Assembly (NCBI GenBank): GCA_913061365.1
Contig: CAJXUT010000003.1
Span: 1-40,660 of the forward strand
Reading direction: 5' to 3'
Length of the DNA: 40,660 nt
Source of the DNA: an uncultured Colwellia sp.
GTDB taxonomy: Bacteria > Pseudomonadota > Gammaproteobacteria > Enterobacterales > Alteromonadaceae
Positions within the stretch are counted from its first letter, which is position 1, and each line of letters starts with the position of its first letter. Made by a program: the position numbers and the translations under genes. A model generated the notes under the pieces. The model ran no database searches. It had not been told where the DNA came from and saw only the letters and a program-made list of their open reading frames with translations. Positions 1 through 40,660 of the stretch are shown here, piece after piece.

Positions 1-36
1 ACGTCTCGTGGGCTCGGAGATGTGTATAAGAGACAG
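1..36. other. Nextera transposase adapter (read 2 type), sequencing artefact
   Basis: Positions 3-36 read GTCTCGTGGGCTCGGAGATGTGTATAAGAGACAG, the Nextera adapter/mosaic end; its translation gives the well-known 'MCIRDS' artefact in the ORF at 8..259. Confidence 0.98.
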
Positions 37-37
37 C

Positions 38-259
38 TATAAAACAATGTTCGCAGGAGAATATGACTTTGGTTTTGCGGTTGATTGGATGCGTAAAGAT
101 TTAGCCATTGCTTTTGAAGAAGCGAAGAAGAATGATGCTTCATTACCAATGACTGAAATGGTAGATGGTTTTTATAAAGAAATTCAAGAAAATGGTGGTA
201 ATCGTTGGGATACCTCAAGCTTAATTAGTCGCTTTAAAGATCCTAAGTTTATAAAGTGA
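38..259 (+). CDS. 3-hydroxyisobutyrate dehydrogenase / NAD(P)-dependent beta-hydroxyacid dehydrogenase, C-terminal fragment (truncated by contig end)
   Basis: YKTMFAGEYDFGFAVDWMRKDLAIAFEEAKKNDASLPMTEMVDGFYKEIQ resembles the C-terminal domain of the beta-hydroxyacid dehydrogenase family; the first residues of the listed ORF are adapter. Confidence 0.75.
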   Translation, partial: YKTMFAGEYDFGFAVDWMRKDLAIAFEEAKKNDASLPMTEMVDGFYKEIQENGGNRWDTSSLISRFKDPKFIK

Positions 260-288
260 TACGACAACAAATCGTATGTAGATTTTTT

Positions 289-320
289 AAAACCGGCTGA
301 TACTAATCTGCCGGTTTTTT
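289..320 (+). terminator. Rho-independent terminator
   Basis: AAAACCGGC - loop - GCCGGTTTTTT downstream of the first CDS. Confidence 0.85.
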
Positions 321-347
321 ATTAGTGAATAAAGCTAGTGTAATGTT

Positions 348-1187
348 CTATGTTGTTGTATGAGCGGTTGAACCAATCATTTCTGAAGCATCCATAACAA
401 GTACAATAGCATCTTCATCACGGCTTAATACTATGGTTTGTAATTTAGGAATTTGACGAGCCCCCACAACAACTAAGAGAATCTTTCTCTCGTTTTGCTT
501 CATTAAATTTTTACCCGTTAAAATAGTTCCATCGCGACCTAACTCTTGTGAAATCGCTTGTCCAATACTGTCTGTGCTATTTGAAACCACATGAACTACT
601 TTTTCAGTAACGGCTCCGGTTAAAATCTTATCAATAACTTTACTTGTGACATAAATACCTATTAGGCTCCACAATGCCAATTCCATGTCTTTAAATATGA
701 TAGCAACCGCTATGATGATAATCATATCGAAAAACATAATAACTTGTGCTGATCTAAATGAAGAATAACGGGCAACTATCTGAGCAACAATGGTTGTACC
801 GCCTGCAGATGCTTCACCTTTCATTACTATGGCGATACCCGCTCCGATACACAAACCACCATAAATTGTTGATAGTAAAATACTCTCAATGGGAGGAAAG
901 GTAATTACTCTTGGCAGAACTTCAACCAAACTAGCGGTGAAAATAATGGCGAGAACGGTGCGTATAGCAAACTGAAAATCTATGAATTTAAGCCCTGCGA
1001 GGACAAGAGGGATATTAATTAGCACCATCGCTAGTGCAGTAGGTATATCAGTTAAATAATGTAATATTATAGACATTCCCGGTGTTCCACCGGTCGCAAT
1101 GTTGACGGGAATTAAAAAGAATGTCACACCAAAGGCAAGTAAGTATGAGCCTAGTGCTATTAGGGTTATATTTTTTAGCTCTGTCAT
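348..1187 (-). CDS. YitT family membrane protein (DUF161 + DUF2179)
   Basis: Multiple TM segments, GGTPGMSIILHYL and ASAGGTTIVAQIVARY motifs, C-terminal DUF2179-like domain. Confidence 0.85.
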   Translation of the reverse strand: MTELKNITLIALGSYLLAFGVTFFLIPVNIATGGTPGMSIILHYLTDIPTALAMVLINIPLVLAGLKFIDFQFAIRTVLAIIFTASLVEVLPRVITFPPIESILLSTIYGGLCIGAGIAIVMKGEASAGGTTIVAQIVARYSSFRSAQVIMFFDMIIIIAVAIIFKDMELALWSLIGIYVTSKVIDKILTGAVTEKVVHVVSNSTDSIGQAISQELGRDGTILTGKNLMKQNERKILLVVVGARQIPKLQTIVLSRDEDAIVLVMDASEMIGSTAHTTT

Positions 1188-1280
1188 ACAAAATCGTTAA
1201 TTTATAATTTATATTATGTTGAAAGAATAGAGTATCACGTACATTAAAAAATTAGTGAATTAAAAGTCTAATGAAAAATA

Positions 1281-1311
1281 CCCAGAGTAACTACGTTGTT
1301 ATTACTCTGGG
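1281..1311 (-). terminator. Inverted repeat / terminator downstream of exodeoxyribonuclease I gene
   Basis: CCCAGAGTAA ... TTACTCTGGG perfect 10-bp arms, followed on the minus strand by a U-rich tail (TATTTTTCATT). Confidence 0.7.
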
Positions 1312-1339
1312 GGAATTGTTATATCCCTAATTGTGATTT

Positions 1340-2782
1340 TTAACCTTGTACATATTCATATAGAGCTTTGAGTACAGACATTTTACTTTTATTTTCTTCG
1401 TGCTCATGAACTAAATTTTCAATTTTAATCATAAACTCATCAAGACTTAAAATGCCTTTGCCACCATATTGCAACTTATTTTGGCAATACTGCTGCCACT
1501 TTTGCTGCTCTTCAGTGGATAACGTATGAGGATAATTACGTGCTCGATATCGCGTTAATAATACGGGTAATCGGTCGTCTTGAAAATTAAATGGATGATT
1601 AGCAAGTTGTTCAGGAGCTAAGCCGCGTAAAATATCCATTTGCGCTTTATCACTGTGGCTAAAGAAGCTACCGCCATACAAGGCTTGTTCAGCATCCACA
1701 TCGGTATTATCAAAATCTGAGGTAGCAAAAACATCACTTAGCTTATCTCTCAATTCAGCATGCTTTTTCAAAATAGCTAAATTTTCTAAACAATAATCAC
1801 GCGGAATAGCTAATCGTTCGGCATTTTCTGGTAATAATGTTTTTGCTGGCGCAACAATAGGGCACTTATTAATGTGGATCAATTTGACAGGAATTGGCTT
1901 TTCATCAGGTGCTAAATCATCATAGCGAGTATACAAGCGCGCTTTAATTTCTTCGCTGGTCAGTGTTAATAATGGTTCAATATCTTGCGCCAAGTCGATA
2001 CAAATCACAGCATTCTTATTCACCGGATGATAACTGATCGGTGCAAACCAACTAGTACATCCGTGTAGCGATGATATTTTACTTGAGGTATGAACAATAG
2101 GGGTCATATCTGCAACATTAATTAATTCAGCAACTTGTTTTTTGCTTTTTAAGTTGAAGATAAAATCATAAAGTTTTGGCTGTTTTTCTTTTATCAATTT
2201 AGCTATAGCAATAGTGGCATAAACATCAGACATAGCATCATGCGCTGACTCATGACTAATGCCGTTTGCTTGAGTGAGCAACTCTAAACGAAAACTAACC
2301 ACCTGCTCACCATCACGCTCAACTGTAGGCCAGTTAATGCCTTCAGGGCGAAGTGCATAGCAGGCGCGTACCATATCTATAATATCCCAGCGACTATTAC
2401 CGTTTTGCCATTCACGAGCATAAGGGTCATAGAAATTGCGATAGAACAGGTAGCGTGATACTTCATCATCAAAACGAATATTGTTATAACCCGCAACACA
2501 GGTATTAGGAACACTAAACAAGGTGTTAATTTTATTAGCAAACTCAGCCTCAGTTAATCCTTCACGCTGTGCTTTTTGTGGCGTAATACCGGTAACCAAA
2601 CACGCTTCAGGATGGGGCAAGTAATCCTGAGGTGGCTGACAGTAAAACATTTCAGGCTCACCAATAATGTTGAGATCTAAATCGGTTCTGATCCCCGCAA
2701 ACTGAGAAGGTTTGTCTACTTTGGGTGAAATTCCCCAAGTCTCGTAGTCGTGCCAAAGAATAGTTGGTTGGTTTGAGTTCAA
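1340..2782 (-). CDS. sbcB: Exodeoxyribonuclease I
   Basis: N-terminal ILWHDYETWGISPKVDKPSQFAGIRTD (DEDD exonuclease motif I) and full-length resemblance to ExoI (480 aa). Confidence 0.95.
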   Translation of the reverse strand: MNSNQPTILWHDYETWGISPKVDKPSQFAGIRTDLDLNIIGEPEMFYCQPPQDYLPHPEACLVTGITPQKAQREGLTEAEFANKINTLFSVPNTCVAGYNNIRFDDEVSRYLFYRNFYDPYAREWQNGNSRWDIIDMVRACYALRPEGINWPTVERDGEQVVSFRLELLTQANGISHESAHDAMSDVYATIAIAKLIKEKQPKLYDFIFNLKSKKQVAELINVADMTPIVHTSSKISSLHGCTSWFAPISYHPVNKNAVICIDLAQDIEPLLTLTSEEIKARLYTRYDDLAPDEKPIPVKLIHINKCPIVAPAKTLLPENAERLAIPRDYCLENLAILKKHAELRDKLSDVFATSDFDNTDVDAEQALYGGSFFSHSDKAQMDILRGLAPEQLANHPFNFQDDRLPVLLTRYRARNYPHTLSTEEQQKWQQYCQNKLQYGGKGILSLDEFMIKIENLVHEHEENKSKMSVLKALYEYVQG

Positions 2783-2974
2783 TTATTTTCCACTTTTGAG
2801 TAATACTTCAATATGCTGTTTTTATAATAACAAATCAAAATTTAAAAATCATGTCAACTAACTATGATGTAAGATATTGGTTGATTCATAGCAAACTCTC
2901 AAAATCAATAATTCACAGCCATTCACTATGATCTTCTCTAAAGAATGTAGTTACTTTTTTTGATAGTTTGTTGT

Positions 2975-3009
2975 CGGTCTGTATAAATTAACTAACTTTT
3001 TACAGACCG
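2975..3009 (-). terminator. Inverted repeat, probable terminator of the PaaN-like gene
   Basis: CGGTCTGTA ... TACAGACCG, followed on the minus strand by an A/T-rich tail. Confidence 0.55.
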
Positions 3010-3027
3010 ATTATCGAAGATACCTTT

Positions 3028-4689
3028 TTAACTGCGTAATTTTCGATGTTGTACCCAAACAAAGCGTTTATTCGCATATTCTGGATTAGCAAAAGTGGCA
3101 TTACCGGCCGGGTTGCCGCCTGAAACATGAAAATCTGAAAACCCAGCAGCCTGATTAATCCAAATAAAGCCGGTTAAATTGAAAGATACTTGAGTGTAGG
3201 CATCTTCCATCGCATCGCGAATATGCGCTTCAATTTTTTCATCTATTGTATAGGCACCACAGGTTAAGGCGCCTTTTTCACTCGCCAATGATGCGGCTAA
3301 TTCAATCGATTGTGTCGTATCTTTAGTACGCACCAAAAAGAAAATTGGTCCAAATAATTCTTGGCTGTAGATATCTGATTGATTGGCTTCAACTATTAAC
3401 ATCGCTGGGGAAATAGAGCGCGCGTTTTTAAAGCCAGGCTGTTCAACTGGCTCTGGTATGCGTAATACTTTGGCGCCGAGTTGTTCATAATTTTGTACCC
3501 GGGTTAGTGTTGCAGGGGTTTGTATGGCGGCTAGCGTACCTGGACCCATTTTTGGGTTGTTGACAATATTATCGACCGCTTGTTTAAAACGCTGGGTGAC
3601 TTCGTCAAAAGGAATAAGTTGTTCGCCTTCGCGTATACCTTGCTCGGGTATAAAGAAGTTTTGTGGCGCTGTACACATTTGTCCCGAATAAAGGCAAAGT
3701 GAAAAGGCCAAATTTTGTAATACGGCATCTAGATCGGTCACGGAATCGAGAATGACACTATTAACACCTGCTTTTTCTGTGAAAACGGTTTTACCAGAGA
3801 GTGACTCCACGTAATCGCCAAAGGCATTGCCACCGGTAAAATCAATGAGTTTGACTAAAGGATGTTCCGCTAGGTTTTTACTAATGGGTGCCTCGATTGT
3901 ATCGGCTGCTAGTTGCACAATATCCTCTGGCAAATCACTATCACGTAATACGTCACGTAGGGTGGCAACAACTATCGCAATAGGCAATATGGCCATTGGA
4001 TGAGGTTTAACGATTACAGGGTTGCCCGCTGCTAGGTTGGCAAATAACCCCGGCACTGTGTTCCAAACCGGAAAAGTAGAACAGCCGATGACCAAGCCAA
4101 CACCTTTGGGCACCGCAGTATAATTTTTATCCAACACAAGGCTGCTTTTACCCATAGGCTTTTCCCACGCTATGGCTTGTGGAAAACGTTTTTGTTCGTG
4201 CCAGGCTAGTGCAAGGGCTTCTAGTGCACGGTCATTACTATGAGGGCCTGATGCTTGAAATGCCATCATGAATGCCTGACCTGTGGTGTGCATGGTGGCA
4301 TAGGCTAATTCAAAATAACGTGATTGGAGACGATCAAGTGCTTCAGCGAGCAAACCAGCTCTGTCGTCAGCCGAGGTTTTTTTCCAGCACTTACGAACTG
4401 CTTGAGCGCGCGATACCCAGGTTTCCGCATTGTGGCTAGGATAGGTGACTCCTAATGCTTCGTCAGTATAGGGAGACTGTTCGCCACCGACCCATTGGGC
4501 GCTGTCATTACTATTTTCTAAGACGTCAAAGCGCTTACCCAGATGACTATGATATTGTGTTTCTCCCTTGCTCATACCATCTTCACCATAGGCTTTATGG
4601 TGTTCTGGGTAAGGAGTGTAAAATCCACGGTCGTGGATGGCTTCAACGGCTTGCTCTATTAATTGGCCGTGTTTTTTAAAATAGCTCAT
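3028..4689 (-). CDS. paaN: PaaN-like aldehyde dehydrogenase family protein (stand-alone ALDH form, no MaoC domain)
   Basis: 553 aa; MSYFKKHGQLIEQAVEAIHDRGFYTPYPEHHKAYGE N-terminus, catalytic Cys in LYSGQMCTAPQNFF, ALDH fold motifs. Confidence 0.85.
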   Translation of the reverse strand: MSYFKKHGQLIEQAVEAIHDRGFYTPYPEHHKAYGEDGMSKGETQYHSHLGKRFDVLENSNDSAQWVGGEQSPYTDEALGVTYPSHNAETWVSRAQAVRKCWKKTSADDRAGLLAEALDRLQSRYFELAYATMHTTGQAFMMAFQASGPHSNDRALEALALAWHEQKRFPQAIAWEKPMGKSSLVLDKNYTAVPKGVGLVIGCSTFPVWNTVPGLFANLAAGNPVIVKPHPMAILPIAIVVATLRDVLRDSDLPEDIVQLAADTIEAPISKNLAEHPLVKLIDFTGGNAFGDYVESLSGKTVFTEKAGVNSVILDSVTDLDAVLQNLAFSLCLYSGQMCTAPQNFFIPEQGIREGEQLIPFDEVTQRFKQAVDNIVNNPKMGPGTLAAIQTPATLTRVQNYEQLGAKVLRIPEPVEQPGFKNARSISPAMLIVEANQSDIYSQELFGPIFFLVRTKDTTQSIELAASLASEKGALTCGAYTIDEKIEAHIRDAMEDAYTQVSFNLTGFIWINQAAGFSDFHVSGGNPAGNATFANPEYANKRFVWVQHRKLRS

Positions 4690-4991
4690 GATGATTACCT
4701 GTTAAAACGGTGGTGCAAAATATTATCTAGCATAACCTAAGCTGACTTGTTATTTGAGTATCTATAAAAAGTTTCTAAGAAATTATGAAGAATTTACAGT
4801 AAAACTGCCTCCTCACTAAGTGCAATATTTACTTCTGAATGATTTTCAGAACATACTTAAACTACTTTTGACAATGTAGCACCGCTGCTAACATTGTGGT
4901 TGAGCTATTAGGTCTTGGAGAGAAATAGGTTCAATTGACGTGAAGGTTGACATAGATTTATGTAAAATAAAAATTCTTCAATGTTCATAAG

Positions 4992-5930
4992 CTATAAGTA
5001 AGGTGCTTTACTATGGGTTTGATGAGGATATTCATCATAAAATCTTAAATACTCCTTAGCAAAGCGCCCCTGGTTTACAACACCATAGTTTTTAAGAATT
5101 TGATTAATAGGTGTATCCTTTTTTTGTTTTAAAGTAGCATGAATTAATTGAAATCTTCTTTTAGTTAAGTACTGTTTAGGAGTCATACTGAGTATTGATT
5201 TAAAAGCGTACTCTAAGCTTCGAATGCAACAGCAACTGATTTTAGCTAATTCAGAAATAGTTATATTAAGAAAATTACTTTTATGTATATGTTTTAAAGC
5301 TCGGTTAACAATAGCTAGTCTTGTCGACATATTAACTCTGTGAATATCTGGTAAAAGCGTACTAAATGTTAGTAGCTGACATAACGATTCTATTATTTTT
5401 TCTTGGCTATCTAAAACTGCTTGAAAACTTAAATATTTACTCTTGTTAAGTAGAGCTTCTATTAACGTGCATAAATGCTGTAAATTGTTATCAGGTTGGA
5501 TAAATGTGTTTTTTAAAAAGTTTTGTTTTGATAGGGTGTTTTTAAAATGCTCTATAGTTTCTTCATCAAAATATTTTTTTAATTCATCATTCGTAATAAT
5601 AATATAGAAAGCATAATAATTATCAGGGACTTGAACTAAGGCTTCTTGGCTTTCAGTCAAGATGAGTGGTTGATTTAGACTTATCTTATGGCCATTCACA
5701 GAGACTTCATCATTATGTCTAGGAATGAGAATATAAAACCAATCTTGTTGCAATACACTATGATATTGCACAGAGGTGTTAATAAATCGATCACCCAATA
5801 CTAGTTTAGGTAACTGTAAATCTCTTTGTTGGCACAAAAATTTACCAGAAGATAATTGCATTGCATGCATATCAAACCCCTTCAACCCATTGAGGTGATC
5901 TTCAACGCTTGGAAAAATTATCTTATTCAT
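4992..5930 (-). CDS. AraC-family transcriptional regulator
   Basis: C-terminal double HTH (ITISELAKISCCCIRSLEYAFKSILSMTPKQYLTKRRFQLIHATL...INQILKNYGVVNQGRFAKEYLRFYDEYP). Track start 5981; the internal ATG at 5930 (MNKIIFPSVEDH) looks more likely. Confidence 0.85.
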   Translation of the reverse strand: MNKIIFPSVEDHLNGLKGFDMHAMQLSSGKFLCQQRDLQLPKLVLGDRFINTSVQYHSVLQQDWFYILIPRHNDEVSVNGHKISLNQPLILTESQEALVQVPDNYYAFYIIITNDELKKYFDEETIEHFKNTLSKQNFLKNTFIQPDNNLQHLCTLIEALLNKSKYLSFQAVLDSQEKIIESLCQLLTFSTLLPDIHRVNMSTRLAIVNRALKHIHKSNFLNITISELAKISCCCIRSLEYAFKSILSMTPKQYLTKRRFQLIHATLKQKKDTPINQILKNYGVVNQGRFAKEYLRFYDEYPHQTHSKAPYL

Positions 5931-6392
5931 AGTTAAATAGTTATACCTTTTAATTATTATATTGTTCACAGGTAAATTCACGTTTATTTACAATATACGT
6001 TTTTCGCAAAAATTACCATTCATTGATTTAAATCAACTTTATTTGTTGCTAAGTATAAAAAGAATTACTCACGTTACGATATTAATTTGTTGTTAAAACA
6101 TTACCATAAATTACATTAGATTGAATTTGATAGATAAAGTTTGAATGTACAAATATCGCAATGCGAATTAATCTCTAACCTTAGATATAGTATTAAAACA
6201 TTGTTTTTAGTAAGGTTTTAATACACCAACATTAATGGAATAAGAAAATGGTGCTTGTAGCAAGGTTAAACCAAGGAGGTACTATTTCTTATCTATTTAA
6301 TAAATGAAAAATAGCGATATAGCTTGTAAGCAAGAATTTTTAAAGTTAAGGACAGTACTAAATATAAACTTATCAATTTAAAATAAGGCGCT

Positions 6393-7397
6393 ATGTGTAT
6401 GAATCAATTAAAATTCAATCCAGTTACACCTCCTGAGGTAGTGCTTTCTAACTATGAGGTTTGTCGCTCGAATGATCTAGAAGAAGTTCGTTTAAGTGCT
6501 GCAGAAATATTATGTGAAAATGAATTAAAACTCAGCAATGCTAATAAATCTGTTGATGCCAGTATTTTTTATCGAAAACTTGGTGGAATAGGTGTTGGGC
6601 GAATTAGTTATGGCGCTGAAGTAACGATTAGCCCGGTTGTGTTTGAAGATTTTTTACTTATTCAAATGCCTATTCGTGGTGTAGAAAAAATAACCTTAGG
6701 AAATGATAAAGTTTTATCTTCACCAAAAGTTTTTGGGTTTATTAACCCTAATGTTAAGTCAGTAATGAATCATGAGTCTGATACTGAAAAGTTAATCATT
6801 CGTGTGGATAAAAAGTTAATTGAAAAAAACTGCCAACAGATTTTAAACCTCACGTTAAATAAAGATATCAAGTTTGATTCATCGATGTTGTCTGAAACAA
6901 AAGTAGGCTCTCAATGGATGAGCATGGTTGGTTGGATTTTTGATTTTATTTCTCGTGAAGAAGATTTATCTCCAATAATGGTCTCTCAGTTTGAGAACAT
7001 GCTAGTCAATATGCTATTAACCAATCAGCATAATAATTACTCATCTGTAATCCATAATGACTCCGTGTCAATTGCTCCTTATTTTGTAAAACGAGTAGAG
7101 CACTATATTCAGGACAACGCTCATAAGCCTATCGCAATAAATGATATGGCTGAATATGCTGGTGTAAGCAGTAGAGCCCTTTTTACCGGATTTCGTAAAT
7201 ACAGAAATACTACGCCAATGCGTCACTTGAAAGAAGTGAGGCTTCAGTATGTACATGAAGATTTAAAGCGTGCTTGTGTAGGACAAGATAAGGTTATAAC
7301 CATTGCTTATAATTGGGGTTTTAGTCATTTAGGACACTTTTCCACTGATTATAAACGACGCTTTGGCGAGACGCCTTATGAAACATTACTAAGTTAA
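6393..7397 (+). CDS. AraC/XylS-family transcriptional regulator with AraC-binding-like N-terminal domain
   Basis: 334 aa; C-terminal HTH (INDMAEYAGVSSRALFTGFRKYRNTTPMRHLKEVRLQYVHEDL...ITIAYNWGFSHLGHFSTDYKRRFGETP), N-terminal XylS/FeaR-like domain (GVGRISYGAEVTISP). Confidence 0.92.
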   Translation: MCMNQLKFNPVTPPEVVLSNYEVCRSNDLEEVRLSAAEILCENELKLSNANKSVDASIFYRKLGGIGVGRISYGAEVTISPVVFEDFLLIQMPIRGVEKITLGNDKVLSSPKVFGFINPNVKSVMNHESDTEKLIIRVDKKLIEKNCQQILNLTLNKDIKFDSSMLSETKVGSQWMSMVGWIFDFISREEDLSPIMVSQFENMLVNMLLTNQHNNYSSVIHNDSVSIAPYFVKRVEHYIQDNAHKPIAINDMAEYAGVSSRALFTGFRKYRNTTPMRHLKEVRLQYVHEDLKRACVGQDKVITIAYNWGFSHLGHFSTDYKRRFGETPYETLLS

Positions 7398-7739
7398 TAG
7401 CAACTTAATATTATCTATAAATAATTATATCACCTTCATTTATTCACTAATTTGACCTTGTATATCGGCAGAAGCTATATGTGAGGTTAATCAAAAACAC
7501 CTGTTATTGCACTACCTTAGTTTTATATTCTCTATTCATCTATCAATATCCCTTAATTATTAATCGTAGCTTTACTTTTGAAACAGAGAGTCATCGGTTT
7601 GATTTTTCACTTGAAATGCTCGTTTATTACCTAGGTTATATTTTAAAAACATTCTGGTTTCCCTTTAACTTGTTGATTTTGCTTGATTTGAATTTTATTT
7701 AGGTTGGTTTTCTGTTCTTTAAAACATGCTTGTCAAAGA

Positions 7740-7775
7740 TGCACTTTCAGGATAGGAACGTGATTTATTGGAGCG
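7740..7775 (+). promoter_or_regulatory. XylS/BenR-like regulator element, copy A (upstream of reductase unit)
   Basis: TGCACTTTCAGGATA-GGAACG-TGATTTATTGGAGCG; first half is an exact match to TGCA-N6-GGNTA; aligns without gaps to copies B and C. Confidence 0.8.
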
Positions 7776-7863
7776 TTTGGAAGTTGAAATATTTTATAGT
7801 AAGAACAGATTAAAAACTAAGGTGATAACTAGAATTACCCCGTTTTAATAATTAACTGTCAGA

Positions 7864-8955
7864 ATGAATGGAGTAATCAAACTAATGAATAAACAAGATA
7901 CAGTGATTGAGCATAACTCGCCAATCGTAGAAGAAAATTCTCATAAGGTAACACTAAATTTCTCTGATGGTGTTACAAAACAATTTAATGTCCAACCTAA
8001 CAAAAGTATTCTTGATGAAGGACTTGCGGCTGGAATGCCGTTGTTATACCAATGCCGCTCAGGCAGCTGCTCAAGTTGTATTTGTACGTTGGATAAAGGC
8101 GAAATTACCACTATTAATGGTGAAAGCTCGACTCTACTTCGTAGTGAGCATGAGCTCGGTCAGCGTCTACTGTGTGTCTCTCAAGCTGAAGCTGATTGTA
8201 GTATTGACTTGGCATACGGCAGTGAAGTAGGTACTTCAAGTGCACAGGAAGTAAATGCCTTTATTGACTCGATTGAACACATAGGGGTTAATACCGTTCG
8301 CTTAACCTTAGAATTAGCCGAAGGTAGTTACATGGAATTTAGACCTGGGCAATTTATGCAAATTAATGTACCTGGTGTTGGCACTTTACGTAGTTACTCT
8401 CCCTCTAGCACCAACAAAGAATTCCCTAAAATGGAATTCCTTATCCGCCTTATTCCCGGTGGAGTCATGTCTACCTACCTCAAAGAGCGAGCAGAAGTCG
8501 ATCAAATACTAACGCTTACGGGCCCATATGGCGCATTTTTCCTTCGCGAAGAGCACAAACGAGCTCCCCATATATTCGTCGCAGGTGGGACGGGATTAGC
8601 GCCAATTTTATCCATTATCGATACTATTCGCCAATTAAGTGGTGTGAAACCTAAGATGCTACTTAGCTTTGGCTGTGCAACTCCAGAAGCATTATTTTGC
8701 TTAGATGATATTCAGTTGAGAGAACAATGGTTACCAAGCCTTGAAGCAAGAATTTGTGTCGATCAAGGGGCAAAAGAGGGACATTATCTAGGAAACCCGG
8801 TTAGCCCTTTACAAGAAGCAGATGTTACTGATCCCAATACCGTTGCTTATTTATGTGGCCCTCAGCCTATGATTGATGGCGCTACAGCGCGTCTTATAGA
8901 ACTTGGTGTTAAGGCAGAAAATATCTTTGCAGAGCAATTCGTTGCAAGTAACTAG
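7864..8955 (+). CDS. Aromatic ring-hydroxylating dioxygenase reductase component (plant-type 2Fe-2S + FAD/NAD(P) domains, BenC/XylZ-like)
   Basis: CRSGSCSSCICTL...LLCVSQ 2Fe-2S motif; FRPGQFMQINVPG...RSYSPSS flavin motif; GGTGLAPILSI NAD motif. ATG 7885 (MNKQDTV) is an alternative start with GGAG upstream. Confidence 0.92.
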   Translation: MNGVIKLMNKQDTVIEHNSPIVEENSHKVTLNFSDGVTKQFNVQPNKSILDEGLAAGMPLLYQCRSGSCSSCICTLDKGEITTINGESSTLLRSEHELGQRLLCVSQAEADCSIDLAYGSEVGTSSAQEVNAFIDSIEHIGVNTVRLTLELAEGSYMEFRPGQFMQINVPGVGTLRSYSPSSTNKEFPKMEFLIRLIPGGVMSTYLKERAEVDQILTLTGPYGAFFLREEHKRAPHIFVAGGTGLAPILSIIDTIRQLSGVKPKMLLSFGCATPEALFCLDDIQLREQWLPSLEARICVDQGAKEGHYLGNPVSPLQEADVTDPNTVAYLCGPQPMIDGATARLIELGVKAENIFAEQFVASN

Positions 8956-8965
8956 GAAGGTTGAT

Positions 8966-10288
8966 ATGGAACTTACTAAAAAAATACCTTTTACGCCGGA
9001 ACAAACTAAATGGTATCAAGAGGCACGTTCTAAACTAGACCCTGAACGTTTACAAAAACTATTATTTGATTTAACCAATATTCATAGTCCAACAGGGGCA
9101 GTGCGTGAAGCAAGTGAGTTCATGACTGACCACTTTGAAAAAATGGGCATGAAATCACGCTATTACCCGATGAGTGATATCTCTGGCAATGTCATGGCTG
9201 AGCGAAGTGGCTCTGGCGGTGGCGCAACAGTTTTGTTGTATGCCCCGATAGATACTCACCTTGACCGAACTCCCGGTGAAGAAATACTCACCGGCGATGG
9301 GCAAGAAGTTGATTTAAATCCTTGCGCAAAGCAAGTAGATGACTGGGTCTTTGGACTTGGTTCTTCAAACCCAAAAGCGATGGTTGCTACGTTAACAGAG
9401 GTAGCTCATGCGTTAATTGATGCTGATATCCCGTTAACCGGTGATTTGATTTTAGGCATAGCGGATGGTGGTATGCCGGTGGATATCACGTCACGAAATG
9501 CAGGCATGTCTAATGGTGTTTTACATATGCTAAACCGTGGTATGTATCCGGATTTTGCAATCATTATGAAGCCATGGAACTGGGTATTTCATGAAGAGCC
9601 GGGCATGGCATGGTTTAAATTAAAAGTTAAAGGCACTTTGGGTTATGCGGGTGTTCCACATAACCTGCCAAACTTTAGAAGTTCAGTTGTTCCTTCTGCT
9701 ACGGTGATAACAGAGTTACAGAAATGGATTGTTGAATATACTGAACGCAACACGAGTGGTGTTATTCAGCCACATGGTTGGATTTCTGGTGTTCGTGGTG
9801 GTGATGTTGAACGCCCTGGCTTCCCTAGCGCAGTGACTGAAATATTTTTTGATGTGCGAGTGAATCCTCGCGTCAGTCCAGCCGATGTTAAAGCTCAATT
9901 CGCAAGCTTTATTGAAGAACTGAAAAGTCGTTTTCCAGATCTTGACCTTGACTGGGAGCAATATGGCTCGGTACCTGGTGGTACAACAGATCCAGAAAAT
10001 TGGATTATTCAGTCATGTAAGCGTGGTTGGGAGTTCATCGAGGAGCGTCCTCATGGCATGCCTGACTTACTTGCAGGACAGACTGATGGCGCAGCTTTAC
10101 GTCGCTATGGCGTACCAACAGCGCGTATTGGCTGGCCATGGCCAGCAACAGGAGCACCTTTGCCAGTAGCAGAAGGGCTTGGTGGCATGGGAGCAACTTA
10201 TATCCCCGATTTAATGCCCTGTGCGGAAAAAATTCTTTATGCCCTTATTGATACATTAACTCGTCCTCGTAGTGAGCTTGAATTGTAA
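8966..10288 (+). CDS. M20/DapE/ArgE-fold protein with apparently degenerate metal site (function unknown)
   Basis: Overall M20 architecture (SPTGAVREASEFMTDHFEKMG; dimerisation domain; TDGAALRRYG) but canonical metal/catalytic residues appear replaced. Start at ATG 8966 preceded by AGGAAGG; the listed ORF start (8903) overlaps the upstream gene. Confidence 0.85.
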   Translation: MELTKKIPFTPEQTKWYQEARSKLDPERLQKLLFDLTNIHSPTGAVREASEFMTDHFEKMGMKSRYYPMSDISGNVMAERSGSGGGATVLLYAPIDTHLDRTPGEEILTGDGQEVDLNPCAKQVDDWVFGLGSSNPKAMVATLTEVAHALIDADIPLTGDLILGIADGGMPVDITSRNAGMSNGVLHMLNRGMYPDFAIIMKPWNWVFHEEPGMAWFKLKVKGTLGYAGVPHNLPNFRSSVVPSATVITELQKWIVEYTERNTSGVIQPHGWISGVRGGDVERPGFPSAVTEIFFDVRVNPRVSPADVKAQFASFIEELKSRFPDLDLDWEQYGSVPGGTTDPENWIIQSCKRGWEFIEERPHGMPDLLAGQTDGAALRRYGVPTARIGWPWPATGAPLPVAEGLGGMGATYIPDLMPCAEKILYALIDTLTRPRSELEL

Positions 10289-10302
10289 TTATTACCTTTG
10301 TG

Positions 10303-10341
10303 AAAACTCATCCGTAAGCTTTGTATCTTGATGAGTTTTTT
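10303..10341 (+). terminator. Candidate intra-operon terminator/attenuator
   Basis: AAAACTCATC - loop - GATGAGTTTTTT between the M20-like gene and the first amidase. Confidence 0.65.
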
Positions 10342-10372
10342 CTTTGGCCTTAAGTTTTGTTGGAGATCATAA

Positions 10373-11779
10373 ATGAATGATTCAAGTGATATTCATTATT
10401 TAGAAATGCACGAGTTATCGCAATTAATTCGTACCCGAGAGCTATCTCCGGTAGATGTAACGAAAGCACAAATAGCGCGTATCGAGTCGCTAGATAACCA
10501 TTTACAAAGTTATGCTTGTGTGACAACAGATATTGCGTTGCAACAAGCTCAAGAAGCAGAAGATGAGTTAGCAAAAGGGATCAGCCGAAGTCCTTTACAC
10601 GGTATTCCTCTTGCGTTTAAAGATAATATCAATACAGCCAATGCTGTGACAACCAATGGTATGCCTCTTAACGCATTAAACACCCCAACACATGATGCAA
10701 CCGTTGTTACTCGGTTGCGTGAAGCAGGTACCGTGATGCTTGGTAAGTTGCAAATGACAGAGGGGGACTCTGTTATGCATCATCCAGATATTGTGGCACC
10801 TAATAACCCGTGGGGATCGACTCATTGGGCAGGCGCTTCATCAAGTGGTGCAGGCGTGGCTACTGCTGCGGGACTATGTTATGGCGCAATAGGCACTGAA
10901 AACGGTGGCTCTATTCGATTTTCTTGTGCCGCAAATGGGCTAACCGGCTTAAAGCCAACATGGGGTCGAGTCAGTGGTTATGGTGTTAATAGAATGGCAG
11001 CTAGTATGGATCACGTTGGCCCTATTACCCGCAGTGCACAAGATACTTTATTTTTTTTATCAACCATAGCGGGCTATGACGCTTTAGATCCAACATCTTC
11101 ACCTACTGTTTGTCTTGAAGTTCCGAGCATTGAGTCTAACTTTAAGGGCTTGTGTGTAGGAGTCGATCTCGAGTGGGTAAATAATGGTGTTGATCCTGTT
11201 ATTCAAAAAGCAATTAAAGAAATAATCAGTATGATTTTTGCTGGTGGTGGGAAAGTAAAACGAATCACTATGCCTGACGCAACTCAAATCAGCAAAAATT
11301 GGGAAGCGCAATGCGGTGTACAAATGGCTGTTGCCCATGAAAACAGTTACTCGTTGCACGATAAGCAATATGGTCCAGATTTAAGCCGATTAATTGATAG
11401 TGGACGCCAGTTAAGTGCAACTGATTACCAACGTATGCTGGAAGAAGCACAATGCTTTAATGGTGCCATGGATACTGTGTTACATGATGTTGATATGATA
11501 CTTGCACCGGTACAACCCTGTGCGGCTCCCACTCATGCACAACTAACTAACGTCGTTAACGATGCTGATATGAATCAGCGCTTAATTGAATTCACCGCCC
11601 CTTTCAATATCACCGGACACCCATGTCTTAGCTTTCCAATAGGACAAACGGAGTCAGGTATGCCTATCGGTGGTCAGTTTATAGGCCGTAAAGGTGGGGA
11701 TGCTGAACTCTGCCGAGCGGGTATGGCGGTACAACAAGTGACTGACTGGCATAAGTTACGACCCCCTGTTACAGCGTAA
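10373..11779 (+). CDS. Amidase (amidase signature family)
   Basis: Lys in PLAFKDNI, GASSSGAG, and GTENGGSIR nucleophile region; 468 aa. Confidence 0.92.
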   Translation: MNDSSDIHYLEMHELSQLIRTRELSPVDVTKAQIARIESLDNHLQSYACVTTDIALQQAQEAEDELAKGISRSPLHGIPLAFKDNINTANAVTTNGMPLNALNTPTHDATVVTRLREAGTVMLGKLQMTEGDSVMHHPDIVAPNNPWGSTHWAGASSSGAGVATAAGLCYGAIGTENGGSIRFSCAANGLTGLKPTWGRVSGYGVNRMAASMDHVGPITRSAQDTLFFLSTIAGYDALDPTSSPTVCLEVPSIESNFKGLCVGVDLEWVNNGVDPVIQKAIKEIISMIFAGGGKVKRITMPDATQISKNWEAQCGVQMAVAHENSYSLHDKQYGPDLSRLIDSGRQLSATDYQRMLEEAQCFNGAMDTVLHDVDMILAPVQPCAAPTHAQLTNVVNDADMNQRLIEFTAPFNITGHPCLSFPIGQTESGMPIGGQFIGRKGGDAELCRAGMAVQQVTDWHKLRPPVTA

Positions 11780-11919
11780 ATTAAATGATCCACGGGTCTT
11801 ATTTTGGTTTACCTGCTAACTCAGGTGTCAGTTCTATTTAATTTATAAAATTGATTATTCAATTATATAACCGTGATTTTAAGTTTATTGAGAGTCTTTC
11901 TCATAGAAGGAGAATTTAG

Positions 11920-13368
11920 ATGAAAGTGTTTGAATCAACGTATCAATCTACACAGACAGATTTGACTATCGCACAAGCACAAAGTGCTTTTCGTAATGGA
12001 GAGCTAACCAGTGTTGAGCTTGTGAGTGCCTGTTTAGAGCGTGCAGAAGCAGGAAAAGAATTAAATGTATATGTCACCTTGGACGGTGAAGGTGCGCTTG
12101 ATGCTGCTCAGCGTGCAGATGATCGAAGAAAAAATGGTCAAATTATGCCACCACTAAGTGGTATTCCCATTGTTATCAAAGACAATATTCATACTGCCGG
12201 GTTACGATGTACAGCGGGTTCTCCTGCTTTCTCACACTATATACCAAATGAAGATGCATCAACTGTACATAAGTTGCGTGAAGCGGGTGCCATTATCTTA
12301 GGTAAAACTAATATGCACGAACTTGCTTTTGGTGTTACTGGTTATAATCAAGCGTTTAATACAGGCAGCGGTATTGGTGTACGTAACCCTTATGATGGTT
12401 CACGTGTAGCCGGTGGCTCCTCTTCTGGTAGTGCCGCAGCATTAGGTGCTCGTATGGCATTAGGCTCTTTAGGTACAGATACCGGAGGGTCGATGCGAAT
12501 CCCTTCTTCACTCAATGGCTGTGCAGCATTACGTCCAAGTGCTGGCCGATATGCTAATGATGGTGTGATCCCTATTGCTGAAAGTAGAGATACTGTTGGC
12601 CCCATGGCATTGTGTATGTCAGACGTAGCTTTACTTGACAGTATTATGACTGATGAGTTTGACTTGCCATCTATTGCACTTGATGAATTACGCCTTGGTG
12701 TCCCTAGTGAATGTTGGCAAAACCTTGATGAAGATACAAAAGAACTTGCACAAAGTACGTTAAATAAGCTTAAGCAACATGGTATCACGTTTGTTCCTAT
12801 TGATGATGCTGGCTTACAAGCCCTCAATGAGCCGGTTGGCTTTTCTGTGGTAATTCATGAAGCATATGAATGTATGGTTAAGTACCTGCGTGATTATAAT
12901 CATGATATGGATATTAATCAGCTTAAAAGCAAAATAGGTAGTCCTGATGTTTTATCTATCTATGAAGATTGGGTAATACCAAGAAAAATGCCTTCTGAAG
13001 ACGGCTTAATTGATGTTCAACCTCTTTATGAAGTGGCTCAAAGTGGTGGCAGACAAGCGCTACGGGAACGTTACCAAACTCTGTTTACTCAGCACAATAT
13101 TGATGCTTTATTTTTTCCTACAACTGCAATTGTTGCGCCTTTAGCAAATGCAGAAGCCAACTTGCCAAGTAACTTCGAATACTTAATTCAAAATACTGAA
13201 CCAGCTGCTAGCGCAGGACTTCCATGTATTCAGCTACCTGTTGGTTTAGGTCGTATTACTGGTATGCCTGTGGGCATAGAGCTTGATGGGCCTCAAGGAA
13301 GTGATCGAAGGCTACTCGCGATAGGGCAGTTATTAGAATGTATTGTTGGCCGGCTAGCACGTGCGTAA
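11920..13368 (+). CDS. Amidase (amidase signature family; indoleacetamide hydrolase/mandelamide amidase-like)
   Basis: IPIVIKDNIHTAGLRCTAGSPAF, GKTNMHELAFGVTG, GGSSSGSAAALGAR, GTDTGGSMRIPSSLNG; AGAAGGAG RBS upstream. Confidence 0.92.
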   Translation: MKVFESTYQSTQTDLTIAQAQSAFRNGELTSVELVSACLERAEAGKELNVYVTLDGEGALDAAQRADDRRKNGQIMPPLSGIPIVIKDNIHTAGLRCTAGSPAFSHYIPNEDASTVHKLREAGAIILGKTNMHELAFGVTGYNQAFNTGSGIGVRNPYDGSRVAGGSSSGSAAALGARMALGSLGTDTGGSMRIPSSLNGCAALRPSAGRYANDGVIPIAESRDTVGPMALCMSDVALLDSIMTDEFDLPSIALDELRLGVPSECWQNLDEDTKELAQSTLNKLKQHGITFVPIDDAGLQALNEPVGFSVVIHEAYECMVKYLRDYNHDMDINQLKSKIGSPDVLSIYEDWVIPRKMPSEDGLIDVQPLYEVAQSGGRQALRERYQTLFTQHNIDALFFPTTAIVAPLANAEANLPSNFEYLIQNTEPAASAGLPCIQLPVGLGRITGMPVGIELDGPQGSDRRLLAIGQLLECIVGRLARA

Positions 13369-13481
13369 TGAATGATATTTTTTAAACAATAGCACTAACA
13401 GGCAGAGCCATGTATCGATGGTGGTATGTCAGCAGAATAGTTCTTGTCAACATTTGAAAATTAAACAAAGGAAAATAACTA

Positions 13482-14432
13482 ATGATACAAGCTTTAAGTT
13501 ATCTCATTGTGGAAACGCCTCATTTAAAAGATTGGATTAAACAAGTTAGAGATCATATTGGTATGCAAGTTGAGGTTGTTGAGACTGATCAATGTGTACG
13601 TTTGCGTATAGATGAAAAATTTCAACGTATTGTAGTGACTAAAATAACGGGTCAAGCTTCCATGGGAATGGGCTTTGAAGTGATTGATTCCACTGAGTTA
13701 AGCCGAATTGCTAAAGTACTGGAAGCTGAGGGGTATGCTGTTACTCAAGGGACTGAACAAGAACTCGTCTTACGCGGTGTTGAAGGCATGATATTTTTTC
13801 ATGACCCAGATGGACTACGTATTGAAGTGTGTCATGGGTTGGCAGATGCGGACTCTTTGTTTGAGCCTGGTCGCCCAATTGGAGGATTTCGAACAGGAGA
13901 AATGGGACTTGGCCATGTTGCTCTGATTACCGAGCACTATGAAAAATTAAGTCACTTATATCGCGGTATATTTGGTTTTAATTTAAGCGACCATACCGAT
14001 GCACCTTTTCGTGTTGAATTTCTTCACTGTAACCCTCGCCATCACACCATTGGTATCGCTGATACTGGCGGCCCAGCCAAAATTTATCATTTTATGCTCG
14101 AATACAATGACTTTGATGATGTGGGCAGAGCCTATGATATGGCATTACCCGATCCAGACAGTATTGGTGTGTCGTTAGGTCGTCATATTAATGATCATGT
14201 CATTTCTTTTTATCTAAAAAACCCTGATGGTTGGATGTTTGAGCTGGGTTGGGCGAGCCGAACAGTTGGGCCTGATTGGGAGGTTGAAGAACTTGAGGGC
14301 TTGAGCCTTTGGGGGCATGACCGTACATGGCTACCAGATGATAAGCGCGAAGAAGCGCGACAAATATTAAACCGATTAGCGAAAAAAGGTGTCCGTGCGC
14401 CTGTTATAGCGCCTAATCAAACTACTAATTAA
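13482..14432 (+). CDS. Type I (VOC) extradiol ring-cleavage dioxygenase, 2,3-dihydroxybiphenyl 1,2-dioxygenase (BphC)-like
   Basis: Two VOC domains; ligand-like residues in GLGHVALI, NDHVISFYLKNPDGWMFELGW (His, His, Glu). Confidence 0.9.
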   Translation: MIQALSYLIVETPHLKDWIKQVRDHIGMQVEVVETDQCVRLRIDEKFQRIVVTKITGQASMGMGFEVIDSTELSRIAKVLEAEGYAVTQGTEQELVLRGVEGMIFFHDPDGLRIEVCHGLADADSLFEPGRPIGGFRTGEMGLGHVALITEHYEKLSHLYRGIFGFNLSDHTDAPFRVEFLHCNPRHHTIGIADTGGPAKIYHFMLEYNDFDDVGRAYDMALPDPDSIGVSLGRHINDHVISFYLKNPDGWMFELGWASRTVGPDWEVEELEGLSLWGHDRTWLPDDKREEARQILNRLAKKGVRAPVIAPNQTTN

Positions 14433-14453
14433 ATTATTAAGGTTAAATAGACT

Positions 14454-15284
14454 ATGTCTTTATCTACTACACAATTAGAAATTGCAAACAGTATGCAAGT
14501 TGGTGATTTCACCCTCAACTATCATGACCAAGGTGAAGGGGAAGTGATTTTATTAATTCACGGCTCAGGACCAGGAGTTACTAGTTGGGCAAACTGGCGT
14601 GGTATTATTCCAGAGTTATCTAAGCCAGCACGTGTTATTGCGCCAGACATGCTGGGTTTTGGTTATACCCAATGTCCTGAAAATACAAAATTAGACTCCG
14701 CCACTTGGGTAAACTCATTAGTGGGTTTGTTAGATAACTTAGATATTGAAAAAGTGTCTGTGGTAGGCAACTCTTTTGGTGGTGCAATTGCGTTAGCATT
14801 TGCTCACAAGCACCCAGAACGAGTCAATAAACTTGTGCTGATGGGCTCTGTTGGCTTGTCATTCCCTATTACCGACGGTTTGAATAAAGTTTGGGGCTAT
14901 CAACCTTCTTTACTAGCCATGCGTGAGTTGATGGAAGTTTTTGCTTATGATCACAGTATTATTAATGATGATCTTGTTCAAATGCGTTATGAAGCAAGCG
15001 TTCGAGATGATGTTCAAACCCGTTTTGCACAACTCTTCCCCGAGCCTCGTCAAAATGGTGTAGAGATGCTAGCGATGACTGAAAATCAGTTACGGTCATT
15101 ACCTCATAAAACATTGATTATTCATGGGCGAGACGATCAGGTTATACCGCTTGAAGTCTCTGAGCGCATGATTAAATTGATTCCTCATTCTCAATTACAT
15201 GTTTATGGCGAATGTGGCCACTGGGTGCAAATTGAAAAAGCCCAAGAATTTACTCAGTTACTTTTAAATTTCTTAGTCGAATAG
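14454..15284 (+). CDS. Alpha/beta hydrolase, meta-cleavage product hydrolase (DmpD/XylF/BphD-like)
   Basis: LIHGSGPGVTSWANWR, nucleophile GNSFGGA, acid GRDDQVIP, CGHWVQIEKA. Confidence 0.92.
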   Translation: MSLSTTQLEIANSMQVGDFTLNYHDQGEGEVILLIHGSGPGVTSWANWRGIIPELSKPARVIAPDMLGFGYTQCPENTKLDSATWVNSLVGLLDNLDIEKVSVVGNSFGGAIALAFAHKHPERVNKLVLMGSVGLSFPITDGLNKVWGYQPSLLAMRELMEVFAYDHSIINDDLVQMRYEASVRDDVQTRFAQLFPEPRQNGVEMLAMTENQLRSLPHKTLIIHGRDDQVIPLEVSERMIKLIPHSQLHVYGECGHWVQIEKAQEFTQLLLNFLVE

Positions 15285-15307
15285 CTCATTATAATAGGAT
15301 AAAAAAG

Positions 15308-15730
15308 ATGAATCGTGAAAGTATTAAAGGCCGTTGGTCTGTTGTTTCGTGGGAGCAAGTCTATGATGATGGACGTATTGTTTCACCCATGGGGACCGAA
15401 GTAGAAGGCTTTATTGAGTATAGCGACAACGGCATGTTTTGTGTTGTTTCTAAAAAAAATAGAGAAGCATTTACGACCGGTGGTCAGTGGAATGCGACAG
15501 ATGCAGAAAAAGCTGCTGCATATAGTAGTTACCTAACCTATGCAGGTGGGTACGATGTTGAAGGAAATACGATTACTCACTTTGTGGATCATAGTATTTT
15601 CCCTAATTGGGTAGGAGGTACTCAATATCGCCACGCTGAGTTAGAGGGAGATAGCCTTACCCTAACAACCGCGCCCTTAGAAGCTGGCACAAGTGAAGCG
15701 CGTGTTTCTAAATTAAGTTTTAAGCGTTAA
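15308..15730 (+). CDS. Lipocalin-like domain protein
   Basis: IKGRWSVVSWEQVYDDGRIVSPMGTEVEGFIEYSDNGMF... and HFVDHSIFPNWVGGTQYRHAELEGDSLTLTTAP, typical of the lipocalin-like (PF13924-type) family. Confidence 0.75.
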   Translation: MNRESIKGRWSVVSWEQVYDDGRIVSPMGTEVEGFIEYSDNGMFCVVSKKNREAFTTGGQWNATDAEKAAAYSSYLTYAGGYDVEGNTITHFVDHSIFPNWVGGTQYRHAELEGDSLTLTTAPLEAGTSEARVSKLSFKR

Positions 15731-15735
15731 ATATT

Positions 15736-15760
15736 AAAACCCTCGATATGAGGGTTTTTT
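15736..15760 (+). terminator. Rho-independent terminator
   Basis: AAAACCCTC gatat GAGGGTTTTTTT immediately after the lipocalin-like CDS. Confidence 0.88.
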
Positions 15761-16010
15761 TGATCTATGTTCCACTTCCTCATTATCTTGAATTTTATAC
15801 ACTAAATTACTGATATCAGTACTCTGTCAAATAGTATAACTATTATTTCTGATTTGTTGATTTGATAAGTTCTCTTCTAATAAAAAATAAATTTAAATAA
15901 AAATCATGTGGTTACCTTTTTGATAAAAAATTGTTAGATGATAAATCCCTAAACAAACCTTAAAAAAATGATGTTCTTACCTTTCGGATAAACACTTAAA
16001 TATATGTTAA

Positions 16011-16046
16011 TGCGATTATCGGATAACTTTGTCATTTTTGGGAGGG
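16011..16046 (+). promoter_or_regulatory. XylS/BenR-like regulator element, copy C (upstream of Rieske oxygenase)
   Basis: TGCGATTATCGGATA-ACTTTG-TCATTTTTGGGAGGG; TGCg-N6-GGATA, second half aligned to copies A and B with the same spacing. Confidence 0.7.
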
Positions 16047-16127
16047 ATGCGCTTATGTAGATCCAATAATCTTGTTAATACCCAACTGCAACGAGCAGTT
16101 ATATTAAGCAAATAAGGATAATAAAAA

Positions 16128-17465
16128 ATGTCTGAACAACCAATAATCCGACGCCGTGTTGTAAAAAAAGGTATTAGTGACGAAAGAACTAATGATAGTA
16201 GAACGCAAAGTCAATATGACCCTTATAAAGATGCAGCATGGGGATTTATAAACCATTGGTACCCTGCATTATTTACGAATGAACTTGAAGAAGATCAAGT
16301 TGAAGGTATTCAAATTTGTGGCGTTCCTATCGTTTTACGTCGTGCTAATGGCAAAGTTTATGCGCTTAAAGATCAGTGTTTACATCGCGGTGTTCGTTTA
16401 TCTGAAAAGCCAATGTGTTTTAACAAAGAATCAATCACTTGTTGGTACCATGGTTTTACTTTTGACCTAGAAGATGGTGACTTAACAACGATTGTTGGTA
16501 ATCCAGAAGATAAGTTAATTGGTACAACAGGAATTACTACTTACCCAGTAAAAGAAATAAATGGCATGATTTTCGTGTTTGTTCGCGAAGATGATTTCTC
16601 GTTGGACGATGTGCCACCACTATCTGACGATTTACCATTCCGTTTCCCTGAAAACAGTGAAAAATTCCCACACCCTTTATGGCCACAATCACCAAGCGTG
16701 CTTGATGATAATGCCATGATTTTAGGGATGCATCGTACGGGTTACGGTGACTGGCGTATTGCTTGTGAAAACGGCTTTGATAACGCACACATCCTTGTAC
16801 ATAAAGATAATACCATTGTTCATGCGATGGAATGGGTTCTACCGCTAGGTATCGTACCAGCAGCTGATGATGCAATTACTGTTGTTGAAGATGAGAAAGG
16901 ACCAAAAGGTTTGATGCAATGGTTATTCACTGATAAGTGGAAGCCAACCCTTGAAAATGAAGAGTTAGGTGTAAAAGTTGATGGCATGAACAGTCGTCAC
17001 TATCGAACCTCAGTTGTATTACCCGGTGTATTAATGGTTGAAAACTGGCCTGAAAATCATGTAGTTCAGTATGAGTGGTATGTTCCTATCACTGATGACA
17101 CGCATGAATACTGGGAAGTACTTGTTAAAATCTGTAATACAGATGAAGAAAAAAGACTACATCAGCAACGTTATGACTTGGTATATAAACCATTATGTTT
17201 ACATGGTTTTAATGACTGTGATTTATATGCACGTGAAGCGATGCAAAACTTTTACTCTGATGGTACTGGCTGGGATGACGAACAGTTAGTTGCTACAGAT
17301 GTCTCTCCTATTACATGGCGTAAGCTAGCTTCAAGATGGAACCGTGGTATCGCGAAACCTGGTCGTGGTGTTGCCGGTGCATTAAAAGATACAAGCCTAA
17401 TCTTTAAAAATACTGCAGATGGACACCGTCCTGGTTACAAAGTTAGAAAAGTAGAAGAAGAGTAA
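16128..17465 (+). CDS. Rieske non-heme iron aromatic ring-hydroxylating oxygenase, carbazole 1,9a-dioxygenase terminal oxygenase (CarAa)-like
   Basis: Rieske CLH-X17-CWYH; mononuclear iron motif ENGFDNAHILVHKD; GFNDCDLYAREAM; closely resembles CarAa segments (ENGFDPSHIYIHKDS, NDDIWAREAM). Confidence 0.92.
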   Translation: MSEQPIIRRRVVKKGISDERTNDSRTQSQYDPYKDAAWGFINHWYPALFTNELEEDQVEGIQICGVPIVLRRANGKVYALKDQCLHRGVRLSEKPMCFNKESITCWYHGFTFDLEDGDLTTIVGNPEDKLIGTTGITTYPVKEINGMIFVFVREDDFSLDDVPPLSDDLPFRFPENSEKFPHPLWPQSPSVLDDNAMILGMHRTGYGDWRIACENGFDNAHILVHKDNTIVHAMEWVLPLGIVPAADDAITVVEDEKGPKGLMQWLFTDKWKPTLENEELGVKVDGMNSRHYRTSVVLPGVLMVENWPENHVVQYEWYVPITDDTHEYWEVLVKICNTDEEKRLHQQRYDLVYKPLCLHGFNDCDLYAREAMQNFYSDGTGWDDEQLVATDVSPITWRKLASRWNRGIAKPGRGVAGALKDTSLIFKNTADGHRPGYKVRKVEEE

Positions 17466-17469
17466 AACA

Positions 17470-17503
17470 AAAACCAGTATCAAATTGCTGATACTGGTTT
17501 TTT
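17470..17503 (+). terminator. Rho-independent terminator after the Rieske oxygenase
   Basis: AAACCAGTATCA - loop - TGATACTGGTTTTTT. Confidence 0.9.
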
Positions 17504-17805
17504 AATATGACCAAATTTTTATATTAATCGATAATTAATGATAAATAACAGCAACTTACAAAATGTTAAATAATATTTAAGCAAAAGGGCACTTTGAACG
17601 AAGTGCGTTTTAGAGGTTATTTTGTCAATTGTAATGCTGCGTTTTTACAAGAAATAGAGGGAGGGTTTAATCAGTGATGAACTCTCTATACCTACATTAG
17701 AACCTCATTATATGTTGGGTCTTTAGATTGTATATAACCGATATTTTAAAATCGAGAAACTTAATGTTGAAGGTTATAGAACGACCTAGTTAAAAGAAAA
17801 AAAGG

Positions 17806-18879
17806 GTGGAAGTAGTGAGAATATTAAATCTATTTACAAGGTTACTCATCGGGGCGCTCCCGTGGTTAGTTATTGCGTGTCTTTTATATGTAGGGCTTTT
17901 TGTTAAGCCTGAACCTATTGGCAGTACAGTGATACCAACCGCTATCGAGTCGCGTGATCGTTTTTATAGTCTAGTGGCAATGGATACGGTTTTATGGGCA
18001 GTGGGTGCTGATGGCAAGATTGTTCGTAGCGAAGATGCGGGAGCAAGCTGGCAAGTACAACCAGTACCCGTTACGGCTCATTTTCAGGATATAGCTGCTT
18101 GGGATAATAACACGGCAGTAGTCGTTGGTAATGAAGGCGTTGCTCTTCATACGAGTGATGGTGGTGAAACTTGGCTACAGTCGACAGCGCCGGTAAATGA
18201 CGTTGTTAATAAGTTGTTAGATGTTAAAGCTTATGCCAACGGTGAAGCGTGGGCTGTCGGTGCGTTCGGTACCATATTGTTCAGCCGTGATTACGGTAAA
18301 AATTGGTCTTATGCCAGAGAAACTGAAGATTTCATTATCAATGAAATTGCTAAGCGAGATGACGGTGGTCTGGTCGCCGTGGGTGAATTTGGTTCGATCT
18401 TAATTTCACAAACTAAGGGAGTTGACTGGGAAAGTGTCACAGCACCTGTTGAATCAAGTCTGATGGCGATCGATTTCAAAAATGAAAGCACTGGTATTGC
18501 TGCAGGACTGGAAGGCGTTTTATTAAAAACAGTTGACGGTGGCTTTAATTGGACGCGTGTTGGAAATTCATTGGTTTTTGACAAAGTAGAAGTAAAACCT
18601 GGCGTTGCATTTGCGGGAGATTGGCGTGATGTCACCACTGAGCATATCTTTGCTGTCGTTTGGCATGAAGAGTTAAATCGTTGGTTTGGTGTCGGGACTA
18701 AAGGGTTGTGGTTAGAAGCTGATCCTAGTGCTGTTGCTTGGCAATCGGGCCGGCTTGCGCCAAAAGATCTCGCTTGGCACACCTCCATTGCCAAAATTAA
18801 AGACGGTGTTGTGTTAGGTGGAAAAAATTTAGGGCGTTTGTCTAAGGACCATCAGTGGCTAGTTTTTCAAGAACTGTAA
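17806..18879 (+). CDS. YCF48/BNR-repeat-like protein
   Basis: Repeated VGADGKIVRSEDAGASWQ / VGNEGVALHTSDGGETWLQ / VGAFGTILFSRDYGKNW motifs; N-terminal hydrophobic segment. Confidence 0.85.
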   Translation: MEVVRILNLFTRLLIGALPWLVIACLLYVGLFVKPEPIGSTVIPTAIESRDRFYSLVAMDTVLWAVGADGKIVRSEDAGASWQVQPVPVTAHFQDIAAWDNNTAVVVGNEGVALHTSDGGETWLQSTAPVNDVVNKLLDVKAYANGEAWAVGAFGTILFSRDYGKNWSYARETEDFIINEIAKRDDGGLVAVGEFGSILISQTKGVDWESVTAPVESSLMAIDFKNESTGIAAGLEGVLLKTVDGGFNWTRVGNSLVFDKVEVKPGVAFAGDWRDVTTEHIFAVVWHEELNRWFGVGTKGLWLEADPSAVAWQSGRLAPKDLAWHTSIAKIKDGVVLGGKNLGRLSKDHQWLVFQEL

Positions 18880-18924
18880 TATCCATTTGCTATTCAGAAT
18901 AAAAAACAAATCAGGGGATTTGCA

Positions 18925-21405
18925 ATGAGTAAAAATGTAGCTAGTTGGCTAATTCGTTTCCGAGTGTGGGTTGTCGGTGTAATTTTGTTAATTACATTGG
19001 CACTAAGTTATTCCGCAATAAAAATCGAAGTAAAAACTGTATTTCAAGATCTACTACCTAGTGATCATGAATATGTAAAAACACATAATAAATTTAAAGA
19101 CACTTTTGGTGGCTCAAATTTGATCACTATTATGGTGGAATCAGAGCAAGGGGATATCTTTCAGCCTCATGTGTTAGGTGCTGTTGATGAAATAACAAAA
19201 GGTTTACAACAAGTGTCAGCAGTTAACCCTTTTCAAATAATCTCTTTAGCGTCGAAAAAGCTAAAAGAAGTGAAAGCGTCTACTTCAGGCATTGAAACCA
19301 AACCACTAATGTGGCCTGAACTACCTGAAACTAAAGCTGAACTGGACGAGCTTCGCGAAAAGGTATTACGAAACTCTTTAGTTTATGGTCCCTATGTATC
19401 AGGTGATTTAACCTCAACCTTAATTACTGTTGATTTCATCGATCGTTTACTCGATTACGAAACAGCATTTAATGAAATATCAACCCTAGTCAATACCATT
19501 GATATATCGGGTGTGAAAGTTAGAGTCGTAGGCGATCCAATGCTGTATGGCTGGGTTAACTTTTACTTACCTGAAACACTTAACTTGGTATTGATGGCAG
19601 GATTGATCTTATTTTTAATGCTTTTTGGCATAAATCGTACATGGCGTGGCACTATCCTACCGCTGATCTCTGGTTTTGTTAGTGCTATTTGGGCATTAGG
19701 TATTGCAAATTTAATAGGGATTAACTTCGATCCCCTCGTTATTGTTATTGCGATGCTGATCACAGCTCGTGCTGTTTCACACTCAGTCCAAATTATAACT
19801 CGTTTTGACGAAGAAATAGACAAAATAGAAGAAGGCAATGAATCTGTTGGTTTTGCGGCCAATTTAACGTTATCTCAGTTACTTCGTCCGGGTATGTTAG
19901 GTATTGCTACAGATGCATGTTGTGTCGCTGTTGTTGCGTTAAGCCCAATTCCATTACTACAAAAGCTTGCATTGCTTGCTGTGGTCTGGGTATCTACGGT
20001 TGCTATTAGCTCAATTATATTGACGCCTGTTTTATTGTCTTGGGTAAAACACCCTCGTGGCTATGCACACCCGGTTAATGTTAGTTGGTTAATTCACCGC
20101 CTACTTGATCTTTGTCATTACTTAACGATTTCTAAAATGCGTTATCTGATGGTGGTGTGGACAGTAATAGTTTTCTTCGTTTGTGGTTATTTTGCCCTTG
20201 GATTGAAAGTGGGTGATGCCAATCCTGGTTCTCCGATTTTATGGCCTGACTCTCAATATAACCAAGACTCAGCTGCGATTAATAATAAATTTCAGGGTGC
20301 TGACCGCATGTTTGTTGTCGTTGGTGGAGAAACTAACGATCTCGCGAAAACACCTGAAGTATTACAAAGTATGCAAAAGTTTCAGCGCTTCATGGAAGTA
20401 CAACCTGAAGTAGGTGGAACATTATCAATGAGTGATGTTTTACCATCAGTTAACCGCACCTTAAGGGAAGGTAATCCACGCTATGAAGAGTTAGGCTCTT
20501 CACAAGATATCAACGGTGAGCTGCTTTATATGTTTGAGGCTGGCGCAGAACCTGGTGATATGGATCGCTTTGTTGATACTGATCGTGGTCATGCTTCCGT
20601 TACCTTATTCTTCCGTGATCGCCAAGGTGAAACTATTCGTACCGCTGTAGCGCGTATCAATGAGTTTATTGATGAGAATCCATTGAGTAATGGTGAATAT
20701 CAGCTAGCCGGTGGTTTAATTGGTGTTATTGCGGCGGTAAATGAAGTTATTTTATCGGGGCAATTACAGTCAATTGCATATGCATTACTGATCCTTGTGG
20801 TGCTATGTACGGTTGTTTATCGCTCATCGATGGCGGGCATGTTCTTCATGGTTCCAGTTGTTTTATCTAATACCGTCACCTTCAGTTTTATGTCTTATAT
20901 GGGTATAGGTATGAACATTAATACGGTACCTGTTGCGGCTTTAGGTATTGGGTTAGGCGTGGATTATGCCTTGTATATTGTCGATCGAATTAAACAAGAA
21001 TTACAAAATGGTTTAGACGATAAAACTGCAATTGAGAAAGCACTACATAGTGCTGGTAAAGGTGTTGTTATTACGGCTTTTGTTTTAATTGTGTCTGTTC
21101 TATTGGTGTATATGAGTTCACTTAAATTTCAAGCTGAAATGGGGCTTTTAGTTGCGTTATGGCTAACGGTTTCTGCTTTTACTGCTTTATTTGTAATGCC
21201 TGCTTTGGTTTATATATTCAAGCCGGCCTTTATCTATGGTGATGCCAAATTGAGCGCACCGGTACCAAATAATAGGGAAGCTATTACTAGTGTACCTGTT
21301 TCAAATAATGGGAACGTTAATACAAGCGTGCCTGTTTCAACAAGTTGGGATACTAATTCGGGTATGCCAGTTTCAAGAAGAACTGCTGAGGTGATAAATG
21401 ACTAA
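18925..21405 (+). CDS. RND/MMPL-family transporter permease
   Basis: 826 aa, two blocks of TM helices with GIGLGVDYALYIVDRIKQE and DLLPSDHEYVKTHNKFKDTFGG. Confidence 0.9.
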   Translation: MSKNVASWLIRFRVWVVGVILLITLALSYSAIKIEVKTVFQDLLPSDHEYVKTHNKFKDTFGGSNLITIMVESEQGDIFQPHVLGAVDEITKGLQQVSAVNPFQIISLASKKLKEVKASTSGIETKPLMWPELPETKAELDELREKVLRNSLVYGPYVSGDLTSTLITVDFIDRLLDYETAFNEISTLVNTIDISGVKVRVVGDPMLYGWVNFYLPETLNLVLMAGLILFLMLFGINRTWRGTILPLISGFVSAIWALGIANLIGINFDPLVIVIAMLITARAVSHSVQIITRFDEEIDKIEEGNESVGFAANLTLSQLLRPGMLGIATDACCVAVVALSPIPLLQKLALLAVVWVSTVAISSIILTPVLLSWVKHPRGYAHPVNVSWLIHRLLDLCHYLTISKMRYLMVVWTVIVFFVCGYFALGLKVGDANPGSPILWPDSQYNQDSAAINNKFQGADRMFVVVGGETNDLAKTPEVLQSMQKFQRFMEVQPEVGGTLSMSDVLPSVNRTLREGNPRYEELGSSQDINGELLYMFEAGAEPGDMDRFVDTDRGHASVTLFFRDRQGETIRTAVARINEFIDENPLSNGEYQLAGGLIGVIAAVNEVILSGQLQSIAYALLILVVLCTVVYRSSMAGMFFMVPVVLSNTVTFSFMSYMGIGMNINTVPVAALGIGLGVDYALYIVDRIKQELQNGLDDKTAIEKALHSAGKGVVITAFVLIVSVLLVYMSSLKFQAEMGLLVALWLTVSAFTALFVMPALVYIFKPAFIYGDAKLSAPVPNNREAITSVPVSNNGNVNTSVPVSTSWDTNSGMPVSRRTAEVIND
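21256..21384 (+). repeat. 36-bp (12-codon) imperfect tandem repeat encoding the C-terminal tail of the RND permease
   Basis: APVPNNREAITS / VPVSNNGNVNTS / VPVSTSWDTNSG / MPVSRRT. Confidence 0.85.
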
Positions 21406-22963
21406 TAAAAAAAATTACATTGCATTATCAATCGCGTTTGCTATCAGTGCGGAGACATTGTCTTCGCAAGTGAATGCTGTTGATTTAGGGCCGATACAAA
21501 TTGACGGGTTTATTCGTCAACATATGTCGATGAACCTAGATGATCCTATCGGACCTGGGGGCGCTATTGATGCAAAAGGTGATTTATCAATGAACCGTAC
21601 GACTTTACAGTTAGAGTGGAGTGCGGATCTCCCTATGGATATTTTGTTTAAAGGGGTAGCACGTAAAAGCTGGGAACAAAATACTAGTTATTTGAGAGGT
21701 TTAAATGAGGCTGGAGCTTTTGGCTCTGAAAGCCCACGTGACTATTATGGTGATTTTGAATTTCGTGAGTTTTATTTTGAAATCCCTGTTGGTGATCGTG
21801 TGTTGCTTACCTTAGGTAAACAACAAGTTGCTTGGGGTGAGTCTGATTTTTTCCAAGCAATGGATCTCGTTCATGGCTTCGATTATAGTTGGCGCTCATT
21901 CTTAGAGCCTGCTAATGAAGACTTACGTAAGCCAGTGATCATGGCAAATGCGCAGATTGATTTTCCAAAAGTTGATGGTCAATTGCAACTATTGTACCGA
22001 CCAGGCTGGGATAATGATGATCAGATTGGTAATACTTATGATGTTGAAGGTGGACGCTGGTCAAATGCGCCTTGGAAAACGGTAAACTTCCCTGCCGGTG
22101 ACCCCTATGCCTATGGTCACTCTGAAGGTGATGCGGATGATCCAACTTATGGTGTTCGTTGGAATGGCCAATGGGGTGATTACGGTTATTCTCTCGCTTA
22201 TCTTCATACCTTTAATCCTGATCCTCTGATGAATGCTAACCCAGCGTTTGGCGGTGAGGCATATAAAGGTGTCTACACTAATGATTCAACTTCGTTCAGT
22301 ACTATCGGTGAAATAATATTCCCAATGATCGATGTATTGGGCTTTACCTTGAACGGTTATTCTGAATCGAATGATTTTGTTTGGAGTACTGAGTTTGCTT
22401 ACATTAAAGACTCTCCGTTTAATGTTAGTGCTGTGGAAGGTAACCCTACACCGGGTTGTAGTCCTTTTGTCACAGGTGGTTTACCACACGGATTTTGTGG
22501 TATCCAAGAAAGTGATGTCTTACGTACCATGTTCCGTATCGATAAAAACTTAGCATTTACGCAAGATCTACTAGGCACTGAAAAACCGGCATTCTTCTCT
22601 GTACAGCTTTTCAATACTTGGTTGCTTGATCACGAAGATGGTATGAAAATCTTAGTGGGACAACCTGAAGACCGCAAAGAGCATTCAACTTTAGTGACCT
22701 TCATTTTAAGCACTAGTTACATGAACGGACGTTTAATTCCTGAATTAGTTACTGGTTTTGATGTTACCTACGGTGGCGGCTTTGCCGTTCCAAGTATCAC
22801 TTATGCACCGGGTAACCATTGGCGCGTTAAGCTAGAAGCGGATTTATTCTGGGCTGATGGCAATATGGAACATGGTGGCGATGTTACTGCAACTGATTCT
22901 GCCTTATTTGGCTGGTTCGAAGGTAATGATCAGTTAGCACTGACTGTAACTTATCAATTTTAA
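21398..22963 (+). CDS. DUF1302 family outer-membrane-type protein
   Basis: Signal-peptide-like N-terminus, beta-rich sequence ending in LTVTYQF, GKQQVAWGESDFFQAMDLVHG motif; ATG overlaps the stop of the upstream gene. Confidence 0.88.
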   Translation: MTNKKNYIALSIAFAISAETLSSQVNAVDLGPIQIDGFIRQHMSMNLDDPIGPGGAIDAKGDLSMNRTTLQLEWSADLPMDILFKGVARKSWEQNTSYLRGLNEAGAFGSESPRDYYGDFEFREFYFEIPVGDRVLLTLGKQQVAWGESDFFQAMDLVHGFDYSWRSFLEPANEDLRKPVIMANAQIDFPKVDGQLQLLYRPGWDNDDQIGNTYDVEGGRWSNAPWKTVNFPAGDPYAYGHSEGDADDPTYGVRWNGQWGDYGYSLAYLHTFNPDPLMNANPAFGGEAYKGVYTNDSTSFSTIGEIIFPMIDVLGFTLNGYSESNDFVWSTEFAYIKDSPFNVSAVEGNPTPGCSPFVTGGLPHGFCGIQESDVLRTMFRIDKNLAFTQDLLGTEKPAFFSVQLFNTWLLDHEDGMKILVGQPEDRKEHSTLVTFILSTSYMNGRLIPELVTGFDVTYGGGFAVPSITYAPGNHWRVKLEADLFWADGNMEHGGDVTATDSALFGWFEGNDQLALTVTYQF

Positions 22964-22987
22964 TAAAAATAAATTTGGAGAAACACT

Positions 22988-24253
22988 ATGATGATGAAAA
23001 AAACGTTAATCACGAGCTTAGTGACCTCAGCACTTATGCTGACAACTAATGTAGCTTTGGCTGAAGTTAAAGAAGGTGCGGTATTATCGGCAGAAAATAT
23101 TGATGCTTTGTATGAAGACACTTTCGAAGGTCATAAAATTAAAGATTTATTGACCGAGAAAATAGAATGGCGTATTCGCGAAAATGGCTTTCAAATGCCG
23201 TTAGTGCATTCGAAAGTAGTAGAAATGGATGCTAAATGGGTTGAACGCTCTAATGCCAATACTGCAACGGCAACATTAAACGCAGAAACTCGTCAGGTTG
23301 AAGGTTGGCAAGGTGGTATGCCATTCCCAAATATCGATGAGAGTGATCCTAAAGCGGCTGAGAAAATTGTTTGGAATTGGTATTACGGGAACCCGCGTGG
23401 TGATGTAATGAACGTGCCAAACGTCTCTTACGTCATGATTGATGGCGACTCAGGTATTGAGCGTGCACAAAACTGGAGCTTCATTCGTTACACCATGAAA
23501 GGGCGTATGAATGGTGAACAGACTGAAGGTGATGGTAAAGAGCTAAGCCGTACATTATTCTTTGCAACTGCCCCAAGAGATATTAAAGGGTTAGGTACTT
23601 ATACTGTTCGTCAAGACAGTGACAAAGTAGAAGATGTTTGGGCTTATATTCGTGCAGTACGTCGTACTCGTCGTTTATCCGGTGGTGCTTGGATGGATCC
23701 AATTGGTGGCACAGATCAACTACAAGATGATATCGAAATATTCAATGCTAATCCATCTTGGTACGAAAGTTATAAGTTGATTGGTAAGCGTCATATGCTT
23801 GTAGCTGCGCATGGTAAGCATAGTGCATGGCAAGTAGGTGCGAAAACTCAAGACGAAGAATATCCGACTCTTGATTTGAAGAACCCACCTTACTGGAACT
23901 TCAATTACGATAACTATGAACCACGTGAAGTTTATGTCATTGAAGCGATAACGCCTGAAGAGCATCCATATAGTAAGAAAATTATTTATATCGATACTCA
24001 ATATCCTCGTGTTCACTTTGGTGAAGCGTACGATAAAAAAGGTGAATTCTGGAAAATGTTCCAATTCCATTCTTACCCAGGTAAAGGTGAAGATGGCTTC
24101 CGTGATGTTCGTACTACCGGTGGTGTTACCATCGACTTCAAACGAAATCACGCAACTGTATTCTTCCCAGATACGTCTACTTGGAGCACTAACACGCCAG
24201 GTTTAGAAATGGACGATGTTAACTTATCTGCTTTGCGTAAAGGCGCGCGTTAA
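22988..24253 (+). CDS. DUF1329 family periplasmic protein
   Basis: Signal peptide (MMMKKTLITSLVTSALMLTTNVALA), GGMPFPNIDESDPKAAEKIVWNW, RRTRRLSGGAWMDPIGGTDQLQDDIEIFNANP. Confidence 0.9.
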   Translation: MMMKKTLITSLVTSALMLTTNVALAEVKEGAVLSAENIDALYEDTFEGHKIKDLLTEKIEWRIRENGFQMPLVHSKVVEMDAKWVERSNANTATATLNAETRQVEGWQGGMPFPNIDESDPKAAEKIVWNWYYGNPRGDVMNVPNVSYVMIDGDSGIERAQNWSFIRYTMKGRMNGEQTEGDGKELSRTLFFATAPRDIKGLGTYTVRQDSDKVEDVWAYIRAVRRTRRLSGGAWMDPIGGTDQLQDDIEIFNANPSWYESYKLIGKRHMLVAAHGKHSAWQVGAKTQDEEYPTLDLKNPPYWNFNYDNYEPREVYVIEAITPEEHPYSKKIIYIDTQYPRVHFGEAYDKKGEFWKMFQFHSYPGKGEDGFRDVRTTGGVTIDFKRNHATVFFPDTSTWSTNTPGLEMDDVNLSALRKGAR

Positions 24254-24274
24254 TCACGCACAATAATATAGTGT

Positions 24275-24299
24275 AAAGCGAGCCAAGGATGGTCGCTTT
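24275..24299 (+). terminator. Hairpin downstream of DUF1329 gene, candidate terminator
   Basis: AAAGCGA-gcc-aagga-tgg-TCGCTTT. Confidence 0.5.
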
Positions 24300-24572
24300 A
24301 TCAATATTATTTCAAAATACAGGTTTCGCATTTTCTAAAAAGTGCTTTGTTGGCATTTTAAAGGGGGTGAAACCTTCAACAGTAAACTTACCTTATTTAG
24401 TTCATTTTAAATGACTTTTATCATTTAACGTATTGCCGATATTTACTGTTTTATAAGTACGAACAGTGATAAATACCCTAAAAATGAAAGATAAATTGTA
24501 CAACGTTAATTATCAGATAAATCAGTAAAACTTATCCGGTAGTGACCTTGGTTTTAATCTAGATATCAAAGG

Positions 24573-24608
24573 TGCACTTTCAGGATATAAAGGTAATTTA
24601 ATGGAGGG
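24573..24608 (+). promoter_or_regulatory. XylS/BenR-like regulator element, copy B (upstream of meta-cleavage lower pathway)
   Basis: TGCACTTTCAGGATA-TAAAGG-TAATTTAATGGAGGG; first 15 bp identical to copy A, 30/36 identical overall. Confidence 0.8.
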
Positions 24609-24913
24609 CTTCTAAGCGAAATGCTTCCTATCATCTTTAGCATAATATTGAGCTCATGAGCCAACGTGCTAGCTAGTATTGCTGGCATATTTTCATACTA
24701 ACTACGTGTGTTAACGTCGTTTGTAGTCATGACTCTATTAGAAGCAATGAACGGTTTTATAAAACGTCAAAACATATTTTCAGCGTTAAGCGTGATAAGG
24801 GAGTTGATTCATTAGTGTAAAAAACTTCTAGCAGTAGAGCACCCCGCATGGCTTTTTGAAAGGAAGTCAACTTTTAGCATAAACCGAATAAATTAGCAGA
24901 GACTGAGAACTAT

Positions 24914-25699
24914 ATGAATAAAGAACAAATACAGTTATGTGGAGATGAACTCTACAATGCATTGACAAAACGACATACAGTCAAACCGTTAACGGAACGC
25001 TTTAATGATATTAGCATGGAAGATGCTTATCACATTTCATTACGAATGGTTGAACGTAGAGTGCAAGCGGGCGCAAAAATTATTGGTAAAAAAATCGGTG
25101 TAACCTCTAAAGCCGTACAGAACATGTTAAATGTTCACCAGCCAGATTTTGGTTACCTCACCCATGATATGGTCTACAGTCAAGGCGAAGAAATGCCTAT
25201 TAGCCAGAAGTTAATGCAGCCAAAAGCAGAAGGGGAAATTGCTTTTATTCTCAAAAAAGATCTTATTGGCCCAGGGATTACTAATGCTGATGTATTGGCG
25301 GCAACCGATTGTGTTATCCCGTGTTTTGAAGTGGTTGATTCACGTATTGAAAATTGGAATATTAAAATTCAAGACACTATTGCTGACAATGCCTCATGTG
25401 GGCTATTTGTTTTAGGTGATAAAGCTGTGTCGCCAAGTAAGATCGATCTTTCAACCTGCGGTATGGTCGTTGAAAAAAATGGCCATATTATCAGTACAGG
25501 CTCAGGAGCTGCGGCACTTGGAAGCCCTGTTAATTGTGTCACTTGGCTAGCGAATACGCTGGGGCAATTTGGAATTCCACTTAAAGCGGGTGAAGTTATT
25601 TTGTCAGGGTCTCTAGTGCCACTTGAACCCGTAAAAGCAGGTGACTTTATGAGTGTTAGCATTGGTGGAATGGGCAACGCCTCAGTCCGTTTTGTTTAA
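24914..25699 (+). CDS. 2-hydroxypenta-2,4-dienoate hydratase / 4-oxalocrotonate decarboxylase family (MhpD/DmpE-like)
   Basis: KIIGKKIGVTSKAVQNMLNVHQPDFGYL, QPKAEGEIAFILKKDL, PCFEVVDSRI. Confidence 0.9.
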   Translation: MNKEQIQLCGDELYNALTKRHTVKPLTERFNDISMEDAYHISLRMVERRVQAGAKIIGKKIGVTSKAVQNMLNVHQPDFGYLTHDMVYSQGEEMPISQKLMQPKAEGEIAFILKKDLIGPGITNADVLAATDCVIPCFEVVDSRIENWNIKIQDTIADNASCGLFVLGDKAVSPSKIDLSTCGMVVEKNGHIISTGSGAAALGSPVNCVTWLANTLGQFGIPLKAGEVILSGSLVPLEPVKAGDFMSVSIGGMGNASVRFV

Positions 25700-25725
25700 T
25701 CGTACATCAGTGAAAGGAAAATAAA

Positions 25726-26637
25726 ATGAGTAAAAAACTTAAAGCAGTAATTATTGGCCCAGGTAACATTGGCACTGACCTGTTGATGAAGATGTTCCGT
25801 TCTGATTGGATTGAACCTGCTTGGATGGTTGGTATTGATCCAGAATCAGACGGATTAAAACGAGCTAGAGAAATGGGCATAAAAACGACTGCTGAAGGGG
25901 TTGATGGTCTTTTACCTCACATCATTGAAGATGATGTTCGTATTGCATTTGACGCTACTTCTGCTTATGTACACGCTGAAAATAGCCGTAAATTGAATGA
26001 ATTGGGTGTGATCATGATTGATTTAACACCAGCAGCTATTGGTCCTTTTTGTGTTCCTCCAGTGAACTTAGTTCAACATGCGAAAGATCTAAAAATGAAC
26101 GTTAACATGGTGACATGTGGCGGTCAGGCAACTATCCCTATGGTGGCGGCTGTATCGAGTATTCAAGATGTTGAATACGGCGAAATTATTGCAACAATAT
26201 CTTCTAAATCAGCGGGTCCCGGTACACGTAAAAATATAGATGAGTTTACTCGTACTACTTCTTCAGCCATTGAAAAGGTTGGCGGCGCTGATAAAGGTAA
26301 AGCCATTATTATTATCAATCCGGCTGAGCCACCACTAATGATGCGAGATACGGTTCACTGTTTGACCAAAGGCACACCAGATGAAGCGGCTATCACAGAA
26401 GCTGTTCACCAGATGGTGAAAGAAGTACAAAAATACGTACCGGGTTATAAGCTAGTGAACGGACCAGTATTCGATGGTAATCGTGTTTCTATCTTTTTAG
26501 AAGTAGAAGGCCTAGGAGATTACCTACCGAAGTACTCTGGTAATTTGGATATTATGACCGCTGCAGGGTTACGTACTGCTGAGATGTTTGCTGAAGAAGC
26601 AAATAAAGGCGCGATTACATTACCCGTTCGTGGTTAA
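25726..26637 (+). CDS. Acetaldehyde dehydrogenase (acylating), MhpF/DmpF-like
   Basis: [55 protein letters not shown]. Confidence 0.95.
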
Positions 26638-26652
26638 GATAAGGACTGAATA

Positions 26653-27681
26653 ATGAACTTAAAAGACAAAAAAGTAATACTTCATGACATGAGCCTACGT
26701 GATGGTATGCATGCAAAACGCCATCAAATATCTTTAGATCAAATGGTTGATGTTGCTACTGGTTTAGATGAGGCTGGTATGCCGTTAATTGAAGTGACAC
26801 ATGGCGATGGCCTTGGCGGTACTTCGGTGAACTATGGTTTTCCTGCGCATTCAGATGAAGAATATTTAACCGCTGTAATCCCTAAAATGAAAAAAGCGAA
26901 GGTGTCAGCGTTGTTATTACCTGGGATCGGTACAGTTGATCATTTACGCATGGCTAAAGATCTAGGTGTTAATACTATTCGAGTTGCAACACACTGCACT
27001 GAAGCGGATGTTTCTGAACAGCATATAGGCTTAGCCGCAAAATTAGGTATGGATACTGTTGGCTTTCTAATGATGGGGCATATGGCTAGCCCTGAAAAAA
27101 TTTTAGAACAAGCTAGGTTGATGGAGTCGTACGGTGCAAACTGTATTTATTGTACTGACTCTGCTGGTTATATGTTGCCTGATGAAATTACTACTAAATT
27201 CCAATTATTGCGTGCAGAATTAAACTCTAATACAGAACTTGGTTTTCATGGTCACCACAATATGGGGATGGCTATCGCTAATTCATTAGCGGCAATTGAT
27301 GCGGGTGCTGTACGTATTGATGGCTCAGTTGCCGGTTTAGGTGCAGGTGCGGGCAATACTCCTCTTGAAGTACTCGTTGCTGTACTTGATCGTATGAGCG
27401 CAAACCACGGCATAGATCTCTATAAAATTATGGATGTTGCTGAGGATTTAGTTGTGCCAATGATGGATCAACCTATCAGAGTCGATCGCGATGCTTTAAC
27501 GTTAGGCTATGCAGGAGTCTACAGCTCATTTTTATTGTTTGCTCAACGTGCTGAAAGCAAATACGGCATCATGGCTCGAGATTTACTAGTTGAATTAGGA
27601 CGCCGCGGTACGGTTGGCGGACAAGAAGATATGATTGAAGATCTTGCATTAACTATGGCAAAAGAAAAGGGGTTAATTTAA
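26653..27681 (+). CDS. 4-hydroxy-2-oxovalerate aldolase, MhpE/DmpG-like
   Basis: [64 protein letters not shown]. Confidence 0.95.
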
Positions 27682-28472
27682 TGGGCAGTTTAAGCAAACA
27701 GCAAGTTGAAGAAATTGCACAGCACTTAGAAAATGCTGAATTACAAGCTCAAAGTGTCGCTAGGATCACTGATGATTACCCTAACATGACGTGTGACGAT
27801 GCTTATGATATCCAATGGGAAATTAGACGCCTTAAATCTTCTCGTGGAACGAAAATTGTTGGCATGAAGATGGGATTAACTTCTAGAGCTGAAATTGCAG
27901 AAATGGGGCTTGAAAAACCTTGTTATGGTTTTTTAGCTGATTATGCTGCAATACCTGATGGTGGTGACATTAAGCATGATGAACTGATCCACCCTAAGGT
28001 AGAAGCGGAGTTAGCTTTTGTTACTAAAGTGCCGCTCAAAGGTCCTGGAATCAATATTGGAGATGTATTACGAGCAACCGATTTTGTGATGCCAGCGGTT
28101 GAAGTGATTGACTCACGATACAGAGACTTTTCATTCGATGTTAACAGCGTTATTGCTGATAATGCGTCATCAAGCCGTTTTGTTGCCGGTGGTGCTATGG
28201 CTAAAGCTGAAGATCTAGATTTGAAAAATTTAGGTGTTGTGCTGGAAGTCAATGGTAACGTCGTGCAGATAGGCGCTGGTGCAGAAGTGTTAGGCCATCC
28301 GGCTTCATCTATTGCTTCGTTGGCGAACCAGCTTGCTGAGCGTGGAGAAGAGATTCCTGCAGGAACGTTTATAATGGTGGGTGCCATTACTACGGCAGTT
28401 TCTGTGAAAAAAGGTGATCACTTTAATGTGCGTTATCAAGGATTAGGCTCTGTGTCAGGGCGCTTTGTTTAA
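27681..28472 (+). CDS. 2-oxo-4-pentenoate hydratase / 4-oxalocrotonate decarboxylase family paralogue (DmpH-like)
   Basis: KIVGMKMGLTSRAEIAEMGLEKPCYGFLADYAAIPDG, HPKVEAELAFVTKVPLKGPG, PAVEVIDSRYRDFSF; start codon overlaps the upstream stop. Confidence 0.9.
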   Translation: MGSLSKQQVEEIAQHLENAELQAQSVARITDDYPNMTCDDAYDIQWEIRRLKSSRGTKIVGMKMGLTSRAEIAEMGLEKPCYGFLADYAAIPDGGDIKHDELIHPKVEAELAFVTKVPLKGPGINIGDVLRATDFVMPAVEVIDSRYRDFSFDVNSVIADNASSSRFVAGGAMAKAEDLDLKNLGVVLEVNGNVVQIGAGAEVLGHPASSIASLANQLAERGEEIPAGTFIMVGAITTAVSVKKGDHFNVRYQGLGSVSGRFV

Positions 28473-28531
28473 CGTCATATAATGACATTACCTGATGCTG
28501 ATTGTGAGTCTCCTTGACTTACATCAGTCCA

Positions 28532-28573
28532 GTTATAGAGCCCTCGGTCGTTTATGACCGAGGGCTCTATAAC
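28532..28573. terminator. 18-bp perfect inverted repeat, probable terminator of the lower-pathway operon
   Basis: GTTATAGAGCCCTCGGTC - GTTTAT - GACCGAGGGCTCTATAAC. Confidence 0.65.
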
Positions 28574-28686
28574 TAACAAAACTGTCCTTACTAAGTACGT
28601 TAATACTGATTGTTAACTTTTTAGAAATATCGATGTTTTTCCTTAAGTGTCATACTTCACAAGGTAAATTTATAAGGTCTAATTTC

Positions 28687-28938
28687 ATGTCACGAGAAAA
28701 TATATTGCTTACCAAGCAAAATGATTTATGGTTACTAAATCAAGTTAAATCTCTTGGTGATTACGCCAACAAAAGTGAACTCGTTAATGAGTTAATACGA
28801 CAAGCGAGAAGGGCTGAAATAACAACCGAAAAACTAGCAACAAAAGGGTTATGTGACTGTGGCGAGCAGTCAGTTCAAGATATGCTTGATGAGCTTAAGT
28901 TATTATTATCAGACATTAATACGTTCCAAGTTAACTGA
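28687..28938 (+). CDS. ParD/RHH-like antitoxin (orphan)
   Basis: MSRENILLTKQNDLWLLNQVKSLGDYANKSELVNELIRQARRAE resembles ParD antitoxins; no ParE-like ORF follows. Start at ATG 28687 rather than 28633. Confidence 0.65.
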   Translation: MSRENILLTKQNDLWLLNQVKSLGDYANKSELVNELIRQARRAEITTEKLATKGLCDCGEQSVQDMLDELKLLLSDINTFQVN

Positions 28939-28997
28939 AAAACTCTGATTTATACTATGTGAAACTTATAAAGTAATACTATTTAATATATCTGCAA

Positions 28998-29723
28998 TTA
29001 CCACATAGCATTAACTTTATGCTTTTCACTTTCAATTTCAGAGCCTACCAATCGTTCCCAAAGTAAAATACCAGCCTTTTTCTCTATAAGGGTGGTTTTG
29101 ACTTGAAAGTTTTTAATTGAAGAGTCTGTAGCTTCATTAGGGAAAATAAATGACCACATTTTTAATCTGCCTGTTGATGTTTCAGCTAATATAGATTTGA
29201 AATATTCGTGGGGTACTGGGAGTGTTACATTATTACTATCATTCGCGCCTATGGTTGATACTGGCTGATCAAAGTTAAAGATAGGCCCACTTATGACGTA
29301 GGTTTCTAACACATTATCTTGGGAATCAAGTCTTCTAACTTCACTTTCAAGAGTTTTCCATATACCACGATTAAATTGAGGCTTTTGTGGAGACATATTT
29401 GATAATAAAAATGTTTCACTATTTTGAATTTTAGTGTCGCGTAAATCAGCGCTGGCAACTAAATGGCCTCTGTCATGACCTGATCCTCGGTAATCTTGTT
29501 TATCAGCTCTAAATAACTGAGGGATACGATAATCAGACCGAAAATTATCCATTCGCTCTACAGTAGTTATATCCTCTTTATTAGGATCAATTATTTCTAA
29601 TGCCCATTTGGCTTGTCTAAAATAATAGGAATAGCCAATAACATAATGTCGATTAAAAAGGATTTGATCTGCGGCAGGCATACCATAACGAGTTTCGCGT
29701 TTTAGGCTTGGTAAATCAATCAT
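28998..29723 (-). CDS. DNA/RNA non-specific endonuclease (NUC1/NucA type)
   Basis: DRGHLVASADLRDTKIQNSETFLLSNMSPQKPQFNRGIWKTLE contains the DRGH catalytic motif and NMSPQ...N motif. Confidence 0.9.
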   Translation of the reverse strand: MIDLPSLKRETRYGMPAADQILFNRHYVIGYSYYFRQAKWALEIIDPNKEDITTVERMDNFRSDYRIPQLFRADKQDYRGSGHDRGHLVASADLRDTKIQNSETFLLSNMSPQKPQFNRGIWKTLESEVRRLDSQDNVLETYVISGPIFNFDQPVSTIGANDSNNVTLPVPHEYFKSILAETSTGRLKMWSFIFPNEATDSSIKNFQVKTTLIEKKAGILLWERLVGSEIESEKHKVNAMW

Positions 29724-29924
29724 TGTGAGTGTCTCTTGAGTTATAAAAGTCTTAATATGACTTAATTAACAAACGATATATTATTTACTTTACTTATTAT
29801 TTTAGCTCATTACTAGGTGTTATTTTGTTCATTTTAAAAGCAGTAAAACTACAATTGTTTTTTATTTTACCTATTCGTAAAAAAGAATAATACTTTGTTA
29901 CATAACACCTTTGTTGTTGGTAAA

Positions 29925-30461
29925 TTATTTAAGTCCTTCAATGATATAGTCACCGTCGAAAACAAGTTGAACTTGGATGTCGCTATCTGAATTGTTTTTC
30001 CAATACCAACCATGAGAGCCTTCGAAAGGCGCTGTAAAACTTCCTTTCATTTGATTAGCTGTTGCAATAGCATAAGATTCAAAATAACCCGTAGTATCTC
30101 CTTTAGGTTCGCCATGTAAATCGACATAAAGCTTTCCTGTGCTAGTTATCCATTCATAATTGGTTTTACTGTACTTTTTCATTACTAACTTGTATTCAAT
30201 ACCTCTACCAGCAGGCACGGTAATAAAAACTGACTCTTGTTTTGAATGTAGTGATTGCTCAGCTGCTGTTGGTGCTGTGGTTTTAGCATCGCTATTAAAA
30301 ACAGTTAAGCCGAGGGATTTTCCAACGCCTGTTGGGTCTATATTATATTCAGCCGGCAAAATAAATAGCACTAAAGAAATTGTGGCAATGACTAAAGATA
30401 TTATTGTTCCTTTGATTAAAGAACGGCTTTTTTGATTTGATTCCATTGATATATTTCTCAT
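29925..30461 (-). CDS. Single-TM anchored periplasmic protein associated with HupE/metal efflux loci
   Basis: TM near N-terminus (GTIISLVIATISLVLFILPAEYNIDPTGVGKSLGL), C-terminal YFESYAIATANQMKGSFTAPFEGSHGWYWKNNSD. Confidence 0.7.
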   Translation of the reverse strand: MRNISMESNQKSRSLIKGTIISLVIATISLVLFILPAEYNIDPTGVGKSLGLTVFNSDAKTTAPTAAEQSLHSKQESVFITVPAGRGIEYKLVMKKYSKTNYEWITSTGKLYVDLHGEPKGDTTGYFESYAIATANQMKGSFTAPFEGSHGWYWKNNSDSDIQVQLVFDGDYIIEGLK

Positions 30462-30466
30462 TGTAA

Positions 30467-31165
30467 TTAGTTAACGAAGTATCCAGTTAATTGCATGCCT
30501 ATTAGCATAAATCCTGCACTCATTAATGCAGTATTTGTTGTCTGTGCAAATCGGTCAAAGCTTGCAAATTTACGCCAAAAATTGATTGCGAGTAAAATGA
30601 ACATCAACGCAAGTAATTGTCCCAATTCTACACCAAAATTAAATGATAATAGGTTTGTCATTAATCCTTCAGATGGAAGCTCAAACTCTTGTATTTTAGT
30701 TGCTAAACCGAAGCCGTGAAACAAACCAAAAATTAATACGGCTATTTTAGGATTTGGTTGATGGCCTAAAAAGTGTTTGAAACCGCCTAAATTATCAAAG
30801 CCTTTATACACAACAGATAAGCCTATAATTGCATCGATTAAGTAGGCATTAACTTGAATATTCGCCAATACACCCGTCATTAACGTCAAGCTGTGCCCTA
30901 AAGTGAACATACTCACATACAACAGAACATCTTTACTACGATGTAAAAAGAATAAAACACCTACTAAAAAGAGCAAATGATCATAACCAGTCAGCATATG
31001 TTTAGCGCCGATGTACATAAATGGAATAATTTGCACACCGGTATTGTTTTCTAAAAAGCTTCGCGTACTGTCATCAACTCCGTGGGCAAAGGATTCAACC
31101 GAAACTATTGCCAACAATAATAAGATAGCGTGCAGTAAATACGCTAGCGTAGATCTACTTAACAT
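30467..31165 (-). CDS. HupE/UreJ family membrane protein
   Basis: Polytopic; GAKHMLTGYDHLLFLVGVLFFL, FTLGHSLTL, FGLFHGFGLATKI. Confidence 0.88.
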   Translation of the reverse strand: MLSRSTLAYLLHAILLLLAIVSVESFAHGVDDSTRSFLENNTGVQIIPFMYIGAKHMLTGYDHLLFLVGVLFFLHRSKDVLLYVSMFTLGHSLTLMTGVLANIQVNAYLIDAIIGLSVVYKGFDNLGGFKHFLGHQPNPKIAVLIFGLFHGFGLATKIQEFELPSEGLMTNLLSFNFGVELGQLLALMFILLAINFWRKFASFDRFAQTTNTALMSAGFMLIGMQLTGYFVN

Positions 31166-34100
31166 TAAATTTTTCCCCTTTCTTCAATCAGCAGATTCGA
31201 TAAGTTACTATCTTGCTGAACACTTCTTGAATGTAATATACGATATAAAGCAGGCAGCACAAATAACGTTAATATCGTTGATGAAATAACACCGCCAATA
31301 ACAACACTAGCAAGCGGCCTTTGAACTTCTGAGCCAATCCCTGTATTGAGTGCCATTGGAATAAAACCAAGCGAAGCTACTAACGCAGTTGTTATTACTG
31401 GGCGCAAGCGCGTTAATGCTCCTTTGATTATCGCTTCTTCTAAACCTAGCTTTTCTTTTCGCAACTCTCTAATGAAAGAAACCATTACTAAGCCATTTAA
31501 AATGGCAATACCCGATAATGCGATAAAACCTACCGCTGCCGATATTGAAAAAGGAATGTCCCTGATTATCAGCGCAAATATACCGCCAGTTAATGCTAAT
31601 GGTACACCGGTAAAAATAATCATTGAATCTTTAAAAGAGCCAAGAGCCAGTAGCAATAAACCAATAATTAATACTAATGTGACCGGTACAACAATACTTA
31701 AGCGTTTGGCTGCTGATTGTAGTTTTTGGTAGGTACCGCCATATTCCACCCAATAAGCTGATGGCATATCAACATTAGCCTCAATGGCTTTTTTGATATC
31801 ACCAACAAAACTGCCTAAATCACGACCTCGTACGTTCGCAGTAACCACCACTCTTCGTTTGCCATTTTCACGATTAACTTGGTTTGCACCATTTACCATT
31901 TCGATTGTGGCAAGTTCTTGTAATGGAACATAACCGCCTTTGGGTAGCGTAATAGGTAATTGATTATAGTCATCAGCGTTATTGCGTTTAATTTCAGGTA
32001 ACCGAACAACAATGTCGAAGCGTTTGTCGCCTTGATAAAACTTGCCTACCGACTCACCGCCAATAGCAACCGCAATTTGACGCTGAAAATCAGCTTTAGT
32101 AATAGCATACAAAGCTAATTTTTCATCATTAGGCACAACGGTTAGAATCGGTAAACCTTTAATCTGCTCAACCTGAATATCACGAATTCCCTCAACGTTT
32201 TTAATAGCCGATTCAATTTTTTCACCAACAGCTGCAAGCGTTTCAAAATCATCACCAAAAACTTTTATCGCTAGTTCAGAGCGTACACCAGCCAGTAACT
32301 CATTAAATCGCATTTGAATTGGTTGTAAAAACTCATATCGGTTTCCAGGAATAGGCTTTACTACCGCTTCAAGTTCACTAACCAGTTGCTCTTTAGTTTT
32401 GTTGGGATTTGGCCACTCGCTACGTGGTTTCAGCATAATAAAGTTATCGGCAACACTTGGCGGCATAGGATCTGTAGCGACATCAGGCGTACCAATTTTG
32501 GTAAAAACTAACGCTACCTCTGGCATTTCTTTGATTTTTGCTTCTAGAATTTTTTGCATTTCTACCGATTGGGAAAGTGAGGTGCCTGGTATTCTCAATG
32601 CGTGCATGGCAATGTCACCTTCATCTAAATTAGGTATAAATTCGCTACCTAATTTACTTCCCATCACGCCCGCTAGCACCACTAATGAAAATGCAGAAAC
32701 AACCACTAACCAGCGTGCTTTTAATACAAAAGACAGTACAGGCTTATAAACTGATTGAGCAGATTTTATAATAATATTATCTTTTTCTACTATCGGCCCT
32801 TTAAACATTAATGCAATAGCTGCAGGTACAAAGGTAATTGATAACAACATTGAACTCACTAAGGCGATAACCACTGTAATAGCCATAGGATGAAACATTT
32901 TTCCTTCAACGCCTGATAAGGAAAATATAGGTAAATACACCACAGTAATAATAAACACACCAAATAGTGCAGGGCGGATGACTTCGCGTGTTGCATCAAA
33001 AACTAATGCTAATCTTTCTTTTACTGGTAGTACTTTGCCATTGGAAGCGTGACTCAATCTACGCATGCAATTTTCCACAATGATGATTGCACCATCAACA
33101 AGCAAGCCAAAATCAAGCGCACCCAAACTCATTAAATTAGCACTGGTTTTTGTTTGCACCATACCCGTTACTGTCATTAACATTGCAAAGGGTACAACGG
33201 CAGCTGTAAGTAGCGCAGCTCTAAAGTTACCTAAGAGTAAAAATAAAATGACGATGACTAAAATAGCACCTTCAATAAGATTCATTTCAACAGTATTTAG
33301 GGTTTTATTCACCAATTTAGTACGATCATAAACTGCATTGGCAACAATACCTGGTGGTAAACTGTCATTAATTTCCACCAGTTTTTCACCCACAGCTTTA
33401 GCGACTCGTTGGCTGTTTTCACCAATCAACATAAAAACAGTACTGAGAACGATTTCATGACCATCTTGCGTTGCCGCACCAGTACGTAGTTCTTTGCCTT
33501 CTTTGACTTCTGCAACATCTTTTATTTTTAAGAATTGACCTGTGCGTGTTGCGATAGGAATATTCCCCAAGCTTTCAATATCTTGCACTTGTCCGGGAAT
33601 ACGTACTAACCACTGAGCACCATTTTTTTCAATAAAACCTGCACCTCGATTTTGGTTATGTGTGCCAATCGCGGTAATAACATCTTGTTGATTTAACCCA
33701 TGGGCTAATAACTTTTGCGGGTTGATTGCTATTAATATTTCTCTTTTGTAGCCTCCGATAGGATTAACTTCAACTACGCCATCAACTTGAATCATTTGCG
33801 GTCTAATAACCCAATCGTGAATGGTTCTTAAATCAGTTGCCGTTACGTCACTGCCATCATCATTTTTCGCTCCCGGTTCAGCATCAACAGTGAACATGAA
33901 TATTTCACCTAAGCCGGTTGCAATAGGCCCAAGCACAGGTGATAAACCTCGCGGTAATTCAGATTTAGCAGAATTTAATTTTTCACCAATTAACTGCCTA
34001 GCAAAATAAATATCGGTTTCATCGGTAAAAATTGCTACCACTTGTGATAAACCATATCGAGAGACAGAACGTGTGCTAACTAAGCCAGGGACACCTGCTA

Positions 34101-34317
34101 GTGCGGTTTCTAGTGGATAAGTGACTCTTTGTTCAACTTCTAACGGTGTATAACCCGCCGCTTCGGTATTTATAATCACTTGAACATTAGTAATATCAGG
34201 TACCGCATCGATGGGCAACTTAGTAAAGTTCCACAAACCAATCGTGGCAATTGCCAAAACAAAAACCAGTATTAGCTTACTGCGCTCAATAGAAAACTTT
34301 AAAATAGATTCCAACAT
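31165..34317 (-). CDS. CusA/CzcA family heavy-metal efflux RND permease
   Basis: 1050 aa; LPIDAVPDITNVQVIINTEAAGYTPLEVEQRVTYPLE and DFGLLVDGAIIIVENCMRRL (CzcA-like TM4). Confidence 0.95.
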   Translation of the reverse strand: MLESILKFSIERSKLILVFVLAIATIGLWNFTKLPIDAVPDITNVQVIINTEAAGYTPLEVEQRVTYPLETALAGVPGLVSTRSVSRYGLSQVVAIFTDETDIYFARQLIGEKLNSAKSELPRGLSPVLGPIATGLGEIFMFTVDAEPGAKNDDGSDVTATDLRTIHDWVIRPQMIQVDGVVEVNPIGGYKREILIAINPQKLLAHGLNQQDVITAIGTHNQNRGAGFIEKNGAQWLVRIPGQVQDIESLGNIPIATRTGQFLKIKDVAEVKEGKELRTGAATQDGHEIVLSTVFMLIGENSQRVAKAVGEKLVEINDSLPPGIVANAVYDRTKLVNKTLNTVEMNLIEGAILVIVILFLLLGNFRAALLTAAVVPFAMLMTVTGMVQTKTSANLMSLGALDFGLLVDGAIIIVENCMRRLSHASNGKVLPVKERLALVFDATREVIRPALFGVFIITVVYLPIFSLSGVEGKMFHPMAITVVIALVSSMLLSITFVPAAIALMFKGPIVEKDNIIIKSAQSVYKPVLSFVLKARWLVVVSAFSLVVLAGVMGSKLGSEFIPNLDEGDIAMHALRIPGTSLSQSVEMQKILEAKIKEMPEVALVFTKIGTPDVATDPMPPSVADNFIMLKPRSEWPNPNKTKEQLVSELEAVVKPIPGNRYEFLQPIQMRFNELLAGVRSELAIKVFGDDFETLAAVGEKIESAIKNVEGIRDIQVEQIKGLPILTVVPNDEKLALYAITKADFQRQIAVAIGGESVGKFYQGDKRFDIVVRLPEIKRNNADDYNQLPITLPKGGYVPLQELATIEMVNGANQVNRENGKRRVVVTANVRGRDLGSFVGDIKKAIEANVDMPSAYWVEYGGTYQKLQSAAKRLSIVVPVTLVLIIGLLLLALGSFKDSMIIFTGVPLALTGGIFALIIRDIPFSISAAVGFIALSGIAILNGLVMVSFIRELRKEKLGLEEAIIKGALTRLRPVITTALVASLGFIPMALNTGIGSEVQRPLASVVIGGVISSTILTLFVLPALYRILHSRSVQQDSNLSNLLIEERGKI

Positions 34318-34326
34318 AAAATTTCC

Positions 34327-35565
34327 TTAATGATCGTGAGCTGCAGCAGATTTATCAATATCGGCTTTAATAATGTAACTATTTTTCACCACATATTCCG
34401 TTCCCGCAGAAATTCCTCCTAACACTTCAACCCAAGCTCCAGCTTTTCTACCCAACTCCAACATTCTTACTTCGTATTGTTCATCAACTTTAGCGTAAAC
34501 AACGGTAAAATCGCGGAAAGATTGCAAGCCATCAGCCTTGACCGCTAAAGGAACTTCATACTTACCAACTAAAATTTCTGCAGAGATTAACTGACCAACA
34601 TTGAATAACCTTTTAGTATTATCTATTTTCGCTCGATAGACTTTTGCCTGTTCAGTATTTACATCAAATAATGTATCAAACAAGGTTGTAGTAATGACTT
34701 TTTCACTTGCTGGAATAGTAATATTAACCAAGGCTCCTAATTTTACTTTATCTTGATCCATAGGGAATACTGCTAACTCAGCGGTAAGCGTACTGGTATC
34801 TGATATCGTTAACAGTTGCCTATTATTGGTTTGCTCACCTGCACCAGCATTTTGTGTGGTCACCATGCCGCTAATGGGTGCGTACACAGGGTATGCTTGT
34901 AGACTTTCGTTGCTCTCTACTGTCATTACAAGTTGCCCTTTCTTTACTTTCTGACCAAGCACGGCATGAAGCTCTTTTATTTCGCCAGGAAACCTAGCGC
35001 TGATATGTCTAAAGGCATTCGGCGCTAATTTTAATTTTCCATAAACTTTTAACGTTTCATTAAAAGTGCGACTGCTAACGGCTTCAGTTTTGATTAACAT
35101 TGCCTCAGCAATACTGTCACTAATTGTCGTTCGTCCTTCAAAATTATCGTATGACCATTGATGTGTTTCACCCGCATATTTTGCTGTAAGGGCTACTTGA
35201 AAAGAGTGCGGCTCATAAACTACCATGTCGCCACGTAAGTAATTATTTTCACTATAAAAATGAATATCATCGACAACACCGCCAAGACGAGTGAGCTTCA
35301 CGTTCACTTCAACGTCTTTAGCCGCTAATTTTTTCTGTCCTTTCGTTGCAAAAGCTCTAAACTCAGGTTCTACACCGTTTTCAAAAATAGCTAACTCAAT
35401 AGTAAAGTCACCGTCCTCAAGTAATCGTCCATTATTGGGACCTTTGTGTATTTCTTCTTCAACTGATTCTACTTTTGCTTGTGCACTCGCAAACGGGCTA
35501 TATGAGATGCTCGTTACAAATAACTGCCCAAAAATGATAGCAGTAATAAAAGATTTAAGTTTCAT
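34327..35565 (-). CDS. RND efflux periplasmic adaptor subunit (CzcB-like)
   Basis: ISARFPGEIKELHAVLGQKVKKGQLVMTVESNESLQAYPVYAPISGMVTTQNAGAGEQ; signal-peptide-like N-terminus. Confidence 0.93.
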   Translation of the reverse strand: MKLKSFITAIIFGQLFVTSISYSPFASAQAKVESVEEEIHKGPNNGRLLEDGDFTIELAIFENGVEPEFRAFATKGQKKLAAKDVEVNVKLTRLGGVVDDIHFYSENNYLRGDMVVYEPHSFQVALTAKYAGETHQWSYDNFEGRTTISDSIAEAMLIKTEAVSSRTFNETLKVYGKLKLAPNAFRHISARFPGEIKELHAVLGQKVKKGQLVMTVESNESLQAYPVYAPISGMVTTQNAGAGEQTNNRQLLTISDTSTLTAELAVFPMDQDKVKLGALVNITIPASEKVITTTLFDTLFDVNTEQAKVYRAKIDNTKRLFNVGQLISAEILVGKYEVPLAVKADGLQSFRDFTVVYAKVDEQYEVRMLELGRKAGAWVEVLGGISAGTEYVVKNSYIIKADIDKSAAAHDH

Positions 35566-35576
35566 GGTTTTCTCGC

Positions 35577-36839
35577 TTACAGGGAAATTGAAGCGCCAGT
35601 TAGGCGCTCTAATTCAATATTAAATAATTGGATGTTGGTATAGGCTTCAATCAGCGCTAACTGTGTGGAAATTAATTCTTGTTGAACCGCATATAAATCA
35701 GTGTATCGATAACTACCCATTTTATAGGCTTGCTCTGCTTTAGTACTTGCCATCTCTAGTAGAGGGATAGTTTCATTAGAAAGGCCGGTAATAACGTGTC
35801 GGCTATGTTTCAGTTTATGAGTAAGTAATAACAGTTGAGTGGAGATACGTTTAAACCAAGCATCTGATTCAGCAATACTTTGATTTTGTTTCGCTTGCAA
35901 TGCCATGATTTGGCCACGATTTCTATTATCGCCGCCTAAGGGAATTGAAACCCCCGCAGTGAAAGCAAAATCGTCGACGGCTTCATTGCGCTTAATGCCG
36001 GTATTAATTGACCAAGCAGGCTGTTGATTGGCTTTAGCCAGTGCTATTTCTGACTCTGCAATACGTTGCTTAGAAGCAAACACTTTCAATCTTGGATTAG
36101 ATTTTAGCCTTTCATATGCGGTTTCAACCTGAGCTATGGTTGGAATAGCTAATAATGAGCCATCGATAACAAACTCAGTATTTCCTTGCCACTGTGCTGA
36201 TAATTGAGATTTGCTGGCTTCAATTTCATGTAGTAAATCTTCAACAACCAACTTCTTTTTTGAAAGGTCCGCTTTTGCTCTTAGCTCGTCAATAACATTG
36301 AATCTACCAGCCTTCACCCGAGCCTTAATTTCGCTAAGCAGTTTTTGTGCTTGATTTTGCGCAAGTTTTGCCAGTGTTAGTTGCTCTTTTTGCGATAATA
36401 GCGTAATAAATATCCTTGCCGTTTCAGCCGCAATATCTAAGGCTTTAACTTCTTGTTGAAACATAGCAACTGTAGATTTTTGATTAGCTACGTTAACTCT
36501 TGATTTAATAATCTCTTCTTCTAGTAACCATGAAATACTCAGTGTGGTTTGCATACCAGAAACACCTGAATATTTTCCTGTGCCTAAAACATCTTCAACA
36601 TCTACATTGATGGTTGCAGGGTTAGTAATACTGGCTTGTTCAATTAACCCGTTTGCAGCCTCTTTCATATAAACGAAAGACTTTAAGTCTGGGTGTTGCT
36701 TAAGTGAATAAACAATAGCATCATTTAATGTCACTGTTTGCTGTGCAAACGCGGCTAAAGAGACCACAGATAAGCTAGCTGCAATGAGTTTTTTTATCCG
36801 TGCAAACTTATTACTAGCCTGCTTTTGTTGAGTCGGCAT
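35577..36839 (-). CDS. TolC family outer-membrane efflux protein (CzcC-like)
   Basis: Two internally similar coiled-coil halves; SINTGIKRNEAVDDFAFTAGVSIPLGGDNRNRGQI. Confidence 0.92.
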   Translation of the reverse strand: MPTQQKQASNKFARIKKLIAASLSVVSLAAFAQQTVTLNDAIVYSLKQHPDLKSFVYMKEAANGLIEQASITNPATINVDVEDVLGTGKYSGVSGMQTTLSISWLLEEEIIKSRVNVANQKSTVAMFQQEVKALDIAAETARIFITLLSQKEQLTLAKLAQNQAQKLLSEIKARVKAGRFNVIDELRAKADLSKKKLVVEDLLHEIEASKSQLSAQWQGNTEFVIDGSLLAIPTIAQVETAYERLKSNPRLKVFASKQRIAESEIALAKANQQPAWSINTGIKRNEAVDDFAFTAGVSIPLGGDNRNRGQIMALQAKQNQSIAESDAWFKRISTQLLLLTHKLKHSRHVITGLSNETIPLLEMASTKAEQAYKMGSYRYTDLYAVQQELISTQLALIEAYTNIQLFNIELERLTGASISL

Positions 36840-36926
36840 TTTACCTCCTCCTTATATTAATAAACTTGAAATAGTTCGATAAACCGATCAGCTCTCGGTT
36901 TTAAAGTGAAAAAAATAGTTAATAGA

Positions 36927-37889
36927 CTAATGGCTAAATACGATCTCTACGAAATGGTGTAATCCATCAATAGAAGACATAGAAGCCGCTAAAATGAATA
37001 TGACTAAAATAAGCGTCATCCACTTATTAACGGGCTTTAAGGTAAGTTGTCCTAGTAAAAAATAAATACGTTGATCCAATACATCAGCACCAAAACTGGC
37101 AACGAGTTCATTACTTTTTATTGGTGAATATAAAGCATTTAAGCGAGCCACTCTAACCAATGTGATAGCAACAAATGTGGGCGTTAGCTTATCGTTAACA
37201 ACGGCATTATCAGCTGCTTGTTCCATTGCAAGTGTCATATGAAGCTTTAAACGCGTTGCTAATGATGGAATGAAAAAAGCAGCAAATAAGCTAAAGAGCC
37301 ATTTCTTTAATGGATCGTTATTTTTTGCATGTGCTTTTTCATGTGCTAAAACAACTTCAACTTCAGCTTCTGTCATTTCTTTTAACATGCCAGAGGTTAC
37401 ATAGCATTTTTTATGGATAAAGCCTGCAGTAAAGGCACTTGCTTTAGGCATATCAATTTCAAAAACATTATCGGTTAAAGGTTTTGCAAAATGCGTTAAG
37501 GATTTTAAGTTATGGTGATGCTGCTTCAATTGAACAAACTTTTTTCCTAGAATAAAGCAACTAAACACTAACGCTATGATTAGGGTTGCTCCGTGCCAAG
37601 TTGACCAGCTAAATACAGCCATGTGGTGCCAATGTGCAAACTCTGTTTCCGCCTCAAATGCCTTAGATGATAGGTAGCCATTGAGGAAGAATAGCGCAAC
37701 ACCAATACTTGTTAACCAAGGCATTGTAATCAATAACCATAATGCAACTTTTCGAGATTGTACTTGTATGGTTAAAAAAGATTGTGTCATTAATGATGCG
37801 ACTATTGAAACAGCTACATTAGCAATAACAAACGTAATTATTATGATTGTTAGGGTGTTCAATACAATAGCCAATGTGCCTTCAATCAT
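36927..37889 (-). CDS. M56 (BlaR1/MecR1-like) membrane metallopeptidase
   Basis: Polytopic; zinc motif VLAHEKAHAKNNDPLKKW (HExxH); AMEQAADNAV; lacks a C-terminal penicillin-binding sensor domain. Confidence 0.88.
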   Translation of the reverse strand: MIEGTLAIVLNTLTIIIITFVIANVAVSIVASLMTQSFLTIQVQSRKVALWLLITMPWLTSIGVALFFLNGYLSSKAFEAETEFAHWHHMAVFSWSTWHGATLIIALVFSCFILGKKFVQLKQHHHNLKSLTHFAKPLTDNVFEIDMPKASAFTAGFIHKKCYVTSGMLKEMTEAEVEVVLAHEKAHAKNNDPLKKWLFSLFAAFFIPSLATRLKLHMTLAMEQAADNAVVNDKLTPTFVAITLVRVARLNALYSPIKSNELVASFGADVLDQRIYFLLGQLTLKPVNKWMTLILVIFILAASMSSIDGLHHFVEIVFSH

Positions 37890-37892
37890 CTG

Positions 37893-38276
37893 TTACTTGC
37901 CTTGTGATAATTTTTCACGTTGAACTTCAATTAATGCTTCTAACCTATTGAGTTGCTCTTCATTGCAATCTTTTGACATGGAAGAAAATGCTGCGATTAA
38001 ACTATTTTCTTCATCTGAGATAAAGTCACTTGTAACAGATTGAATAAGTTGACCAATAAGGTCCTGCCTTTCTACTTTAGGATAGTATTGAAAAGCATTA
38101 CCAACTTTATGGCGAGATAATAATTCTTTCTTGTAAAGTCGATCTAAGGTGCTTTGATAAGTATTTAAGCTACCCCCTCTGATTTTTTCAAAGTGAGTAA
38201 ATACTGCTTTAACGTCTGCACAGTCGTGCTTCCATAAATATTGCAATACTAACTTTTCCAATTCCCCAATTTGCAT
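37893..38276 (-). CDS. BlaI/MecI/CopY family transcriptional repressor
   Basis: IGELEKLVLQYLWKHDCADVKAVFTHFEKIRGGSLNTYQSTLDRLYKKELLSRHKVGNAFQYYP. Confidence 0.93.
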   Translation of the reverse strand: MQIGELEKLVLQYLWKHDCADVKAVFTHFEKIRGGSLNTYQSTLDRLYKKELLSRHKVGNAFQYYPKVERQDLIGQLIQSVTSDFISDEENSLIAAFSSMSKDCNEEQLNRLEALIEVQREKLSQGK

Positions 38277-38291
38277 TTATATATCCTCGTA

Positions 38292-38354
38292 CTAAAACCG
38301 ACTGTCAATAGGTTTAATATATAATAGCTAAAACCGACCGTCAATAGGTTTTAG
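38292..38354 (-). promoter_or_regulatory. Two 27-bp repeat/dyad boxes, candidate BlaI-like operator
   Basis: CTAAAACCGACTGTCAATAGGTTTAAT (38292-38318) and CTAAAACCGACCGTCAATAGGTTTTAG (38328-38354), directly upstream of the repressor gene. Confidence 0.75.
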
Positions 38355-38472
38355 TTGTAGTAAAGAAAAAGTTGATACTCTTTTGTTATAAAGTGATTAA
38401 GTTTATATACACAGCAAGGAGAAATTAATTTTTTAGCAGAGAGAAGAGTCAAAAGGGAATGAGCCAATTACC

Positions 38473-39087
38473 CTAAGCGATATATCCTATTACTAATTCT
38501 TTTAGTACAGGGAAAACAGAAGCGATCAAAAGTGCTGCCATAGATAAATTAAACATTTTTTGATGCTTTGGGGTATTGAGATATTTTTTAATTCCTCTGC
38601 CAAAAAGTAACCAAATGCCAACACAAGGAAAGGCGACAATAAAAAATATCACCGAAATAATGAAAACTTGTGGCATTAAATCAGAAGCAATAGATGTGTA
38701 AGCTGAAACGGCACCTGTTGCCATTACCCATGCTTTAGGATTTACCCATTGAAATAATGCTGCCTGAGTGAAGCTTAATGGTTTAGCATTTTTGGTCTCT
38801 AGTGATGTCGGTGTAGATGATGCAATTAACCAAGATAAATATAATAGATAGACAACACCTAAGACTTTAATTATCTCGTGAAATATAGGGTACGTTTCAA
38901 ATACAACACTAAAGCCTAAACCAACCATAAGTACCATGGCAGGAAACCCAAAACAAATGCCTAATAAGTGGGGAATACTCTTTTTAACACCATAATTAAG
39001 GCCTGACGTCATAATCATTATATTATTGGGGCCAGGCGTCATGGTTGTTGATGCTGCAAAGATAAAAATTGCTAAATAAAATTCCAT
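38473..39087 (-). CDS. LysE family translocator
   Basis: FAASTTMTPGPNNIMIMTSGLNYG and QWVNPKAWVMATGAVSAYT. Confidence 0.93.
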   Translation of the reverse strand: MEFYLAIFIFAASTTMTPGPNNIMIMTSGLNYGVKKSIPHLLGICFGFPAMVLMVGLGFSVVFETYPIFHEIIKVLGVVYLLYLSWLIASSTPTSLETKNAKPLSFTQAALFQWVNPKAWVMATGAVSAYTSIASDLMPQVFIISVIFFIVAFPCVGIWLLFGRGIKKYLNTPKHQKMFNLSMAALLIASVFPVLKELVIGYIA

Positions 39088-39289
39088 ATATTTTTAAGTC
39101 TCTTTACTATCTAATATTTTATCTGTGTGCATTTTAGGCTAATGTAATCTTTTTATTGTTAAGAATTTTAATATGTTACTCATAACAGCCTATCGATTCA
39201 ATGTGAAAATAAAGTACTCACAAAGAGACTTTTAGCGGTAAAATAGAAAATACTGTATTGGTCTTTTTTATACTTGGGTTTTCTAGTAA

Positions 39290-40632
39290 ATGGAATCTAT
39301 TTCTACCAGCTTTTTCTGTCGATTCATTGGTGTTGCCACTGAAATAAAAATTAATGAAAGTGAAGTAATCATTGAAGTTGAAAATAGAGTGATTCAGCTG
39401 AAATGGGAAGAGCTAATTGTGCCTCCATTATTTCATTTAAGCTTTTTTGGGCAAATACTTACTTTTAAAACAGTCGAACAAAACTATGTTTTTACAATGC
39501 TTGCTTATAGTGCGAAGCGACAACAAAAAGAAAACTGTGAGCGTTTGTGGGCATCTGTCAATATTCAACGTGTAGAAACATTATTATCAACGATAAAAAA
39601 AATCACAACGAATCAATACTTACGTCAATCATCTATTGAGAAAATTCACATAGCAGTAAAGCAAGAAGCTAAGCGTTGGTTCCCTTGGGTGAACTTAGCC
39701 AAATGGGGCAAAAGAGATGAAACATGGATAAAGCTTACTGAAAAACTACAATTATTGTCACTTCATCAACGTTGGAGTAGTGAGGAAGTAGAAAACTTGC
39801 GAGAGAACTTTATTACTAAGCAATTACAGCGTTATCAAACCTTTTTTGATGAAGTAGAATCAAACCCGCTAACTGAATATCAACGTCGAGCCTGTATTAT
39901 AGATAATGACAATAACTTGTTGTTAGCTGGAGCAGGAACGGGGAAAACCAGTGTTATGGTTGGCAGAGCAGGGTATCTTCTCAATAGTGGGCAAGCGCAA
40001 AATAATGATATTTTATTATTAGCTTATGGACGCAAAGCTGCAGATGAAATGGATGAAAGAATTAGAGATAAGCTCGCAACTGATAAAATTAGTGCCACGA
40101 CTTTTCATAGTTTAGGGTTAAATATTATCGCCCAAGTTGAAGGCAATAAACCTACTTTATCTATTTTAGCAGAAGATGAAAAAACAAAATATTCTTGGGT
40201 ACAACAACATTTTGTAAAATGTCTTAATGAAGTTGCTGAATATCGAGCGTTAGTTGTTGAGTATTTAAGCCACTATTACTATGTTGAACGTAGCGCTTTT
40301 GATTTTATAAGCTTAGGTGAGGGGTATCAGTATTTTAATGATAATGATATTCGAAGCTTTAAAGATGAGCAGTTGAATAATTTCGGTGAGCTTTATATTG
40401 CTAATAGCTTATTCAGTCATGGAATAGAGTACCAATACAAGCCGAAATATGTCTATGATGTTAAAACGACTGAAGGCAAAGTATATCGTCCTAATTTCTT
40501 TCTTCCAGAATTAAATATTTATATTGAGTTTTATCTTATTGATGAGAACGGAAATACACCTGTTTATATTGATGAAGATGCCTATCATAAAAATATTGAA
40601 TGGAAACAATCTACACATCAAAAAAATAAAAC
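39290..40632 (+). CDS. helD: UvrD/HelD-like DNA helicase (DNA helicase IV), N-terminal part, truncated by contig end; absent from ORF track
   Basis: Translation from ATG 39290: MESISTSFFCRFIGVATEIKINES...NPLTEYQRRACIIDNDNNLLLAGAGTGKTSVMVGRAGYLL...LLAYGRKAADEMDERI; Walker A GAGTGKT; open to the adapter. Confidence 0.88.
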
Positions 40633-40660
40633 CTGTCTCTTATACACATCTCCGAGCCCA
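40633..40660. other. Nextera adapter (reverse complement), sequencing artefact
   Basis: CTGTCTCTTATACACATCTCCGAGCCCA; would add 'CLLYTSPSP' to the helicase translation. Confidence 0.98.

Follow-up and report, generated by a model that had tools for sequence, protein, structure and literature searches.

Three copies of a 36-bp bipartite element are spread across a gene cluster of an uncultured Colwellia species, probably one for the catabolism of quinoline-like compounds, and we believe that they are very probably docking sites for the XylS-type regulator encoded at 6393-7397, since such elements are conserved across dozens of bacterial species wherever this regulator is present. We hold with high confidence that each element would be the operator of an inducible class-II promoter bound by this OxoS-like activator, which would coordinate promoters A, C and probably B. 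All positions refer to the window, meaning the whole stretch of 40,660 nucleotides that was analysed, which is contained in a 3.79 Mb genome of 373 contigs that is about 90% complete. The three 36-mers described in the initial annotation proved exact to the letter, and each is followed by a predicted -10 hexamer:

7740-7775, plus strand: site A, predicted 36-bp bipartite operator (half-sites 7740-7754 and 7760-7774)
7795-7800, plus strand: predicted -10 of promoter A, TATAGT (offset 20; based on the fixed -10 offset across 71 sites)
16011-16046, plus strand: site C, predicted 36-bp bipartite operator (half-sites 16011-16025 and 16031-16045)
16067-16072, plus strand: predicted -10 of promoter C, TAATCT (offset 21)
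24573-24608, plus strand: site B, predicted 36-bp bipartite operator (half-sites 24573-24587 and 24593-24607)
24629-24634, plus strand: predicted -10 of promoter B, TATCAT (offset 21)

Sites A and B are identical at 30 of 36 positions, as originally reported, and the A/C and B/C pairs each share 22 of 36. The distal half had been matched to TGCA-N6-GGNTA, which is exact for A and B but not for C, where TGCG is found; TGCG also occupies the distal half at 24 of the 64 sites from other genomes. The repeat period, first given as 21 bp, is in fact 20 bp when measured from GG to GG (positions 11-12 and 31-32 of the element). Among 78 sites, this spacing is 20 bp in 72, 21 bp in four and 19 bp in two, with none at the other values tried and none in a reversed control. 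The in-register proximal half-site comprises positions 21-35 (GTGATTTATTGGAGC, GTAATTTAATGGAGG and GTCATTTTTGGGAGG). It had been called both degenerate and a different conserved sequence. Conserved it is, almost every orthologous site reading GGAG[C/T]G, with GGAGGG in B and C where others have GGAGCG; the description as degenerate must be abandoned. Nor is it a different sequence, but rather a variant half-site: the canonical GGATA is present in the proximal half at eight sites of homologous clusters (six of the eight before an export-type operon), and two loci, L046 (6978) and L051 (7807), have both the proximal TGCA and GGATA. Because some sites of related clusters carry GGATA in both halves, we interpret GGAG as a specialised variant of the second half-site and not as a separate element. 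The element as a whole is a predicted pair of tandem XylS/BenR-type half-sites with a 20-bp period.

The -10-like hexamers noted previously at A, B and C are present and lie at a fixed distance from the element. Across the larger collection, such a hexamer begins at offset 21 after the element in about 46 of 71 sites, and the -10 of promoter A is conserved in the sister species G019. The distance from the proximal GG to the -10 is 24 nt, which equals that of the Pm promoter of pWW0 when measured to the hexamer that we take to be the -10 of Pm. It had also been proposed that the proximal half overlaps a weak -35, and this is borne out: a -35 spaced by 17 bp falls on the last bases of the element (7772-7777 for promoter A, overlapping the proximal half-site), and none of the three sites resembles TTGACA at this position. 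A scan with the sigma-70 consensus found no promoter at the three sites; this agrees with activator-dependent promoters but carries no information, because matches were below the shuffle expectation. As read from the sequence, the layout is that of a class-II activator-dependent promoter.

Gene content was assigned by searches of Pfam, NCBIfam and PDB sequences, and the features of the cluster that bear on the three sites are as follows:

6393-7397, plus strand: AraC/XylS-family activator, OxoS-like, proposed cognate regulator (Pfam AraC_binding_2 and HTH_18)
7864-8955, plus strand: oxygenase reductase (ferredoxin/FAD/NAD), OxoR-like, first gene after site A
8903-15730, plus strand: rest of operon A (M20-type hydrolase, two amidases, BphC-type extradiol dioxygenase, HsaD/BphD-type hydrolase and lipocalin-like protein)
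15736-15758, plus strand: predicted intrinsic terminator at the end of operon A
16128-17465, plus strand: Rieske oxygenase, OxoO (PDB 1z01)
17469-17502, plus strand: predicted terminator 3' of oxoO with a 15-bp stem
24914-28472, plus strand: lower meta pathway (2-oxopent-4-enoate hydratase, acetaldehyde dehydrogenase, 4-hydroxy-2-oxovalerate aldolase and 2-oxo-3-hexenedioate decarboxylase; NCBIfam equivalogs above cut-off)

In the PDB search, the oxygenase matches 1z01 over its full length with 907 bits, and carbazole dioxygenase scores about 297. We assign it as the orthologue of the 2-oxo-1,2-dihydroquinoline 8-monooxygenase (OxoO) of Pseudomonas putida 86, and the cluster is classified on this basis as an 'oxo', or 2-oxoquinoline-type, cluster, which the initial annotation had not identified. 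Genes for oxoO, oxoR and oxoS occur together in it, the first recognized through 1z01 and the other two through synteny, and the regulator is single-copy in its own genome at E<=1e-10. The remaining genes of operon A recur in related oxo clusters, and the orthologue of the OxoR-like reductase has the element upstream in many loci. A predicted intrinsic terminator separates operon A from oxoO and another lies directly after oxoO, so that promoter C probably serves this gene alone. The gene assignments agree with the earlier statement that the sites precede the reductase (A), the oxygenase (C) and the lower pathway (B), and we propose that site A probably controls the reductase operon, site C the oxygenase alone and site B the lower pathway. 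The search of the host genome, given its completeness of about 90%, revealed no Qor-type molybdenum hydroxylase (MoCoBD_2 family), and the placement of qorMSL quinoline 2-oxidoreductase genes under the shared element, as in the regulon of the P. putida 86 type, is not seen here. Given this absence, the organism may grow on a 2-oxoquinoline-like lactam or some other compound instead of quinoline.

The suggestion that the regulator activates all three units is supported, by inference, for the reductase and the oxygenase, but less surely for the lower pathway. Site B is the least certain of the three because the region that includes it (24304-24871) is absent in G019, the one sister species with the cluster, where the hydratase gene closely follows the export operon. 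Perhaps A and C are true OxoS-type operators and B is a decayed or recently copied element whose control of the lower pathway has been lost or not yet gained. Such an origin would fit the missing stretch, the long leader of about 270 nt, the unusual likeness of A and B and the GGAGGG sequence. Yet C also has GGAGGG, the distal half of B is complete and its -10 has the canonical offset of 21, and a lower-pathway operon of Stutzerimonas is likewise preceded by the element, and we consider a non-functional B unlikely. A translated search of 24254-24913 gave nothing that would derive the surroundings of B from another catabolic gene.

In other genomes, the element is also found before reductase operons, before an export-type BNR/MMPL/DUF1302/DUF1329 operon and before an operon with a second AraC gene. 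Some of these genomes have it before a StyA-like monooxygenase, before a 3-carboxyethylcatechol dioxygenase (MhpB-type) operon and before a hydratase/acetaldehyde dehydrogenase operon. The latter two would fit the 8-hydroxycoumarin route that exists for quinoline breakdown (PMC5519977). The export-type genes at 17806-24253 are without an element here; Pseudomonas-type clusters have one. Even when variant forms were sought before this operon (17466-17805), nothing convincing was found in the window or the sister species.

The association of the element with the regulator emerges from 80 oxygenase loci obtained by scanning genome contigs. A simple element pattern lies directly upstream of the oxygenase in about half of these loci, often also before the reductase and other operons. 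Where an orthologue of the regulator is encoded (40-66% identity to the 6393-7397 protein), the element precedes the oxygenase by 100-170 bp in virtually all loci. With a score cut-off applied, 39 loci have both, 36 have neither, two have only the regulator and three have only the element. The two regulator-only loci (L046 and L047) carry an element with a 19-bp period, and the element-only loci comprise two short contigs (L009 and L038) and a MAG (L062) whose fetched 10 kb contain no regulator. On the oxygenase tree, loci with both regulator and element form one clade of 46 rows, and the joint loss of the two in Azoarcus sp. L1K30 (L035) is nested within it. Since the tree implies few independent evolutionary events, a Fisher value calculated from the 80-locus table overstates the association. 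The same pattern holds among 18 oxygenase-carrying genomes, where nine of the 11 genomes with the regulator have 24 element matches between them, most of these grouped on the oxo contig, and the seven genomes without it have none (reversed control 0). This co-occurrence supports the initial assignment of 6393-7397 as the cognate XylS-type regulator. The neighbouring divergent gene at 4992-5981 adjoins the cluster, encodes an AraC-type HTH and is present in G019, and it could in principle encode the binder instead. However, a separate orthologue occurs in 0 of the 80 loci, even though about half carry the element, and 6393-7397 matches the AndR family much more strongly than 4992-5981 does; we rejected the latter candidate as very improbable.

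It seems appropriate to ask whether three intergenic sequences could simply resemble each other by chance. A genome-wide scan had been suggested, and the consensus built from the three sites does match only A, B and C in 3.79 Mb, although this test is circular. A looser pattern that allows up to two mismatches adds three matches in the same genome, all with two mismatches, against one in the reversed control. We also trained a weight matrix on 64 distinct sites, all taken from other genomes and none from the window. With this independent matrix, the three best scores of the window belong to A (27.0 bits), B (14.1 bits) and C (13.3 bits); the runner-up scores -2.1, and 100 order-2 Markov copies of the window gave at most 11.2 bits. 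In one Markov sequence of genome length, a match reached 14.4 bits, which equals B or C in strength. These two are thus not significant genome-wide when taken alone; they gain support from where they lie and from their -10 spacing. The element pattern has no match in 368 other gammaproteobacterial genomes sampled evenly across the class. Among 14 representative clusters from both proteobacterial classes, the core columns are 99% identical, a value predetermined in part by the search pattern with which the sites were collected; free of this dependence are the flanks, at 27-28% (random), and the -10 columns, at 78%. In G019, the conserved stretch at A and C starts with the element and extends as far as the gene, and the upstream flank of A has diverged. 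Despite there being only three sites, a motif spotted by eye and that one Markov match, the matrix ranking, the conserved footprint and the empty genomes leave chance a negligible explanation, refuted outright for A and C by the cross-species conservation.

The regulon most closely related to this one appears to be that of P. putida 86. Carl et al. 2004 (Gene 331:177) reportedly described its OxoS/oxo-qor regulon, which is said to include a XylS-type regulator and several promoters that share a TGCPuCPy...GGATA element. If the promoters do share this element, the Colwellia cluster would represent the same OxoS regulon in a new host. Common to both would be the orthologous oxygenase (1z01), the OxoR-type reductase, the XylS-type regulator and an element shared by several promoters, whereas the Colwellia version differs in its AT-rich host, in a lower pathway with its own element and in the Qor-type enzyme, which was not found. 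The reference list of PMC11656995 cites Carl et al. 2004. The Pben promoter of Pseudomonas fluorescens, controlled by BenR, has two TGCR-N6-GGATA half-sites with a 5-bp gap directly upstream of the -35 region (PMC1360089). Its 20-bp period and 5-bp spacer are those of our element (PMC1360089), but regulator and pathway are different, and both Pben halves are canonical where our proximal half ends in GGAG. The Pm promoter of TOL plasmid pWW0, whose sequence we confirmed in the plasmid, shares the tandem half-sites and the -10 distance, but has a 21-bp period and a proximal TGCA-N6-GGCTA. Like these XylS/BenR-type operators, the Colwellia elements combine a distal half-site, a second tandem half-site at 20-21 bp, a -35 overlap with a fixed -10 and a cognate AraC/XylS-family activator.

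We infer binding, induction and an effector as follows. Two monomers of the OxoS-like activator would occupy the two tandem 15-bp half-sites, 20 bp apart, the upstream one reading TGCR-N6-GGATA and the one nearer the promoter being a variant that ends in GGAG[C/G]. The latter would cover the place of the missing -35 box, and we propose that RNA polymerase is for this reason recruited by the activator to the -10 hexamer, which begins 21 bp after the element (20 bp at A). The inducer would be an aromatic compound, either a substrate or a metabolite and probably of the 2-oxoquinoline type. In its presence, promoters A, C and probably B would jointly switch on the reductase/ring-cleavage operon, the oxygenase and the lower meta pathway. 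A further thought, which we offer tentatively and with more doubt than belief, is that the proximal GGAG[C/T]G goes beyond a variant half-site and forms a specialised composite element, with an AraC-family subunit taking over the -35 contact. This element would have co-evolved with an altered second recognition helix in the OxoS lineage (XylS R296 to His and E299 to Thr). The residue equivalent to XylS R296 is His in the OxoS of the window and in most orthologues.

These elements add a new, well-supported example to a known class of gene switches. They define a strictly spaced predicted operator for a XylS-type regulator at some 45 loci in beta- and gammaproteobacteria, and they extend the oxo regulon to a new host lineage with exact promoter predictions. 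Moreover, the natural half-site variants (GGAGC versus GGATA, and periods of 19, 20 and 21 bp), together with the changes in the recognition helix, make the DNA specificity of AraC-family regulators directly testable.

Besides the oxygenase gene and the proposed cognate AraC/XylS-family regulator gene oxoS, the window holds the following features:

3028-4689, minus strand, PaaN-type aldehyde dehydrogenase (NCBIfam TIGR02288, above cut-off)
4992-5981, minus strand, second AraC-family gene, upstream of oxoS
17806-24253, export-type set of BNR/Ycf48-like, MMPL, DUF1302 and DUF1329 genes
28633-28938, small ORF that matches a ParD-type antitoxin weakly (below cut-off)

The same export-type gene set has been listed under aromatic-degradation regulators as possible solvent-stress proteins (PMC6449761). 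In Pseudomonas-type clusters the 36-bp XylS/BenR-type element precedes this set, whereas no element is found in front of the set in the window. The sequence surrounding site B (24304-24871, within 24254-24913) is missing from the sister species that carries the cluster, where only a short gap separates the DUF1329 gene from the hydratase gene downstream. The second AraC-family gene is kept in this sister species and is present in none of the 80 other oxygenase loci.

In two related clusters (L012:13686-17827 and L022:6907-11190) an element stands upstream of genes that include a flavin reductase as well as a second AraC gene, joined in L012 by a StyA-like monooxygenase; these genes may provide an entry oxygenase acting on a different N-heterocycle. 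In Acinetobacter sp. ANC 4169 the oxoR-type (reductase gene) element recurs as an identical second copy close to the end of another contig (L112, G065:C6:117646), where no gene can be seen after it. Oxygenase clusters that lack both OxoS and the element (L035, L041, L043, L045, L048, L052-L061 and L063-L083) have a different gene order.

Finally, the genome from which the window derives (~90% complete) carries a close orthologue of the Rieske oxygenase gene oxoO, and no Qor-type molybdenum hydroxylase (MoCoBD_2) was detected in it. Quinoline may not be the true substrate.
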